DNA of 64,000 nt from Anaerolineaceae bacterium (lineage in GTDB: Bacteria; Chloroflexota; Anaerolineae; Anaerolineales; Anaerolineaceae). The number at the start of each line of letters is the position of its first letter. Positions within the stretch are counted from its first letter, which is position 1. Below are positions 1 through 64,000 of this stretch, piece by piece. Made by a program: the position numbers and the translations under genes. The notes under the pieces were generated by a model. That model saw only the letters and a program-made list of their open reading frames with translations, was not told the origin of the DNA and did no database searches. The stretch is from contig JAENYZ010000001.1 in assembly GCA_016841525.1 (NCBI GenBank), forward strand, positions 558,001-622,000, given 5' to 3'.

Positions 1-1
1 C

Positions 2-85
2 TCCGATATCTGGTTCCGCCGGATTATGCGGTCAGAGTTCCCGAATAACGTGGCACCAACCACAACACCAATTGTCCCAGAATAA
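2..85 (+). CDS. C-terminal end of an unidentified protein (partial, runs off left edge)
   Basis: One frame is open from the window edge for 27 codons and ends ...TPIVPE before TAA. A strong hairpin terminator follows about 45 bases later, which supports this being the true 3' end of a rightward gene. The visible residues are a short basic and aromatic stretch followed by a Thr/Pro-rich tail. This is too little to recognise a family, so no function is proposed. Confidence 0.45.
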   Translation, partial: SDIWFRRIMRSEFPNNVAPTTTPIVPE

Positions 86-128
86 TGTATTGAATTGAGG
101 TTTTAACACCTTAAACGAATGAGATACT

Positions 129-155
129 GGAGGCTGCTCTCGGGCAGCCTCCTTT
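129..155 (+). terminator. Intrinsic terminator after the left-edge gene
   Basis: A 9-bp perfect stem (GGAGGCTGC/GCAGCCTCC) with a short loop is followed by TTT. It sits 44 bases after the partial gene's stop codon. Confidence 0.7.
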
Positions 156-162
156 GATTCCC

Positions 163-220
163 AGCCTTCCCCTGGAGCAAAGCAGAACACCTTTAGGTGC
201 GAGGAGAAGCCTTAAAAGCC
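163..220. repeat. Dispersed palindromic repeat, hairpin copy A
   Basis: An imperfect palindrome: CTTCCCCTGG ... AGGAGAAGCCTT with an inner stem ACACCTTTAGGTG. The same module recurs at 727-780, 951-997, 1001-1048 and 1246-1295. It lies just left of the DUF559 pseudogene and may be the outer flank of that element. Confidence 0.75.
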
Positions 221-346
221 ACCCCAGTTGAGTTACATTATGATAGATTAGGAACTAAAGACCTCTTTATAAATTCAGTTTAAGATAATCCATGATACAA
301 TCCACACAACAAAAATTTAAAAACCAGCTAACACCAAAGAATCATC

Positions 347-727
347 ATGCGCCTCCCGAAAAACAAACACCTGAACAAGAATGCACAAAAACTACGAAGA
401 AACATGACCAAAGAAGAACGTCACCTTTGGTAAGACTTCCTCAAAAACTACCCCGTTCAATTCAACAGACAAAAAGTGGTTGGTAATTATATCGTTGATT
501 TTTTCTGCCATAAAGCAAAACTTATCATCGAATTGGATGGATCACAACATTTCGACACAACTCAACCTAATTACGACCATCAAAGAACTGATTACCTTAG
601 GAGCCTTGGCCTGATTGTTCTGCGAATACCTAATAACGAAATACATGACAATTTCCCCGGAGTATGCGAATTTATCGACCACGAAGTAAAGACAAGGATT
701 ATCCCTCATCATTCAGCTTTCAGCTGA
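347..727 (+). pseudogene. DUF559 (Vsr-like) endonuclease gene, interrupted by an in-frame stop
   Basis: Reading from ATG 347 gives one continuous frame of about 126 codons, broken only by TAA at 431-433. The stop falls where relatives carry an aromatic residue in the LW-(Y/F)-xFLK motif, so TAT or TAC has probably become TAA. Before the stop are the basic helix LRRNMTKEERHLW; after it come FNRQKVVGNYIVDFFC, the catalytic-type strand LIIELDGSQH and the late motif LGLIVLRIPNNEI. These are hallmarks of the DUF559/Vsr-like restriction-endonuclease fold (PF04480). Length matches the family (110-130 aa), so only the nonsense codon is wrong. Its 3' end runs into the dispersed repeat at 701, and repeats lie on both sides. 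Readthrough, or reinitiation at GTG 476, could leave a partial product lacking the N-terminal helix. It is probably non-functional. Confidence 0.85.
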
Positions 728-780
728 CAGCTTCTACTGGAACGGAGTGTAACACCTTAAAATGCGAGAAGAAGCCTTAA
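701..780. repeat. Dispersed repeat, right-half copy B, abutting the DUF559 pseudogene
   Basis: It begins ATCCCTCATC, contains the stem CAGCTTTCAGCTG, and continues into the hairpin module ending GAAGCCTTAA. It overlaps the last codons of the pseudogene. The same start and stem occur at 898 and 1217, and in variant form at 18923. Confidence 0.8.
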
Positions 781-950
781 AAGCCTTCCCTAGGGGGAAG
801 GTGGCACGCCGCCAGTCGTGACGAATAAGGGAATAGTATAGTAAAAGCTCATTATTTCTTATACAAAATATAATTTAATTTTGATTTTTAAAAACAACCT
901 CATCAGTCAGCTTTCAGCTGCCAGCTTCTCCAAGGAGAAGCCTTAAAATC
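781..950. repeat. MITE-like unit C: inverted repeat halves around a 60-base AT-rich core
   Basis: The left half (781-834) carries the stem CTTCCCTAGGGGGAAG and ends near ATAAGGGAAT. An AT-rich core without a gene follows (835-897). The right half (898-950) starts CCTCATCAGTCAG and ends in AGAAGCCTT. The outer ends AAGCCTT / AAGGCTT(rc) and inner ends GATGAGG-like / CCTCATC face each other as inverted repeats. Confidence 0.7.
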
Positions 951-1048
951 CTTCCCTGAAACGGAGTGAAACCCTTTCAGGTGCGAGGAGAAACCTTCAA
1001 TAGCCTTCTCTTGAAGCGCAGCGAAACGCCTTCAACGTGTGAGAAGTA
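951..1048. repeat. Two further hairpin modules of the same family in tandem
   Basis: Two diverged copies follow each other: 951-997 (CTTCCCTGAAACGGAG ... GGTGCGAGGAGAAACCTT) and 1001-1048 (CCTTCTCTTGAAGCGCAG ... GTGTGAGAAG). They bridge units C and D without spacer sequence. The tandem arrangement suggests nested insertion of elements into one another. Confidence 0.65.
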
Positions 1049-1296
1049 AAAGCCTTCCCTAGGGGGAAGGTGGCACGCCGCAAGGCGTGACGGATGAGGG
1101 ATAAGTGTGTGCTTTGAAAACTACTTGATGAAAATAAAACTACATCATTCTTTTGACATTGACCTATTCTCCTCAACTGCCCCGTTAATTTAATCACTTA
1201 ATGGAGCGTTAAGGTAATCCCTCATCAGTCAGCTGCGCTGACAGCTTCTCCTGGAACGGAGTGGAACACCTTCAGGTGCTAGGAGAAGCCTTAAAT
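1049..1296. repeat. MITE-like unit D: inverted halves around a 115-base core
   Basis: The left half (1049-1102) has the stem CCTTCCCTAGGGGGAAGG, then GGCACGCCGCAAGGCGTG, and ends GGATGAGGGAT. The right half (1217-1296) opens ATCCCTCATCAGTCAG, has the stem CAGCTGCGCTG and ends GGAGAAGCCTT. The inner ends GGATGAGGGAT and ATCCCTCATC are exact inverted partners. The core (1103-1216) holds no convincing gene. Confidence 0.75.
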
Positions 1297-1428
1297 CATA
1301 TCCCCCAAAACTAAAATCCCATTTGCCAAAATCGGGATATTAATTTAAAATTAGAGCAATTATTATTTCATTAACAATAATTAAGTCCTATCGGTTGATC
1401 AATATTCTTAAACCAGGGACCGCAACCT

Positions 1429-4400
1429 ATGAAAATTAAATTTCTACGACTGCTGAATGCCCTCTTACTCTTTAATTTCATCATTACACCCCGGGCAGCT
1501 GCACAAGCGCCTGCACCGCAAGACCCACGCGCTGCGGGATTAACCGACTCCTTTTCCATCCCCGATCAAGACATCATTATCCACCGCTCTCCTGCCGTCC
1601 TTGAGCCCTATCAAATCTGGTTCCAGCTCCAACCCAACACAGTTAACTCTGATCAGACCCAGCAAACACAGAACGATTACTTATCAGTGGCTGAAGCTGC
1701 ACTCGGCAGAAACCTTGAGGTCATACCCACTGACATTAACCAGAACGACACCCTCACCCTCAGGCTGTTCAAATCCGAAGCCAAACAGCTGTTAAACCTG
1801 CCCGAGGTGCTGCGCGTTGCCCCGCTGGAGATCTCTAAGGAAATCGATCATGAATCTCCCAATCTGTCTGATGAAAGCCTAACCAGCACCACCCGGGAAG
1901 CGCCCCTGCCCGTCAACCACACCGTCAGCCAGGATCTGGCAAACCCGGGCGATATGCTGACCTATACCATCACCATCCCCGCCAACCACACCGGCGCTGA
2001 TCTCAATTACGCCATCACGGACGCATTACCGCCGGGTGTCACATACTACCCTGGCTCCTTGTACACCACCGGCAGCGACACCCTCGCTGTTTATGATGAC
2101 CTTTCACCCACAATCTCCTGGTCAGACACGGTCCCCAATTTTGATTTTCATTACCTGATGAGTGACAATGTCACCAACCCGACCTACTGCAAAATGCCCT
2201 TATTCGACGGCGATTATGTAGATATCCTCACCCGGTACGGTACACCGCCAAACCCCTCTGTCTACGGAGATCAAATCGCCATAAAGTTGGGAATTTTAGG
2301 GCTCGGCACGGAATATTTCGGAGAGGTCATTCAAAATGTACCTTTCTTCACCGATGACGGCTATGTGCTGATGAACGAGGCTGAGAATTATGTTCATCCC
2401 ACAAATTACATCACAAATTCCCCATTTCCAGCAGTGAGCGATCCCAATGGACTGCTTTCGCTTTGGTGGCGGGATATGCTGATCGATTATGATGCAAGCC
2501 TGAATAAAGGGGTGACTGCCAGATATTTTACGGATGCCTGGCTGGTGGAATTTGATGATCTCGAAGAATTCTGGCAGGGTTACACCATGGACTTCGAGGT
2601 CTTTAGCTGGCAAAAACCTGACCCGGAGCCCGGCTGGCAAGACATCATCTTTGCCTATGATAACGTGGTGGGCGAATGGTTTGACGATCCGCTGTATAAC
2701 CCTGTGATCACGGGCAGCACCGGGATTGAGGATGCCGCCGGCAGCATGGGGTATACCTATGCCTATAACAACTGGGTGCCCCAAAACGGGGACATCGTCT
2801 GCTTTGATTATGTTGAGGTGGGCAGGGATCCAGTCGTGATCACTTTTGCAGCCACTGTGGATCTGGACCAGATCCCGGGGACGGTGATCACCAACTCCGT
2901 CGCCCACACTATCGATGGGGTAGCCCAGGCACCATTGCCGGCCAGTTTCCTGGTCAACGATACGCCCGTCGCCTATCCTCAAAGCCTGGCCACAAACGAA
3001 GATACCCCGATTGATATCATCCTGGACGGTACAGACACCTACCCGGGCGGACCTTTGGATTATGACATAACTCTCAATCCTCCCCATGGGTCCTTATCCG
3101 GGACGATCTCTGCCCCAACCTATACCCCGGATCTGCATTACTATGGCACGGATTATTTTTATTACACCGTCAGTGACGGTGCGGCGACCAGCCTGGAAGC
3201 ACTGATCCTGATCAATGTCTTTCCTGTCAATGATGCGCCGGTACTCCTGGACATCCCTGATCAAATAATCAATGAAGGCGAAACATTTCCCACAATCAAT
3301 CTTGATCCTTTCGTCAGTGATGTGGAAACACCAGATCACCTGATAAGCTGGACATATTCGGGAAATACAGATTTAGGCGTGGATCTCTCCAATCGCATCA
3401 TCACCATCAGCATCCCCCATGAGGATTGGTACGGTGCCGAGACGATCACATTCAGGGCAACGGACGCTGACCCAACAGACCCATTATTTGCAGAAGAAAC
3501 TGTCACCTTCACGGTCAACCCCGTCAATGATGCCCCTATCGCTGTGGATGATGATTTTGGCACGGAGATCAATATCTCCTTGCCAATCAACGACTCCGGT
3601 CTGCTCGCCAATGACATCGATGTCGACAATGCCGAAGACCTTGTAGTGACAGACATCAACAATCTCCTGGGCGGCAGTGTCACAAGAGCAGAGGGGGTGA
3701 TCACCTTCACACCGATCACCAATTACATCGGCCTGGCCGGCTTTGAGTACACTGTCAGTGATGGTTTCCTCACGGATGTCGGGCGAGTAAACATCATGAT
3801 CACTGATGAAAACAACACAGCGCCGACAACCATGCCGGATGCCTATACAATGAACGAATACGGTTTGCTGTCTGTTGATGCGCCCGGGATTTTAGGGAAC
3901 GATCTTGATAACGAGAACAATGTGCTCCGGACGATTTTGGTCTCACCAAGCTCAAACGGCAGCCTGAATCTAAACATTGACGGTTCATTTACATATGCGC
4001 CAACACCCGGCTATATCGGTGACGACAGTTTTGTCTATCGCGTGACCGATGGGATTTTGGACGGCGCAGATGTGATGGTGACGATTACCATCAATGAATT
4101 GCCCACTATCCAGCAAACCCTCTCCCTCTATCAAGGCTGGAACCTGGTTTCATTTAACCTGATGCCGCCGCCGGGCACGCCGGTTGCTGATATATTGACA
4201 TCGATTTCAGGCAATTACAGCCTTGTTTATGCCTGGGATACCGATTTGGGCGAGTGGCAGCTTTATGATCCGACCGTACCCCCTTATGCCAGTGATTTAC
4301 AAACGTTAGACCAAACCAGGGGCTTTTGGATCAATATGACCGCCCCCGATGACCTGGTTATTTTAGGGAAGCCGGTTGAACGGGCAGAAATCCCACTGAC

Positions 4401-4653
4401 TCCTGGCTGGAACCTGGTAGGCTATCCTTCGATTGATATTTTAGCCTTACCCGGCGCACTCACAAACAATGGGGTAGAACAATTCAACACTGTGATTGCT
4501 TACTATGCAGAACAAGCCCTCACACCCTGGAAGGTTTTTGATCCCCTTGCACCGATTTTCTTCAATTCCCTTCAGGCAATGACTCCAACCCGGGGATACT
4601 GGATCGATTTGGATTCGCCAAGCAACTGGACCGTCATTTATGACATGCCTTAA
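1429..4653 (+). CDS. Large secreted multidomain protein (DUF11-like, cadherin/Ig-like repeats, tandem C-terminal modules)
   Basis: A 1074-aa exported protein with a signal peptide (about residues 1-25, cleavage after an AAA-AQA stretch). Residues 145-220 resemble DUF11 adhesin repeats (DPGDxLTYTI-type strand, DALPPGVTY). From about 505 to 885 there are at least four tandem cadherin/Big-like domains, each marked by NDAP or NDTP junctions, a VTDG or VSDG strand and YTP-type strands. The last 180 residues are two copies of a module beginning GWNLVSF (about 902) and GWNLVGY (about 992), each ending in RGFWIN or RGYWID. I see no catalytic motif. The likely role is a cell-surface or matrix adhesin, inferred from domain type only. 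It is the first of six exported products in a row. The start is the first ATG before the signal peptide; its ribosome site is weak. Confidence 0.85.
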   Translation: MKIKFLRLLNALLLFNFIITPRAAAQAPAPQDPRAAGLTDSFSIPDQDIIIHRSPAVLEPYQIWFQLQPNTVNSDQTQQTQNDYLSVAEAALGRNLEVIPTDINQNDTLTLRLFKSEAKQLLNLPEVLRVAPLEISKEIDHESPNLSDESLTSTTREAPLPVNHTVSQDLANPGDMLTYTITIPANHTGADLNYAITDALPPGVTYYPGSLYTTGSDTLAVYDDLSPTISWSDTVPNFDFHYLMSDNVTNPTYCKMPLFDGDYVDILTRYGTPPNPSVYGDQIAIKLGILGLGTEYFGEVIQNVPFFTDDGYVLMNEAENYVHPTNYITNSPFPAVSDPNGLLSLWWRDMLIDYDASLNKGVTARYFTDAWLVEFDDLEEFWQGYTMDFEVFSWQKPDPEPGWQDIIFAYDNVVGEWFDDPLYNPVITGSTGIEDAAGSMGYTYAYNNWVPQNGDIVCFDYVEVGRDPVVITFAATVDLDQIPGTVITNSVAHTIDGVAQAPLPASFLVNDTPVAYPQSLATNEDTPIDIILDGTDTYPGGPLDYDITLNPPHGSLSGTISAPTYTPDLHYYGTDYFYYTVSDGAATSLEALILINVFPVNDAPVLLDIPDQIINEGETFPTINLDPFVSDVETPDHLISWTYSGNTDLGVDLSNRIITISIPHEDWYGAETITFRATDADPTDPLFAEETVTFTVNPVNDAPIAVDDDFGTEINISLPINDSGLLANDIDVDNAEDLVVTDINNLLGGSVTRAEGVITFTPITNYIGLAGFEYTVSDGFLTDVGRVNIMITDENNTAPTTMPDAYTMNEYGLLSVDAPGILGNDLDNENNVLRTILVSPSSNGSLNLNIDGSFTYAPTPGYIGDDSFVYRVTDGILDGADVMVTITINELPTIQQTLSLYQGWNLVSFNLMPPPGTPVADILTSISGNYSLVYAWDTDLGEWQLYDPTVPPYASDLQTLDQTRGFWINMTAPDDLVILGKPVERAEIPLTPGWNLVGYPSIDILALPGALTNNGVEQFNTVIAYYAEQALTPWKVFDPLAPIFFNSLQAMTPTRGYWIDLDSPSNWTVIYDMP

Positions 4654-4757
4654 AGTAGTGAAAAAGGTTTCTTCGGTAATTGACCTGAGTAGATGCTTTT
4701 ACAAAATAAGGATTTGCTAATTGTGATTTAATTAATCTATTCGAAGTGGAAATGCTT

Positions 4758-5144
4758 ATGCGACAATCAAAAATCATCAAAATCATTCTCGTGCTGATCA
4801 GTTTTCTCCTAATTTATCAACCTTTGGCTTTTGCAGACACGCCGCCACCACCACCCTGTTATTTTTATGGAACGGTCAAAGTAAATGGGGAATATATCAT
4901 CCCTGGTACGCCTATCACTGCGAAGATGGCCAATGTGGTTGTTGCCGAAACAAACGCAGTTGAATATGAAGGGAAGATAATGTACGGTTTGGAAATTCCG
5001 GGGGATTTAAGTATGCAAGGCGATCTCATTGAGTTTTTTATAGGTAATCAACAGGTTCCACAAACCGCTATTTGGGAAAGCGGTATAACAAATGTATTGA
5101 ACTTTTCAGTATGGCTAAACTATTTGCCTTTGATCGTACGCTAA
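4758..5144 (+). CDS. Small secreted beta-sandwich protein ending in NYLPLIVR
   Basis: A 128-aa exported protein. In-frame starts exist at GTG 4746 and ATG 4752, but ATG 4758 gives a clean signal peptide (MRQSK..., long hydrophobic core, cleavage near AFA-D) and suitable spacing from GGA at 4748-4750. The mature part begins with a Pro run and has the pattern FYGTVKVNG ... GTPITAK ... YGLEIPGD, a carboxypeptidase-regulatory-like beta-sandwich often seen as a module in Anaerolineae surface proteins (recalled, not searched). It ends in YLPLIVR, a C-terminal motif shared with the Kelch protein at 10869. It may be surface-anchored or may assist its large neighbour; both are inferences. Confidence 0.75.
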   Translation: MRQSKIIKIILVLISFLLIYQPLAFADTPPPPPCYFYGTVKVNGEYIIPGTPITAKMANVVVAETNAVEYEGKIMYGLEIPGDLSMQGDLIEFFIGNQQVPQTAIWESGITNVLNFSVWLNYLPLIVR

Positions 5145-5236
5145 ATCTTTCAATGTGTCGGACAGCTTAATAAGGCATCTGAGCAATGGAAAGGACTTAT
5201 TCCACATTCGCTCAGGATTTGAGAATTATGTTTATC

Positions 5237-5245
5237 TGGTAAAAT
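5237..5245 (+). promoter_or_regulatory. Extended -10 promoter TGGTAAAAT
   Basis: TGG plus TAAAAT lies 23 bases before the ATG at 5269, with a ribosome site (AGGAAAA) between. No clear -35 is visible. The identical 9-mer occurs at 19186. Confidence 0.45.
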
Positions 5246-5268
5246 CTTAATCGGCTGAACAGGAAAAT

Positions 5269-6021
5269 ATGAAAATAAATCGCGTATTCATCATCATCTT
5301 TATCGTCGTTATTGGGGGTATTTTTGGCTTAGTCTTCCTGTCGCTCAGATTGTCAGATCAACAAAAATCCCGGGCGATATCCGCCCGCAGCACCGAGAAT
5401 GCTTTACTTACACTAACCCCACTCGCCGACAAAGACCCGGTGGAACCAACAACAATAAAACCCACAGACATTCTTTTGCCTGAGCCTTCGCCAAGCCCAG
5501 TGATGACCGATCCAGGCATGCCACCAGAAGCAGCTGAGGAAATGCCACCGACAATCACCCATAGCCAAACGCAGCAAACCGGGGACGCCATAACATACCC
5601 TGCAGCGACCGCCTGGGAGCCAGTAGTCGAAACACCGGGGCCTACCAGCACCAGCGAAGCCGACCAGGCACCAACCCCCACCACGGAAAATATTTTCACC
5701 CCTGTCGAGTGGACCGGGAACTGGACCGCATTTTACGGCGACAAAGGTGGGTTGCTCTTCAGGGCAATGCTGGTCGTCACCAGAGACAGCAACACCATCA
5801 CCGGTGTCCACTCCACCCAAATCTTCACCGGGATCCTCAGCGAAGACGGGCAAACCGTGAGCGGCACATGGGTCAACCCGCCCTCTACCGGCACCTTCAG
5901 CTGGACCATCGTCGGCGAAAACCAGTTCTGCGGCAATACCGACCGGGCTTTTGCCTACTGCGGCGCTCGAGGTGGGGCATCAAGACCTGATCCATGCTTA
6001 TGCCGCGAACCTGTTCAATGA
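5269..6021 (+). CDS. Membrane-anchored extracytoplasmic protein with Thr/Pro-rich linker
   Basis: A 250-aa protein with an N-terminal hydrophobic segment (about residues 5-27), either an uncleaved signal anchor or a signal peptide. A low-complexity Pro/Thr/Glu linker follows (about 45-145), then a compact C-terminal domain from about 148 (WTGNWTAFYGDKGG) rich in beta strands with GTWVNPPSTGTFSW. That domain resembles small lipocalin-like or extracellular beta domains that measure cost or benefit of hydration in no obvious enzyme; I cannot assign a family. Four cysteines cluster at the end (FCGN ... YCGARGG ... PCLC), possibly disulphide bonded. Ribosome site AGGAAAA is 7 bases before the ATG. 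Function unknown. Confidence 0.7.
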   Translation: MKINRVFIIIFIVVIGGIFGLVFLSLRLSDQQKSRAISARSTENALLTLTPLADKDPVEPTTIKPTDILLPEPSPSPVMTDPGMPPEAAEEMPPTITHSQTQQTGDAITYPAATAWEPVVETPGPTSTSEADQAPTPTTENIFTPVEWTGNWTAFYGDKGGLLFRAMLVVTRDSNTITGVHSTQIFTGILSEDGQTVSGTWVNPPSTGTFSWTIVGENQFCGNTDRAFAYCGARGGASRPDPCLCREPVQ

Positions 6022-6115
6022 TCCTAAAATATTGTTAACACAGTTCCAACCTCAAACAATAAAATAAAATAATTATATCCTGCCTAAATTTTATATTAAT
6101 TTTCCATTTTATTTA

Positions 6116-6145
6116 TTGCTTTAGGTTCATATTTTCTTGTATAAT
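6116..6145 (+). promoter_or_regulatory. Possible promoter for the small secreted peptide
   Basis: TTGCTT, an 18-base gap, then a perfect TATAAT (6140-6145). It would give a leader of about 150 bases before the ATG at 6302. The -35 is poor. Confidence 0.35.
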
Positions 6146-6301
6146 AATCATAGGATGGATTTTCAAACAAATATTCATCGGTGCATTGTCCTGGGAATAT
6201 AAACCAGGCCATGGTACTTTACTTGCATCGACGACAAGCCGTTGGTCACAGCAGCCTTTTCAGACCAGGCATAATCTGCAGCGATGAGAAAGGAGGTACT
6301 C

Positions 6302-6502
6302 ATGAAGAAAGTGCTTGTCATGCTCACCTTAATGCTCGTGATGACAGCGATTCTGCTTGCAGCGATGCCAGCAGCCCCCGTCTCAGCAGATTGGCCCGGC
6401 GCCCCCTGCGGTGCTGTCGGCGGCGATCCACCAGGATGGTCGCAGGTCAGCAAAGGTGAAGGTGGCAGCGGCAGCCCTGGCATTGGTCCCGGTGCGCCTT
6501 AA
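6302..6502 (+). CDS. Short secreted Gly/Pro-rich peptide
   Basis: A 66-codon gene with a very strong ribosome site (AAGGAGGT, 6289-6297) placed correctly for ATG 6302; the upstream in-frame ATG at 6284 overlaps that site and is rejected. The product starts MKK, has a textbook signal peptide (about 1-28, cleavage near VSA-D) and a mature peptide of only about 38 residues, WPGAPCGAVGG ... GSPGIGPGAP, with one cysteine and many Gly/Pro. The strong translation signal and leader argue that it is real. No family recognised. It may be a surface peptide, signalling peptide or bacteriocin-like product, but no processing or export gene is adjacent to support any of these. Confidence 0.65.
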   Translation: MKKVLVMLTLMLVMTAILLAAMPAAPVSADWPGAPCGAVGGDPPGWSQVSKGEGGSGSPGIGPGAP

Positions 6503-7155
6503 CCAATCAATCCCCCTAAGAAAAATGATGGCTTTTGTACCTCGAACCATTTGATGATTTGCACCCGGTCTGCAACCTTGCCTTTAGCCCAGATCGTATC
6601 AACAAAAACAAAAGCCATCACGCCAAAATTTTTCTATTTCCACTGCCCTTGAGGCTAAATCAGCACAACTTATTTTTACTTGATTTGGAGTCGACATTAA
6701 TAATATAAAATCTATCTAATTTGCCTACTTATTAATTTTACATAAAAATTATTCGTTTTTACCATTGACAGTAAATTAAATTACTATTAAAATGGTATTG
6801 ATAGGGATAAAGGAACCACTCATCATCTCTTGAGAACAGTTAGGGGGAGGAACACAACGAAAAATTATCTCTACCGTAAGCCATTCAAAGAAATCATCGT
6901 CGACATCCATCAAAACATGCAGCATTTATTATTGTTGTCGTTTAGTTAAGAAGGGAGAATTATATCAAGAACAAGTTAGGTTCCAACTTGCACTAGAAAT
7001 GAAAAATGTCCCGAAGTCGAGGGGAAATTGGCCCTTGTGCCCTTTCGGACAGGTAACAGAAAAACCCATTACAACTGAAGCGTTCAACACAAAGACTGTC
7101 ACCTGGTAAAGATCGTCATAATCAATAGATAAGCTTTTACCAAAGGAGAGTGGTC
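6503..7155. other. 650-base non-coding region with long-range inverted repeat, promoter and long leader
   Basis: It contains a perfect 12-bp inverted repeat (GATGGCTTTTGT at 6527-6538 and its complement at 6608-6619) right after the small peptide gene, a promoter at 6765 and then a leader of about 350 bases for the large protein at 7156. The leader includes an imperfect hairpin around 7006-7055 (TGTCCCGAA paired with TTCGGACA). A 36-codon ORF at 6999-7109 has no ribosome site. Confidence 0.5.
6765..6793 (+). promoter_or_regulatory. Sigma-70 promoter for the 7156 gene
   Basis: A perfect TTGACA (6765-6770), a 17-base spacer and TAAAAT (6788-6793). Transcription would begin near 6800, leaving an unusually long untranslated leader of about 355 bases. 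Confidence 0.65.
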
Positions 7156-10100
7156 ATGAAAGCGTTAAAAGGAATTTTAAGGCGAAGGTTCAAAGGCGGA
7201 TTAAAGACACTGGTAACCTTTGCCGTTTTATGTATGATGGTGCTGCCGACAGTCCTCGTTCTGGCAGATGACGGCACCATCTTCCGGCGGAATGTGTCCC
7301 GCACACCCGATTATGAAACCGAGCATGCCGGCCTGCGCATGCTGCCTTTGTATGTGCCCCCACAAAATGCAGCTGGAGAATTAGTTTATGAGGGAATAGA
7401 TATTTATAATGCTGATGACGGTTTGTACGAAGAACGCGATTACGTCCAGCCGTTGATTGTGCATTATGTGGACGGTCCCGTGGAGGTACCCGAAGATTCA
7501 GGCGGATTCCCCGGTCACGGCGAGCGGGATGCCTTTGCAGGCGTTAGTCTGGATGGCGGACTGACCTGGAAAACGACCAACCTGTCCAAGTCTGCAGATC
7601 TGTCGTCCTTCAAATTTAAAGACGGAAAAACAGTGGTGAAATACCCCGGCGATGTCGGCCGCTCTTTCATTTCGTCTGACGGCAACCAGGTGCTGGTAGT
7701 ATGGGTCTCGCGTTACGCGGGCGGCGGCAGCCCGGCTTATGCCATGAGCGATGAAGAACGCGCTGCTGTTGCTGATTACCTTGTTACCAAGCGTGTCATC
7801 ACAGATGCCGCAGCCTGCACCGACGGCGACTTGATCACCACACCCTGCCCCTACCTGGAAGACCACTTTGGCGTTTCCGGTTCCCAGGGCTCTTCTGACC
7901 TGGCGGATGAGGGTTACCCAACCGTCGGGATCTTGCCCTACGCCGCCTTATGGACGGCACGCGGCGTCTTGATGCCCCCTGTTGCCGAAGGCGAAGCAAG
8001 CACATTTGTTTGGTTCAAACCTGAGCGACTGAGTTCTGCCAGGCGCGATGCCAATCGCCCTGAAGTTGCCTGTGTGAAAGGTGCTGGTTGTGCCATCACC
8101 TGGCAGGAAGACCCGGATGGAATCCGCCCCGGCGGCGGTGAAGGGCCTGGTGAGGGTTGGAGTGGTGCCGTCGCCCACCATGAAACCGATATCTGGTATT
8201 CCTATATTGACTGGGAAGATTTCCCACTGGTAGCGGATGCAACTGCTGGCTATGGAACTTTATACAACACAACCGGCGACCTTGCAGAATGGATTGCTGC
8301 TAACCCAACTGGTTCCCCCAGTGCAGCCATACCAATGGCAATGCCCGTGCGCGTCAGCGATGATGCCATGTGCCAAATTGGAGACAGCGACCCCTACTGT
8401 CAGATTGACTTTGATGGTAACGAAATAGCCGATTTCTGCGCTGACTCAGTACAGGTCACTATCGAAACTCCTGAGGGACCCACCCAGGATGTCGACATGT
8501 GCATCACCGAAGACGGCCGCCTGATGCGCGGCAACACCGCTTCCACCCGCGCCCGGCTGGGGCTGCACGGCTATTCCTCAGAATGTTTATATGACCCTGC
8601 TGACCCAACAGCCTGTCCGATTGACAGCGCCTGGTTTTACACCCTCTATGAAGAGAGCAAAGGCCTGGGTGATGAGGGCGAAGACGAGGATGTCCCAGAG
8701 GACCTGATCGATAAAGTCGATATGGGCAAGAACGTCTGGTACCACACCTTTGATATGAACACACCTGAAATGGTCTCGCAGGGTTTGATCATGAACCAAC
8801 CAGCGGTTTACATGGATGACTTCAGCAACCCTGAGGGTTTCCTGACGGCCTACGGCGACCTGGGTTACAACTTCTACCAGATCGACCCCGACCCGGTCTA
8901 CGAAACACTAGCAGGAATCACTACCACAACATTACTTCAATCTGAGATTGCCCGGCGCCCCAGCAACATCTCACAGGATTGGTATGATGCCGGCGAAACC
9001 GGCACAGTGGCTTTCCAGACCTGGAAGCAGGGTATCATCCGGCGCGGCGGCCCAGCAGACGTGATGGCACGACGCTTTGTGATGCCAGTGGAAGAGGGTG
9101 AAGAAGAATGCCATGACGAATATGAGTACTGCACAGATGAATATTTTGAATTGACGACCACCTACGAGTACCTGACCATCACGCAAGACTGTCATCTGGA
9201 GGAAGGGTATGTCTATTATGAACTGAATCCGGCTTATAAGCCAAATGCCTCCTGCAGTTTCAAACCAGATCAGTTGAAATGCTACCAATATATTGACCTG
9301 GACGGCAACCCAACTCATGAAGAGGGCATTTATCTCATCGAGGAAATTTGTGAGGATGTCGAAACCTGGGAGACCGTTGAGTTCTGTGAGCTAGAAGATC
9401 CAATGTGTGATATCACAGAAACCTTGAATCCGGTGGAATCCTGCGATGAAGGACCGACTTGTTCTATAGAAACCACCTGCGAACCGGTTGAAACCTGTGA
9501 TACAGAAGATCCAAACTGCCATGTGACAGAAGTCTGCACAGGCGGAGGCACGATTGATTACAAAGCGAACCCCTACGACTATACCAATATGGTCTGTGAA
9601 GATGCTGATGGTAACGATGCCTGGGCTTTCACTGATGGATTGAACCCACGCTATGTCAAGGGACTGTGTGCGGCGCCCGCCCTCAACATGTCCGGCAATA
9701 CCATCCTGACCAGTGAGACCTGCGGCGATGCCACCACCTGCCTGGATGCCTTCCCCTTCAACGAGTACTTTGACGATAAGGACATGACTGATGAAACAGA
9801 GGGCATTTCCAAAATATATGAATGGGAAATGACCGGCCCTGGCTATGGTGAAACCATTTCCGATACAACTATGACCAACCTGGATGACACCACCTGGGAG
9901 AACCCCTATGATATGGCTAAGGGTCACCGCGGCTTTATGACCGGCGACATGGTCATGCTGTTATATGCCTGGACGCCCAACTGGAATGCCCTCACCGGCG
10001 GCCACGACGTCGTCAATCTGTATATCCGCCGCTCCTTCGACGGCGGCGTTACCTGGAGCACTTTGCCAGCATCCTTTACCCATACTAACGACATCCCCTA

Positions 10101-10740
10101 CAGCGGCGATGGTACCACCACCTGCGAGTGGATGGATCCTGAAGGTGAGGAAACCCCGGTTTGTGTCGATTATGCTGCCGGCGCATTCGAGCAGGCACGC
10201 AACGTCTCACAGCTGCTGGGCTCACAGGTTACGGTTATCGACCCACGCTATGCCCCCACAACCCGCAGCATCACGGAAGTCTCTGTTAACACCGCCTCGC
10301 TGCCTGTTGGCTTTACAGCGCCGCTTTATCCAGATGATACCCGTGACCCCTCTCGCTATTTCATCGTCTATGAAACAGGCCTCAACAGCGCTTATGATGA
10401 GGGTGAAGCCACCCCGCTGGATCTATTCTACAGCCGGGCGGTCGATTGGGGTGATGACTACCTGGTCTGGCAGGATATTGCTGACACCTCCGCCTGCCTC
10501 CCCTCTGCCGACACTGAAGATGATTTCGATCTGACCGGTTTCTGCAACGAGTTTGACGCCCTGGAAGGCGATCGCCTGAACGAATCCGGTGAAGCCGCCA
10601 TTATGGGCTCACCGGGCGGTATGTTCCTGCAGGCCACCTGGAACCAGATTGACTTCACCAAGGAGGGCCTCGAGATCCTTTCAGATGCCATCTGGCGGCG
10701 TGTGCTGTTCCTGGATGATTACATCGCACCGCTGGATTGA
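7156..10740 (+). CDS. Giant secreted Asp-box (BNR/sialidase-like propeller) protein with Cys-rich insert
   Basis: A 1194-aa exported protein. ATG 7156 is chosen because GTG 7150 lies within the ribosome site AAAGGAG (7142-7148). The basic N-terminus (KALKGILRRRFKGG) precedes a hydrophobic core and signal cleavage near VLA-D (about residue 37). Two clear Asp-boxes, SLDGGLTWKT (about 132-141) and RSFDGGVTWST (about 957-967), frame the protein and suggest a BNR-type beta-propeller split by insertions. Residues about 725-800 are a Cys-rich insert with internal repetition (EDPMCDITE versus EDPNCHVTE, NPVESCDE versus EPVETCDT). Acidic throughout, with many Asp/Glu near Gly, hinting at calcium binding. 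No sialidase arginine triad could be assigned. It may be an extracellular glycan-binding or surface-layer protein; enzymatic activity is not supported. Confidence 0.8.
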   Translation: MKALKGILRRRFKGGLKTLVTFAVLCMMVLPTVLVLADDGTIFRRNVSRTPDYETEHAGLRMLPLYVPPQNAAGELVYEGIDIYNADDGLYEERDYVQPLIVHYVDGPVEVPEDSGGFPGHGERDAFAGVSLDGGLTWKTTNLSKSADLSSFKFKDGKTVVKYPGDVGRSFISSDGNQVLVVWVSRYAGGGSPAYAMSDEERAAVADYLVTKRVITDAAACTDGDLITTPCPYLEDHFGVSGSQGSSDLADEGYPTVGILPYAALWTARGVLMPPVAEGEASTFVWFKPERLSSARRDANRPEVACVKGAGCAITWQEDPDGIRPGGGEGPGEGWSGAVAHHETDIWYSYIDWEDFPLVADATAGYGTLYNTTGDLAEWIAANPTGSPSAAIPMAMPVRVSDDAMCQIGDSDPYCQIDFDGNEIADFCADSVQVTIETPEGPTQDVDMCITEDGRLMRGNTASTRARLGLHGYSSECLYDPADPTACPIDSAWFYTLYEESKGLGDEGEDEDVPEDLIDKVDMGKNVWYHTFDMNTPEMVSQGLIMNQPAVYMDDFSNPEGFLTAYGDLGYNFYQIDPDPVYETLAGITTTTLLQSEIARRPSNISQDWYDAGETGTVAFQTWKQGIIRRGGPADVMARRFVMPVEEGEEECHDEYEYCTDEYFELTTTYEYLTITQDCHLEEGYVYYELNPAYKPNASCSFKPDQLKCYQYIDLDGNPTHEEGIYLIEEICEDVETWETVEFCELEDPMCDITETLNPVESCDEGPTCSIETTCEPVETCDTEDPNCHVTEVCTGGGTIDYKANPYDYTNMVCEDADGNDAWAFTDGLNPRYVKGLCAAPALNMSGNTILTSETCGDATTCLDAFPFNEYFDDKDMTDETEGISKIYEWEMTGPGYGETISDTTMTNLDDTTWENPYDMAKGHRGFMTGDMVMLLYAWTPNWNALTGGHDVVNLYIRRSFDGGVTWSTLPASFTHTNDIPYSGDGTTTCEWMDPEGEETPVCVDYAAGAFEQARNVSQLLGSQVTVIDPRYAPTTRSITEVSVNTASLPVGFTAPLYPDDTRDPSRYFIVYETGLNSAYDEGEATPLDLFYSRAVDWGDDYLVWQDIADTSACLPSADTEDDFDLTGFCNEFDALEGDRLNESGEAAIMGSPGGMFLQATWNQIDFTKEGLEILSDAIWRRVLFLDDYIAPLD

Positions 10741-10806
10741 CCCTAACAACGCAGCGAGCATGGCAGCTTTAGAGCACTGAACAACTATTACTAAATCGGA
10801 TTAACT

Positions 10807-10832
10807 GCCGGCTCCCCGAAATAGGAGCCGGC
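10807..10832 (+). terminator. Hairpin between the Asp-box and Kelch protein genes
   Basis: A perfect 9-bp GC-rich stem (GCCGGCTCC/GGAGCCGGC) lies 67 bases after the upstream stop. It lacks a T-run, so it may be a weak terminator or a 3' stabiliser within one transcript. Confidence 0.45.
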
Positions 10833-10868
10833 AATCCGTATCCTGGCACCAAAAAAAGAGGAAAGCAT

Positions 10869-12482
10869 ATGCGATTTAAACTTTGGCATGCATTGACCAT
10901 AACACTATTCTTAATCTCCCTGTCCAGCGCTGCCTTTGCGGCACATATACCCCAGGAAGATGTCGCCGAAATCCTGCTGATCGGCGATGCGACAGCCTCA
11001 GCCTGCAGCGGCCTGACTCACACTTATTACCTGGAAGTCGTCAACGCCACAGCCCAGGAAGAGACGGTGAATTTCAGCACCGATGGAAATACCTGGCAGA
11101 CCACCATTGAACCCACCACACTGCTTTTGTCAGCTGGCGAGTCCGAATTTGTCGCGGTGACGGTCCTGGTACCCCTCACAGCCCTTCCGGGTGATGTGGA
11201 TGAGGCTGTGATCACCGCAACCGGTCTATCCACCGAGTTATCGGATACTGCTACGTTGACCACCCGCACTGCTCTTGCCCAGGGTTGGGAGGATGCTGCC
11301 GGCAGCCCCGAGGGACGCGGTACCTATGGGCACTCCATGGTTTACTGGGATGGAAAATTATACAAAATTGGTGGGACTGGTTATGTGGATGACGTACGTG
11401 GCGACCGTCCCTGGCTGGATATTTATGATATATCAACAGATAGCTGGAGTCAGGGATCGGATATGGATACCGGGCGCTCTTTCATCGACTGTCAGGCGAT
11501 CGATCTGACCGGTTCGGAGCCAAAGATCTACTGTGCAGGTGGTTACCGCTCTTCTGCCAAAAAAGCTTTGTTTATCTATGATATCAACACTGACAATTGG
11601 AGTACTGGGGAAGAGCTTCCAGACCCGCGCTACAGCTATGCCAGCATTGTCCATGATAACAAGTACTATATCATCGGTGGCATAAATACAACAGCGACCG
11701 GTACGGTGTTTGTTTATGACCCTGCGATGGATACCTGGGACACTACAAAGTCCCCAATGGCAGCCCCACGAAGTTACTTTTCAGCTGGATTTATAGATGG
11801 AATGATTGTAGCTGTCGGTGGCTTTGACTCAGCCCCCTTATCTTCTGTGGAACTTTATGATATTGCTGCGGATGAATGGTCTGCCGCTGAACCCTTACCA
11901 ACTACCTGGGTCAATGCAGCTGATGGTGTCATCGCTGACCGATTTCTGCTCATTGTCGGCGGCGGAGAGACAGGGACTACCTCAGGATCCAACCGTGCTC
12001 ATCTTTACGATATAGAACAGGACAGCTGGAGTTTGCTGCCTTTGTTCAATCACAGCGTTTATGGATCTGAAGGTGCTGGCGATGGAAATGATTTTTGGGT
12101 GGTGTCTGGCAGAATCTATGAAGATGATGCTTTTTCCAACAGTACCTATAACACCCACATGGTCAGGTGCGGCGGCTCATGTACACCGGTAAGTGGGGTC
12201 GATTTTACATGGGAACCGCTAATGCCCCAAGGAGGTGAGCTGGTCACGTTTACAGCCACTGTGGCTGAAGGGTCACCACCCTTTAGTTATCTATGGGATT
12301 TTGGCGATGGAACCTATGGAAGCACTGATGTGATTGACCATACTTACATCACAAACGGTACATTCACCGTAGATTTAGCTGTCACGAACTGCTATGGGTC
12401 TTCAACAACCTTTGCAACTCATGAAGTAAATGTTCTTGGGGGACCAGCGTATGAGATTTATTTGCCATTAATTCTCAGATAA
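10869..12482 (+). CDS. Secreted Kelch-repeat protein with PKD domain, ends EIYLPLILR
   Basis: A 537-aa exported protein with a signal peptide (about 1-24, cleavage after AFA). Residues 28-135 form an Ig-like domain. Residues about 140-430 carry six Kelch-type blades, seen as repeated GG plus YD...W motifs (YKIGG, YCAGG, YIIGG, VAVGG, LIVGGG each followed by a blade ending W). Residues about 440-525 form a PKD domain with the signature LWDFGDGT and DHTY. The last residues are YLPLILR, the same C-terminal form as the 4758 protein. Ribosome site GAGGAAAG precedes ATG 10869. No catalytic residues seen. A carbohydrate- or protein-binding surface role is inferred. Confidence 0.85.
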   Translation: MRFKLWHALTITLFLISLSSAAFAAHIPQEDVAEILLIGDATASACSGLTHTYYLEVVNATAQEETVNFSTDGNTWQTTIEPTTLLLSAGESEFVAVTVLVPLTALPGDVDEAVITATGLSTELSDTATLTTRTALAQGWEDAAGSPEGRGTYGHSMVYWDGKLYKIGGTGYVDDVRGDRPWLDIYDISTDSWSQGSDMDTGRSFIDCQAIDLTGSEPKIYCAGGYRSSAKKALFIYDINTDNWSTGEELPDPRYSYASIVHDNKYYIIGGINTTATGTVFVYDPAMDTWDTTKSPMAAPRSYFSAGFIDGMIVAVGGFDSAPLSSVELYDIAADEWSAAEPLPTTWVNAADGVIADRFLLIVGGGETGTTSGSNRAHLYDIEQDSWSLLPLFNHSVYGSEGAGDGNDFWVVSGRIYEDDAFSNSTYNTHMVRCGGSCTPVSGVDFTWEPLMPQGGELVTFTATVAEGSPPFSYLWDFGDGTYGSTDVIDHTYITNGTFTVDLAVTNCYGSSTTFATHEVNVLGGPAYEIYLPLILR

Positions 12483-12508
12483 AGTTTTCTGAAATATCTG
12501 CAAAATAA

Positions 12509-12540
12509 GGGCTGCTCACAGACGGTGAGCAGCCCTCTCC
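12509..12540 (+). terminator. Intrinsic terminator after the Kelch gene
   Basis: An 11-bp perfect stem (GGGCTGCTCAC/GTGAGCAGCCC) with a 5-base loop, followed by a pyrimidine-rich TCTCCATTT. Confidence 0.7.
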
Positions 12541-12741
12541 ATTTGATATTTATTGGGTTATGAACAATAATTTTGACCAACAATAGTTTCCCTTGTAAAT
12601 TACCAGAATTTTCAATACAAGACTGTCGTTTATAATATAATGAAACCATATCCTTTACATCTTTGGATACGAAAAATCTATTAAGTTACTATTCAATATT
12701 TGTAACAAAAACCGACCTTATCCGTCTTAAAAGGTAGCAAT

Positions 12742-13308
12742 ATGCAAAAAATGGATGAAAATCCAGAAAACCACCTATTGTCTTTGGCGGCCCAAGGAGA
12801 TAAGCTGGCGTACGGGATGTTATACACAAAGTATTTAGACGAAATCTATCGCTTTGTGCTGTTTAAAGTCGGTTCAGAGCTGACTGCTGAGGACATAACA
12901 GAGGAAGCCTTTTTAAAGACCTGGGAAAGATTGCCCAAGATCTACAAAAAGGACGGAAAAATCGATAATTTTCGTGCCTGGCTGTACCGTACGGCGAATA
13001 ACCTCGTGATTGATCATTACCGCAAGAAAAAACCAGCCGATAACATCGAAGATACAAGGCCAAGTTTTGCCCCCAGGCCAGAAGATATTGCTCAAAGACA
13101 CGAGATATCAAGAGAACTGACGCAGTCAATCAAAGAACTGGACCCGGAATATCAGCAGATTATCCTACTGAGGGTGGTCAATGAGCTACCGCACAAGGAA
13201 ATCGCTGCAATCATGAACATCACTGAAGGAAACGCCCGGGTCTTATTATTTCGAGCCTTGAAGAAGTTGAAAGAAATTTTGAAAGAGAAGGAAGGCAGTC
13301 ATGCCTGA
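12742..13308 (+). CDS. ECF-type RNA polymerase sigma factor
   Basis: A 188-aa sigma-70 family protein with only regions 2 and 4, as in extracytoplasmic-function sigmas. Region 2 spans about 15-95 (LYTKYLDEIYRFVLFKVG, then AEDITEEAFLKTW and NFRAWLYRTANNLVIDHYR). Region 4 spans about 125-180, with the helix-turn-helix LPHKEIAAIMNITEGNARVL. Length is typical. ATG 12742 follows AAAGGTAGC. The stop overlaps the next gene by 8 bases, so the two are translationally coupled and the neighbour is its likely membrane partner. Targets are unknown; upstream secreted-protein genes and its own operon are candidates by inference. No GGAAC-type -35 was seen before its own gene. Confidence 0.92.
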   Translation: MQKMDENPENHLLSLAAQGDKLAYGMLYTKYLDEIYRFVLFKVGSELTAEDITEEAFLKTWERLPKIYKKDGKIDNFRAWLYRTANNLVIDHYRKKKPADNIEDTRPSFAPRPEDIAQRHEISRELTQSIKELDPEYQQIILLRVVNELPHKEIAAIMNITEGNARVLLFRALKKLKEILKEKEGSHA

Positions 13309-14212
13309 AATGAAAATAGAAGAAGCTTTAGAAATTTGTATTGAAAAACTGAATAAAAAAACAGCCTCGGTTGAAGAGTGTTTGGCTGAATTTCCAGAAC
13401 ATGCGGCTGAGCTCAGCGAATTGCTCCCACTATCCTATTCATTAAAAAATTTGCAGGGTATCAAGCCCTCAGCGCGCTTCACCGTCAATGCCAATCATCG
13501 GCTGGCAGCAAAATTATCGGATCATCCTGTAACGTTTGGGGCATTTGTACGTCATATATTTCAGAAACAAACGAATCAACCAACCAGGAGTTTTGGTATG
13601 TCCCAAATAATTGTATCCATAATTTTAGCGGTATCCTTGCTATTAGGCGGTTCTGCAGCTGTTAACGCCTCAGGTCCCGGTGACTTGCTCTATGAAATTG
13701 ACCGAAGCGTTGAACTTATTCGCTTACGATTGACAGGCAACCCGGAAAAAGCTGCTGCCCTTCGAGTGGAATACGCCACCGAACGTCTCGAAGAAGCAGA
13801 GATGAAGCTGAGAAGAGGCGATATGGAGAACGCCTTAAAAGCTATGGACGCCTACAGTTCAATGGTCGATGAAGTCATTGACGAGAAACAAGTTTTGAAC
13901 CGTGAAGAAGTCAGAACGATGACCCAGGAAGAGGGCGCACTGCAGGCAGGCACATTAGATCGGATCAGGCTCAGCCAACCCGAAGATGCCCAGGCACGCA
14001 GCGCCTTCCAGAAGGCTCTTCAAAGAGCAAACATGGGTGTTGATGCCCTCTTTGGCCCATTTGAAGGCGCACCGCAGGGTCCATCAGAAGACGTGCCGCA
14101 AGGCCCAGCTTCCGATGATGCCCAGGGTCCCACTGAAGATGGACCCCAGGCTCCTCCAGAGGATGCGCCTCAAGGCCCCACAGATAGCCCACCCTACGGT
14201 CCAAAGCCATAG
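13301..14212 (+). CDS. DUF5667-domain membrane protein, probable anti-sigma partner with repetitive Pro-rich tail
   Basis: A 303-aa protein whose start overlaps the sigma gene by 8 bases. The N-terminal about 95 residues are cytosolic and predicted helical (EALEICIEKLNKKTASVEE ... EHAAELSELLPL), the position an anti-sigma domain would take, though no zinc HxxxCxxC motif is present. One membrane segment lies at about 100-124. Outside follows a DUF5667-like helical domain (GDLLYEIDRSVELIRLRLTG ... YATERLEEAEMKLRRGD). The last about 50 residues are a tandem Pro/Gly/Gln/Asp repeat (APQGPSEDVPQGP-like units), probably wall-spanning. The pairing with an ECF gene supports a regulatory role; the anti-sigma activity itself is inferred. 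Confidence 0.75.
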   Translation: MPEMKIEEALEICIEKLNKKTASVEECLAEFPEHAAELSELLPLSYSLKNLQGIKPSARFTVNANHRLAAKLSDHPVTFGAFVRHIFQKQTNQPTRSFGMSQIIVSIILAVSLLLGGSAAVNASGPGDLLYEIDRSVELIRLRLTGNPEKAAALRVEYATERLEEAEMKLRRGDMENALKAMDAYSSMVDEVIDEKQVLNREEVRTMTQEEGALQAGTLDRIRLSQPEDAQARSAFQKALQRANMGVDALFGPFEGAPQGPSEDVPQGPASDDAQGPTEDGPQAPPEDAPQGPTDSPPYGPKP

Positions 14213-14350
14213 TCACTAGACAACAGAGATATCAATACAAAGGATCAAACGAACATATTGAATGATTGATTGACAAATAAAAAATTTATATAGGTACCTC
14301 CATCCTCATTAGGAAACCTTAACCCCCTTGACAGGTTTCCAACCAAACCT

Positions 14351-14385
14351 AGAGACGCATCCCCCCTGTGCGTCTCTATGGTTTT
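14351..14385 (+). terminator. Intrinsic terminator of the sigma/DUF5667 operon
   Basis: A perfect 9-bp stem AGAGACGCA/TGCGTCTCT with a C-rich loop, followed shortly by GGTTTT. Confidence 0.65.
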
Positions 14386-14514
14386 AATAACACTTAATCA
14401 TTTCAAATACCAGTCTAGTGAGAATTTTTATATTCAGATGTTTCGCCTAAATATGTGAAATAATCAAACAGAAGGTGTCCAATAACATTGTGAAACGATG
14501 ATTTTTCGGGGATT

Positions 14515-14536
14515 GGGGCTCAGCATGCTGAGCCCC
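14515..14536. repeat. 22-bp perfect palindrome of the TGTAGGGGC... dispersed type
   Basis: GGGGCTCAGCATGCTGAGCCCC followed by TACA. On the minus strand it reads TGTAGGGGCTC..., a form I recall as a widespread short dispersed palindrome in many bacterial genomes. Confidence 0.65.
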
Positions 14537-14707
14537 TACAAATTAATTTAATTTATTTTATTATGCTAAAATATTGAGGGATGAAGATGAATTTCCTTTG
14601 ATTTTGTATTAAAAACACCCTCTGAACAACAAGGGCACGACTGTCTTCGAAATCTCGATACTACATGCCGTGCCCTTGCGTTTGTTATTAACAATTTCCC
14701 GTGAATA

Positions 14708-16669
14708 CTAACTAACGGTAAATATCGTTTCTGCACTGCCTCCCAAATAACCATCCTTTGTAGCAATAACAAAGACATTGTATTGACCGTTCCCGCTCTT
14801 CCGCACGTTTATGCGGTAGTTGAAACTCACCATGCCATCGGCAACGGTAATGCCTTTAAAAGTCTGGGGCTTGAACTGGTTGGTTTGAATGGTAACAGCC
14901 ACCGCTGCACCCTGAACCGGGTGAATGCCGTCGGTCACCTTGACAGTGATCAACACCGTATCCTTGTCTGTAAATTGGGCGGCGTGTTCAGGACTGAGGA
15001 TTTCCACCACAAGCTGGTCTTCCTGAGGGGGCGGCGGGGTCAGACCTTCAAGGTAGGCGAGCGCATCCGCAGCCTGGACCAGGCCAAAGCCAAACATCAC
15101 ATCCCGGCCTTCTTCACCAAGGTCAACCGCGGTTGATACCAGAGCTTTACGGATTTGTACGTTTGTCCAGGTGGGTTCTGCAGACCAGATCAGGGCAGCC
15201 ACACCAGAAACATGGGGAGTAGCCATGGATGTGCCGCCCCAGGCTTCGTAGCCGTTCAGTGGCTCGTCAAGGACAAAGGTTGAAACTGTAGCAAGAGAGT
15301 CAACTTTTGACAATAATAATTGTCCATTCTCCAGCGTTGTTGATACAGCAACAATCTCTGATGTATTACCATCACCAAGTGTTGCATACAGATCTTCATT
15401 TTCAACGTTATTGTAGATGATTGCCGCCACACCGCCGCTGTCCTGGACGTTCATCACCTTGTCATAGAAGGAGATATCGCCCCTCTTGCACAGGACAACA
15501 TCATCAGCCCAATCACCGGTACTTAAGCACAAGCCGCCATCGACCAGAGTACCTGCTGCGTTGCCATAGGCTGCAAATTCCACATGGTTGACGCTCAAAT
15601 CAAGATCATCAACAACAACTATATTCATCTCCCATTTAGGTATCGTGGAAAGTACATTAACACCAGGTGCAGCAATTTCAACTTTGTCATTGCGCTGTGA
15701 AAAATCAGCAATTTCAAGGCTGGAATCAAGGGCGGCCACGGATACAACGGAATCGTAAGACGCCGGGTAATGATAGGGGTCAATCTCAGCCCCTTCTACA
15801 TGATCATTGCTTGCTGCAGCGATATGCAAAATACCCGCTTCGTACAATTCGTTAAAGGCACTTTCTTCCTTTGTGTTACTGCCCGTGCCACTCAGACTCA
15901 TGCTGATCACATTTGCGCCCGCTGCCTGGCATTCATAAATGGCTGCAGTCAGGTCGGAGGCATGGGCTTTACTTACCCACAATCCGCTGTCATCAAAGAT
16001 CTTGACGATATGCAGATCAACGGTTCCGGGGCTGACGCCAACAACGCCCAAGCCGTTATTTAAAGCAGAAATTGTGCCGGCGACATGGGATCCGTGAGCA
16101 CCACCATCATTCGTCCAGTCATCATCCACCTGGGACATGCCGGTTACGCCATCACCCACATCCTTTAGGTCCTCGTGCCCACCGTAGTAACCGGTGTCAA
16201 TGATGCAGACTTTAATCCCTTCTCCCGTTGGGACGCCTTCATCAGCAATGCCATCATCATCCTGATCCCAAATTTGTCTTGCCTGGACTGCTTCAAGCCC
16301 CCATGGAATGACTTCATCCCCATATAGATTGATGTCTTCAAACGGAAGCTCGAAAGACATCGGCACGGGTTCAACTGGGATACGTTCCGGGTCAGCTTCA
16401 ACGCTGACGACAAAGGGGTTATTCAGGATGCCATTCAATGCCGCTGCTGGCAGTGAAACAACATAAGCATCCAGCCTTGGAAAGTCATAATGCAAGCTGC
16501 CTTTAGCCTTGGTTATCGCCTGGAATACCTCAGCCTTCCTTTCACTCTGATAGGATACCCACACACGGACCATCTCCTGATTTTGTCCGCGTACCGGGCT
16601 CACAGCAAGAACAACAAAAACAACCAACAACACCAACGAGAAAACCACTCTTATTTTTGAAAATTTCAT
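14708..16669 (-). CDS. Secreted subtilisin-like S8 serine protease with PA insertion
   Basis: A 653-aa exported protease. ATG 16669 is used because a strong AGGAGG lies just before it; the longer frame to 16693 would include that site. Signal peptide about 1-28. Residues 30-95 form an I9-type propeptide (VRVWVSYQSERKAEVF ... VSLPAAALNGILNNPFV). The catalytic triad is visible: Asp in CIIDTGYYGGHED (about 158), His in GGAHGSHVAGTIS (about 195) and Ser in GGTSMATPHVSGVAALI (about 480). A PA-like domain (about 340-430, GGLCLSTGDWADDVVLCKRG, VAAIIYNN) is inserted between His and Ser. The C-terminal about 95 residues form an Ig-like domain after a Pro-rich hinge. It likely degrades extracellular protein for amino-acid fermentation. 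Confidence 0.93.
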   Translation of the reverse strand: MKFSKIRVVFSLVLLVVFVVLAVSPVRGQNQEMVRVWVSYQSERKAEVFQAITKAKGSLHYDFPRLDAYVVSLPAAALNGILNNPFVVSVEADPERIPVEPVPMSFELPFEDINLYGDEVIPWGLEAVQARQIWDQDDDGIADEGVPTGEGIKVCIIDTGYYGGHEDLKDVGDGVTGMSQVDDDWTNDGGAHGSHVAGTISALNNGLGVVGVSPGTVDLHIVKIFDDSGLWVSKAHASDLTAAIYECQAAGANVISMSLSGTGSNTKEESAFNELYEAGILHIAAASNDHVEGAEIDPYHYPASYDSVVSVAALDSSLEIADFSQRNDKVEIAAPGVNVLSTIPKWEMNIVVVDDLDLSVNHVEFAAYGNAAGTLVDGGLCLSTGDWADDVVLCKRGDISFYDKVMNVQDSGGVAAIIYNNVENEDLYATLGDGNTSEIVAVSTTLENGQLLLSKVDSLATVSTFVLDEPLNGYEAWGGTSMATPHVSGVAALIWSAEPTWTNVQIRKALVSTAVDLGEEGRDVMFGFGLVQAADALAYLEGLTPPPPQEDQLVVEILSPEHAAQFTDKDTVLITVKVTDGIHPVQGAAVAVTIQTNQFKPQTFKGITVADGMVSFNYRINVRKSGNGQYNVFVIATKDGYLGGSAETIFTVS

Positions 16670-16858
16670 TTCAGCCTCCTGGGATTGTGACAATAATTAA
16701 TTATAATCTTATTTTTGGTGGATTTAATAACATTTTGAACGAAATTCCCGATGAATTTCTTAAAATGCAATAGCAAATCCGCAGACAAAACCTGGTCAAG
16801 ATGCATGAAGAAGTGCAATTAAGAACAGGTGCTTTTTAACAAATTTTTGGTGGAATTT

Positions 16859-16887
16859 TTGACTTTTAACTCCATTTGTGCTATTCT
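16859..16887 (+). promoter_or_regulatory. Promoter for the MBL-fold hydrolase gene
   Basis: TTGACT (16859-16864), a 17-base spacer and TATTCT (16882-16887). The start codon is 35 bases downstream, with AAGGATAAGGA as ribosome site. Confidence 0.6.
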
Positions 16888-16922
16888 TTGCTGAACTTTG
16901 GTGAAGGATAAGGATCAATTAT

Positions 16923-17783
16923 ATGCAGCGTGAACGTGTATCTGAAAATGTTTACTGGTTCCAGAGCGACATGTATGCACAGGTCTCAGCAGGGGTCGTT
17001 GCTGGGCCGCAATTTGCTGTCATTATCGACACGTTGATGCCGCAGGAAAGCCTCGAAATTCGTGACTTTGTCGAAAACAGGCTTAATTTATCAATCAGAT
17101 ATGTGATCAACACCCACCACCACGCCGACCACAGCTGGGGTAATTGTTTTTTCCCAGGTGCAACCGTTGTTGCGCACGAACAATGCCGGCAATTGCTCCT
17201 GGAACGCGGACCACAAGCCCTTGAAGTAGCAGGACAGGATAACTCGTTTTATAGTCAGCTAAAAATCATTCCCCCGCATATTACGTTCAGCCAGGGCAGC
17301 TTTAATATCCAGGTTGGCAAGAAAACCCTCCGGTTATTTTCAGCTCCAGGGCATTCTGAGGATGGTATCGCTGTCCTAATTGAAGAAGATCGGATCCTGT
17401 TTTCAGGGGATGTGTTTATGCCGCTGCCCTTTATCGTTGAGGGGAACATTGAACAAATGATAAAGACGATTCAAGGCTTTAATGATTTAGGACTTGAAAA
17501 CATCATTCAGGGACACGGCGATATTATTCTCAGGGGTGAAATTGAAGAGAAGATCAAGGAAAACGTAACCTACCTTAAGGCAATCCAAAAAGCTGTCCTC
17601 ACTGCAAACCGACGAAAAAACCCCCTGGAAGTTCTAGACAGCATCGGTGTTGAAGCCTGCGGTAAAAGCCGGATATTGTTGGGCGGTTTGGCAAGCCAGC
17701 TGCACAAGCGAAACTTGCGTTACCTGTATCGTCAAAGCATCGACAACCAGGAACAAACCCAGGTAACTTCTGAATTGTTTTAA
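16923..17783 (+). CDS. MBL-fold metallo-hydrolase
   Basis: A 286-aa soluble protein of the metallo-beta-lactamase fold. The zinc motif HxHxDH is present in NTHHHADHSWGN (about 61-72); other ligands are APGHSEDG (about 142-149), the Asp of LFSGDVFMP (about 160) and His in IIQGHGDII (about 199). The active site looks complete. The N-terminal pattern (VSENVYWFQSDMYAQVSAGVV) places it among the general Zn hydrolases of the glyoxalase II / quorum-quenching-like group, but the substrate cannot be deduced. Its stop codon overlaps that of the converging membrane protein gene by 4 bases. Confidence 0.85.
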   Translation: MQRERVSENVYWFQSDMYAQVSAGVVAGPQFAVIIDTLMPQESLEIRDFVENRLNLSIRYVINTHHHADHSWGNCFFPGATVVAHEQCRQLLLERGPQALEVAGQDNSFYSQLKIIPPHITFSQGSFNIQVGKKTLRLFSAPGHSEDGIAVLIEEDRILFSGDVFMPLPFIVEGNIEQMIKTIQGFNDLGLENIIQGHGDIILRGEIEEKIKENVTYLKAIQKAVLTANRRKNPLEVLDSIGVEACGKSRILLGGLASQLHKRNLRYLYRQSIDNQEQTQVTSELF

Positions 17784-18601
17784 CGCCAAATCAGGCTGAC
17801 AAAAATCATTAAAATAAGCATTGCTGCAGGTTCACCCCAAAGCCCCCACTTTCTTCGTGATTCTTTAATACCTGTCACAAGACTGGTCAGGCTGTAAGCT
17901 GTTCCCACAAGAATTAATCCCGACTGAATAGGTGAAAGCGGCAGGTAGTGAAAACCAACAACGATCTGGGATAATGCAAGACTGTTGATTAAAGCCCAAA
18001 GGGGAAGCCAGCGTCCTAATCTCAGTTGAAGAGAACGAGAAATTGCCATCAAAGCGCCAATACCAAGAAGGGGAAGCCGAATAAATAGCCGCAAGTTTGA
18101 CGAAAAAACAGCCACCGATAAAAGGAAATAAAGGGCAAAAGACAAGCCTGTTAAACCAATAACCGCCAGGGGAAGTTTGTTTTCCTCAGGAGGGACCACG
18201 TTGTATTCCCCAATAAAAACTGCAACCAGCAGAACGCTGCCCAGGCCGTAAATCACCCACCAGTATGCGCCGCCCGCAAAGGAATTCAATACAACGCCGA
18301 TCACAAAGGTTGTAAGAATCGGTACAACCCAATGACGCGAATAGGAAAGGAATGAAGCATCCTTTTCTTTTTCTGGATGGGATTGTATCAGCCAATCCAT
18401 CCCTGCTGCAGCTAATATTGCAGTGAAAATTGTTGTTATCGTGCTGAAATCCACCAAAATCGCAATCAGAATGCCAAAAATTGTAAAAGAAATTCTTTGG
18501 GCAGGAAAAGAAACAATTTGCGTCAAAGCAAAAGCCAGCATGATCGCAGCAGACACAATTGACAGGCGGTTGATCTCTGGCAAGGACTGTTTATTTAACA
18601 T
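17780..18601 (-). CDS. Polytopic membrane protein of unknown function
   Basis: A 273-aa protein with seven or eight predicted hydrophobic segments and short loops. The first two lie at about 14-55, and a slightly longer polar loop follows at about 70-85 (SHPEKEKDASFLSYSRHW). It ends in a hydrophobic segment (AAMLILMIFVSLIW). No transporter signature or conserved catalytic residues were recognised. It stands alone on the minus strand and converges on the MBL hydrolase gene with overlapping stop codons. Function unknown; a conserved Anaerolineae membrane protein is my best description. Confidence 0.7.
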   Translation of the reverse strand: MLNKQSLPEINRLSIVSAAIMLAFALTQIVSFPAQRISFTIFGILIAILVDFSTITTIFTAILAAAGMDWLIQSHPEKEKDASFLSYSRHWVVPILTTFVIGVVLNSFAGGAYWWVIYGLGSVLLVAVFIGEYNVVPPEENKLPLAVIGLTGLSFALYFLLSVAVFSSNLRLFIRLPLLGIGALMAISRSLQLRLGRWLPLWALINSLALSQIVVGFHYLPLSPIQSGLILVGTAYSLTSLVTGIKESRRKWGLWGEPAAMLILMIFVSLIWR

Positions 18602-18763
18602 GGCAATATTTTACCATGCACCCAAAAAATCAATTCTTGTACCCGGAAAAATCAGTCAGCCGTCGTAATTCTGACTGGAAAAATCCACCTCCTGTCGGGT
18701 CAGGGCAATGACAAGGTCGGTGTATCTAATCAAACCATACTCAAATCTATAAATTGAAGGCAC

Positions 18764-18975
18764 TAAAGCCTTCTCCTGGAGGGGAAGGTGGCGCAAAGCG
18801 CCGGATGAGGTGTCACAAATTATATTCAACAGATAACTTGGTGTTGTTGTTGCGCCATCACTGTTATATTATTACTCTTGTTATTCTGAACAGATCAAAA
18901 TTGAGTTATATTCCCCATTTTTCACCTCATCAGTCTGCTTCGCAGACAGCTTCCCCTGGAGGGGAAGCCTTTAAA
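18764..18975. repeat. MITE-like unit E: two inverted halves around a 109-base core
   Basis: The left half (18764-18813) reads AAAGCCTTCTCCTGGAGGGG ... with the stem GGCGCAAAGCGCC, ending GGATGAGGTG. The core is at 18814-18922. The right half (18923-18975) starts CACCTCATCAG, has the stem GTCTGCTTCGCAGAC and the palindrome CTTCCCCTGGAGGGGAAG, ending CCTTT. The halves are inverted copies. Same family as 163-1296. The rest of 18602-19204 shows no gene. Confidence 0.8.
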
Positions 18976-19185
18976 TCGCGCTAAATTTGCTTATTAAAAG
19001 GAAATTTGTGTATAAAAAATTATTTGACTGTCCAAACTAAAAATGTAAATAATTATCCAGGGAATAGGTTGGAAGATAAAATATCCAGCGGTTTTTCTGA
19101 ACTTTATTTTGATAACGAATTATTGTTTTGACTTTCCTATTGCCCTGCCTCTCGGGTTCGTTTTATAGCCTTCGGGAGCCTGATG

Positions 19186-19194
19186 TGGTAAAAT
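19186..19194 (+). promoter_or_regulatory. Extended -10 promoter TGGTAAAAT just before ATG 19205
   Basis: TGG plus TAAAAT ends only 10 bases before the start codon. The mRNA would have a 3-4 base leader, and no ribosome site is visible. A nearly leaderless mRNA is likely. Confidence 0.45.
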
Positions 19195-19204
19195 TACAGA
19201 TTGT

Positions 19205-20215
19205 ATGAACACAAGTTCTGAAAATAAGATCAAAAGACCAAAAATCATTGACGCGCTTAAAGCAGGGTTTAACACCATCGCCAATAAGCCGTACCTGATG
19301 ATCCCCCCTATTTTGCTGGACCTATTTCTCTGGTTTGGTCCAGCCTGGCGTGTGGATTCATTTTTTCGTCCAATGATACAAAATTTTTCTTCACTACCCG
19401 GCATAGACAATCCTGAGTACGCTGAATTATTTGAGAGTTTCCAATCCATTTGGACAGATATCTTTTCAAGCTTAAACCTTGCACGATCAATTCGTACAAT
19501 ACCGATCGGCGTCCCAAGCTTGATCATATCAAAGCAGCCTTTTTTAAACCCATTAGGCAGCCCATTGGTTTTTAATCTCGACTCCAGCGGAAGCATTATC
19601 GGTCTCTGGTTGATCTTCCTGCTGGTTGGTTTCTTTTTAGGAAGCCTGTATTTTAACAACATTTCGAACCAAATTGTCGATATTCACAGCGACAAAGATC
19701 GCAGCATTAAGGGCTTATTTACCGCATATCTCCAGGTAATCCTGATGCCGATTTTGATCCTGGTTATTTTATTAATTGCCAGCATTCCCCTGGTCTTGAT
19801 CCTGGGAGCCATCTCATTGATCAGTCCTGCGGTCAGTCAATTTATATTTTTGGTGATGGGTTTTGTTTTATTGTGGATTATCCTCCCCCTGGTATTTACA
19901 CCTCATGGGATTTTCCTTTACAAGCAAAACCTGATTTCAGCCATGATGACCAGCATCAGCGTTGTGCGAACATCGATGAGCCAAACGACATGGTTCATCT
20001 TTTCAGCCTTTGTTTTAATTGAAGGTCTGAATTATCTCTGGTCATCCCCCGCAGTTGACAATTGGTTCTTGATTGTGGGTATCTTTGGACATGCCTTCAT
20101 CGCCTCAGCGGTTATTGCAGCATCCTTTCATTACTTTCTTGATGCCACAGCATTTACACAGTCAGTAATGAACAAGAATATGATGCCCATAAAAGAAAGT
20201 ATGAAAAAATCATAA
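19205..20215 (+). CDS. Integral membrane protein of unknown function, upstream of gyrB
   Basis: A 336-aa protein with an N-terminal amphipathic stretch (ALKAGFNTIANKPYLMIPP), a first membrane segment at about 35-50, an extracytoplasmic loop of about 80 residues, and then five or so strong hydrophobic segments (about 137-158, 178-208, 212-240, 265-285 and 300-325). The repeated layout resembles the GDPD-membrane or DUF-type six-helix proteins, but I cannot name a family. It is followed 18 bases later by gyrB, so the two are likely co-transcribed. No ribosome site precedes the ATG. Confidence 0.7.
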   Translation: MNTSSENKIKRPKIIDALKAGFNTIANKPYLMIPPILLDLFLWFGPAWRVDSFFRPMIQNFSSLPGIDNPEYAELFESFQSIWTDIFSSLNLARSIRTIPIGVPSLIISKQPFLNPLGSPLVFNLDSSGSIIGLWLIFLLVGFFLGSLYFNNISNQIVDIHSDKDRSIKGLFTAYLQVILMPILILVILLIASIPLVLILGAISLISPAVSQFIFLVMGFVLLWIILPLVFTPHGIFLYKQNLISAMMTSISVVRTSMSQTTWFIFSAFVLIEGLNYLWSSPAVDNWFLIVGIFGHAFIASAVIAASFHYFLDATAFTQSVMNKNMMPIKESMKKS

Positions 20216-22150
<1,935 letters not shown>

Positions 22151-22172
22151 TCTTCTATAAACAAATAATCAT

Positions 22173-22208
22173 GAGGTTGTATCCTGCCAGGATGCAGCCT
22201 CTTTTTTT
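22173..22208 (+). terminator. Strong intrinsic terminator of gyrB
   Basis: GAGGTTGTATCCTG pairs with the GGATGCAGCCTC arm across a short loop and is followed by seven Ts. Confidence 0.85.
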
Positions 22209-22421
22209 GTGATTGGAGAATAGTGAGTAGTGAGTGGGGAATGGTGTGTTGTGTGTCGTCCTGAAATATGTTTACAAAATAAGTTTGCTATTAGGAATTG
22301 GGTACTAGGAATCAGGGATTTGCAGAATTCGAGTTTCAAAGATAGCTCGTCTCAAGCTGCAATAAAAACCTTAGATCACACTCAGGTAGGGTAAAATCAG
22401 CAGGTGATCAAAGCTTACCCA
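22209..22421. other. Non-coding stretch with degenerate short direct repeats
   Basis: It holds low-complexity GTGAGTAGTGAGTGGGGAATGG followed by worn copies of an ATTAGGAATT/GGGTACTAGGAATCAGGGA-like motif. It looks like the remains of a decayed repeat. No gene. Confidence 0.4.
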
Positions 22422-22430
22422 TGTTATAAT
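22422..22430 (+). promoter_or_regulatory. Extended -10 promoter TGTTATAAT for the ABC operon
   Basis: TGT plus a perfect TATAAT lies 38 bases before the first ABC gene. No convincing -35 box. Confidence 0.5.
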
Positions 22431-22468
22431 CAACAATCCTGTTCGCAACACAGAATTAATTCAAGCCC

Positions 22469-23260
22469 ATGAATGCTTTTTTTGCCACAATTCACACATC
22501 CTTTCGAAGGCAGCTCACCTATCGCGCTGCCAACCTATCAGGGCTGTTTACAAACCTGATGTTCGGATTTTTTCGCGCAGCGGTTTTGATTGCTTTATAC
22601 AAGGAACAAACCAGCGTAAATGGCCTCTCAATTAACGGCGCTGTCACCTATGCTGGTTTAACCCAATCCCTGATCGGCGTGATGAGTTTTTTTCATTGGT
22701 ACGACCTGATGCATACCGTGTACGACGGACGGGTTGGCGCAGACCTTCTCAGACCCATCAATTACTTTTCATACTGGTTAGGGATCGACATTGGACGTGC
22801 CCTTGGCGCTTTGATCATTCGTGGTCTTCCCTTGTTCCTGGTTTTCTCCGTTTTCTATGACATCACTCTGCCAGAGTCGCTCATCCAATGGAACCTGTTT
22901 GCTTTGTCCATCCTGTTTGCCCTGCTGATTAGTTTTTCGTGGCGTTTTTTGGTCAACCTGGCATCCTTCTGGACGCCAAACGCCCTCGGAATTGGGCGTT
23001 TCGCATTTGGTTTGAGCTGGACCCTTTCAGGCTTTTATTTTCCCTTAGCTTTATTCCCTGATTGGCTGGCAAATTTCTGCCGGTTAACACCTTTTGGCGC
23101 AAGTCTTTATTTTCCCATCCAGGTTTTTATCGGGAATGTCCAGGGAGCTGAAATTATGCAAGGGTTCTTTATCCAGGTTTTTTGGGTTGTTACACTGATC
23201 ATCCTTGGGCACATCGTTCTTGCCCAGGGTGTAAAAAAATTGGTGATCCAGGGTGGTTAA
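22469..23260 (+). CDS. ABC-2 type transporter permease (first subunit)
   Basis: A 263-aa membrane protein with six hydrophobic segments and a short cytosolic N-terminus (MNAFFATIHTSFRRQLTYRAANLSG), typical of the paired ABC-2 permeases encoded with a NatA-like ATPase. The recurring motif GRVGADLLRPINYFSYWLG is shared in position with VIKGTFDQLLLRPVNITMQVLG in the next gene, showing that the two permeases are paralogues that should form a heterodimer. The substrate is not evident; related systems export drugs, viologens or glycolipids. First gene of a three-gene operon. Confidence 0.85.
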   Translation: MNAFFATIHTSFRRQLTYRAANLSGLFTNLMFGFFRAAVLIALYKEQTSVNGLSINGAVTYAGLTQSLIGVMSFFHWYDLMHTVYDGRVGADLLRPINYFSYWLGIDIGRALGALIIRGLPLFLVFSVFYDITLPESLIQWNLFALSILFALLISFSWRFLVNLASFWTPNALGIGRFAFGLSWTLSGFYFPLALFPDWLANFCRLTPFGASLYFPIQVFIGNVQGAEIMQGFFIQVFWVVTLIILGHIVLAQGVKKLVIQGG

Positions 23261-23261
23261 G

Positions 23262-24071
23262 ATGCGTCGAAATTTATCCCTATTGTTCAGGTTATTGAGA
23301 ATCCAGATCCGCTCACAACTGCAATATCCGGCATCTTTTGTCATGGAGGTCCTCAGCCAGGCAATGATCCTGGGCTTTTTCTTTGTGGCTTTTGCTGTGA
23401 CATTAAGCCAGTTTGGAGATATTGGCGGCTGGACTCTTGGCGAGGTTGCACTCCTGTGGGGCTTGGCGGAATTCAGTTTTGGCATGATGGATATGATCTT
23501 CAGCGGTTTTGATTATGATGCCTTTGGTCCCTTAGTTATCAAAGGCACTTTTGACCAGCTGCTATTAAGACCAGTTAATATCACCATGCAGGTATTGGGA
23601 TCACGCTTTGTTTTACGCCGATTGGGGAAAATCATTGAGGGATTGATCATCTTCATCATTGGACTGAGCCTGGCCAATGTGGACTGGACGCTGGGAAGGA
23701 TTCTCTACATCCCGGTGCTGATATTCTGCCAGGTTCTGTTCTTTGGGAGCCTGTTCATTTTCGGTGCCACCACAACATTCTGGACAAAGGAGCGCCTTGA
23801 AATTTTGAATGTGTTTACTTATGGCGGCAGTGAAATTATGTCCTATCCCATGCATATTTTCCCCAGGGCGATTCGGCTGCTTTTCTCATTTGTTGTCCCG
23901 GCTATTTTTCTAAGTTACTTTCCTATGGTCTACATATTAGACAAACCCAACCCGTTAAATATGCCGGTATTCACTTCATTTTTAGCGCCATTCATTGCGA
24001 TAAGCATGTTTTGGCTCTCATTGAAATTCTGGCGTTTTGGTATTAAAAACTACCAAAGCACAGGGAGTTAG
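23262..24071 (+). CDS. ABC-2 type transporter permease (second subunit)
   Basis: A 269-aa, six-segment membrane protein. Start ATG 23262 is preferred (GGTGG ribosome site 6 bases before it); the alternative GTG 23253 would overlap the previous gene by 8 bases. The N-terminus is MRRNLSLLFRLLRIQIRSQL, with the same amphipathic entry as its partner, and the LLLRPVNI motif marks the coupling helix region at about 100. Ends with a basic tail (FWRFGIKNYQSTGS). Spacing of 3 bases to the ATPase gene argues for one transcript and one complex. Confidence 0.85.
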   Translation: MRRNLSLLFRLLRIQIRSQLQYPASFVMEVLSQAMILGFFFVAFAVTLSQFGDIGGWTLGEVALLWGLAEFSFGMMDMIFSGFDYDAFGPLVIKGTFDQLLLRPVNITMQVLGSRFVLRRLGKIIEGLIIFIIGLSLANVDWTLGRILYIPVLIFCQVLFFGSLFIFGATTTFWTKERLEILNVFTYGGSEIMSYPMHIFPRAIRLLFSFVVPAIFLSYFPMVYILDKPNPLNMPVFTSFLAPFIAISMFWLSLKFWRFGIKNYQSTGS

Positions 24072-24074
24072 ATT

Positions 24075-25067
24075 ATGGAAGCAATCATCAAGGCTGACCG
24101 TTTATCTAAAGATTATAAAATTTATAAGGACCACAAGGGTTATCTCGGTGCTTTACGAAACTTATTTGACCGCCGTTTTACTTTGGTCCATGCTGTCAAT
24201 GATGTCAGCTTTAGAATCTACCCGGGTGAATTGATAGGTTATATCGGCCCAAATGGTGCAGGAAAATCCACAACCATTAAAATGCTGACAGGATTGCTGG
24301 TGCCAACATCAGGCGAGGTTCAGGTCAACGAATTCATCCCCTGGAAAGACCGCAAGGACTATGTCAAACACATCGGGGCTGTTTTTGGACAGCGCACCAC
24401 ATTATGGTGGGATTTGCCCGTTCGGGACTCTCTTGAGCTTTTGAAACACATCTACGAGATACCCTCAGACCGGTTCAAGCAAAATTTAGATTCCTTTCGT
24501 GCAATCCTTGAACTGGATGCCTTCATGGATACGCCCGTCCGCTCTCTTTCTTTAGGGCAGAGAATGCGGGCTGATCTTTGTGCGGCTTTACTGCACGATC
24601 CAAAATTGATTTTTTTAGACGAACCCACCATCGGATTGGATGTCGTTGCAAAACAAAGGGTGCGGGAATTTATTCAATTTATCAATGCCAAAAGGGGAAC
24701 GACCATCCTGTTAACAACCCATGACACTGCGGATATTGCCAAACTTTGCAAACGCATTATGATCATTGATCATGGAAAAATCCTATACGACGGTGAATTC
24801 GATGAATTGATCAAATACTACGGGGGAAGCAGGGTGCTGAGTGTTGAATTTGCCGAGTTTTATCAAGACCCAACGATTGACCAGGCTAAAATTATCCAAA
24901 GAGATGGGGTGAATGTGATCTATTCATTCAAAAGGGAAGACATTTCTGCATCAAAACTCATTCATCAACTCTCAGAGAAATACCGCATTCGTGACCTTGA
25001 AGTGCAGGACCAGGCAATTGAGGACGTCATTCGGGATATCTACGAAAATCAATTGCTATATAATTAA
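24075..25067 (+). CDS. ABC transporter ATP-binding protein (NatA/CcmA-like)
   Basis: A 330-aa ATPase. Walker A GYIGPNGAGKSTT (about 56-68), Q-loop in HIGAVFGQRTTLWWDLPV, signature LSLGQRMRADLCAALL (about 157-172), Walker B KLIFLDEPTIGLD (about 176-188) and switch His in LLTTHDTADIAKL. The extra about 100 C-terminal residues are usual for the exporter-type ATPases working with ABC-2 permeases. It energises the two permeases encoded just upstream. The downstream dinB starts 5 bases after its stop. Confidence 0.93.
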   Translation: MEAIIKADRLSKDYKIYKDHKGYLGALRNLFDRRFTLVHAVNDVSFRIYPGELIGYIGPNGAGKSTTIKMLTGLLVPTSGEVQVNEFIPWKDRKDYVKHIGAVFGQRTTLWWDLPVRDSLELLKHIYEIPSDRFKQNLDSFRAILELDAFMDTPVRSLSLGQRMRADLCAALLHDPKLIFLDEPTIGLDVVAKQRVREFIQFINAKRGTTILLTTHDTADIAKLCKRIMIIDHGKILYDGEFDELIKYYGGSRVLSVEFAEFYQDPTIDQAKIIQRDGVNVIYSFKREDISASKLIHQLSEKYRIRDLEVQDQAIEDVIRDIYENQLLYN

Positions 25068-25071
25068 TCTT

Positions 25072-26277
25072 ATGAACCGGAAAATACTGCATCTTGATCT
25101 CGATGCCTTCTTCTGTGCTGTGGAAGAATTACATGACCCCTCTCTGAAAGGTAAAGCTTTTGCTGTAGGCGGGAGGGCAGACCAGCGAGGCGTGGTTGCC
25201 TCCTGTTCCTACGCCGCCCGAATGTTTGGTGTCCGTTCTGCTATGCCAATGAGCCGGGCAAAACAACTTTGTCCTGACCTGATCGTTGTGTCCTCTCGCC
25301 ATGGCAATTACAGCGAAGTCTCCAAAAAAGTGATGAAAGCCATTGAGATCACACCCTTCATTGAGAAAATCTCCATTGATGAAGCCTTCATCGATGTGAC
25401 CGGGGTTGGGGAGCCCATTGAAAAAGTCGCCCGGGATTTACAACACAAAGTCAACACACAATGCCAGCTTCCGATCTCAATTGGTGGGGCGACCAACAAA
25501 CTCGTCGCTAAAATCGCCAACGATTGGGGAAAATCTCAAAAACGCAGCACCGAACCCCCCAACGCCATCACCATTATCTCCCCTGGCGTTGAAGCCAAAT
25601 TCCTTGCACCGCTGCCTGTTCAATCGCTCTGGGGGATCGGGCCTAAAACGGCAGGAAAACTCGCTGCCATCGGCATCACAACAATTGGCGACCTGGCTAA
25701 AACCTCACCAGCAAGCCTCGAAGCGCTTTTAGGACGTTTTGGACCTGAGCTAATCGATCGTGCAAAGGGGATTGATAACCGTCCGATCGAAATGGAGCAC
25801 GAAACTAAATCGATCAGCAATGAGGTTACCTTTGCAAAAGATGTCAACGATAAAGAACATCTCCTAGAAACTCTCCGTGGTCTTTCTGAAAAGGTTGGGG
25901 GACGGCTTAGGAAAGAATCTCTGGCAGGGTCAACCATACAAATTAAAATGCGATGGGCAGATTTTTCAACCAACACCCGTCAGACAACACTCCTATCAGT
26001 AACAAATTTAGACCAGGAAATATATTCTGCAGCCAGCGCACTTTTCCATGAAAATTGGCCGAAAGGCAAACCGGTCAGGTTAATTGGTGTGGGTGTCAGC
26101 AACCTCGGTCCACCTGTTTACCAGTTAAACCTGTGGGATGATGATCACCAAAAGGAAGAAAATTTATTACATGCCGTTGACGAATTAAGGGAAAGATTTG
26201 GCAGGGACATCATCAAACGCGCTGGGCAGGTTATCCGAAAAGAAAAATTTGATAAGCCCGAAGAATCCGGGGAATAA
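25072..26277 (+). CDS. dinB: DNA polymerase IV (Y-family translesion polymerase)
   Basis: A 401-aa Y-family polymerase. The frame is open from 24991, but ATG 25072 gives the canonical N-terminus MNRKILHLDLDAFFCAVEEL. Catalytic acids: Asp in LDLDAFF (7-13) and the SIDEAFIDVTG pair (about 100-110). The YAARMFGVRSAMPMSRAKQLCP nucleotide-binding strand is present, with the fingers, HhH thumb (LWGIGPKTAGKLAAIGITTIGDLA) and little-finger domains following. No obvious beta-clamp motif at the C-terminus. It follows the ABC operon by 4 bases and may be co-transcribed; no SOS box was seen before it. It converges on the glycosyltransferase gene. Confidence 0.95.
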   Translation: MNRKILHLDLDAFFCAVEELHDPSLKGKAFAVGGRADQRGVVASCSYAARMFGVRSAMPMSRAKQLCPDLIVVSSRHGNYSEVSKKVMKAIEITPFIEKISIDEAFIDVTGVGEPIEKVARDLQHKVNTQCQLPISIGGATNKLVAKIANDWGKSQKRSTEPPNAITIISPGVEAKFLAPLPVQSLWGIGPKTAGKLAAIGITTIGDLAKTSPASLEALLGRFGPELIDRAKGIDNRPIEMEHETKSISNEVTFAKDVNDKEHLLETLRGLSEKVGGRLRKESLAGSTIQIKMRWADFSTNTRQTTLLSVTNLDQEIYSAASALFHENWPKGKPVRLIGVGVSNLGPPVYQLNLWDDDHQKEENLLHAVDELRERFGRDIIKRAGQVIRKEKFDKPEESGE

Positions 26278-26312
26278 ATTTCCTTTATAAAGATAAATTA
26301 ACCAGGATCGTG

Positions 26313-27560
26313 CTACTTTGAATCAGGTATCCAGCCATGATAAACGCTGAGCATCTGCCTGGTAATCTCCTCCCAGCAAAAGTCCTGTGCATAATCAGCA
26401 GCACGCGCACCAATCTGATCTCGCAATTCATGGTTCACAAAAATCAAACGTAATTTCTCAGCAAGGGCTTCAGCGTCTTGCGCCGGCACAAAAAATCCTG
26501 TTTCACCATCCCTGATCAAATGCGCCAAGCCTCCAACCCTTGATGCGATCACAGGTGTGCCGCATGCCATCGCCTCCAAGGCAACCATACCAAAACTCTC
26601 ATAGTGAGATGGCATTACAACCACTTCTGCAGCCGAGTAATAATACGGCAAGGTGTCCTGGCCCCGCTTCCCAAGAAAAACGACCATTTCATCCAGGTCA
26701 AGTGCCTTGCATAAATTTTGCAGCCTTTCCATCTCTGTCGAAAGTTCTTCCGTCTTGCCTTCAGGATCACCACCAATGATGATCAGGTAGTGGGGACAAA
26801 TAAAGGAATGGCAGTTCTTTTTGACGATCGACATCGCCTTTATCAGGGTATCCACGCCCTTAAGGGGTTCAATTCTACCAACGAATAAAGCCATCCGATC
26901 CCTGGGCGATATCCCGATTGCTTCCTTTGCTTCATCTGATGGGATAGGATAGAAATGATGCGTGTTGACCCCGGGTGGAATCACCGTTATCTTTTGAGGT
27001 TCAACCCCATATAAATCATGCAATTGTGATTTTTCTGCGTCTGTTGCAGCAATGATCTTATCAGCAGCCTCCATCACATTGCCTTCGCCATTAATCCGGT
27101 ATTGTCCCTCTCTCTCTTCAGGCGTCCTGCCAATGCGTTGTTTCATCTTACCCAGTGTATGAAACATTTGCAGCATCGGCACCTGCCAGGCTTCTTTTAA
27201 CAAATTCCCCGCCATCCCTGATAACCAGTAATGGGAATGCACAAGGTCATACTGGATTTGCTTATGCCTGGCAAAATCAAGGATGCCGTTGGCAAAGGTT
27301 TCTGTATATTCTGCCAGGACCTCTTTAGGCAAAAAAACTTCGGGTCCAGCCGGGATATGCACAACCCTGTTGAAATAACCGAGGTCGTGTGAAACCGAAG
27401 GAACGTGTTCATTTTCAGACCGGGTGAAAACATCCACATGGACACCCTCCCGTCCTAAAAACCGCGTCAATTCTCTGACGTAAACATTCATACCGCCGGT
27501 GTTCTTTCCGCCCAGTATTGCCAGGGGGCAGGTGTGATAGGAAAGCATGGCAATATTCAT
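26313..27560 (-). CDS. GT4-family glycosyltransferase (MshA / sucrose-phosphate-synthase-like)
   Basis: A 415-aa GT-B retaining glycosyltransferase. N-terminal donor/acceptor features are GGKNTGGMNVYVRELTRFLG (about 17-36) and DLVHSHYWLSGMAG. The C-terminal Rossmann half shows LFVGRIEPLKGVDTLI and the EX7E motif ESFGMVALEAMACGTPVIAS (about 320-339). The GGMNVYVRELTRFL pattern is typical of D-inositol-3-phosphate GlcNAc transferase and sucrose-phosphate synthase relatives; which acceptor is used cannot be told. The gene stands alone and ends 35 bases from dinB. Confidence 0.88.
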   Translation of the reverse strand: MNIAMLSYHTCPLAILGGKNTGGMNVYVRELTRFLGREGVHVDVFTRSENEHVPSVSHDLGYFNRVVHIPAGPEVFLPKEVLAEYTETFANGILDFARHKQIQYDLVHSHYWLSGMAGNLLKEAWQVPMLQMFHTLGKMKQRIGRTPEEREGQYRINGEGNVMEAADKIIAATDAEKSQLHDLYGVEPQKITVIPPGVNTHHFYPIPSDEAKEAIGISPRDRMALFVGRIEPLKGVDTLIKAMSIVKKNCHSFICPHYLIIIGGDPEGKTEELSTEMERLQNLCKALDLDEMVVFLGKRGQDTLPYYYSAAEVVVMPSHYESFGMVALEAMACGTPVIASRVGGLAHLIRDGETGFFVPAQDAEALAEKLRLIFVNHELRDQIGARAADYAQDFCWEEITRQMLSVYHGWIPDSK

Positions 27561-27582
27561 TCAAATCTCCATTAAAAAATTC

Positions 27583-27612
27583 TTGTAAAATCCATTTGCT
27601 TACTGGTATAAT
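27583..27612 (+). promoter_or_regulatory. Promoter of the tRNA-Thr gene
   Basis: TTGTAA (27583-27588), an 18-base gap and a perfect TATAAT (27607-27612). Transcription would start 2-4 bases before the mature tRNA end. Confidence 0.65.
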
Positions 27613-27621
27613 GTTCTGCAC

Positions 27622-27694
27622 GCCAACGTAGCTCAGCTGGTAGAGCAGACGCTTCGTAAGCGCCAGGTCGAGGGTTCGAATCCCTCCGTTGGCT
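27622..27694 (+). tRNA. tRNA-Thr (anticodon CGT)
   Basis: A 73-base cloverleaf. Acceptor GCCAACG pairs with CGTTGGC; D arm GCTC/GAGC; anticodon loop TTCGTAA gives CGT (reads ACG); T arm GAGGG-TTCGAAT-CCCTC; discriminator T. CCA is not encoded (next bases are CAA), so it must be added. The anticodon stem GACGC/GCGCC has one A-C mismatch at positions 28-42. The region between the stem pairs reads cleanly otherwise. Confidence 0.95.
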
Positions 27695-27709
27695 CAATAA
27701 GTTCCAAAC

Positions 27710-27740
27710 AAAACAGCTCACCAGGCTGTTTTAATTTTAA
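27710..27740 (+). terminator. Terminator of tRNA-Thr
   Basis: A perfect 8-bp stem AAAACAGC/GCTGTTTT with a 7-base loop, 15 bases after the tRNA, followed by AATTTT. Confidence 0.65.
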
Positions 27741-27826
27741 CAGAAAAACCAGACTTTTACCTTTGTGGTTATAATAGGAATGGCAAATCTGCAGTTGAAT
27801 GAACAAAAAAATCTGGAGGTTATTGG

Positions 27827-29137
27827 ATGGCAAAAATTTGCGTGATTGGAACAGGCTACGTCGGTTTGGTCACAGGGACATGTTTTTCTGATATGGGACA
27901 CAGGGTGACATGCCTGGATATCAATGATAAAAGGATCGAAAAGCTGAAGAATGGGATCATGCCCATTTATGAACCCGGCTTAAAGCAAATCGTCGATCAA
28001 AATGTTGAGGCAGGGCGCCTTGATTTCACAACAAGCTACCAGGAAGCCCTGGAAAATGCCGAATTCGCTTTTATTGCTGTCGGGACACCATCCAGTGTGG
28101 AAGGCGATGCCGATATGCAATATGTTAAAATGGCTGCAGAAACGATTGCATCCCACCTCGACCATCCTATCATTATCGTCAATAAATCCACGGTACCTGT
28201 TGGCACAGGCGATTGGGTTTCTGAAATCATTAAAGACATGAACGGCGGCACAACACCTCCCTTCTGCGTCGTTTCTAACCCCGAATTCTTGCGAGAAGGC
28301 TCAGCAGTCAATGACTTCATGGAGCCGGACCGGGTGGTTCTCGGCTCAACAAATCGTGAGGCGGCTGAGAAAGTTGCTGATCTCTACGAAGCACTGCGCG
28401 CACCAATAATGATCACAGACCTCCGAACAGCAGAAATGATCAAATATGCGTCAAATGCATTTTTAGCTACACGAATTTCCTTTATCAATGAAATCGCAAA
28501 TATATGCGAATCCCTGGGTGCGGACGTCAAAGAGGTCGCTCGGGGAATGGGGATGGACAAACGCATTGGACCGTCCTTCCTTGACGCAGGTTTGGGCTGG
28601 GGCGGCAGTTGTTTCCCAAAGGATGTAAAAGCCCTGGCACATATGGCTGAAACCAGGGGCTCCCACCCGCAATTGCTCCAGGCTGTGATGGATATCAACC
28701 AAAACCAGCGGAAGCGCGCCGTTCAAAAGGTGGAAAAAGCTTTGGGCGGTTTGAAGGGAAAAACCATTGGTTTATTGGGGCTGAGCTTCAAACCCAATAC
28801 CGACGACACACGAGATGCACCGGCGCTTGACATTGCCCGGATGCTCCTCGATGCTGGCGCTGTCGTCCAGGCATTCGACCCACAGGCAATGGAAGTCAGC
28901 AAAAAAGAAATTCCTCAATTGCAATTGCGAAAGAACCCTTACGAAACTGCCGAAGCTGTGGACGCACTCATTCTGGCAACCGAATGGAATGAATTTAAAT
29001 CGCTTGATTTCGAGCGGATCAAAGCAAATATGAAGGGGAATGTAATTTTAGACGGCCGCAATATTTGGGACGGCACTGAGCTGTACGAAATGGGCTTCAC
29101 CTATTTTGGGATGGGTGTCCCGCAGCCCGGGGAATAG
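27827..29137 (+). CDS. UDP-glucose 6-dehydrogenase
   Basis: A 436-aa NAD-dependent enzyme that oxidises UDP-glucose to UDP-glucuronate for surface polysaccharides. N-terminal Rossmann motif [14 protein letters not shown] (4-17); [14 protein letters not shown] (about 83-96); substrate motif [14 protein letters not shown] (about 150-163); the catalytic Cys lies in [16 protein letters not shown] (about 257-272); C-terminal domain with [16 protein letters not shown]. All key residues are intact and length is normal. TATAAT at 27770 with AAATCTGGAGG upstream of the ATG supports expression from its own promoter. A UDP-ManNAc dehydrogenase is less likely given the motif set. Confidence 0.93.
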
Positions 29138-29160
29138 AAAGTAAACCAAAAAAACAAAAA

Positions 29161-29193
29161 AGATCCCATCGCTAATTTTGATGGGTTCTTTTT
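29161..29193 (+). terminator. Terminator after UDP-glucose dehydrogenase
   Basis: CCCATC/GATGGG core stem, extended by AGA/TCT after one T-T mismatch, followed by TTTTT. Confidence 0.7.
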
Positions 29194-29234
29194 ATTTGCT
29201 TAAAGATCTTGAATTACGGAGTGTTTCCAGCATC

Positions 29235-30017
29235 CTATTTTGTCAGCGCGGATTTGGTAATGTCAATATCAAAACCATGCAATCGATAAATGATCACCAG
29301 GTTGCCAAGCATCAGAATCACCCCTATCAAGATCACCCAACCATAATGCAAACCTGCTTCAGACAAGCCAACAACCAGCCCGTTGATAAGCATTTCCAGA
29401 CCTACTGCAGCACCCAACCAGGCTGGCTGGTTTCGTTTAAATACCTGGAAGATCAACAAGGTTACGCTGATATGCATTATAAATGCTGTGATTCTCTCAA
29501 GTGCTGTTGCCAAAGGGATAAAAAATTCAAGCGCCCAAAGTTCTTCTATCTGGGCAATCATTTCCGGCTCCAAAGCACTTGTTCGGGGGTCTATATTAAT
29601 ATTGGTCAACATTGTGATAAATGTCATTAATAAAGGTAGCCCGACAAGCATGATGCTTTCTGCACCGGCGTAACCAACACCAAGGCCGTAAGCGTCTTCG
29701 AGATTCTCTATTTTCAAAAACTTCATTCCACCCCAACGTATCAAAACGCCTATGATCACACCGAGGAAAACATTGGTGAGAATTTGAGACGGGCGAAAAT
29801 TGTCTCCGGCTGCTGCAACACTCCAGTCTGGTATGATGGATGTCAAACCGCTGAAAATGAGGGAAACCAAGACCTGGACGATAAAATAGCCCAGAACACC
29901 AAAGGTGATTGTTCGCCACGAAACGCCCAACTTATCCTTCAGCCAATATCCTGCAATAATTGGCAACCCAATGATCACCAATAATGCAATTACAATTGAT
30001 ATGCTCAATAAAATCAT
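29235..30017 (-). CDS. YhfC-like intramembrane protease family protein
   Basis: A 260-aa protein with about seven membrane segments. The N-terminal layout (hydrophobic, then AGYWLKDKLGVSWRTITFGVLGYFIVQ), the mid motif YGLGVGYAGAESIMLVG (about 108-124), and ALERITAFIMHISVTLLIFQV (about 175-195) are the conserved blocks of the YhfC family (PF10086), considered a glutamic-type intramembrane protease related to CAAX peptidases. The Glu of AGAES, Glu-Arg and His of ERI...H are retained. Substrate unknown. Its start lies 12 bases after the stop of the acyl-CoA synthetase gene on the same strand, so they are co-transcribed, which I cannot explain functionally. Confidence 0.72.
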   Translation of the reverse strand: MILLSISIVIALLVIIGLPIIAGYWLKDKLGVSWRTITFGVLGYFIVQVLVSLIFSGLTSIIPDWSVAAAGDNFRPSQILTNVFLGVIIGVLIRWGGMKFLKIENLEDAYGLGVGYAGAESIMLVGLPLLMTFITMLTNINIDPRTSALEPEMIAQIEELWALEFFIPLATALERITAFIMHISVTLLIFQVFKRNQPAWLGAAVGLEMLINGLVVGLSEAGLHYGWVILIGVILMLGNLVIIYRLHGFDIDITKSALTK

Positions 30018-30029
30018 CGTTAGCTCTCT

Positions 30030-32129
30030 TTATTTGTCTGCCATAATTATGCGCGCATCCAATACGATTCCGCCCTCACCTTCTGGTAAGACCAGCAAGG
30101 GGTTAATTTCAATCTCCGAAACCTGTGGGAAGTCCAAAGATAACTGGCTTAACCTGCCGATCACCTCAACGACCGCACCGAGATCATAAACGGGTCCGCC
30201 CCTGAAACCCTGTAAAAGCCTGCCTGCCTTCGTCGAAAAGATCATCTCTTTTGCATACTCAGGCGAAAGAGGCGCAACACCAAAACCAACATCCTTGAAC
30301 AACTCAACATAGACACCACCCAAGCCAAACATCATCAAAGGTCCAAAAGTCGGGTCACGACGCATCCCAACGATAACCTCAAGCCCCTTGGGTGCCATTT
30401 TTTCCACCAGGTAACCATCTATTATCGCATCTTTTGCCCCAGCAGTAATTTTCTCTTTCATTGCCTCTATGGCATTTTTCAGAGCGCTGTCAGAATCAAT
30501 ATTGAGTGCAATCCCCCCCATATCAGATTTGTGCAGTATTTGTTCAGACACCACCTTCAAGGCAACAGGATACCCGATTTCCCCAGCAATTTCCGCGGCT
30601 TGCTCAAAATCCTCCGCAAATCCACCCGGGACAAGCGCCATGCCGTATGCATCCAGTATCGGGCGTGTATCCGCTTCGCCAAGCGCTGCTTTGTTGATCC
30701 AGGAAAAAGCCCTTGCAACTTCAGAACGATAAATGTCGCTAAAAGAAAATGCCTCTGATTTCAGCTTATCTTTCCAGCTTTTGTACCTTGCCATTGCCCC
30801 CAATACCTGTCCTGGAACTTCCGGGAAAATCGTCATTGGGACTTTATTCTGATGCAGCACCATCCGGGCTTCATCCAAGCTCTTTTCACCGACCATGCAA
30901 GCAAGAACGGTTTTCTGAGTCTTGTTTGCATTTTCAACGATTGCCCGGGCAACATCCCCCGGGTCAACCAGGGCTTGTGGGACTAAAATTGGTAAAAATG
31001 CATCCACACCGGGGTCATCCAGCAGCGTCGATAGACAATGAGAGAATTCCTCTGGCTCTGCACCGCCCAGCATATCCACAGGGTTGGAAACCTGTGCACT
31101 CGGATTGAGTTTTTCTGCCAGTTGTTTCTGCTTTTCCTCGCCAAAGTTTGCCAGGGTAAACCCGTTCGCAGCCAGCGAATCTGAAGCCAGTGCAGCCGGG
31201 CCGCCAGCATTTGTAAAAATTGCTACACGATTTCCCTCGGGCAGTGACTGACAGCTCAATGCCCAGGCAACATCAAATAACGAAGCTAAATCCGGAACCT
31301 CGATCACACCAGCTTGCTTGAAGGCAGCCTGGTAAGCTGTGTAAGCACCTGCCAGGGACCCGGTATGCGAGGAGACTGCTCGGGCACCAGCATCTGACCT
31401 GCCAGCTTTTAGCAGGACGATTGGCTTTTCTTTTGATACCTGGCTGGCAACTTCCAAAAACTTTTGCCCGTCCTGGATACCTTCAACATAAGCGGCTATC
31501 ACCTTCACCCGGGGATGCTCGCCAAAATAAGCGATCATATCGGTTTCATCAACATCCAGTTCATTCCCCAAACTGGCAAAATGAGAAAAACCAATGTGTT
31601 TGTTGGCAATGTAATCCACCACGCCGCCGCAAACCGCCCCGGACTGTGAAAGGAAACCAATCGCACCTTTATCGGGAACACCTTCAATGAAGGTTGTATT
31701 CAAACCCGTATGTAAATCCATGGTACCAACGCAGTTAGGACCAATCAATCGCATGCCGTATTCTGCTGCGATCTGGCTGCATTCCTGCTCTAATTGGAGC
31801 CCATTCTCGCCAATCTCTCGGAAACCACCTGAGATGATGATCACGGCTTTGATCCCCCGTTCACCGCAATCACGCAATACTTTGGGTGTCATTGGCGCCG
31901 GTAAAACAATCACTGCAAGGTCAACAGGGTCAGGCACAAGCGAAACGTCAGGAAAGCTTTTTAATCCCAGGATCTGATCTGCACCTGGATTAACAGGATA
32001 AATCCCGCCTTCAAACCCGTATAAGCTCAAATTTTTTAAAATGCCATGACTTAACTTCCGGGGATTTGTGGAAGCGCCAATGATTGCTACCCCTTTTGGT
32101 GAGAAAAAAGGTGCCAGGTCACTTGTCAT
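30030..32129 (-). CDS. ADP-forming acetate/acyl-CoA synthetase (single-chain)
   Basis: A 699-aa fused acyl-CoA synthetase: acyl-CoA + ADP + Pi to acid + ATP + CoA, the usual ATP-gaining step of peptide or sugar fermentation. The N-terminal CoA-binding domain has FFSPKGVAIIGASTNPRKL and IYPVNPG. The Succ-CoA-ligase-like domains follow, with the phospho-histidine loop VSSHTGSLAG (about 255-264) and FTNAGGPAALASDSL. The C-terminal ATP-grasp domain (about 470-699) shows GYPVALKVVSEQILHKSDMGG and EINPLLVLPEGEG. Alpha and beta parts are fused in one chain, as in bacterial and thermococcal homologues. Substrate range is not predictable from sequence. Confidence 0.92.
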   Translation of the reverse strand: MTSDLAPFFSPKGVAIIGASTNPRKLSHGILKNLSLYGFEGGIYPVNPGADQILGLKSFPDVSLVPDPVDLAVIVLPAPMTPKVLRDCGERGIKAVIIISGGFREIGENGLQLEQECSQIAAEYGMRLIGPNCVGTMDLHTGLNTTFIEGVPDKGAIGFLSQSGAVCGGVVDYIANKHIGFSHFASLGNELDVDETDMIAYFGEHPRVKVIAAYVEGIQDGQKFLEVASQVSKEKPIVLLKAGRSDAGARAVSSHTGSLAGAYTAYQAAFKQAGVIEVPDLASLFDVAWALSCQSLPEGNRVAIFTNAGGPAALASDSLAANGFTLANFGEEKQKQLAEKLNPSAQVSNPVDMLGGAEPEEFSHCLSTLLDDPGVDAFLPILVPQALVDPGDVARAIVENANKTQKTVLACMVGEKSLDEARMVLHQNKVPMTIFPEVPGQVLGAMARYKSWKDKLKSEAFSFSDIYRSEVARAFSWINKAALGEADTRPILDAYGMALVPGGFAEDFEQAAEIAGEIGYPVALKVVSEQILHKSDMGGIALNIDSDSALKNAIEAMKEKITAGAKDAIIDGYLVEKMAPKGLEVIVGMRRDPTFGPLMMFGLGGVYVELFKDVGFGVAPLSPEYAKEMIFSTKAGRLLQGFRGGPVYDLGAVVEVIGRLSQLSLDFPQVSEIEINPLLVLPEGEGGIVLDARIIMADK

Positions 32130-32215
32130 TCGATCATTTCCTTTCGATTTCTGTCAGATTATCACAATTGGATATTATACCCGAGATGCCTTCTTCGAAA
32201 TTCAATCTTTTCGGC

Positions 32216-32221
32216 TATAAT
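32216..32221 (+). promoter_or_regulatory. TATAAT box six bases before ATG 32228
   Basis: A perfect TATAAT separated by only 6 bases from the chosen start codon, with no ribosome site between. A transcript from it would begin at or next to the A of ATG, i.e. leaderless. -35 is weak (TTCGAA at 32194). Confidence 0.4.
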
Positions 32222-32227
32222 TCAACC

Positions 32228-34351
32228 ATGCCCTTAACAGCGGACCAGGAAAAGCTCTTAAAGCAGGATATAAAATCAAAGTACTTCTTACAAGGCCCTG
32301 CAGGTTCCGGGAAGACAAGAGCTGGGACCCATTGGCTTATGAAGTTAATCCAGGCGGGTATTCCCCCTCATCAGATATTGATATTTACCCCCCAACGGAC
32401 CTTATCCTTAGCCTATCAAAATGCCCTATATCAAGAAGAGGTGCAAGCCCCTGGACCTGTCAATTCCCTCACACTGGGCGGTTTGGCACGCCGCATGGTG
32501 GACTTGTTCTGGCCACTTGTAGGCGTTGATGCCGGCTTTGGTGCACCCAACAAAGCACCCAACTTCCTGACCCTCGAGACCGCCCAGTATTACATGGCAC
32601 ACCTGGTGCAACCCTTGATCGAAGAAAAAGGCTTGTTTGACAGCCTGACAATTAATCGAAACCGCATCTATGCCCAGATCCTGGACAACCTGAATAAAGC
32701 CGCTGTGGTCGGTTTCCCTTACGAGGAAATCGGAGGACGTTTAAAGTCTGCATGGGTGGGCGATATTGAACAACTGCACATTTATGATGATGTGCAATTT
32801 TGTGCAGATCAATTCAGGTCTTTTTGCCTGGAGAACAATTTACTCGACTTTTCCCTTCAGGTAGAGGTCTTTTTGAAATACCTGTGGACATCCCCGATGT
32901 GCCGCGCTTATCTATCCCAATCCTATCGACACCTGATCGTGGATAACATTGAGGAAGATACCCCCGTCACCCATGACATCTTGAAAGAATGGCTGCCTGA
33001 TTTTGAATCAGCCCTGATCATCTTTGATCAGGATGCAGGCTACCGATCCTTCCTGGGGGCAGATGTTGAAAGTGCCCGATCCCTCAAAGATTCCTGTGAT
33101 AAAATCATCAATTTCGATAAAAACCTCGTCTCCGGAGATGGCATCAGGCAGGTCACCCTCGGGATCAACAATGCCATCGCTCGATTAAAAGGAACCCCCC
33201 AGCCAAATCCAGAACCCTCATTTGAAGCAGTGCGCACTGCTATTGTCTCGCCTGCAGAGAATCCTAAATATTTTCCGGGGATGGTTGCCTGGGTTGCTGA
33301 CCAGATTGCCAACCTGATAAGTAACGACGTCCCACCGGGTGAAATCGTTGTCCTGGCACCCTTTATGCCCGATGTGCTCCGTTTCACCCTCACTAACCGG
33401 CTGGACGAATTGGGCATTCCTAACCGGTCACACCGTCCATCTCGATCACTGAGGGATGAACCCGCAACCCAAACCATGTTGACCCTGGCACAGATTGCTT
33501 TCCAATCATGGGAGACGCTCCCGGAACGAATTAACCTCGCCTATGCACTTGTACAGGCAATCGATGGGCTTGACCTTGTGCGCGCACAGCTTCTAACAGC
33601 CTATGCCTATAAAAAATCGGAGTCTGATTTTCCGCTGCAGCCATTTGAAGCAATCCCTCCCCGTGTGCGGGACCGGGTCACCTTCAGAGTGGGAGAACGT
33701 TACGACCACTTGCGAAACTGGCTGGAAAAGGTCAATGAACAGGCAGAACTTCCCCTCGATTTCTTTCTCAACAAGCTATTCGGTGAGGTTCTCAGCCAAC
33801 CCGGGTACGGCTTTCATGATCAATTAGACAGCGGCAATACCGTTGCCATGCTGATTGAGTCCATCCAAAAATTTCGCTGGGCATTTGGCGAACAGCTAAT
33901 TTCAGATGAAATTTCTATTGGAAAAGAATACATCCAGATGGTCAACGAAGGGGTTATCGCCGCACAATACGTGCAGAGCTGGGAAACAGCGGATGAGGAT
34001 GCCGTTTTGCTCTCACCAGCTTATACTTTCTTGATCAGTAACCGCCCCGTCGATGTTCAATTTTGGCTGGATGTTGGCAGCCCAAGCTGGTACCAGCGTT
34101 TGAATCAACCCCTGACCCACCCCTACGTCCTCAGCAGGACCTGGGAGCATGGTGAGTTTTGGGATTCTGAAGATGAACTTGCTGCCTCTTACCAAACCCT
34201 CCAGCGTCTCTCCATTGGGCTGCTCAACCGGTGCCGGAAAAAAGTTTACCTCGGCATGAGCGACCTGGATGTGCGCGGTTATGAAAACCGTGGATTGCTG
34301 ATCCGTATCGTCCAGAATATTTTGCAGCACGCCAGGCGGGAAACATCATGA
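32228..34351 (+). CDS. UvrD/AddB-like helicase-fold protein with degenerate Walker B
   Basis: A 707-aa SF1-type helicase homologue. The frame is open from 32084, but that would overlap the divergent gene; ATG 32228 gives MPLTADQEKLLKQDIKSKYF. Walker A is intact (LQGPAGSGKTRAGTHWL, about 21-37). Motif II is LIVDNIEED (about 237-245), with Asn instead of the catalytic Glu of DExQD. Motif III-like FDQDAGYRSFLGAD follows, and a motif VI-like region GLLNRCRKKVYLGMS lies near 664. No nuclease domain is visible. By position and degeneracy it plays the AddB/RecC/AdnA-like subunit beside the active helicase encoded next, which its stop overlaps (ATGA). ATP may be bound but hydrolysed poorly. Confidence 0.8.
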   Translation: MPLTADQEKLLKQDIKSKYFLQGPAGSGKTRAGTHWLMKLIQAGIPPHQILIFTPQRTLSLAYQNALYQEEVQAPGPVNSLTLGGLARRMVDLFWPLVGVDAGFGAPNKAPNFLTLETAQYYMAHLVQPLIEEKGLFDSLTINRNRIYAQILDNLNKAAVVGFPYEEIGGRLKSAWVGDIEQLHIYDDVQFCADQFRSFCLENNLLDFSLQVEVFLKYLWTSPMCRAYLSQSYRHLIVDNIEEDTPVTHDILKEWLPDFESALIIFDQDAGYRSFLGADVESARSLKDSCDKIINFDKNLVSGDGIRQVTLGINNAIARLKGTPQPNPEPSFEAVRTAIVSPAENPKYFPGMVAWVADQIANLISNDVPPGEIVVLAPFMPDVLRFTLTNRLDELGIPNRSHRPSRSLRDEPATQTMLTLAQIAFQSWETLPERINLAYALVQAIDGLDLVRAQLLTAYAYKKSESDFPLQPFEAIPPRVRDRVTFRVGERYDHLRNWLEKVNEQAELPLDFFLNKLFGEVLSQPGYGFHDQLDSGNTVAMLIESIQKFRWAFGEQLISDEISIGKEYIQMVNEGVIAAQYVQSWETADEDAVLLSPAYTFLISNRPVDVQFWLDVGSPSWYQRLNQPLTHPYVLSRTWEHGEFWDSEDELAASYQTLQRLSIGLLNRCRKKVYLGMSDLDVRGYENRGLLIRIVQNILQHARRETS

Positions 34352-36594
34352 CGCCAGCGGTAACCGTACTCAGACCCGGGCAGGAAAAAATCCTCCAGTA
34401 CCATTCCGGGAAAATGGGCATCAGTGCTGTCCCTGGCAGCGGAAAAACATGGACCCTCTCCTACCTGGCTTCAAAATTGATCCGTGAAAGTGCAATTGAT
34501 ATCAACCAGGAAATTCTGATCGTGACTTTGGTCAACGCTGCCGTTGACAATTTTTCCATTCGGATTTCGCACCAATTACTGGCTGAAGACCTGCTGCCAG
34601 GCTTTGGATACCGCATCCGCACCCTTCACGGTCTTGCCAACGACATTGTTCGTGAAAGACCCGACCTGGCAGGATTGAGCACAGGCTATCAAATCATTGA
34701 TGAGGTCGAAGCAAATCGTATCAAGCAAAGCATTGCCAGGGACTGGTTGAACGCTCACATTGATTTTTTTGAACCCTATTTGCAATACGAAGACTATCAA
34801 AAAGATCGACTATACGAAAATAAAAATAACCTGCCCTATTTAGTCGAATCAATCGCAAGCGCCTTCATTCGTCTTTCAAAGGATCGGCAGCTCACACCCA
34901 AAGCCCTGCGAGAAAAGCTTGGTCAAAGTCAAATTTCACTGCCACTGGTTGAAATGGGCATAGAAATCTACAGCGATTACCAGGATGCCCTCAACTACCG
35001 CGGCAGTGTTGACTTTGATGACCTGATACGCCTTGCTTTGCGCTGCCTCAAATCAGACCCTTCGCTGGTTGATATTCTGCGGCAGCGATGGCCGTATATT
35101 TTAGAAGACGAAGCACAGGATTCAAGTTTGCTGCAGCAGGAGATCCTTTCACTCCTGGCGGGCGAAAACGGCAACTGGGTGCGAGTTGGCGACCCTAACC
35201 AGGCAATCTATGAGACCTTTACCACAGCCAGCCCTCAGTACCTGCTCGATTTCTTAAAAAGAAAGGACGTTGAAGAACGCTCCCTGCCAGAAAGCGGTCG
35301 CTCAACATTGAGCATCATTGATCTTGCCAACCATCTGATAAACTGGACGCAGAACGAACATCCCAATCCTGAAGCTAGAATTGCTCTCAACCCACCTTTG
35401 ATCAAACCCACCCCATCGGGTGACCCGCAGCCAAATCCGGATGACTGCCCATCCTGCATTAAATTGATCGAGAAAGCCCTCAGCCCGGAGCAGGAAATCC
35501 GTTTTGTGGCAGACGCCGTTGAAGCATTTTTGCAGGATCATCCCGATAAAACCATCGCAATTCTTGCACCAAGGAATAACCGCGGCTTTAAGTTCGTGGA
35601 TGAGCTCGAAAAACGGAAGATCCCTACGGTGGACAGCTTGCTGCAATCAACAAGTGCGACGCGATTATCGACCGGTGCAATTGCAAATATCCTGCATTAC
35701 CTGGGCGATCCTGAATCCAGCCATAAGCTGTCACTGGCATATAAAGTTTGGCGGCGTGCTGAACGATCAGATGAGGAAAACTGGGCTTTTTACAAAGGAA
35801 ATATCAGCCTGATTAGAGGGATTGACCACGTGGAAGATTATTTGTGGCCGGGGATCACCGAGGATTGGCTTGATTCTCTTCAACAAGAGGAAGAAGATCC
35901 ACAAATCATTGGAGAATTGGAATCCTTCAGAGAAGTGGTCAGACGCTGGCAAAACGCCGTCTTCTTACCCATTGACCAGTTAATCCTGACGATTTCACAG
36001 GACCTGTTCCTGGACCCATCCGAGTTAGCTCTGGCTCATAAGCTTTCCTCATTACTACGCCAATTAGGCGATGCACACCCAGACTGGCGATTGCCAGAAT
36101 TTACAGATGAGCTGGCAAATATCGCTAAAAATGAACGCAAATTCCTTGGTTTCTCCCAGGAGGATGAGGCTTTCAACCCCGATCTCTACCCGGGTAAGGT
36201 GGTCGTTGCCACCATGCACAAAGCGAAGGGATTGGAATGGGACTGCGTTTTCATAACCGCCGTCAACAATTACAATTTCCCTTCTGGTGCAGAATTTGAC
36301 AACTTCCAATCCGAAAAATGGTTTGTCAAAGACCATCTCAATATGGAAGCAGAGCTCATCAACCAGCTTAAAACACTGATCGAGGCTGATCCCTTTGACT
36401 GGTACCTACCCGGACGGGCATCCATGGATGCACGGCATGAATTCATTCGTGAAAGGCTAAGGCTGCTCTTTGTTGGCATCACCCGGGCACGAAAATTCCT
36501 GACGATCACCTGGAATACCGGTCGGGTTTCGAACCGCAACTTCCCTGCGCTTGCTTTGCTGGAATTGATCAACGCTGTGGAGAAAAAGCAATGA
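34348..36594 (+). CDS. UvrD/AddA-type ATP-dependent DNA helicase
   Basis: A 748-aa SF1A helicase with all core motifs: Walker A AVPGSGKTWTLSYLA (about 26-40), motif II ILEDEAQDSS (about 251-260), motif III GDPNQAIYETF, motif V TMHKAKGLEWDCVFIT (about 621-636) and motif VI LRLLFVGITRARKFL (about 705-719). It is somewhat longer than a minimal UvrD and lacks a fused nuclease, which is instead encoded separately downstream. Starts within the previous stop codon (ATGA) and its stop overlaps the next start (ATGA). Likely the motor of the resection complex. Confidence 0.9.
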   Translation: MTPAVTVLRPGQEKILQYHSGKMGISAVPGSGKTWTLSYLASKLIRESAIDINQEILIVTLVNAAVDNFSIRISHQLLAEDLLPGFGYRIRTLHGLANDIVRERPDLAGLSTGYQIIDEVEANRIKQSIARDWLNAHIDFFEPYLQYEDYQKDRLYENKNNLPYLVESIASAFIRLSKDRQLTPKALREKLGQSQISLPLVEMGIEIYSDYQDALNYRGSVDFDDLIRLALRCLKSDPSLVDILRQRWPYILEDEAQDSSLLQQEILSLLAGENGNWVRVGDPNQAIYETFTTASPQYLLDFLKRKDVEERSLPESGRSTLSIIDLANHLINWTQNEHPNPEARIALNPPLIKPTPSGDPQPNPDDCPSCIKLIEKALSPEQEIRFVADAVEAFLQDHPDKTIAILAPRNNRGFKFVDELEKRKIPTVDSLLQSTSATRLSTGAIANILHYLGDPESSHKLSLAYKVWRRAERSDEENWAFYKGNISLIRGIDHVEDYLWPGITEDWLDSLQQEEEDPQIIGELESFREVVRRWQNAVFLPIDQLILTISQDLFLDPSELALAHKLSSLLRQLGDAHPDWRLPEFTDELANIAKNERKFLGFSQEDEAFNPDLYPGKVVVATMHKAKGLEWDCVFITAVNNYNFPSGAEFDNFQSEKWFVKDHLNMEAELINQLKTLIEADPFDWYLPGRASMDARHEFIRERLRLLFVGITRARKFLTITWNTGRVSNRNFPALALLELINAVEKKQ

Positions 36595-37430
36595 AACTAC
36601 CCGAAGATTTTGATTTCACTCAGAGCAATCTCAAAGATTACCTGGATTGTCCCTATCGCTTTTATTTAAAATATATTTTGCATACAAAATGGCCGGCACT
36701 GCTGGTTGATGACGCACTTGTGTTTGAAGAAAGAAGCAAAGCAGGTGCCCGCTTCCACCGTTTGATCCAGCAGTATTTACTAGGTATCCCACAATCCCGC
36801 CTGGATGCAATCGCTGAAATTGATCCTAATCCTGACCTTATCAAATGGTGGGAGAATTTTCTTGAGAATGTTCCCCATTTGCTTGAGGGGCAGCGATATG
36901 TAGAAACAAGCCTGAGCACGCCGATGCTCAACCAGCGGCTTGTCGCCAAATATGACCTGGTTTTAGTGCAGGATCAGTCACAACTTGTCATTTTCGACTG
37001 GAAGACATCGGGCAAGCGGCAGCGAAAAGAATGGCTGCTCGACCGGGTCCAAACCCGGCTATATCGCTACATCCTCGCAAGAGCGGGGGGCAGCCTGACA
37101 GGTACAGCTGAAATCAGTCCCCAGCAAATCACGATGAATTACTGGTTTGCGCCGCATCCAGAGGCACCAATATCCTTGCCCTACAACCAAAAAGCCTTTC
37201 AAGCGGATCAAACCTTTTTCGAAAATTGCATACAAGAAATCCTTGATCGAAACGAAGAAAATTTTTTCCGCACCGATGACGAGCGGAAATGCCGCTACTG
37301 CCTCTACCGCTCCCATTGTGATCGTGGGGTCAATGCAGGTGATCTGCAAGGTTTCGATGCCTTCGAGTTGGATGCGGAAGATTTCGAATTCGATCTCGAT
37401 TTTGACCAAATACAGGAAATTGAATTTTAA
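36591..37430 (+). CDS. PD-(D/E)XK nuclease with four-cysteine (Fe-S type) cluster motif
   Basis: A 279-aa RecB/Cas4-like nuclease. N-terminal TQSNLKDYLDCPYRFYLKYI supplies the first cysteine (about 20); GARFHRL contributes the active-site His; acidic strand AKYDLVLV, then VIFDWKTSGK (about 136-145) gives the D-x-K pair; QTRLYRYIL is the QxxxY motif. CRYCLYRSHC (234-243) completes the C...C-x2-C-x5-C cluster seen in AddB and Cas4. The C-terminal 30 residues are very acidic (EDFEFDLDFDQ). It supplies the nuclease activity that the two helicase-like subunits lack. No cas1/cas2 or repeat array is near, so Cas4 function is unlikely. Confidence 0.88.
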   Translation: MKLPEDFDFTQSNLKDYLDCPYRFYLKYILHTKWPALLVDDALVFEERSKAGARFHRLIQQYLLGIPQSRLDAIAEIDPNPDLIKWWENFLENVPHLLEGQRYVETSLSTPMLNQRLVAKYDLVLVQDQSQLVIFDWKTSGKRQRKEWLLDRVQTRLYRYILARAGGSLTGTAEISPQQITMNYWFAPHPEAPISLPYNQKAFQADQTFFENCIQEILDRNEENFFRTDDERKCRYCLYRSHCDRGVNAGDLQGFDAFELDAEDFEFDLDFDQIQEIEF

Positions 37431-39739
37431 TGCCGCCTCAAAAAAACTGGGTATTCAGAAAGAAATTGAGCGTACCTGATGACTTTCAAAAAGCAATCGG
37501 CGGTCATCCCCTGGTTGCTCAAACCCTCTACAGGCGCGGCATTCGTACAATTGAAGAAGCACAAGCATTCCTTCATCCTGAGAATGTCACCCCCACCCCG
37601 TCAGAGCAGCTCCCCGATATTAAAATTGCCCTCCCCTTGTTAATCGATGCCGTCAATAAACAAAAACACATCCTGGTTTGGGGAGATTTTGATGTTGATG
37701 GGCAGACAGCCACAACCATCCTGGTTGAGGGGCTGCGTGAACTCAGCGGTTTTGTCAGCTATCATATCCCGGTCAGGGGAGAAGAATCCCATGGGATAAG
37801 CAGGAAAGTCCTTGAGCAATATCTCGGAGAGGGGTTTGATCTTTTGCTAACCTGCGACACGGGCATATCCGAGCTTGAAAACATTCAATTTGCTCGCAAC
37901 GCGGGGAAAACCGTGATCGTCACCGACCATCACAGCCTGGGAGAAAGCCTGCCGCCAGCCAATGCTGTGGTTAACCCCCAGCGTCTGCCTGAAGACCATC
38001 CCCTGGCAACCTTGCCGGGCGTCGGTGTTGCATATAAGCTAATGGAAGCCCTCTTCAACGCGGAAAACAAGGCATTTGAGGAAGGCAGGTATCAGGAGTT
38101 GGCAGCCCTGGGGATTGTGTCTGACGTCGCTCGACTGAAAGGCGATGCACGATACATCCTTCAAAAAGGGCTGGAACATTTACGCAGCACAGGGCGATTA
38201 GGATTGCAAACCCTGTTTCGGGCAGCGGATCTGAACCCACAGAACCTGACCGAAACCCACATTGGCTTTCAGATCGCACCGAGGATGAACGCAGTTGGTC
38301 GATTGGGAAACGCCAACATGATGGTCGAGTTTCTAACCACAGAGGACAATGCACGGGCGCGGGTTTTGGGGATGCGCATTGAAGCCCTGAATGCCAAACG
38401 ACGTTCTGCCACCCGCCAGGTGGATCAAGCGGCTGAAGCGATGCTGCAAATGTCACCGGACGACCGCCGTGCGGATGCAATCGTGCTGCATTATCCCGAT
38501 TGGCCCGGAGGTGTAGTGGGGATCGTCGCCAGCCGCCTGGTTGAACGATACGGGAAGCCTGTGCTCTTATTGACCGGCAATGACCCCATCCACGGCTCTG
38601 CACGTTCCGTTGAAGGATTGAATATCACAGGGGCGATTGCTGCACAATCAGATCTGCTCAATGCTTTCGGCGGACACCCAATGGCGGCTGGGCTCTCCAT
38701 GGCGCCTGAGCATTATCCGGCATTCAAAAACCGGTTTATCAGTACCGTTGGCGAATTGCTCAAAGGTATTGAAATTACCCCCAAATTGTTAATCGATGAT
38801 GTCATCAGCCCTGACCAGGTCACTTTGGACATGGTGGAACAAATCGACCGCCTGGCACCCTTCGGTCCTGACAACCCACCGCTGAATTTCATGATACCCA
38901 GGCTGGACCTGGTCACAACTAAGGCAGTCGGTGCTTATGATGAACACCGGCAGGTATCAGCCGTGGACCAAGAAAAGAACGAAGCCCGTTTTATCTGGTG
39001 GAACGGTGGGGACGAACTGCCGCCTGACGCCCAATTTGACCTGGTCTGCCGGCTTTCGAGGACGGATTACAAAGGCTCGCCGCAGGTGAGTGCTGAATGG
39101 GTGGACTACCGCATTTCTGAACAAGGGTTGGTAGAAATTAAGCAACGCCATTTCGAAATTGTGGACCGACGCAGCATTCTTAATCCCTTACAGGAAGTTC
39201 TGGAATTCATTAAGGACAACCCTGATTCGCTGGTGTGGGCGGAAGGGATCTATCCCGACAGCCTACTGGGCAAGAGGCGTGATGAGTTATGGCGCACAAA
39301 AAACCTGGTTGTCTGGACAAGCCCACCCTCTCAAACTGTCTTGCAATCGGTCATTCGACGGACGAAACCAGAGAAGATCTACGTTTATGGGCGAAGCACT
39401 GGTTTGAACACTGAAAAAGCTTTTCTGCAAAGATTGGGCGGCTTGATCAAGTACACAATTAATCACAAAAATGGTGAAACCTCACTGGATGACCTCGCCG
39501 CTGCCTGTGCTGGAACAAAAGCAGCCGTTCAGTTTGGGCTTTCCTACTGGGAAGCTGCAGGAAGGATAATTTTAGATTTTCAGGAAGAAAAAGTGAACCT
39601 TAAACTATCGAAGGATGAACCTGACGACGCTGCTGCTGACATTTATGAGACATTGATCAATCAAGCAGTGAAAGAAAGCAATGCCTACAGGGCTTATTTT
39701 CGATCAGGTGATCTTAACACGTATCTCCAAGACATTTAA
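37430..39739 (+). CDS. recJ: Single-stranded-DNA-specific exonuclease RecJ
   Basis: A 769-aa DHH/DHHA1 phosphoesterase. Start ATG 37430 shares one base with the previous stop (TAATG). Motifs: LVWGDFDVDGQTATT (about 81-95), CDTGIS (about 143-148), VIVTDHHSLGESLPPANAVVNP (about 162-183), AALGIVSDVARL (about 224-235). The DHHA1 motif shows as SARSVEGLNI plus FGGHPMAAGLS (about 413-423), then an OB-fold (about 470-560). The last about 200 residues are an extra domain similar in position to the C-terminal part of Bacillus RecJ. It degrades ssDNA 5' to 3' during recombination and mismatch repair; operon linkage with the resection genes is consistent. Confidence 0.93.
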   Translation: MPPQKNWVFRKKLSVPDDFQKAIGGHPLVAQTLYRRGIRTIEEAQAFLHPENVTPTPSEQLPDIKIALPLLIDAVNKQKHILVWGDFDVDGQTATTILVEGLRELSGFVSYHIPVRGEESHGISRKVLEQYLGEGFDLLLTCDTGISELENIQFARNAGKTVIVTDHHSLGESLPPANAVVNPQRLPEDHPLATLPGVGVAYKLMEALFNAENKAFEEGRYQELAALGIVSDVARLKGDARYILQKGLEHLRSTGRLGLQTLFRAADLNPQNLTETHIGFQIAPRMNAVGRLGNANMMVEFLTTEDNARARVLGMRIEALNAKRRSATRQVDQAAEAMLQMSPDDRRADAIVLHYPDWPGGVVGIVASRLVERYGKPVLLLTGNDPIHGSARSVEGLNITGAIAAQSDLLNAFGGHPMAAGLSMAPEHYPAFKNRFISTVGELLKGIEITPKLLIDDVISPDQVTLDMVEQIDRLAPFGPDNPPLNFMIPRLDLVTTKAVGAYDEHRQVSAVDQEKNEARFIWWNGGDELPPDAQFDLVCRLSRTDYKGSPQVSAEWVDYRISEQGLVEIKQRHFEIVDRRSILNPLQEVLEFIKDNPDSLVWAEGIYPDSLLGKRRDELWRTKNLVVWTSPPSQTVLQSVIRRTKPEKIYVYGRSTGLNTEKAFLQRLGGLIKYTINHKNGETSLDDLAAACAGTKAAVQFGLSYWEAAGRIILDFQEEKVNLKLSKDEPDDAAADIYETLINQAVKESNAYRAYFRSGDLNTYLQDI

Positions 39740-40013
39740 AAATATCCTTATAAAGCATGATGATTCACATTCGACCTGAATGGGGCAAAAAGCCCTGTTA
39801 TGGAATTTAATTCCTAACTTCTTGATTTTTAGATCAATAAAATTTCGAAGCGCAATCCGTAAGTTGGTGATGTTCTGTTTGAATAAATTTTCAAATTGGT
39901 AAAATGGTAATTCACTTAATTTGTCGGATAAAATGTTCAAAAGCGGGTTGAAACTTACACTCCGGCAGTTCACTTAATCTGCTGTTTGGGAATTAATCCA
40001 CTAATTAATCATA
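39740..40013. other. Non-coding gap between recJ and the ExeM gene terminator
   Basis: AT-rich, with no credible gene, repeat or RNA feature seen. A TTGGTAAAAT sequence near 39894 resembles an extended -10 but has nothing downstream. Confidence 0.4.
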
Positions 40014-40050
40014 AAACAGGGCTTCTCAGTGATGAGAAGCCCTGTTTGTG
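40014..40050. terminator. Bidirectional terminator between recJ and ExeM genes
   Basis: A perfect 15-bp stem (AAACAGGGCTTCTCA and complement) with a 4-base GTGA loop. Flanking A and T runs let it serve both converging genes. Confidence 0.85.
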
Positions 40051-40067
40051 TTTACGAATTGGTGAAT

Positions 40068-43000
40068 TTATGGTGAAAAAATGATTGGCAGGTACAGATC
40101 GAAGGTAGGACCTTCCACAAAACTTAATGAAACGATGACCGGGTCATGGTCGCTGGATCGGTAGGCATCGGGTGCATAAAGTGCATCCTGTGCATCCTGT
40201 TTGAAGGTCATATCATAATCGATCAGATCAGGCTCATCGGCATTGATATGCCAGATCGCCACATCCACCACAGCACTTTGCATCTTTTTATTTGTCAAAG
40301 CGTAGTCGAGATAACCAATGTGCCCGTCAAAGACATAGCCATAAGCCTCTTCTCCTAAGACTTGATGGATCAGATCAACATAGTCGTCACCGGTCCCTAC
40401 TAAATCATCGGAACCCAGTTTGATGGCATCAATTGGGTCCTCTTTATCGTAAGAGTTCAGGTCACCAATGATCAGCACATTATCAACATCAGGGAAAATG
40501 GCGGGGTCTGCCAACCAATCAACCATGACTTCAGCCGCTGCTAAACGTGTCAGGTTACAATTGCCAGCACCATCACCCAAATCAGGGTCACCTACACATG
40601 CAGAACCTTTGGATTTTAAGTGATTGACAGCAACAATAAAGTCTTCTCCGGTTAATGGATCTTCAAAAACCTGCGCCAATGTCGGTCGGTTCTTCGTATC
40701 ATCGAAACCAGTATCATACGCAGATGTGAGTGCCTTGAATGTTCCGATTGGGGTGACATTGGCAGGTTTGTAGATGATGGCTTGCTTAATCGCATCCGTA
40801 CCAATTGCACCTGTGGGGATGTAATCATAAACGCCAGCGCCTGCAATATCGTTTAATCCCGCAACCAAGTCAGCGACAGCATAATCGGATGTGGATGCGC
40901 CTAATCGATCATTTTCAATTTCCATCAACCCAAAGACGTCCGCATCAATCTCTACCATGGCTGCCAGGATCTTGTCACGCTGACGGGTTAATTCGTCCGC
41001 TGTATCGGCGCCGCGGCATTCCATATCACCTGAAGGACCGCATATCCAGTCGCCTGTATCAATGGTTGTGAAGTAATTGAGCACGTTGAAACTGGCAACC
41101 TTCAAATCGCCCTCAACCAAATCGGGCGCAAGTGGACGGTCGTTCATCGGTGTATAATCAGCACCCTGGGTGGGTTGAATTCGATAAAGACTGAAGGCGT
41201 AGTCCATAACACCGGTCACATTGGCAACCAGGTCCCCACCACGGAAAAGATTATCCAAGGTGAATTCTTGCCCATTGGGATGAATCGCTGGGTCCGGATT
41301 CTGTACAGTCAGTCCATCATCCAATGTAATTTTGTTCAAGAAATATTCTTCAATGGATGCTTGATAAGCATCAAAGTCTGGCTCATGCAGAGCAGTAAAG
41401 GTCATATAACGTTCAGTACTCAAAACAATCTCGCCATAACGGTCAAAATTAAAGTATTCGGCAATCACCAGGTTCTGTGGGATAGTGACCAGCATACCTT
41501 CAAGCTTTTCAAATCCCAACGCATCTGCCACCGGTAAGGAAAGTTCTGATGGTTCAGGTAATGTCACACCAGTTGCACATAACCATGATTGGCTGGCACT
41601 GATTTGTGTCATGCCACTATATTCTGAAACCGTACCGCTTATTCGAACATGATCACCCACGTTTACATCAATGATATCCGAACCATAGGGTTCATAAATG
41701 AAAATGCCATCAGAGGTACTAGCATCCGAGTCTCCTGATAGATCCTGTATAAAGAAGCCGTATCTGGTCGTATCCTGGTAATCGCCTACAACAACACCTT
41801 CCGTTGAATGAGCTTCACCAGAAAGGGTGGTTTCTAATCCACTACCCTGGATAGTATATATGGGTGTATATGGATCCCCACATACTTCGGCAGGAGGTGT
41901 ATAAATTTCATTGGGATCTCCTGGCGTGTTATATGCTTCCCCTTCTGTTATTGTGCCAGCAAAACCGGGGATACCTGCCAAGTCAAAGTCGTTACGTATC
42001 CAATCTGTAACGGCATCGGTATCAAATCCGTCTGGAAATCGAGAGGCTCCGCCAGGTGGGAGCGTGCTAACGCCATCATAATTTCCATATAGCTCTGTCG
42101 TACCATAGGTGTAATCCCCTATACCACCATCATTGACAGCTACAGAATCAACTAATTCAGCCCATGGTTCTACATCCAAAACACCATCATCATTGGTGTC
42201 TAGATCATCGCTAAATGCGCCGGTGAAATCTTTCACAAGCAGCAATGATATTGATCCATTTTCCAAATTACCATTTATCAAGCTGGCAAGATATAGACCA
42301 TTGACATCTGTAGTCCCAACTTCAATCACCTCATCAATGACACCAGGAGCGGTGCTATCCCCTTCAATTTCTAACACTGTGTATGCTGAGTAATCAGTCT
42401 CAGGATCACCAAAGATTTCGACATATTCAACATCATCGCCATCTGTACTCGCTGAAAATTCATTAACTACAGGGTCAGATATATTAGAAACACAATTCTC
42501 ATTCCCTGGTGTAGGCACAAATTGAATATATGTATCTGTGTTGCGCAAACCCCCGCTGCCATTTGGACAGCGCTGGTTAGAGTGAAGTGTGCTATCACCT
42601 CCACCACCCTCATTTACTTGTAATTGGCCTGCGTTTAAGAGAACCAGCAAGCCTGGATCATCGTCATCATTAGTATCATAAACGAGAGCATCTATCAAAT
42701 TGGTTGTGGTGACAGGCGTTCCACTAGTAAAATCAACAGCATCACCTGCGTATAAAGCAACAGCATCTTGACCATTTTGTAAACTGCTAGTGGAAATTAT
42801 TATTGAAGGTTCTGGAATTACACCAATATTTCCTACTAAAAAATATCCGTTTTCGTCAGTTGAAAAACCATCTAAATCATAAGCGGCGTAAGAAATATCA
42901 CCATTTCCATTGAAAAAAACAAGGACCAACCCATCCAATGCCGTATTTCCCACTCCTCCATCATACAATTCAACAAATTCTGCTACATCTGTTCCCAATG

Positions 43001-43133
43001 TATCTGCATCAACTTCATTGATCAGAACAGTAGTGGTTTGAGCTAATGTGTTTGGTATCGGTAACACGCCCAGCGTACCGAATAAAAATACAAACACCAG
43101 TATTAAATTGAGCATTCTTGGTTTCCTCTTCAT
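40068..43133 (-). CDS. ExeM/NucH-type secreted endonuclease with lamin-tail domains
   Basis: A 1021-aa exported nuclease. Signal peptide about 1-31. Two lamin-tail (LTD) domains follow (about 33-215 and 220-410; VLINEVDADTLGTDVAEFVELYDGG, FVPTPGNENC, DDVEYVEIFGDP). An OB-fold-like part is at 420-640, then the endonuclease/exonuclease/phosphatase domain from about 672 (KVASFNVLNYFTT, FGLMEIEND, AVNHLKSKGSACVGD, ADPAIFPDVDNVLIIGDLNSYDKEDP, SDHDPVIV). The catalytic Glu, Asp-Asn and His-Asp sites look complete. It ends LYLPIIFSP, close to the YLPL-type C-terminus. AAGGAGG sits 8 bases before ATG 43133. Probable role: degrading extracellular DNA for nutrition or biofilm turnover. Confidence 0.92.
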   Translation of the reverse strand: MKRKPRMLNLILVFVFLFGTLGVLPIPNTLAQTTTVLINEVDADTLGTDVAEFVELYDGGVGNTALDGLVLVFFNGNGDISYAAYDLDGFSTDENGYFLVGNIGVIPEPSIIISTSSLQNGQDAVALYAGDAVDFTSGTPVTTTNLIDALVYDTNDDDDPGLLVLLNAGQLQVNEGGGGDSTLHSNQRCPNGSGGLRNTDTYIQFVPTPGNENCVSNISDPVVNEFSASTDGDDVEYVEIFGDPETDYSAYTVLEIEGDSTAPGVIDEVIEVGTTDVNGLYLASLINGNLENGSISLLLVKDFTGAFSDDLDTNDDGVLDVEPWAELVDSVAVNDGGIGDYTYGTTELYGNYDGVSTLPPGGASRFPDGFDTDAVTDWIRNDFDLAGIPGFAGTITEGEAYNTPGDPNEIYTPPAEVCGDPYTPIYTIQGSGLETTLSGEAHSTEGVVVGDYQDTTRYGFFIQDLSGDSDASTSDGIFIYEPYGSDIIDVNVGDHVRISGTVSEYSGMTQISASQSWLCATGVTLPEPSELSLPVADALGFEKLEGMLVTIPQNLVIAEYFNFDRYGEIVLSTERYMTFTALHEPDFDAYQASIEEYFLNKITLDDGLTVQNPDPAIHPNGQEFTLDNLFRGGDLVANVTGVMDYAFSLYRIQPTQGADYTPMNDRPLAPDLVEGDLKVASFNVLNYFTTIDTGDWICGPSGDMECRGADTADELTRQRDKILAAMVEIDADVFGLMEIENDRLGASTSDYAVADLVAGLNDIAGAGVYDYIPTGAIGTDAIKQAIIYKPANVTPIGTFKALTSAYDTGFDDTKNRPTLAQVFEDPLTGEDFIVAVNHLKSKGSACVGDPDLGDGAGNCNLTRLAAAEVMVDWLADPAIFPDVDNVLIIGDLNSYDKEDPIDAIKLGSDDLVGTGDDYVDLIHQVLGEEAYGYVFDGHIGYLDYALTNKKMQSAVVDVAIWHINADEPDLIDYDMTFKQDAQDALYAPDAYRSSDHDPVIVSLSFVEGPTFDLYLPIIFSP

Positions 43134-43184
43134 TTTGTAAAACCTCCTTCAGGTTTTCAATAATTGTAAATAGAGACGCCTTAA

Positions 43185-43193
43185 ATTTTATCA
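43185..43193 (-). promoter_or_regulatory. Extended -10 promoter TGATAAAAT for the ExeM gene
   Basis: On the minus strand TGA plus TAAAAT lies about 50 bases before ATG 43133. No good -35. Confidence 0.4.
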
Positions 43194-43356
43194 TAAACCA
43201 CGAGCATGGCGGTCTAACATTATGTCATTCCTTTCTCAAATTAACATTCATTCTCAAGAAAATGACAAAGTTTGTTAATATCAAAAATTGTGAATTAATC
43301 ATCCCCAAAAAATTCATTGGAAAAATATTTTTAACTATTGAATTGAATCCTGAATT

Positions 43357-44205
43357 TCACCCCTCGGTATAGCCACACAAAGCCAATGCGCCCGGACCGG
43401 TATTAATCCCCAGAACAGGACCGGTGATGTTGATGACCAACTCAACCGGGTCGAATTCTTCTTTGATCCGCTCTGCTAATTTTTGGGCTTCTTCCAGGGC
43501 ATCCCCATGCAGTACAGCAATATGCAGTTTCTTTCCCACCTCAATCCCCTCAAAAAAATTTTTATACAGCATCTTAACCATTGATTTGTAGGTGCGGGCT
43601 AATCCTGCCGGCTCTACACGACCGGTCTTATGATTAATCGTCACCACGGGTTTGACTTTTAATAAGGTCCCCACCCATTTTGCAGCATCACCAATCCGGC
43701 CGCCGGTTTCCAAATAGTCGAGGGTTTGCATGGCAACCACCTGCACCATCTTGTCGCGAACTTCAGCAACTTTTTCGACGATCTCTTCGCGGCTCGCGCC
43801 CTCACCACGAGCCCTGGCAGCCGCCAGCACCTGCCAGCCAAGTGTCATGGTCGGTCCTTTTGAGTCGATCACGGATATCGGGATTGGTGCTGCATCCGCT
43901 GCCCGTTTTGCAATCTCATAGGTGCCGCTCATCGCACTGGAAACCGTCAGGATGATCGCTTCCGAAGCACCATTTTCTACGATGTTGTCGATCAGTTTTT
44001 GAAAATCACCAAGGGTTGCTTGGGAGGTAGTTGGTCGCACCTTATCTGAAACAAGCCGTTGATAAAATTCTTGGGGCTGGATATCAACACGGTCCCGGTA
44101 TTGCTCTTCATCCCAAATGACGTATTGTGGAACGACATGAATATCATAATCCTCTATCAAAGTTTTAGGGATATCGCAGGTGCTATCACAGATTACTGCC
44201 AGCAT
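43357..44205 (-). CDS. DegV-family fatty-acid-binding protein (FakB-like)
   Basis: A 282-aa DegV protein. N-terminal VICDSTCDIP (4-13); lipid-site motif RPTTSQATLGDFQKL (about 56-70), VSSAMSGTYEIAKRAAD, VIDSKGPTMTLGWQVL; C-terminal GPVLGINTGPGALALCGY. In Firmicutes such proteins (FakB) hold a fatty acid while FakA phosphorylates it. A FakA-like gene lies at 62974. Sits 98 bases after a second DegV gene on the same strand. Start ATG 44205 follows CAGGAG. The family assignment is firm; the fatty-acid role is by homology. Confidence 0.92.
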   Translation of the reverse strand: MLAVICDSTCDIPKTLIEDYDIHVVPQYVIWDEEQYRDRVDIQPQEFYQRLVSDKVRPTTSQATLGDFQKLIDNIVENGASEAIILTVSSAMSGTYEIAKRAADAAPIPISVIDSKGPTMTLGWQVLAAARARGEGASREEIVEKVAEVRDKMVQVVAMQTLDYLETGGRIGDAAKWVGTLLKVKPVVTINHKTGRVEPAGLARTYKSMVKMLYKNFFEGIEVGKKLHIAVLHGDALEEAQKLAERIKEEFDPVELVINITGPVLGINTGPGALALCGYTEG

Positions 44206-44303
44206 TAAATTCTCCTGTTAAAAATTTCTTTATATTATAAAGCAATTTTTACCCAGAACTTATAAAATTTTTATTTGATAGGCTTTAAATAAACAGTAAG
44301 CCT

Positions 44304-45164
44304 TTATTTTCCTTGTCCAAGAACCAGAGCGAAGGCGATCACACCCGAGCCTGTGTGAACCGATAAGCCTGGCGTGAACTCTGTAAGGATTGGCACCAGG
44401 TTTATATCTAGCGCCGCTTTAAGATCTTCATACAATCCAAGGACGCCTTCTTCATTATTAACATGGATCAATCCGACACGTTCAATCTCGTAGCCCTGTG
44501 CGTTTTCACTGGCTAATTGGATCAGCCGTGCTTTTGCTTTCTTCCAGGTGCGCACCTTTTCTAAAAGGTCCAATTTCCCATCTCGCAAAGTCAACACTGG
44601 CTTAATTTCCAGCGTGTTGCCAAAACCTGCTGCAAATTTTCCCATTCGACCGCCCATCGCCAGGTATTTCAGCGTCGGCAATGCACCATAAACAACCATT
44701 CGATTTCGAATGCTGTCGATCCCGGAAAAAATTTCATCCAGTTCTTTCCCCTCGGCAATATCTTCGACCGCCGATAAGACTTGAAAGCCCTCAGCCAGGC
44801 TTAGCTGCTGAGAGTCAACCACACTAATATCAGCTTCTGGAAATTTTTCTTTTGCCAGACATGCTGCATTATAAGTAGCGCTGACTGCACTTGAGCAGCA
44901 AATGCAAATAATATGTTCTGCTCCCTGGTCAAAAGCCTTCTGGTAAGCCCCTTCAAAGGCAGAGGGTGATGGTGCAGCCGTTGTCGGTATCACCTGACGC
45001 TCATCAATCAACCTGAACAACTTGGCATCATCAATGCTGACGCCTGTAACAAAGGTCTCCTCAGCAAATTGGATGTTGATTGGGACTTGAATGATCCCAA
45101 ATTTTTCAATGAGATCTTTGGGTAAACTGGCATTGGTATCCGTAATAACTGTAATATTTTTCAT
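44304..45164 (-). CDS. DegV-family fatty-acid-binding protein (second copy)
   Basis: A 286-aa DegV paralogue. N-terminal VITDTNASLPKDLIEKFG (5-22), lipid-site VIPTTAAPSPSAFEGAYQ (about 56-73), CCSSAVSATYNAACLAKE, VVDSQQLSLAEGFQVL, and C-terminal PGLSVHTGSGVIAFALVLG. It is clearly diverged from its neighbour (SGTYEIA versus SATYNAA; different lid residues), suggesting different acyl-chain preferences, as for FakB1 and FakB2. The 98-base gap between the two has no clear terminator, so co-transcription is possible. Confidence 0.92.
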   Translation of the reverse strand: MKNITVITDTNASLPKDLIEKFGIIQVPINIQFAEETFVTGVSIDDAKLFRLIDERQVIPTTAAPSPSAFEGAYQKAFDQGAEHIICICCSSAVSATYNAACLAKEKFPEADISVVDSQQLSLAEGFQVLSAVEDIAEGKELDEIFSGIDSIRNRMVVYGALPTLKYLAMGGRMGKFAAGFGNTLEIKPVLTLRDGKLDLLEKVRTWKKAKARLIQLASENAQGYEIERVGLIHVNNEEGVLGLYEDLKAALDINLVPILTEFTPGLSVHTGSGVIAFALVLGQGK

Positions 45165-45257
45165 TTCGCATCTTTCGATAAAAATAAGGAATGAACAATT
45201 GCAAGCAAAAAATTAATTTAAGACTATTCGTGAAATTTATTATAAAAATTGATTTTA

Positions 45258-45280
45258 CCCAGGGCAGCTAACTGCCTTGA
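45258..45280 (-). terminator. Possible terminator of the C11 peptidase gene
   Basis: A short hairpin (AGGGCAG/CTGCCT with a 4-base loop) lies about 55 bases after the stop on the minus strand. It lacks a clean T-run. Confidence 0.35.
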
Positions 45281-45330
45281 GTAAAACAGCAATGCTATAA
45301 TTTTTTCAATAATCTAATACAAAACAGGAT

Positions 45331-47769
45331 TTATTGTACCTGCACTTGCAGAAAAGCTTGAGTCATATTGCCGTCAAGATCGCTGACTAAAAAGCCAACC
45401 AGGTAATCACCATCTGGCGCATACACCTGCTCCCACTCAAAGGGAGAACTGCCAAAGACCAGGGTATCACCATCTTCATAAACTACCTCGGTCACTTTAC
45501 CCGAAGAATCCGGATCCATCCATTTATACCAGATCGTAAAACTGTCGCCTGCGGTCGGTGTAATTTCTGTCGGCGCACCGGCAGTTTCACTGCCATTATA
45601 ACCAAACACCTGGAATAATTTTCCGTCTTTGAATAACATCTCAGCTTTTCGTGATTCACCCGTTTGTCTGAAGGTGTACGTCCCTTCCACGGCATAGAGG
45701 GCATCCTCAGTGCTGGCGCCATAGGTAACCGGGTTGAAAAGGGCTATCGCAGATTGTGTGCCGTCGGTGATGGTGAACAAAACCGGGTCCCAATCAAAGT
45801 TCATTCGAAATGAGTCAGCATCCGGCCATACGGGGTAATAAACACCATTCTGTGATTGTGTGTCCGGGCTTTCCAGGTAATCCGTATCTACAACGAGGAT
45901 GCTGTTTGAATCCGGGTCATAAAGTCCGGTGAATAAAAACACATACCCGATGTTCTCACCTGAAATATCCGCACTGAGTTCAATAAATTCGCCTGGTGAC
46001 ACGCTTCGCGATGATGCTTCGATTCCCGAGATTTTAATTTCACTGCCGCCAGGGGCACGAGTAATTGTTGAAGTCGAGGGGCTGACCGTCTCAAAGGCGT
46101 CCGAGTCAAAACTTCGGTTGGCGTAATGGAATCCCATAAAATCATCCCATAAAGACACCCGTGTGAAGCGTTCAGCAATTTGTGTATATGACTCGATACC
46201 CGTCGCGGGGTTCTTATACAAAGTTGAATTGGGGAAGTAAATCGCGATCCCAGTAGACCCGGGTTTGCTCCTGCCGTGACGCTCTGCAATGACAACGTCA
46301 TCAAGGGCATCCAGCACATCTTCCGCAGCATCTTGAATAACTGTATCATTGCTGTATTTGACAACCAGCTGGACAAAATGACCCAGGTCAATATAGGATG
46401 CCGGTACATTACGGCCAAAGATACTGGTGTAGGACTGGGCGTAGCTGCGTGCCATGGCAACTTCCCGCTGATCAATCGACTGCATCGCATAGGAGAAAGC
46501 ATTAAAACGCTCATTTAAAGCAGGTAATGCCGTCAGATCAACGGCGGTCAATGTGATGTTTTGTTCCAATTGACCTGCCAATTGTGCTGCACTCACACGA
46601 GAAAAGCCAAAGAAACCACCCGTGCTCCCATTCTGCTGCAGAAACGCATCCCGTGCCTGGTCATCAACAATGCGTTCGTCCTGGTCGATATAGGTATCTA
46701 CAATATTGGTCGCCAACTGTGCTGTCTCTATCGAGGGATCATAAACAAGCAGCGATAAAAAGGCAGCGTATGCCCACCCCAAGCCGGGTTCGGTTTCTTC
46801 TGATGCAACAGCATAACGCGCATAGGGCTGCAGGGCTGAATAAATCTCAAGCTGGCTCATTAAACAAGCATCCATGCCGATCAACTCGAACTTATCAATC
46901 CCGGTATTCGCCTGGATCTGTGCTAAAGCATCATCCAGCTCAGAGAGAAAGATCGAATCATGACCCAGCTGCCTGATAATCGGGGCAGAACCGCTGTCCA
47001 TACCGCCTGGTGCCGGGTCACTCCAGCCCCCAGGCCATCCCATGCCGTGGTCGGACATGATCAGGACATGCTTATCCGCCGGATATTCCCGAACTGCCCA
47101 GGTAACAAAATCAACCAGGGAGTCCCCATCCGCCATGTTAACTTCGCCAACTTCATCCACCAGTTCTGAACCAACAGCGTTCAGGTCATCATCATACAAA
47201 ACAAGATAACGTCGCGTTGAATACCAATTGCCATCGCCTGAAAAACCGCCGCGAAAACGGTCAATCTGACTGACAATTTTCACATTTTCGGTGGAACCAA
47301 TGCGTTCCATCTCATTCAGGTCAATAAAAATATCCTGTTCCAATGCCTGGTCGTCTGCATCCTGGTAAACCATCACCAGCCAGGTGTCTGCATCGCCAGT
47401 GGGAGGAGCGTCCGATGTCGGCCAGGGTGTGCGTGACGGCTCAGAGACCACGGGGGCTTCATAATCATCCGGGATGGTACCAGGTGATTCTGATGAAAGG
47501 TCACCCAAACCGCCCCCAAAAACAACGTAAAGGATCACAAACAGACCAACCAGCAGGATGCCGCCGCATCCCATCTTGCCCCCACTACTTTGCATTAAAG
47601 ATCCGCCAGGGATACCCCCGGCACTGCCGCCAGGAACCCCACCGCCAGTCAATCCGCCTGATGGCTTACTCGAACGAGAAGACTCTCTGCGACCTGGTCT
47701 TTCAACCTGGCGTGTGGGCTTTTCCCCTTTTCGCCTGCGCTGGACATCGATTTCTGGTTTATCGGACAT
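45331..47769 (-). CDS. Membrane-anchored clostripain-type (C11) cysteine peptidase
   Basis: An 812-aa protein. ATG 47769 (MSDKPEIDVQRRR) is taken because GGGAGGG sits just before it; the frame extends 4 codons further. A basic cytosolic N-terminus (about 1-60, Gly/Ser-rich near the end) precedes one membrane segment (about 66-88, CGGILLVGLFVILYVVFGGG), placing the rest outside. The caspase-like C11 domain (about 120-540) shows the catalytic His in LIMSDHGMGWPGGWSD (about 235-250) and Cys in ELIGMDACLMSQLEIY (about 294-309). The last about 230 residues form two beta domains. It differs from classic secreted clostripain in being an N-terminal-anchored form. Likely an extracellular Arg/Lys-directed protease. 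Confidence 0.9.
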   Translation of the reverse strand: MSDKPEIDVQRRRKGEKPTRQVERPGRRESSRSSKPSGGLTGGGVPGGSAGGIPGGSLMQSSGGKMGCGGILLVGLFVILYVVFGGGLGDLSSESPGTIPDDYEAPVVSEPSRTPWPTSDAPPTGDADTWLVMVYQDADDQALEQDIFIDLNEMERIGSTENVKIVSQIDRFRGGFSGDGNWYSTRRYLVLYDDDLNAVGSELVDEVGEVNMADGDSLVDFVTWAVREYPADKHVLIMSDHGMGWPGGWSDPAPGGMDSGSAPIIRQLGHDSIFLSELDDALAQIQANTGIDKFELIGMDACLMSQLEIYSALQPYARYAVASEETEPGLGWAYAAFLSLLVYDPSIETAQLATNIVDTYIDQDERIVDDQARDAFLQQNGSTGGFFGFSRVSAAQLAGQLEQNITLTAVDLTALPALNERFNAFSYAMQSIDQREVAMARSYAQSYTSIFGRNVPASYIDLGHFVQLVVKYSNDTVIQDAAEDVLDALDDVVIAERHGRSKPGSTGIAIYFPNSTLYKNPATGIESYTQIAERFTRVSLWDDFMGFHYANRSFDSDAFETVSPSTSTITRAPGGSEIKISGIEASSRSVSPGEFIELSADISGENIGYVFLFTGLYDPDSNSILVVDTDYLESPDTQSQNGVYYPVWPDADSFRMNFDWDPVLFTITDGTQSAIALFNPVTYGASTEDALYAVEGTYTFRQTGESRKAEMLFKDGKLFQVFGYNGSETAGAPTEITPTAGDSFTIWYKWMDPDSSGKVTEVVYEDGDTLVFGSSPFEWEQVYAPDGDYLVGFLVSDLDGNMTQAFLQVQVQ

Positions 47770-47948
47770 TATCCCTCCCATTTAAAGAAATCAAAGTGCT
47801 GTTACATTATAAATCAATAATGATTTTAGCAAAATTCTTGCAAAGCAGAAGCGTATATGTTGAACAAATATTCAGCTGCAGCAATCATTTAATCCTGATT
47901 TTTATCCCAATTGGTCCTTAAACTTGTGGCTTATGATATATTTAGACC

Positions 47949-47977
47949 TTGACAATTTGTATAGTTAACTATATACT
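47949..47977 (+). promoter_or_regulatory. Near-consensus sigma-70 promoter of the HTH operon
   Basis: A perfect TTGACA (47949-47954), a 17-base spacer and TATACT (47972-47977). Transcription begins near 47984, and the start codon is GTG 48016. Confidence 0.8.
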
Positions 47978-47995
47978 ATGTATAGTTTACTATAC
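47959..47995 (+). promoter_or_regulatory. Paired operator sites GTATAGTTnACTATAC overlapping the promoter
   Basis: Two near-identical palindromes, GTATAGTTAACTATA (from 47959) and GTATAGTTTACTATAC (47980-47995), have centres exactly 21 bases (two helical turns) apart. They cover the -10 box and the start point. The downstream HTH protein is the obvious ligand, giving negative autoregulation. Confidence 0.72.
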
Positions 47996-48015
47996 ACTAT
48001 TTATAACGAGGTTTT

Positions 48016-48243
48016 GTGAAATTAGAAAATAATCTACGAGAATACCGCTTTCACCATAATGAGATCTCTCAACAGGATCTTGCGGATGCTGTGGGTGTGA
48101 CACGTCTCACCATTCATTCCATTGAAACCGGGAAGTTCAATCCCTCCACACTGCTGGCTTTGAAGATCGCTAAATATTTTAATGCCAAACTCGAGGATCT
48201 ATTTTTCTTAGTTGAGGATAACAAAAATAATGAAAAAAAATAA
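48016..48243 (+). CDS. XRE/Cro-type helix-turn-helix regulator
   Basis: A 75-aa protein that is nearly all HTH: LREYRFHHNEISQQDLADA (about 7-25), recognition part VGVTRLTIHSIETGKFNPS (about 26-44) and LALKIAKYFNAKLEDLFFL. This is the short YozG/YgzD-type repressor form often paired with a membrane protein. Starts at GTG 48016 with CGAGG just upstream. The 3' end overlaps the next gene by 14 bases. Predicted to bind the two palindromes at its promoter as a dimer; target and inducer unknown. Confidence 0.9.
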   Translation: MKLENNLREYRFHHNEISQQDLADAVGVTRLTIHSIETGKFNPSTLLALKIAKYFNAKLEDLFFLVEDNKNNEKK

Positions 48244-49114
48244 GCAACATCTCCAGGCGATGAACGTCTTTTTAGGATTCTTATCGATTGCCATTTTTGT
48301 CTTCATATTTTATACATTGTATCGATTAAGACCGAATATGCTGATTTTTGAGCGCTTGACCAGCATGGAAGATGCGCTTCTAACTGGTGTAGGGCTTGGA
48401 CTGCTTGTGATTTTTGGATTCTATTTATTTTCCTTATGGCAAATCGCGAAACACATTAAACAAGCACAAGAAATTAAACCTATTCCCCTTATCTCAATCA
48501 TTCTTGGCGTCCTTTCCCTGTTATTCATTTTTAGCGATATTGCCTTGCTTTCAGATATTCATAAACAATATCGTTTAGGTTTATCCCAACCCGAGTGGGT
48601 GATGGTATTCCCAATCATGGGCGTTCAATTTTTTACCGTAATCTTGTTCCTGTTTTTCCACCTCACCAGCAGGTTTGTTTATAATAATTCTGATCAACCA
48701 GCCAGGGATATCAATATCTTTCTTATTCTGCAATATGTGGGTGTGATTTCCGGTCTGATGGGTCTGGGTTTGGCAGGCATGGGATTTATTTACGCAAGCG
48801 GTTGGAATCCGACCACCCACAGCCTCCTTGGGGGAATCACGATTTTGTCACCCTATGGATTAGCGCTCTTTTACTGGTTGATCACTAAATTTCAAGAAAA
48901 GGATCGGCAATGGTTTGATGAAAAGCAAAGCCAGGATATTGGCAAATCAGCATTACTAACCCTTGCTGTAAATACGATGCTGCTGATACTCCTGTTTGTC
49001 GTCAATTTTAAACATCTGAATGGTATCATCAGCATGCTGTGGCTGCCCATTTATCTATTTTCTGCCCTCTTATTATTTTCTCTTGGCAATATCTTTTTCA
49101 GCAAAAAAACGTGA
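48230..49114 (+). CDS. Polytopic membrane protein paired with the HTH regulator
   Basis: A 294-aa protein with eight hydrophobic segments (from about 8-30 to about 265-288). ATG 48230 (MKKNKQHLQAMNVFLGF) is preferred to the earlier ATA/ATG-type frame start at 48212 because it gives the basic entry before the first segment. Overlaps the HTH gene by 14 bases, so the two are translated together. Small HTH plus membrane-protein pairs (for example with DUF2975) are common in Firmicutes and Chloroflexi; this one is about twice the size of DUF2975 and I cannot name its family. It might sense a membrane state or confer resistance. Confidence 0.75.
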   Translation: MKKNKQHLQAMNVFLGFLSIAIFVFIFYTLYRLRPNMLIFERLTSMEDALLTGVGLGLLVIFGFYLFSLWQIAKHIKQAQEIKPIPLISIILGVLSLLFIFSDIALLSDIHKQYRLGLSQPEWVMVFPIMGVQFFTVILFLFFHLTSRFVYNNSDQPARDINIFLILQYVGVISGLMGLGLAGMGFIYASGWNPTTHSLLGGITILSPYGLALFYWLITKFQEKDRQWFDEKQSQDIGKSALLTLAVNTMLLILLFVVNFKHLNGIISMLWLPIYLFSALLLFSLGNIFFSKKT

Positions 49115-49138
49115 AAGTTTTATCCCTGGTTTAGAGGG

Positions 49139-50539
49139 TCATTTTTTCCTACCGCGCATTGAACGCTGCGTTTGGTAAGCATTATAAACAGAGTTCTTAG
49201 CCATTGGTGAACCGCTTCTGACAGAGTGCAGGTCTGCATCCATTTCTTCAATCAATTCTTTTTGTAAGGGTTCATCCAGCATACTCACATATTCTCGCAG
49301 TCGATTTCGTTCCTGCTCCGCATCGCGAATCTGGGCTTCATCAGCCTGGTTATATGCCCGGGAAAAGTTCAAAACCTGTTTAGCATGCATCTGCCTGGCG
49401 ATTCTTTCTGCCACTGGTTTTACGAGGCCTAATTCTTTCTGATATTGCTTCCCTTGAATAAATCGAACTGTGACACGGTTCATCTGTGCCTTCAATTTTT
49501 CCCCAGATGGCGTCGTATAGGTAATCTCGCCGTCAACTCCCAGGCGCTCACCCTCTGTACCTGCAAACATGGTTAACCGCAGCGGCACTTCAACTTCAAG
49601 GTCAATGGGGATATCCCCAATCGACACAATTGCTTCGCTATCGATTATTTCACACCTATAAGCTGCAGAAAGCGGGATTAATGCAGCACCCTCAGGCAAA
49701 TGGATGTGGAGCTTCACATCCCTGGCAGCAATATCAGCAGCTTCTCCCAATTCTGCAGACATCGTTTGAGCAATTTCCACGGCGTCCTTGACATGATAGA
49801 AGCGGCCTTTACCCTGGGTTGCGATCTCGGTCATCAAGGCTTCGTTGTAATCCATACCAACGCCCAATGTCGAAACAACTAACCCACGATCTGCGCCTTC
49901 TTTTGCCAGATTGCCCACTATCTCAAGGTTGGTTTCACCAACGTTTGCCTGTCCGTCACTTAGAAGGAGCGTCAGGTGATTATCCGAATGCATCGTATCG
50001 GCTTGTTGTAAACCCAGATCCAGTCCGTCATATAATGCGGTCATACCGCCCGGACGCAATTCATCGATCACGCTTTCAAATACACGCCTGGTTTTCTCGT
50101 TATAGGATGTTGGCGGTAAAACAAGCCTGGCTGAATCGGAAAATACTGACATTGCGAGATTATCCCCCACACGCAATATTCGAGCTGCCATGCGCAGGGC
50201 TTGTTTTGTGTTCTCAATTTTCATGCCGTGCATTGACCCTGACACATCCAGAACCACATGTAAACTTAAAGCCTGGCGACCGCTTTCGGTATCTGCAAGA
50301 AATTTTTCAGGTACGTTCTCAGGCGTTTTGATTGTGATGAGTAAGTGGCGGTCAACCATCTGGCCGGCAGGCGCATTGACCTGGTCAAGCTCCATTTGTG
50401 TCTGCAAATAATTTCCATTCGTTTCAGGCTCGGGACCTGCTTCGAAAACAAGCTCACCGCCGCATCGCTGGCACTGCTTTACACCTTCTGGCTCATCCTG
50501 TAACAATCCGCAAAACAAACACCGCATTAACCCTTTCAT
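49139..50539 (-). CDS. VWA-domain protein with N-terminal zinc ribbon
   Basis: A 466-aa cytosolic protein. The N-terminus has a zinc ribbon, CLFCG (about 7-11) and CQRCGG (about 23-28). The von Willebrand A domain (about 65-260) has the MIDAS motif VVLDVSGSMHGMKIE (DxSxS intact), with a Thr in PGGMTALYDGLDLG and Asp in LLLSDGQANVGET. Residues 270-380 form a beta domain (VEVPLRLTMF), followed by a helical tail rich in charged residues. AGGAGG lies before ATG 50539. No signal peptide, so it is intracellular. Partner proteins such as MoxR AAA+ ATPases are not adjacent. Function unknown. Confidence 0.85.
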   Translation of the reverse strand: MKGLMRCLFCGLLQDEPEGVKQCQRCGGELVFEAGPEPETNGNYLQTQMELDQVNAPAGQMVDRHLLITIKTPENVPEKFLADTESGRQALSLHVVLDVSGSMHGMKIENTKQALRMAARILRVGDNLAMSVFSDSARLVLPPTSYNEKTRRVFESVIDELRPGGMTALYDGLDLGLQQADTMHSDNHLTLLLSDGQANVGETNLEIVGNLAKEGADRGLVVSTLGVGMDYNEALMTEIATQGKGRFYHVKDAVEIAQTMSAELGEAADIAARDVKLHIHLPEGAALIPLSAAYRCEIIDSEAIVSIGDIPIDLEVEVPLRLTMFAGTEGERLGVDGEITYTTPSGEKLKAQMNRVTVRFIQGKQYQKELGLVKPVAERIARQMHAKQVLNFSRAYNQADEAQIRDAEQERNRLREYVSMLDEPLQKELIEEMDADLHSVRSGSPMAKNSVYNAYQTQRSMRGRKK

Positions 50540-50720
50540 CTGTCCTCCTGACCGACATTCATTTCATTGACAATTACTTTTATTGTATCTTATTAGCTTT
50601 TTATTGTTTTTGATTATATAACTTCGACGGAACCATCACGGCATTCTGTTAAAAAACCTCATGCAAAATTTCTCCTTATCCAAAACTATATATAACCTGG
50701 TTCCTAATACCTCCTCATGC
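50540..50720. other. Intergenic stretch between the VWA and L25 genes
   Basis: AT-rich and without a credible gene. It divides the divergent genes at 50539 and 50847 and contains the upstream part of the L25 promoter region. Confidence 0.4.
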
Positions 50721-50749
50721 TTGATTTTTCATCTCTTAGCGGCTAAAAT
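50721..50749 (+). promoter_or_regulatory. Promoter for the L25 gene
   Basis: TTGATT (50721-50726), a 17-base gap and TAAAAT (50744-50749). The leader would be about 90 bases, with a small hairpin GCTGG/CCAGC at its start (50758-50772). Confidence 0.6.
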
Positions 50750-50846
50750 TCAATGTCGCTGGAAAAACCAGCACTATCAACCAAATTAATCATAGAGCGA
50801 AGGTAACCCAATCATAAAGGGTGAGAGGCGCTCGAAGGACGGAAGA

Positions 50847-51536
50847 ATGACTGACAAAATCGTATTAGAAGCACAAAAAAGAACTCTCAAAGGGAAAAAG
50901 GTCAAAGCCTTACGGCGAGAGGGCTTTCTTCCCGGAATCATTTATGGGCGATTAGCAAAAAATCAAATTGACCCCATCGCAATCCAGCTTGACCTGCACG
51001 AAGCATCCAAGACCATCAACAAGCTGACAGGCTCTAGTCTTGTTAGGTTAATAGTCGACGACAAGGAATACCCCGTTGTGCTCCGTGAAGCACAAAAAGA
51101 CGTGATTTACGGCACATTGAAACATGTCGATTTCATGGCTGTTTCTCTCACAGAGAAACTCCAAACCGCAGTTCCGATCGAGCTCATCGGGCAGGCGCCT
51201 GCAGAGATCAGCATGGCTGCAGTCGTGGTGACCGGTATCTCCGAATTGGAAATCGAATGTCTGCCCCAGGACATGCCTGAACGTATTGAAGTTGATGCCA
51301 CTGTGCTGGTTGATATCGACAGTGCCATTTACGTCAAAGACCTTGACCTGCCGGACACCTACGAAGTCCTCACGGATCCTGAAGAACTCATTGCTGGTGT
51401 GACCTATGTGACCATCGAAGAGGAAGAGGAAGAAGAGGAAGAAGACGAATTGGCTGAACTCCTCGACGAAGATATGGAACCTGAAGTCATCGAGAAGGGT
51501 AAGAAAGACGAAGATATCGAAGAGGAAGAAGACTAA
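50847..51536 (+). CDS. rplY: 50S ribosomal protein L25 (CTC/TL5 form)
   Basis: A 229-aa protein. The N-terminal L25 domain (about 1-95; LEAQKRTLKGKKVKALRREG, LPGIIYG, KTINKLTGSSLVRLIVDDK, VLREAQKDVIYGTLKHVDFM) is followed by the CTC/TL5-type beta domain (about 97-190; AVPIELIGQAP ... LPDTYEVLTDPEELIAGV). The end is strongly acidic (a run of Glu from about 191, EEEEEEEEDELAELL), longer than in most homologues. L25 binds 5S rRNA. Ribosome site AAGGACGGAAG precedes ATG 50847. Confidence 0.95.
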   Translation: MTDKIVLEAQKRTLKGKKVKALRREGFLPGIIYGRLAKNQIDPIAIQLDLHEASKTINKLTGSSLVRLIVDDKEYPVVLREAQKDVIYGTLKHVDFMAVSLTEKLQTAVPIELIGQAPAEISMAAVVVTGISELEIECLPQDMPERIEVDATVLVDIDSAIYVKDLDLPDTYEVLTDPEELIAGVTYVTIEEEEEEEEEDELAELLDEDMEPEVIEKGKKDEDIEEEED

Positions 51537-51558
51537 TTTCCTCATCATAGCGAATCAA

Positions 51559-51594
51559 AAAGAGAGATGCAACAGTGCGCATCTCTCTTTTTTG
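51559..51594 (+). terminator. Terminator of the L25 gene
   Basis: A 12-bp stem AAAGAGAGATGC/GCATCTCTCTTT with T-run TTTTTTG following. It also fits the converging Nudix gene. Confidence 0.85.
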
Positions 51595-51606
51595 TTAAAA
51601 AGGATC

Positions 51607-52212
51607 CTAACCGTTCAAATCAAGTGCAGAAAGCAAAGCCAGAGTCATCTCTGCGCTGGCACCCCATAATTGATAGCCATCATACTGGTCAAAATAGATC
51701 ACCGGAATTTCTCTGCCTGCATAGTTTCTGTATTTAATTGTGTGATGTACCGGGTCAGCCAGCCAAACGAGCGGAACAATAAATGCGCTTTCAACCTCGT
51801 TCGAATTGAAATTTAATGTATAAGGCCAGGGAATCTCCCCAACAAACAAGCGCACCATGTAGCCAGTAATAACGGGCATATCCCCCAAACAACCCAAAAT
51901 TCTGACATCAAGGGGATCAACCCCTACCTCTTCATGCATTTCTCTTAAGGCTGTCCATTGAAGATTTTCATCATCCTCTTCTCTTGCGCCACCTGGAAAG
52001 GCAACCTGGCCGCGGTGCTCAACCAGCTCTTGTGAACGCTGGGTTAGAAGGACATGCCAATGTCCATCCTTTTCTAAGAGCGGAATGATAACTGCCGCTT
52101 GCCTGTAATTCTTTAAGTTTTCTGCTTTTAAAATCTCAGCGTACCTGCTGTTTTGTTGAATTTGATAAGCGGATAAAGCATCCGAAATTTCTTTACTTGT
52201 AAATTTGACCAT
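51607..52212 (-). CDS. Nudix hydrolase, CoA pyrophosphatase (NudL-like)
   Basis: A 201-aa Nudix protein. The UPF0035 motif, LLTQRSQELVEHRGQVAFPGG (about 55-75, in two parts here), typical of CoA pyrophosphatases, is followed by the Nudix box GGAREEDDEN ... ALREMHEEVGV (about 74-98), where the Glu residues binding metal are intact. It would hydrolyse CoA or acyl-CoA to 4'-phosphopantetheine and 3',5'-ADP. Last gene of the minus-strand mnmA-led run, 42 bases after trmI. Confidence 0.88.
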   Translation of the reverse strand: MVKFTSKEISDALSAYQIQQNSRYAEILKAENLKNYRQAAVIIPLLEKDGHWHVLLTQRSQELVEHRGQVAFPGGAREEDDENLQWTALREMHEEVGVDPLDVRILGCLGDMPVITGYMVRLFVGEIPWPYTLNFNSNEVESAFIVPLVWLADPVHHTIKYRNYAGREIPVIYFDQYDGYQLWGASAEMTLALLSALDLNG

Positions 52213-52254
52213 AGGTCTGATAATTCTCTGCCTTAATTACTGACTAATATAATC

Positions 52255-53052
52255 TTATTCCTCTTCAGGTCTTTCCATCACAGAACGGGCAAAAACTAGA
52301 TAGCCAGTGTGCGCCACCATGCGATCTGTAGGACGTAAACGTTCCCAATCTGGCTTGTAAAAGCGCAGCATCAATTCACATACTTCAACAAATGCAAAAT
52401 TATTTATGAGTAATTCAGGCAAAACTTTATTAACCTGGTTGGTCGTGGGAAGGATCATCCCTAAAAAACCTCCCAACTTCAGGGAAGCTTTTGCCTGTGA
52501 AATGTAATCATGAGGATTGGGTAAATCATAAAAAACCGCATCAACACCTCGTTCTTCAAATCCATTTGCCGCATCACCAAGTTTTAATTCAACCCGATCC
52601 AGCAGTCCAACACGCCGTAAATTATTCCGTGCCAGATTCTGCATTTGTTCCCGCTGTTCGTAGGAGATAACTTTGCCTGAATCGCCCACCAGGTAAGCAA
52701 AAGCCGTGGCGAGGGCACCGGACCCTGTCCCAGCTTCCAGCACTTGAATACCCGGACCAATGCCCATCACCATCGCAATGTAACCAATATCTTTAGGATA
52801 GATGATTTGTGTGTTCCGTTTGATCTCAGTGATCAAATCCGCCAAACCGGGACGCATTAAGAAGAAGGGACTGCCCGTATGACTGTAAAGCCGGCTGCCC
52901 CAGGGTTTACCAATAATATCATCGTGCATGATCTCGCCACGATGCGTCTGAAAGATAGCACCGGCTTTCAGAGTAATAAACTGGCTTTTGTGGCGGCGAC
53001 CTAAAAGCTGCACCAGGTCGCCGTCACGAGCAACCGCCTCATAGTTTTTCAT
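52255..53052 (-). CDS. trmI: tRNA (adenine-N1)-methyltransferase, TrmI type
   Basis: A 265-aa SAM-dependent enzyme making m1A58 in tRNA. N-terminal beta domain (VQLLGRRHKSQFITLKAGAIF) and HDDIIGKPWGSRLYSHTG are diagnostic; YPKDIGYIAMVMGIGPGIQV leads to the SAM motif VLEAGTGSGALATAFAYLVG (about 91-110), then DAVFYDLPNPHDYI (catalytic Asp loop, about 173-186) and GMILPTTNQV. All residues in place; length is normal. Embedded in the minus-strand operon with an S9 peptidase and a Nudix hydrolase. Confidence 0.93.
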   Translation of the reverse strand: MKNYEAVARDGDLVQLLGRRHKSQFITLKAGAIFQTHRGEIMHDDIIGKPWGSRLYSHTGSPFFLMRPGLADLITEIKRNTQIIYPKDIGYIAMVMGIGPGIQVLEAGTGSGALATAFAYLVGDSGKVISYEQREQMQNLARNNLRRVGLLDRVELKLGDAANGFEERGVDAVFYDLPNPHDYISQAKASLKLGGFLGMILPTTNQVNKVLPELLINNFAFVEVCELMLRFYKPDWERLRPTDRMVAHTGYLVFARSVMERPEEE

Positions 53053-53082
53053 GGTTTTTGTCCAAAATGATTAATCAGAATC

Positions 53083-54996
53083 CTAAGGTTTCAGGGTCTT
53101 CTTGAAGAAATCAGTGATCCTGTTGTAGCAAACCACCTTGTTCTCGTACTTCTCAACACCGTGGCCTTCATTTTCAAACAGCAGGATTTCAACATCCCTT
53201 CCAATTTCCTGGAGATGATTGACCAGGTCTTCGGATTCTTCCGCCACCACTCGAGGATCATTCCGACCCTGGATCACCACCATCGGGAAATCAATATTCT
53301 CAATATAGGTCTTGGGCGATCGATCTTTGAGGAAGGCAAGATCCTCCGGGTTTTCTGGATTACCCAACGCCACATAGAAATAAGGCTTCCACGTGGGCGG
53401 GATTCGTTCAACAAATGTTTCCAAATCATAAGGTCCGAACATATCAACGGCAGCCGACCATAAATCAGGATGGCGCCCTGCCAGTGTTAATGTCATGTAA
53501 CCGCCATATGAACGTCCCACGACACCCGCACGACTGACATCCAACCGCGCATTTTCAGGTAAGACATGCTTCATTGCATGAACATGGTCCAAACGATCCT
53601 GCCCGCCCCAATCACGGTCAACATGTTTAGTAAAGTTCAAGCCGTAACCTGTGCTCCCCCGCACATTGGGGACAAAAACAGCAAAACCCTGCAATGTCAA
53701 AAACTGGATCAAGGGCATTGAAAACCAGGAAAAATCCGGGCGTTCCTGTCCTTGTGGTCCGCCGTGCAGGTAATAAACCACAGGTCGTTTGCCTTCAAAT
53801 CCCAGGTTGGGTGAAGGCATGTAAAGCCTGGAAGAAACCCGCAAGCCGTCAAAACTGGTGTAGGACAAATCCTCCCCTCGTGAAAGCAGTGACTGCGGAA
53901 TGCCCAGGATTGATTCGCGCGTATGCTGCACAATTCTGTCCCGGTCCTTACCCTCAATTGTGTAAATTTGAGTGGGTGAAACAGCTGTTGAAAATGCGAG
54001 GGCAAATGTATCACTGTCCATGTCATACTTAATCGCTTCAAGCACACCTTCTGAAAGATGACCCTTGCCGACCAAAACATTAAGCGCCCGCATCACCTTT
54101 TGCTCAGCATCATATTCAGCTTCGTATGCCCAACTGACACCGTCAATATTAAATTCCAGCAAGTAACGTCCATTTTCCAATCGTTCCAGGCCGTCAAACT
54201 CACCCATACCGCTGTGGGCTAAATCAGCAAATGGGACTTCAACAACATTATCTGGTGAATCAAAAGCTAAGTAACCCAAGCCATAAGTATCCTGGAAAAT
54301 AGCATTTGCAAACACCAAACCCTTGCCATCCTCGGTGAAAAACCCACCGCCAAAAGCAATCAGGGGGACTTCCTCGCCCTCCTCACGATCTTCCAGCGGT
54401 TTACCATAAAGCCGTTTAATTTCCCTGTCCCGTTCCCACAGGTATGTGACTGTATCGCCTACCAAATAACCTTCAACAAGAACAATGCGTGAGGCATCTT
54501 CGCTGATTGCTGCCGGGTAACCGCCGTAAGGGCTGGCATAAATCTCTTCAACTTCATTGCTGTCTAAATGGCAGAGATAAGTGCGCAGCATACCCTCTTC
54601 GCGAGATTCGGCAACAATCAGGCAAAGGTTCTTGCGAGGATCCACATCCCCAAGATGACAGCGTGTGTTCTCGAAAAAGTTATTAAAGGCAGGTTCCGGG
54701 AAACCGCCGTTGATGGGGATCATCATCGGTAGGTAATTTTCATCGCCATCCTGATCGATCATCACCAATATTTTCCCCAAATCCTTTAGAACGGCAAATG
54801 AAGCGCCGCCTATTAAATGCGGGTTTTGCAGCACAATATTTGGCGGCAGCAGCGGCTCGGGCACACTTCCGCCATGATCCATAGCATACAAACTATTATG
54901 TCCGCTGATGTTTGAAATAAAGTAAATCCGGTCTCCTACAACTTCAGGTCGTAAGAACAATCGAGCAGATAATAATGCTTCAATTCTGTAATTCAT
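53083..54996 (-). CDS. S9-family prolyl-oligopeptidase-type peptidase
   Basis: A 637-aa two-domain peptidase. The N-terminal half is a WD40-like beta-propeller (about 1-380). The C-terminal alpha/beta-hydrolase shows YYLHGGPQGQERPDFSWF (oxyanion region, about 407-424), NVRGSTGYG, the nucleophile GRSYGGYMTL (about 493-502), the Asp of VIQGRNDPRV (about 575-584) and the His of FENEGHGVEKYEN (about 605-617). The triad is complete. No signal peptide, so cytosolic degradation of short peptides is likely. AGGAGATT sits 6 bases before ATG 54996. Confidence 0.93.
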   Translation of the reverse strand: MNYRIEALLSARLFLRPEVVGDRIYFISNISGHNSLYAMDHGGSVPEPLLPPNIVLQNPHLIGGASFAVLKDLGKILVMIDQDGDENYLPMMIPINGGFPEPAFNNFFENTRCHLGDVDPRKNLCLIVAESREEGMLRTYLCHLDSNEVEEIYASPYGGYPAAISEDASRIVLVEGYLVGDTVTYLWERDREIKRLYGKPLEDREEGEEVPLIAFGGGFFTEDGKGLVFANAIFQDTYGLGYLAFDSPDNVVEVPFADLAHSGMGEFDGLERLENGRYLLEFNIDGVSWAYEAEYDAEQKVMRALNVLVGKGHLSEGVLEAIKYDMDSDTFALAFSTAVSPTQIYTIEGKDRDRIVQHTRESILGIPQSLLSRGEDLSYTSFDGLRVSSRLYMPSPNLGFEGKRPVVYYLHGGPQGQERPDFSWFSMPLIQFLTLQGFAVFVPNVRGSTGYGLNFTKHVDRDWGGQDRLDHVHAMKHVLPENARLDVSRAGVVGRSYGGYMTLTLAGRHPDLWSAAVDMFGPYDLETFVERIPPTWKPYFYVALGNPENPEDLAFLKDRSPKTYIENIDFPMVVIQGRNDPRVVAEESEDLVNHLQEIGRDVEILLFENEGHGVEKYENKVVCYNRITDFFKKTLKP

Positions 54997-55008
54997 TTAT
55001 ACAATCTC

Positions 55009-55278
55009 CTATTCATTTTCTAAATCAACCAGGCTCAGCCAATAAACAAGTGCCAACAATAATAAGGATCCTAAAATTCCCATACCGAGGTGAATCGTGC
55101 CAAGGTCAAGAAATTCAATTCCCAGTAAGCCTGCCAGGAAATGACCAGCAAAAAAGCCAATAAGGCTAAAGACCAGATACAAAACCAGACGGCCCAAGCT
55201 TCCACCCCGCCACACATGCAAAAGACTGCCAAACATCATCGCAATAAAAAATGAGAACACTACAGCTGGAAAAGTCAT
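55009..55278 (-). CDS. Small three-segment membrane protein
   Basis: An 89-aa hydrophobic protein with three membrane segments (about 4-22, 28-52, 60-83) and an acidic C-terminus (LVDLENE). AAGGAGTAAGGATCA precedes ATG 55278, and it lies 36 bases after mnmA and 12 bases before the S9 peptidase, so it is a genuine operon member. Unrecognised; it resembles in size the GlsB/YeaQ-type membrane proteins but lacks their Gly-rich signature. Confidence 0.75.
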   Translation of the reverse strand: MTFPAVVFSFFIAMMFGSLLHVWRGGSLGRLVLYLVFSLIGFFAGHFLAGLLGIEFLDLGTIHLGMGILGSLLLLALVYWLSLVDLENE

Positions 55279-55314
55279 TGATCCTTACTCCTTCATTTCT
55301 TTACACTAAGCAGC

Positions 55315-56391
55315 TCAAGCAAAATGCTTGATAATGCCGCCGCCCAGGCATTCCTCACCCCGATATAAGACCGCAACTTGCCCGGGTGTAATCCCGCGTA
55401 AGGGGTTCTTGAATTCTAATCGAAATTCGGTATCTGTGACCATGGCTAAGATCGCTTCTTGCGGCTTAGCACGATATCGAATCATCACCTCAAATACCTG
55501 ACCCGGCTCGGGCGCTTCACCTGAAATCCAGCGAGGCTGTACCCCAATTAATCCGTTTTTGCCCGTTTGTTCAGCAAAGCCGACGATCAATCGATTCTTT
55601 TCAACATCTTTATCAATCACATAATAAGGCTCTGCAGCAGCGATACGAATACCTTTTCTCTGACCAATGGTATACAATGCCAAACCTTCATGCTGTCCTA
55701 AAACATTTCCATGGGGGTCAACAATCTCTCCCTGTTCGTAGGACTCTGGCGCATAACGCTGCAAGAAGTCACGATAATCCACACTGCCTAAAAAACATAA
55801 ATCCTGGCTGTCCTGACGCTCCGCCACTGGCAATGACATTGCTTGTGCCTGCGCGCGCACGCTATCCTTAGTCATATCCCCCAACGGAAGCAGGCTGTGA
55901 CTGAGTTGATATTGAGAGAGCATCGAAAGAACATAAGACTGGTCCTTTGATCGGTCAACCCCTCGTAAAAGCCGCACTTTGCCAGGGGAAAACTGCTCAA
56001 TGCGGGCATAGTGACCGGTAGCAAAGAAATTTGCTCCCTGCGCCATGGCATAAGCTTGCAAAATACCCCATTTCACCTGGGGATTACAAAACAAGCAGGG
56101 ATTGGGTGTCAGTCCATTTAAATATTCACTTAAGAATTTTTGAACAACGGATTGGTAAAACTTTTCTCGAATATCGAGCAGCACAAAGGAGATACCAAGG
56201 GCATTTGCAGAAGTTTCAGCAAGTTTTTCAGGTGCGGGCAAATCTTCGATCGCCGCTTGCCATTTTGGATCCTTCCAGGTATGCATATGAATGCCTGTTA
56301 CAGCGTATCCTTGCGCTAATAATTTAGCGACAGCGACAGCGCTGTCCACACCCCCGCTCATTGCCACAAAAACATGCTGTTTTGCATCCAT
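55315..56391 (-). CDS. mnmA: tRNA 2-thiouridine(34) synthase MnmA
   Basis: A 358-aa ATP-pyrophosphatase that thiolates U34 of tRNA Glu/Gln/Lys. PP-loop MSGGVDSAVAVAKLL (11-25); catalytic Cys in GLTPNPCLFCNPQVKWG (about 94-110); FFATGHYARIE; second Cys in AERQDSQDLCFLG (about 186-198); IGQRKGIRIA and the C-terminal beta domain. Both sulphur-relay cysteines are present. ATG 56391 has no ribosome site; a TAAAAT box on the minus strand ends 7 bases upstream (56399-56404), consistent with a leaderless mRNA. First gene of a five-gene minus-strand operon. Confidence 0.95.
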   Translation of the reverse strand: MDAKQHVFVAMSGGVDSAVAVAKLLAQGYAVTGIHMHTWKDPKWQAAIEDLPAPEKLAETSANALGISFVLLDIREKFYQSVVQKFLSEYLNGLTPNPCLFCNPQVKWGILQAYAMAQGANFFATGHYARIEQFSPGKVRLLRGVDRSKDQSYVLSMLSQYQLSHSLLPLGDMTKDSVRAQAQAMSLPVAERQDSQDLCFLGSVDYRDFLQRYAPESYEQGEIVDPHGNVLGQHEGLALYTIGQRKGIRIAAAEPYYVIDKDVEKNRLIVGFAEQTGKNGLIGVQPRWISGEAPEPGQVFEVMIRYRAKPQEAILAMVTDTEFRLEFKNPLRGITPGQVAVLYRGEECLGGGIIKHFA

Positions 56392-56398
56392 GCAGTCT

Positions 56399-56404
56399 AT
56401 TTTA
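56399..56404 (-). promoter_or_regulatory. TAAAAT -10 box seven bases before the mnmA start
   Basis: On the minus strand, TAAAAT then a 7-base gap then ATG. No Shine-Dalgarno sequence lies between. -35 unclear. Confidence 0.35.
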
Positions 56405-56425
56405 CCTTATCCATCCCTGTTTGCC

Positions 56426-56434
56426 TGCTATAAT
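56426..56434 (+). promoter_or_regulatory. Extended -10 promoter TGCTATAAT for the TatD gene
   Basis: TGC plus perfect TATAAT lies 35 bases before ATG 56470, on the opposite strand to the mnmA box. Confidence 0.5.
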
Positions 56435-56469
56435 TAAGCGGCAGTTATGCTTCCAAAAAGGAATATTTT

Positions 56470-57282
56470 ATGACCTATTTTACAGACACCCATTGTCACA
56501 TTGATTTTGACCGTTTCGACAAAGATCGAGTAGAAGTCCTCATTAGAGCCTGGGACGCTGGCCTGGTTTGGATCCTGAACCCTGGAATCGACATTGAGAC
56601 GAGCAAGGCAGCCATTGACTTATCAAAAAGCAATCCCGGAAAAATTAATGCAGCAGTCGGAATCCATCCGAATTACGGTAAGACCTGGTCTGCAGAAATG
56701 CTTGAAGAATTACGGGAATTATCCACAGAACCAGAGGTTGTCGCCATCGGCGAAATCGGCCTGGATTATTACCGTGAGCACACACCGCATGACCAGCAGC
56801 GAAAGATGTTTGAAGCGCAATTATCTTTGGCTGAAGAAAGAAAACTGCCGATTGTGATCCACAATCGTGAATCCACGCAAGACATATTAAACATTCTGAG
56901 AATCTGGGTCGAGGGCTTAAGGCAGTCAAACAATCCACTAGCCAGCCATCCTGGTGTGCTTCACAGCTTCAGTGCAGACCTTGAAACTGCAATCAACGCT
57001 GTCAAGTTGAATTTTTTCATTGGGATTTCTGGCCCGGTCACCTTCACCAATGCCCCCGATCGAAAAGCAATAACTGCCGAAATTCCACTTGAACACCTGC
57101 TGCTTGAAACGGATGCCCCTTTTCTTGCCCCACATCCGCATCGCGGGAAACGCAATGAGCCTGCTTTTATCCCATTGATTGCTGAAGAAATTGCGCGCTT
57201 ACATAAAACCAGCGTTGTAAATGTTGCTGAAACAACCTTTCGTAACGCGATGAGACTTTTCAAACCAGCACTTATTACATAA
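56470..57282 (+). CDS. TatD-family metal-dependent DNase
   Basis: A 270-aa TIM-barrel hydrolase. The N-terminal metal motif DTHCHIDFDRF (5-15), AVGIHPNYG (about 61-69), AIGEIGLDYY (about 92-101, metal Glu), LPIVIHNRES (about 126-135), HSFSADLE (His ligand) and LLLETDAPFLAPHPHRGKRN (about 214-233) cover all TatD signatures. Family members act as 3'-5' exonucleases or D-aminoacyl-tRNA deacylases. It has AAGGAATATTTT before ATG 56470 and stands alone between mnmA and the response regulators. Confidence 0.92.
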   Translation: MTYFTDTHCHIDFDRFDKDRVEVLIRAWDAGLVWILNPGIDIETSKAAIDLSKSNPGKINAAVGIHPNYGKTWSAEMLEELRELSTEPEVVAIGEIGLDYYREHTPHDQQRKMFEAQLSLAEERKLPIVIHNRESTQDILNILRIWVEGLRQSNNPLASHPGVLHSFSADLETAINAVKLNFFIGISGPVTFTNAPDRKAITAEIPLEHLLLETDAPFLAPHPHRGKRNEPAFIPLIAEEIARLHKTSVVNVAETTFRNAMRLFKPALIT

Positions 57283-57290
57283 TATAAAAA

Positions 57291-57322
57291 TAGCATGGTG
57301 CAGGGAATACCATGCTGTTTTT
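57291..57322. terminator. Bidirectional terminator between TatD and response-regulator genes
   Basis: AGCATGGT/ACCATGCT stem flanked by A- and T-rich arms (AAAAAT on the left, GTTTTTA on the right). Confidence 0.8.
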
Positions 57323-57356
57323 ATCGATTTAAATTTGATTTGATAAATTCTATAGA

Positions 57357-58022
57357 TTAACTGTATCCATCGATATATTCTTTCAAACTATGTGCCACAG
57401 CATAAGCTGCCGCCTCTGCGCGATTGCTGACACTGAGTTTTGAAAGAATGCTGCTCACGTAATTTCTCACCGTGCCTTCGCCTAAAAACAGCGCTTCGGC
57501 AATTTCACGATTGGTCTTTCCCTCAGAAACCAGCGCGAGTACGTGCTTTTCTTGCTGACTCAGGTTCGCAAAAGCCGCTGCTTCTTCTTCTTTCACTGCA
57601 CGGCGAACCTCCTGGAAAACACGTTGTGTTACTGCGGGGTCCAATAAAGCCTCGCCGCGACACGCCGCTTCGATAGCTGCAATCAAGCCTTCTGCGCCAA
57701 TTTGCTTAAGGACATAGCCGCTTGCCCCAGCACGAATCGCTGAGAAAAGCATATCATCCTCCGCATAAGAAGTCAGTATAACCACGCGCACGTCCGGCCA
57801 GCGCTTCGTGATCTCTTCCGTGGCATCAATACCAGAAGGACCTGGCAAGCGAATATCCATCAATACAGCATCCGGATGGTATTTTTCCACCATCTCAACA
57901 GCTTCAGTTGCCGTTCCCGCTTCTGCAACAACCTCAAACTTGTCGTTGTGTTCCAGCAAAGACTTCAAGCCAATTCGAACAACTTCGTGATCGTCTACCA
58001 ATAAAATCTTCTTTTTTGTCAT
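57357..58022 (-). CDS. NarL/FixJ-type response regulator
   Basis: A 221-aa two-domain regulator. Receiver (about 1-120): acidic pair in ILLVDDHEVVRIGLKSLL, phospho-acceptor Asp in AVLMDIRLPGPSGID (about 55), Thr in VVILTSYAEDD and Lys in GASGYVLKQIGAEGL. LuxR-type HTH (about 155-215): LSQQEKHVLALVSEGKTNRE, IAEALFLGEGTVRNYVSSIL. No histidine kinase is adjacent. It starts 14 bases after the stop of the OmpR-type regulator, so the two are co-expressed. Confidence 0.93.
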   Translation of the reverse strand: MTKKKILLVDDHEVVRIGLKSLLEHNDKFEVVAEAGTATEAVEMVEKYHPDAVLMDIRLPGPSGIDATEEITKRWPDVRVVILTSYAEDDMLFSAIRAGASGYVLKQIGAEGLIAAIEAACRGEALLDPAVTQRVFQEVRRAVKEEEAAAFANLSQQEKHVLALVSEGKTNREIAEALFLGEGTVRNYVSSILSKLSVSNRAEAAAYAVAHSLKEYIDGYS

Positions 58023-58036
58023 TCCTTTGCCCTTCT

Positions 58037-58762
58037 TTAAGGGGTTTCTTCTCGCTTATAATCCACAAAGCGATAGCCAACACCTCGTTCTGTGAGGATA
58101 TATTTTGGATCCGACGGATCCTCTTCGATCTTCTTGCGTAAATAATTGATATAAAGTCGCACATAATGGGGTTCGTCCCTGTATTCATAACCCCAAACTT
58201 TGGTTAATATCTGATCGTGTGTCAGCACCCAGCCGGCATTCTGTACAAGATGGTACAGCAGGCGATATTCTGTTGGGCGCAATTTGACTAATTCGTCGTC
58301 AACCCACACTTCTCGTTTGCCAAAATCAATTTTGAGGCGGTCATCAACTTCAATCACACCTTCGTCTTCTTCTTCAAATGTTGATCCTCTTCGAAGAACA
58401 GCCTTTACACGGCTTACGAGCTCCCTTGGGCTGAATGGTTTTGTGACATAGTCATCCGCCCCCAATTCCAGTCCTTTGACTTTATCATCTTCTTCACCTT
58501 TTGCTGTCAGCATGATCACTGGCACCTGGCTGATCTCTCGTATCATCCGTAAAACTTCAAAGCCGTCAATATCCGGCATCATGACATCTAAAAGGATCAG
58601 ATCTGGCAGAGAATCCCGCAGCCTGTCCAGTGCTTCAGTGCCATTAAAAGCTTCAATCACTTCAAATCCATCCTGCTCAAGGTTAAGACGGATGAAGCCA
58701 ACCATACGGCGTTCATCGTCCACGACCAATATTCGATATTTTCGTGATGTCGTATCAAACAT
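58037..58762 (-). CDS. OmpR/PhoB-type response regulator
   Basis: A 241-aa regulator. Receiver (about 8-125): [20 protein letters not shown], Asp in [17 protein letters not shown], Thr in [13 protein letters not shown] and Lys in [20 protein letters not shown]. Winged-helix DNA-binding domain (about 145-235): [61 protein letters not shown]. It is 24 bases downstream of the PP2C gene; no sensor kinase is present, so a distant or non-histidine kinase must supply the signal. Confidence 0.95.
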
Positions 58763-58786
58763 AATTTCTCCTGAATTCTCCTTTTA

Positions 58787-59680
58787 TTAGATTAGCCTTT
58801 CAACCAGGACCACACTGATATTGTCTGGTCCGCCAGATTCATTTGCGGCGTCGACCAGACTGCAAACGCTCTTCTCAAAATTCAAATGTCTATCATTTAA
58901 TATTTCACTCATTTCATTCTCTTCTAGGACGCCCCATAATCCATCAGAGCAAATCAACAAACGTTCACCTTTTTTGAGGATCAAATGATCGATATCTGCT
59001 TCAAAGGGATCATTCTGTCCCAAAGCCCGGTACAAAACATTCCTTTGAGGATGAAAACTTGCCTCATTTTCTGTTATTTCACCCAGGTCAATCAGACGCT
59101 TCACCAGGGAATGATCCTTTGTTTTGAGAGTCAATTGCCCTTTAAGCCCAATCACATATAAGCGGCAGTCCCCAACATGAGCAAAAAACAATCGGTCACC
59201 TAAAATCAGTACAAGTGTGAGTGTTGTCCCCCCACCAGGAACCCTTTGGCTGATTAATTTCTGCGCAGCACCAACTGCATTGGTTAGATGCTGCCTTACT
59301 TCTTCGTCGGTGAAATTTTTCCGATCATACACAAAATCGTAGTAAAAGTTTTCCATTAAGTAGCGGGTTGCTGCTTGTGCGGCTAAACTGCTGGCGATCT
59401 CCCCGCTTTGATGCCCACCCATCCCATCTGCAACGAGATAAATGCCAAAAGACATCGGGGAATCAAAACCATCGATAAGGTTATTGAGGGTAAAAATCGT
59501 GTCTTCGTTATGCGTCCGTGCTCTACCAATCGATTGACAGCTTGCAACCCTGAAAACGGTTTTGGTTTTAGGTTCTGAAATAGCTGTGACATCCTCGAAA
59601 TCATCTGCATGGGGTAAGGATTCGCCCCTAGCGACACCCTCATTTTTTTCTGAAAATAACGATTTGAAGAACTCAAACAC
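58787..59680 (-). CDS. PP2C-family Ser/Thr protein phosphatase
   Basis: A 297-aa PPM phosphatase. The first about 45 residues are an extra N-terminal segment before the catalytic domain. Metal-binding motifs: SIGRARTHNEDTIF (about 49-62), LVADGMGGHQSGEIASSLAA (about 83-102), LFFAHVGDCRLYVI, LLICSDGLWGVLEENEM and GGPDNISVVLVE (about 283-294). Catalytic Asp residues are intact; no transmembrane segment. Positioned upstream of two response regulators and divergent from a Ser/Thr kinase, so it likely reverses that kinase's action. Confidence 0.93.
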   Translation of the reverse strand: MFEFFKSLFSEKNEGVARGESLPHADDFEDVTAISEPKTKTVFRVASCQSIGRARTHNEDTIFTLNNLIDGFDSPMSFGIYLVADGMGGHQSGEIASSLAAQAATRYLMENFYYDFVYDRKNFTDEEVRQHLTNAVGAAQKLISQRVPGGGTTLTLVLILGDRLFFAHVGDCRLYVIGLKGQLTLKTKDHSLVKRLIDLGEITENEASFHPQRNVLYRALGQNDPFEADIDHLILKKGERLLICSDGLWGVLEENEMSEILNDRHLNFEKSVCSLVDAANESGGPDNISVVLVERLI

Positions 59681-59782
59681 AGCTTTTTTGCTCCAAAATA
59701 AACTTATCGATCAAATTCATTTTACTGGAAAAGGTCATACGGATGAAATCCGCGAATGGCACATATTCCGTAACAAATAAAT

Positions 59783-60283
59783 TTATTGATCGACATCTTC
59801 CTCAATTGTGGTTAAGAAGTCTCCGGCTGACCATCCATTCCGTGTTTGATCATAAGGTGCCTCAAGATGCCACCATGTATAACCATCTACCTCAACGGGT
59901 CCGTCGATAACCAGAAACACCTCTGAGTCCATTGCTGTAAAATTCACCTGGCTTGCTAAACCAGGTTCAGAACGCATTCGCAGTCCTGCGCCATCGGTTC
60001 CAGAAACCTGAACGTAAGCGCCCACGCCAATCACGCCCTCAGGTAAAAAGAAAATCGTTGTTGGTGTTGGTGAGGGAACCATTGTTGGCGGTACCGGGCT
60101 TGGGGTTAAGGTTGGTGCGGGTATGATTGTTACGATTGGGGTTGCATTTGCTGCAGGTGATTGGTTTCGTCCCAAAAAAATAACCGCCATCGCAGCAAGG
60201 ACCAATCCCGCGATAAGGATGATGCTGGTTAATAATGTAACCGGGTTCCATAATGCTTTTAAGCTAAATTTACCCATTAGCAA
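59783..60283 (-). CDS. Membrane-anchored SH3-type domain protein
   Basis: A 166-aa protein. A short cytosolic start (MLMGKFSLKALW) leads to one membrane segment (about 16-38), a Pro/Thr linker (about 45-75) and a C-terminal bacterial SH3 domain (about 85-155; VGAYVQVSGTDGAGLRMRSE ... YTWWHLEAPYDQTRNGWSAG). Bacterial SH3 domains often bind wall peptides. It begins 143 bases from the kinase start, in divergent orientation, and lies 102 bases upstream of the PP2C gene. It may supply a wall-sensing element for a kinase that itself lacks an outer domain; that is inference. Confidence 0.8.
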   Translation of the reverse strand: MLMGKFSLKALWNPVTLLTSIILIAGLVLAAMAVIFLGRNQSPAANATPIVTIIPAPTLTPSPVPPTMVPSPTPTTIFFLPEGVIGVGAYVQVSGTDGAGLRMRSEPGLASQVNFTAMDSEVFLVIDGPVEVDGYTWWHLEAPYDQTRNGWSAGDFLTTIEEDVDQ

Positions 60284-60400
60284 ATTCCAAATCCTATAAT
60301 CTTTGACTTTGGTAATTATAGCCCATCCTGGTTGTTGTTGAAAATTCTAAAATATTTTTTGGATATTTTATAAAGGTGGATTAATTGTTAAGACCCTCTA

Positions 60401-60409
60401 TGTTATAAT
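60401..60409 (+). promoter_or_regulatory. Extended -10 promoter TGTTATAAT for the kinase operon
   Basis: TGT plus perfect TATAAT, 18-24 bases before the possible kinase starts. No -35 at the right distance. Confidence 0.5.
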
Positions 60410-60426
60410 CAGTTCAGGAAAAACGC

Positions 60427-61503
60427 TTGATTATGGAAGAAAATGCCTTACTGAACAACCGCTATCGTTTGTTACAGCCCCTTGGCTCCGGGGGGATGGC
60501 TGTCGTGTATAAAGCTCTCGATGAAATGCTTGAAAGGACTGTGGCGGTAAAAATCTTACGCGAAGATTACACAAACGACCGTGATTTTCGTGAACAATTC
60601 AAGCAAGAAGCAAAGGCAGCAGCAAATCTCTCACATCCAAATATCGTGACCGTTCATGACTTCGGTTTGGATGAGTCCCAGGTTTTCATCGTGATCGAAT
60701 ACATTGATGGCACTGATCTCAAATCCCTGATTCGTGAAAAAAAGCGTTTCAGTATTGAAGATACGGTGAGTTTGATGACTCAAGCCTGTGCTGGCATTGG
60801 TTACGCACACCGTGCAGGTTTGGTTCATTGCGATGTCAAACCACACAATATGCTCGTTTCAAATGATTTCCGTCTCAAGGTTACTGATTTTGGGATTGCA
60901 CGGGCTCTGGCAACCATCCATCCTGATGAAAAAAGCGACGTCGTCTGGGGATCTCCCCATTATTTCTCACCTGAGCAGGCTGCTGGACAAGCGCCGTCAC
61001 CAGCTTCAGATGTTTATTCGTTAGGTGTCATACTATACGAAATGTTAACTGGTCAGCTTCCTTTTGAAGCCAGCGAATCAACTGAATTAGCAAGATTGCA
61101 TCGCATTCAGGAACCCATTCCACCACGGCGAATTAACCCAAGCATCCCTGAAGCCCTTGAAGAAATAACGCTAAAAGTCCTCTCAAAAGAACCCTCTGCC
61201 CGATACCGAACAGCAGACCAATTGGGACGTGTCCTGTTATCTTTTGGCAGTATCAACCAAGAGAAAACGGGACCCATTGTGCTCCCACAAGCTAACAAAA
61301 CCAATAATGACTATCAAGCTGCTGTCAAACCGAAAACAGACACATTTTACAGCACTGAGGAAGAGGAAGCCGAACCAGAAGAGCTGATCGAAGAAGTTGG
61401 ATCCATTGATTGGGTCACATGGATCCTTGGCTTATTAGCATTCACCGCTGTTTTTGGTTTAATCCCTTTCTGGCTTTATATTTACTTCTCGATCAACCCA
61501 TAA
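60427..61503 (+). CDS. Membrane-bound Ser/Thr protein kinase (PknB/PrkC-like, non-RD, no PASTA)
   Basis: A 358-aa Hanks-type kinase. Gly-loop LGSGGMAVVYKALDEMLE, Lys in TVAVKILREDY (about 41), catalytic loop AGLVHCDVKPHNMLV (HCD instead of HRD), DFGIARAL and GSPHYFSPEQAAGQ. The catalytic Asp and Asn are intact; the missing Arg makes it a non-RD kinase. A linker with a Glu-rich stretch (EEEEAEPEELIEEVG) precedes a C-terminal membrane segment (about 330-355). Nothing extends outside, unlike PrkC. TTG 60427 has the better ribosome spacing (AGGA), ATG 60433 is the alternative. It is followed 19 bases later by rpe. Confidence 0.92.
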   Translation: MIMEENALLNNRYRLLQPLGSGGMAVVYKALDEMLERTVAVKILREDYTNDRDFREQFKQEAKAAANLSHPNIVTVHDFGLDESQVFIVIEYIDGTDLKSLIREKKRFSIEDTVSLMTQACAGIGYAHRAGLVHCDVKPHNMLVSNDFRLKVTDFGIARALATIHPDEKSDVVWGSPHYFSPEQAAGQAPSPASDVYSLGVILYEMLTGQLPFEASESTELARLHRIQEPIPPRRINPSIPEALEEITLKVLSKEPSARYRTADQLGRVLLSFGSINQEKTGPIVLPQANKTNNDYQAAVKPKTDTFYSTEEEEAEPEELIEEVGSIDWVTWILGLLAFTAVFGLIPFWLYIYFSINP

Positions 61504-61522
61504 CTTTCGATAAAGGAAAACA

Positions 61523-62185
61523 ATGTCAATCATTATCGCCCCATCCATTCTCTCTGCAGACTTAACCCGCCTGGGAGAACAGGTGAAACAAGCCGAAGAA
61601 GGTGGTGCGGATTGGATCCACGTGGATGTGATGGACGGACGTTTTGTTCCCAATATCACCTTTGGACCCAATGTCGTCAAAGCTGTAAGACGATCAACCA
61701 ATCTGCCGATTGATGTCCATTTGATGATTGTCGAACCCGAGAAACACTTGCAAGCCTTTGCTGATGCGGGTACAAATCATATCACTGTTCATTACGAGAC
61801 CTGTCCCCATATTCATCGCACCCTTCAAACCATCCAGGAATTGGGTATGTCCCCGGGAATCGTGATCAATCCGGGAACCCCGGTCGACACACTCATTGAG
61901 TTAACAGCATATGTCAATAAAGTGTTGATTATGACAGTTAACCCAGGGTTCGGTGGACAATCCTTTATTGAATCGATGGTCGACAAGATTCGCCGAACAA
62001 AGCATTTACTTGACACAAGCGGTTCGAAGGCGAGCATCCAGGTTGATGGCGGTATCAGCAGCAAAACGATCAAAGCCTGTTACGATGCTGGGGCAAGGAA
62101 TTTTATTGCCGGGTCTGCAATATTTGGACACGAAGACGGCATTGCTGCAGGAATTGCAGCACTGCGAAATGCATTGAATTTGTAG
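61523..62185 (+). CDS. rpe: Ribulose-phosphate 3-epimerase
   Basis: A 220-aa TIM-barrel enzyme interconverting ribulose 5-phosphate and xylulose 5-phosphate. Motifs: IAPSILSADLTRLGEQV (5-21), WIHVDVMDGRFVPNITFGP (about 31-49, catalytic Asp and metal His), DVHLMIVEPE (about 66-75), MTVNPGFGGQSFIE (about 138-151) and QVDGGISSKTI (about 173-183, second catalytic Asp). Length normal, all residues intact. Co-transcribed with the kinase. Confidence 0.96.
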   Translation: MSIIIAPSILSADLTRLGEQVKQAEEGGADWIHVDVMDGRFVPNITFGPNVVKAVRRSTNLPIDVHLMIVEPEKHLQAFADAGTNHITVHYETCPHIHRTLQTIQELGMSPGIVINPGTPVDTLIELTAYVNKVLIMTVNPGFGGQSFIESMVDKIRRTKHLLDTSGSKASIQVDGGISSKTIKACYDAGARNFIAGSAIFGHEDGIAAGIAALRNALNL

Positions 62186-62197
62186 CCCTTAAAAGGA

Positions 62198-62226
62198 AAA
62201 ATCGCGGCATAAAACCGCGACTTTAG
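62198..62226. terminator. Bidirectional terminator between rpe and rpmB
   Basis: TCGCGG/CCGCGA stem with a 7-base loop. AAAAA lies to the left (a T-run for the minus strand), giving rpmB a good terminator. Confidence 0.75.
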
Positions 62227-62245
62227 CCTTCTAAAAGTGTTATAA

Positions 62246-62431
62246 CTATTTAGTGGATTTGGTTAATGTACGGATGCAACGGGTGCACAAAGTCTTACGA
62301 ACCATTCGTCCGTTTTCAAATACCGTGACCTTTTGAAGGTTTGGTTTGAATTGTCGTTTTGTTGCTCGCATGGAGTGGCTTCGGCTTTGACCAAAGGTGG
62401 TCTTTTTTCCGCACTTTTCACAGATCGCCAT
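62246..62431 (-). CDS. rpmB: 50S ribosomal protein L28
   Basis: A 61-aa protein in the zinc-binding (C+) form: MAICEKCGKKT supplies one CxxC pair and LCTRCIRTLTK the other. The core SRSHSMRATKRQFKPNLQKV is the L28 signature. GAAAGGACGACATC precedes ATG 62431. The minus strand orientation opposite to rpe and the Asp23 gene is the same as in Bacillus. Confidence 0.96.
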   Translation of the reverse strand: MAICEKCGKKTTFGQSRSHSMRATKRQFKPNLQKVTVFENGRMVRKTLCTRCIRTLTKSTK

Positions 62432-62551
62432 GATGTCGTCCTTTCAAATACTTTAAAGTATAATTACCAGGTTTGGGTACTTCTTTATCCCAAACAAGGA
62501 ATGATTTTACCACACAGAAATTAAAGCATCAAGCAAGTTGGTGAGGAAAAT

Positions 62552-62917
62552 ATGGCAGAAATTGAAAACAAACACAACGAATTAGGAAGCATTCTGATAC
62601 AAAAAGATGCAATTGCTTCGATTGCACGGCAAACAACGCTTCAGTCCTATGGTGTTGTTGGATTGTCTCCCAAGAACCTCATAGAAAATATTCGTCGGCT
62701 ATTCAACAAAGATGCCAAATTTGGCGTAGAAGTCGAATTTGAGCACGATGGATTGGTGATCGATATTTATATCGTTGTCGAATATGGCACGCGTATCAAA
62801 AGCATCACCAATAGTGTTGTGAATAGTGTAAAATACAACGTCGAAAAAACGGTAGGTTTACCCGTTCGACGGATCAATGTGCATGTTCGCGGCTTGCGTA
62901 TCAGCAACATGGATTAA
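62552..62917 (+). CDS. Asp23/Gls24-family protein (YloU-like)
   Basis: A 121-aa protein of the Asp23/Gls24 (DUF322) family. It has the family pattern LGSILIQKDAIASIARQTTL, GVVGLSPKN, GLVIDIYIVVEYGTRI (about 67-82), then VVNSVKYNVEKTVGLPVRRINVHVRGL (in two parts). No signal or membrane segment. Such proteins sit at the membrane in Gram-positives and are linked to envelope stress; YloU is always next to the DAK2 kinase YloV, as here. GTGAGGAAA is the ribosome site. Confidence 0.93.
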   Translation: MAEIENKHNELGSILIQKDAIASIARQTTLQSYGVVGLSPKNLIENIRRLFNKDAKFGVEVEFEHDGLVIDIYIVVEYGTRIKSITNSVVNSVKYNVEKTVGLPVRRINVHVRGLRISNMD

Positions 62918-62973
62918 TTTATTTTATTTAATTGAAAGATTGAAGTTATTGTGTTTTTATTTATTGGAGAATT

Positions 62974-64000
62974 ATGAGTGCTCCCGAACTAACAAAATTA
63001 TCGACAGCTGAAAGACATAAGCTGGTATCTGTCCCGATTGATGGACAGGGTTTGAAAACACTGCTTGAAGCAGGCATGATATGGCTGAAGACAAACCAGC
63101 AAACAGTCAACAGTTTGAATGTTTTTCCTGTGCCGGATGGGGATACCGGCACAAATATGGTCCTAACCATGCAAGCTGCTTTTGATGAGGTCTCAACCTC
63201 AGGTTCATCAAATGTAGGGCAGCTTGCCCACAGCATTGCCCGGGGTGCATTAATGGGCGCCAGGGGCAATTCAGGCGTTATCCTGTCACAAATTTGGCGA
63301 GGTTTTGCCCGCGCATTAAATGACCACCCCACTATGGATGTCAAACTCCTGGCTGATGCCCTTGAAGAAGCCAGGGCAACCGCTTATAAAGGCGTTGTTC
63401 GACCCGTAGAAGGAACCATCCTGACGGTTATCAAAGATATCGCCGCTCAGGCAGCTGTCTCTGTTCAACGAACCTCCAGTTTCACGGAAGTTCTGTGGGA
63501 TATCGTTGAAGCAGCTAACGCCTCTGTGGAACGAACACCGGACCTCCTGCCGATCCTCAAGCAAGCCGGCGTTGTGGATTCGGGCGGTAAAGGTCTGATG
63601 TTCCTTTTTGAAGGCATGTGGCGTTTCATCAATGACGACTCCCTTGATAAGGCTGTAACTGAGGTTTTACCATTGTCAGAAATGGACCTGGAAAACGCAA
63701 TGGAAACCGTTGAAGAGGGACAGGATTATGAAGTGGTGATTGACTTCACCCCACAAGAATCCTTTAACCTTGAAGAATATTATGATGAACTATCAAAAAT
63801 TGGCACATCCATTCAGGTGGGTGAAGGGGATGGCATGTACCGGATGCACATCCACGTGCCTTTAGAAAGTCGTTATCAGCCGATCGATCACACAATGAAT
63901 TTAGGCACCATTCAAAAGGTGATGATGGAAAACCTTGTGGCTCAGATGGATGAGCGTAAAAACAATAAAAACCCAAAGATAAAGCTGACGCCTGTTCAAC
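62974..64000 (+). CDS. DAK2-domain fatty-acid kinase-like protein, YloV/FakA family (partial, runs off right edge)
   Basis: 342 residues are visible of a protein normally 540-560 aa long. N-terminal DAK2/DhaL ATP-binding domain (about 25-215): NSLNVFPVPDGDTGTNMVLT (Asp triad binding Mg-ATP, about 46-65), RGALMGARGNSGVILSQIWR (about 89-108), RPVEGTILTVIKD, and KQAGVVDSGGKGLMFLFEG (about 191-209). The DAK1-like middle domain begins at about 235 (YEVVIDFTP). In Firmicutes FakA phosphorylates fatty acids held by FakB (DegV) proteins, two of which lie at 43357 and 44304. Start ATG 62974 has GGAGA 4 bases before it. The end is beyond the window. Confidence 0.92.
   Translation, partial: MSAPELTKLSTAERHKLVSVPIDGQGLKTLLEAGMIWLKTNQQTVNSLNVFPVPDGDTGTNMVLTMQAAFDEVSTSGSSNVGQLAHSIARGALMGARGNSGVILSQIWRGFARALNDHPTMDVKLLADALEEARATAYKGVVRPVEGTILTVIKDIAAQAAVSVQRTSSFTEVLWDIVEAANASVERTPDLLPILKQAGVVDSGGKGLMFLFEGMWRFINDDSLDKAVTEVLPLSEMDLENAMETVEEGQDYEVVIDFTPQESFNLEEYYDELSKIGTSIQVGEGDGMYRMHIHVPLESRYQPIDHTMNLGTIQKVMMENLVAQMDERKNNKNPKIKLTPVQ

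Follow-up and report, generated by a model that had tools for sequence, protein, structure and literature searches.

Described helicase-nucleases and related gene sets

RecBCD processes DNA ends and has one nuclease domain per complex, which is fused to RecB and, to our knowledge, contains no Fe-S cluster. We know of no RecBCD, AddAB or AdnAB enzyme in which the nuclease is not fused to a motor-like subunit. These three are named together as the bacterial helicase-nuclease classes acting on DNA ends (PMC5030088, in excerpt). AddAB breaks down the 5'-ended strand with its AddB nuclease, and Chi is believed to shield the 3' strand from the nuclease of AddA, in a source that also equates AdnA with AddB (PMC4824097, in excerpt). 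In AdnAB, each subunit has its own fused nuclease, and no ATP hydrolysis was detected for AdnA (PMC13309787, in excerpt).

Two further gene sets have components in common with the locus considered here. UvrD-Cas4 fusions have been described, together with predicted two-gene operons, mostly from Clostridiales, consisting of UvrD and a Cas4-like protein of pfam12705 (PMC5704561, in excerpt). In Synechococcus elongatus, the transfer or maintenance of RSF1010 and natural transformation are each favoured when one of the following is lost: a nuclease resembling Cas4, a UvrD paralogous to PcrA, the RecJ paralogue RecJcy or a PD-(D/E)XK protein (PMC10653904, in excerpt).

The locus presented here lies in a window of 64,000 nucleotides, the whole stretch of DNA analysed, from an Anaerolineaceae bacterium. 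Its four genes, designated A to D, encode a genuine and conserved module. The open-licence PMC literature searched contained no account of an A-B-C-RecJ set, and to that extent the module is undescribed.

Four overlapping genes and their products

The genes form a plus-strand run (Table 1) in which A and B, and likewise B and C, overlap by four bases (ATGA), and C and D by one (TAATG), with flanking genes in the opposite orientation on both sides. The start of A was set at its ATG, even though the open-frame listing reaches further, to a TTG at 32084. The TATAAT box ahead of A recurs at the same position in every upstream region aligned, 13 of 13 (the window plus 12 loci of the same genus), and its short distance from the ATG suggests that the mRNA of A may be leaderless. 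By eye, these aligned regions contain TATAAT boxes only, with no conserved SOS-type box upstream of A.

Table 1. Features of the locus, in window coordinates.
Feature	Position	Strand	Remark
Four-gene run A-D	32228-39739	+	
Acyl-CoA synthetase-like gene	30030-32129	opposite to A-D	upstream neighbour
TATAAT, -10-like box	32216..32221	+	6 nt ahead of the ATG of A
Gene A, 707 aa	32228..34351	+	UvrD fold, Walker A intact, motif II degenerate (D-N-x-E-E)
Walker A of A, residues 23-30, GPAGSGKT	32294..32317	+	G23, G28, K29 invariant in 33/33
Motif II of A, residues 239-244, DNIEED	32942..32959	+	N240, E242, E243 invariant in 33/33
Gene B, 748 aa	34348..36594	+	UvrD-type helicase, motor motifs intact, without nuclease domain
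Gene C, 279 aa	36591..37430	+	free-standing PD-(D/E)XK nuclease, Fe-S type cysteines
C20 of C, first Cys of C...CxxCx5C	36648..36650	+	invariant in 39/39
Nuclease core of C: D122, D136-W-K138	36954..37004	+	invariant in 39/39
C234-x2-C237-x5-C243 of C	37290..37319	+	invariant in 39/39
Gene D, RecJ-L, 769 aa	37430..39739	+	second, long RecJ paralogue
RecJ-L C-terminal extension	39065..39736	+	continues beyond where the genome's own short RecJ stops; mean column identity 35% (26 rows)
Large protein, weak lamin-tail-domain match	40068-43133	opposite to A-D	downstream neighbour

The preliminary description had claimed these overlaps, a degenerate Walker B in a UvrD-fold protein, an intact UvrD helicase, a free-standing PD-(D/E)XK nuclease with a C...CxxCx5C motif, and a RecJ. 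The open reading frame coordinates and the junctions were reproduced, and each of the four assignments was borne out by the alignments and models detailed below.

The product of A matches PF00580 in Pfam (E 7.5e-9) and yields a predicted structure with a pLDDT of 88.3 and a pTM of 0.85. Its motif II reads D/E-N-x-E-E, the catalytic Glu being replaced by N240 throughout the 33 aligned sequences, in which G28 and K29 of Walker A are equally invariant, and the Gln position of motif III, aligned by eye, is Ala in 25 and Gly in 8. For comparison, 13 fused AddB-AddA pairs were fetched from relatives, 12 of them in genomes with C. At the profile-aligned position of the motif II Asn, AddB has Gly in 13/13, whereas the catalytic Glu is kept in AddA (13/13) and in B (34/34), and on sequence grounds the asymmetry between A and B is the same as that between AddB and AddA. 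Profile-profile comparison, with AddB and AddA alignments built from relatives of this order alone, placed residues 17-590 of A on the N-terminal part of AddB (23-583; E 3.8e-12), and a separate profile run gave 6.8e-16 for AddB, 1.5e-12 for PcrA and 3.1e-9 for B. In the fold search, UvrD, PcrA and Rep reached Z scores up to 28.9 at 8.3-11.5 Å rmsd (nine best rows), AdnB aligned over the whole length (Z 24.9, 4.5 Å, 621 residues), AddB gave Z 21.6 (5.7 Å, 609 residues) and AddA Z 20.7 (5.0 Å, 627 residues). Because of these profile and model comparisons, A is taken as a UvrD-fold subunit with a predicted AddB-like loss of catalysis; its descent from AddB is possible.

B is a UvrD/PcrA-type SF1A helicase by its motor motifs, with Pfam matches to PF00580 (1.7e-43) and UvrD_C (1.7e-23), and G30, G32, K33, T34, the EDEAQD motif, G281, D282, Q285, R318, T712 and R713 are invariant in 34/34 sequences. 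It aligns with the AddA motor at 1.3e-38 in the profile-profile comparison, the alignment stopping before the AddA nuclease, and in the script profile run it stood slightly nearer to PcrA (5.9e-67) than to AddA (4.9e-59). Among PADLOC models, the best match of B is GajB (E 5.7e-44). Gabija was considered and rejected: the strong GajB matches, seen among the 25 families listed out of 52 for B, are read as the common UvrD fold, and no GajA model is among the listed matches of A, C or D.

C matches PDDEXK_1 (PF12705) at E 1.8e-27. All 39 aligned sequences keep C20, C234, C237 and C243, together with E105, D122, D136, K138, Q154 and Y158, and C thus has both the D...DxK...QxxxY and the C...CxxCx5C signatures of RecB-family Fe-S nucleases, with the cluster predicted from the cysteines. 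It is nearer to the AddB nuclease than to that of AddA both in the profile-profile comparison (5.1e-12 vs 1.7e-4) and in the script run (5.6e-17 vs 2.9e-5), and its model fits best on the nuclease domain of AdnA (Z 18.4, 2.7 Å, 224 residues), followed by ACE1 Cas4-like proteins (Z 15.4) and AddB (Z 15.1, 3.5 Å, 234 residues). A Cas4 of CRISPR adaptation was discarded as an identity for C, which falls far under the NCBIfam cut-offs (TIGR00372, 15.9 vs 65 bits; TIGR04328, 21.7 vs 70).

D contains the DHH, DHHA1 and RecJ_OB domains in Pfam and passes the NCBIfam recJ cut-off (TIGR00644, 462.9 vs 396.9 bits). The same genome encodes an ordinary second RecJ of 579 aa on a different contig.

With AddAB, the module shares a dead helicase-like subunit, a UvrD-type motor and a PD-(D/E)XK nuclease with Fe-S type cysteines, and each half of AddB finds its match, the first in A and the second in C. 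However, AddAB consists of two chains, whereas the module has three, a single nuclease domain and an accompanying RecJ-L, and occurs side by side with AddAB in relatives. AddA fuses its motor to a C-terminal nuclease and B ends before it; AddB carries its dead helicase-like domain and its Fe-S nuclease in one chain, and here these parts are A and C, with B encoded between them. The parts list of the module is that of AddAB minus the 3'-strand nuclease of AddA and with AddB cut in two. B and C score far below the AddA and AddB equivalog models (70.1 bits vs 707.65 for addA_Gpos, and 9.4 vs 903.7, respectively), but both fused AddAB pairs of relatives that were run against these models, out of the 13, fall short as well, which makes the comparison a weak one.

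AdnAB resembles the module in its two UvrD-fold subunits and in the best fit of the C model on the AdnA nuclease, but each of its subunits combines a motor with a fused nuclease, whereas the nuclease of the module is single and free and A lacks the catalytic Glu. The likeness to RecBCD is the single nuclease domain per complex, which there is fused to RecB. The module has no RecC or RecD counterpart, and its own genome encodes no RecB-type protein elsewhere by PF00580 and PF12705 searches.

A UvrD-type helicase and a Cas4-like nuclease also make up the two-gene operons mentioned above, whose description, as excerpted, does not mention a dead helicase subunit or a RecJ paralogue (PMC5704561). 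Two genomes of this order do contain UvrD plus Cas4-like loci, in other surroundings and distinct from the module. The cyanobacterial set, compared by its parts list, has in common with the module a second RecJ, a UvrD besides PcrA and PD-(D/E)XK nucleases, but its excerpted description mentions no counterpart of A (PMC10653904).

Distribution of the module and its long RecJ

In 61 genomes (the own genome and 60 relatives), C, called at E <= 0.001, is encoded in 40. Conservation of the gene order, which the preliminary description had put forward as a check, was found: of the 39 loci retrieved with C as the anchor, 34 have A-B-C collinear on one strand, and 32 have a RecJ after C, these 32 including L108 and L111, where it lies 1.1 and 2.5 kb further on. 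Three of the exceptions to A-B-C sit at contig starts or ends (L101, L118 and L109, where an incomplete B lies 2.2 kb away from C), and in L112 and L115 C stands apart; C is separate from A and B in the genomes G047 and G060. With starts picked by script close to those of the window, the junctions overlap in 29/34 cases for A-B, 29/36 for B-C and 22/32 for C-D.

Among the 80 named loci listed out of 536 confirmed relatives of A, 33 have A-B-C-D (two with B, and one of these also with D, split into frames), 9 have A-B-C, 19 A-B and 19 A alone, many of the incomplete ones being on short contigs and some having kilobases of contig remaining. This sample overlaps with the 39 loci above (for instance, L105 and L161 are on contigs of equal length, 43197) and is not independent of them. 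All titles of the listed loci are from Chloroflexota, mostly Anaerolineae; L189 is titled Candidatus Aquidulcis, of another Chloroflexota class according to NCBI, and the closest listed record is a Brevefilum MAG, with 93% identity in A. A further 20 chosen loci of the class comprise 15 with A-B-C (8 also with D) and 5 with A alone.

A is widespread in Anaerolineae. In a 400-genome sample of the phylum, counted from the listing, strong matches to A (E below 1e-100) occur in 44 of 55 class members but in 0 of 345 genomes outside the class, where matches stay under 40 bits. A sample of 150 class genomes contains 80 with A and 72 with C, when strong matches are defined as E <= about 1e-30, which drops 7 weak A and 8 weak or partial C matches, including a contig-end fragment in G522. 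Both are found in 70 genomes, A only in 10, C only in 2 and neither in 68 (Fisher 5e-29, a value overstated because the genomes are related).

Beyond the phylum, a complete cassette resides on plasmid pSR56 of Salinibacter ruber M8 (NC_014028.1, Rhodothermota), with A, B, C and recJ in the same order, annotated as hypothetical protein, ATP-dependent helicase, PD-(D/E)XK nuclease and recJ, respectively. The identities to A, B, C and RecJ-L are 41.9, 43.2, 36.9 and 38.9%; the copies keep DNxEE and the motor, nuclease and Cys residues tested, and the RecJ is of the long kind. The simplest reading is transfer of the cassette as one unit, and its complete recurrence in another phylum argues strongly for a joint function of the four genes.

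Other candidate relatives of A are less informative. A lone distant one on an Ilyobacter megaplasmid (193 bits) keeps Walker A and N240, with the other A motifs mostly absent and neither B nor C among its annotated neighbours. A phage origin was rejected, no relative of A having been found in the viral contigs searched. An N-terminal extension of A of about 600 aa in L264, without a Pfam match, looks like an open-frame artefact in GC-rich DNA. The single open frame joining DnaN to A in L265 (G472) is read as two neighbouring genes with a likely sequence error, because of an other-frame stop after the end of DnaN and Ns in the sequence. L148 and L149, considered as distant copies of the module, are a different type of locus by their ORF lists.

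The preliminary description had presented RecJ as added to the machine; a RecJ does belong to the set, but this wording understates its status as a paralogue that accompanies the module. A long RecJ, defined as an open frame of at least 720 aa, is found in 34 of the 40 genomes with C (37 if three frames cut by contig ends are included) and in 0 of the 21 without C. Of the remaining genomes with C, G029 and G031 have the short RecJ only, and G024 ends at a contig edge. The status of being without C is in part an assembly effect, because contig ends bear A and B in G008 and G023 and a fragment of B in G042, and part of the 21 genomes yield partial RecJ frames only. In RecJ trees, a branch with full support divides the long forms from the short ones, and the long copies that are unlinked to the module, in G047 and G060, group with the long side. 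Given this grouping and the co-occurrence, RecJ-L belongs with the module and accompanies it even where it is not adjacent. The C-terminal extension of RecJ-L has no firm family assignment by Pfam: matches to ssDNA-exonuc_C (PF10141) are weak and restricted to 3 of 26 members (best E 0.002).

Part of the family shares further genes around the module: 9 of the 39 loci have an upstream gene for a DnaQ-type exonuclease, which in four of them is separated from A by 13-34 nt, and ssb and rpsF lie downstream in 7/39 and 5/39. Pfam was run on five of these products, two of the DnaQ type, two SSB and one S6, and identified them. This context favours a role in replication or repair over one in defence. 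Evolutionary rates of A-B, A-C and C-D show high partial correlations, which are uninformative on interaction because an unlinked control, the short RecJ, correlates equally strongly with A (0.90, n=10).

Proposed function and competing readings

We consider it reasonably probable, from the motifs, the profile and fold matches, the conserved order and coupling, the co-occurrence, the pSR56 cassette and the analogy with described enzymes, that A, B and C form a three-chain AddAB/AdnAB-like helicase-nuclease acting at double-strand DNA ends, with RecJ-L as a dedicated partner and 3' overhangs as the product. B would be the ATP-driven 3'-5' motor that unwinds the DNA end, and A a catalytically dead, passive arm which probably still binds nucleotide and would hold or sense the other strand in the way of AddB or AdnA. 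C would provide the sole PD-(D/E)XK active site, of the AddB/AdnA type, and cut the 5'-ended strand. RecJ is by family a 5'-3' single-strand exonuclease, and RecJ-L would clear the same 5' strand further, leaving a 3' single-stranded tail for RecA. The polarity of C is not fixed by the AddB analogy, since the single RecB nuclease of RecBCD can cut both strands. Because the module has no AddA-type, 3'-strand nuclease, a Chi switch may be dispensable. The coupled genes would supply the chains in equal dosage. Several observations count against this reading: the fold scores of A are higher with UvrD/PcrA than with AdnB or AddB, B is slightly nearer to PcrA than to AddA, the genes are separated in some genomes, ten of the 80 class genomes with A lack a strong C, and G029 and G031 combine C with a short RecJ only.

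More tentatively, and with less confidence than in the enzyme itself, we propose that RecBCD, AddAB and AdnAB could be joined by the module as one more class of helicase-nuclease in bacteria, with three chains, a single 5'-strand-specific nuclease, a dedicated RecJ, Chi-free 3' tails and the mobility of a four-gene cassette across phyla. If this were true, motor, dead motor and nuclease would be separate chains, and each role could be deleted or exchanged independently of the others; it would become testable whether the need for Chi control arises only with a 3'-strand nuclease, and a second RecJ would be tied to a defined set of partners.

The module might instead be a barrier to foreign DNA, degrading incoming plasmid, phage or transforming DNA, with repair as a secondary function. 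The Synechococcus elongatus set, which limits RSF1010 and transformation, has a strikingly similar parts list (PMC10653904, in excerpt), the pSR56 cassette is plasmid-borne, and the best PADLOC match of B is a defence model. However, the cyanobacterial likeness is one of parts lists, C falls under the Cas4 cut-offs, and the presence of A in more than half of the 150 class genomes exceeds what we would expect of a defence gene. Furthermore, the neighbours recurring in at least 5 of the 39 loci include ssb, rpsF, acyl-CoA synthetase-like and DnaQ-type exonuclease genes, and no defence gene was recognised among the 11 neighbour clusters listed (three kinds were checked with Pfam). We hold this reading to be unlikely, though the best placed of the alternatives.

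It is a little less likely still that the four products are co-regulated repair enzymes that act in succession, together with SSB and RecFOR, to repair gaps or forks without ever assembling into one complex, A being a regulator. B resembles PcrA as much as AddA, the genes are separable in some genomes, and SSB is encoded nearby in seven loci, all of which would suit such a succession. Against it stand the overlapping junctions, the tight co-occurrence of A and C and the same four-gene cassette in another phylum, as well as the fact that A is conserved although its motif II is dead throughout, a pattern that points to A as a structural partner.

Very improbable, finally, is a derivation of the module by gene fission from an ordinary AddAB whose fused form it then displaced, since, even though A and C are collinear with AddB and B with AddA, and AddAB is absent from the own genome by PF00580 and PF12705, A and AddB occur together in 28 of the 150 class genomes (strong AddB, E <= 1e-50), the AddA nuclease should remain somewhere while C is the only PF12705 protein of the own genome, and no NCBIfam AddB model among those listed matches A at E up to 1. 

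In the own genome, given as 97.3% complete, PF00580 is confined to A, B and a PcrA, whose best NCBIfam match is the pcrA model at 779 bits, short of the cut-off; a complete AddAB or RecBCD, which the preliminary description had named as the finding that would speak against its proposal, was not found there by these two families. Its reading of a split AddAB/RecBCD machine finds partial support: A and C correspond to AddB and B to the AddA motor by profile, but B is as near to PcrA as to AddA, the A model scores higher with UvrD/PcrA than with AddB, and relatives carry both the module and AddAB, so that the module is a separate system and not the product of AddAB having been divided where no fused form exists. 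Besides the 28 class genomes with both, AddB only occurs in 14, neither in 56, and A without a strong AddB in 52; in these last, as judged from the AddB search, the module could be the DNA-break system of many Anaerolineae without AddAB.

Genes adjoining the module

In nine loci from relatives (L108, L114, L117, L119, L123, L125, L126, L127 and L129), a DnaQ-type (RNase_T) exonuclease gene lies on the same strand upstream of A, the gene for the UvrD-fold protein with a degenerate motif II, at a distance of 13-34 nt in four of them. Downstream, several of these loci carry ssb, rpsF and an oxidoreductase-like gene, the last named by eye. In the window, the module is followed by the gene for a 1021-aa protein, whose C-terminal part, judged by eye, looks like an ExeM/NucH-type secreted nuclease.

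In locus L265, a single open frame spans DnaN and A, this DnaN being the sole match in the draft genome (G472). The frame probably represents neighbouring genes joined by a sequence error. Their adjacency is suggestive, since binding to the beta clamp is reported for RecBCD (PMC13254535).

Coordinates of the features described
Feature	Location	Positions	Strand	Remark
1021-aa protein	Window	40068-43133	minus	Weak lamin tail domain match
DnaN (beta clamp)-A frame	L265	6685-10158		
Whole A-B-C-recJ cassette	Salinibacter ruber plasmid pSR56 (L288, NC_014028.1)	8959-16842		
Distant A relative	Ilyobacter polytropus megaplasmid (L289)	6983-8956		193 bits with A profile

Plasmid-borne copies

Near the cassette on pSR56, from a phylum other than that of the window, the annotation lists genes for a recombinase, for an XRE regulator and for an antitoxin with a SocA domain. 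The A relative on the I. polytropus megaplasmid is solitary, with neither B (the UvrD-type motor) nor C (the PD-(D/E)XK nuclease) among its annotated neighbours.

Irregular loci and loci of another kind

B is broken into two or more frames in L105, whose contig is as long as that of L161, and in L214; this may reflect either sequencing error or decay. The A-B locus L189 comes from a MAG titled Candidatus Aquidulcis (class Limnocylindria per NCBI); either the MAG is mislabelled or this copy lies beyond Anaerolineae. Loci L148 and L149 combine UvrD and Cas4-like genes in another kind of arrangement, adjoining HerA-like ATPases, and L149 also holds NurA-like and type III restriction-like genes (all named by eye from ORF lists).
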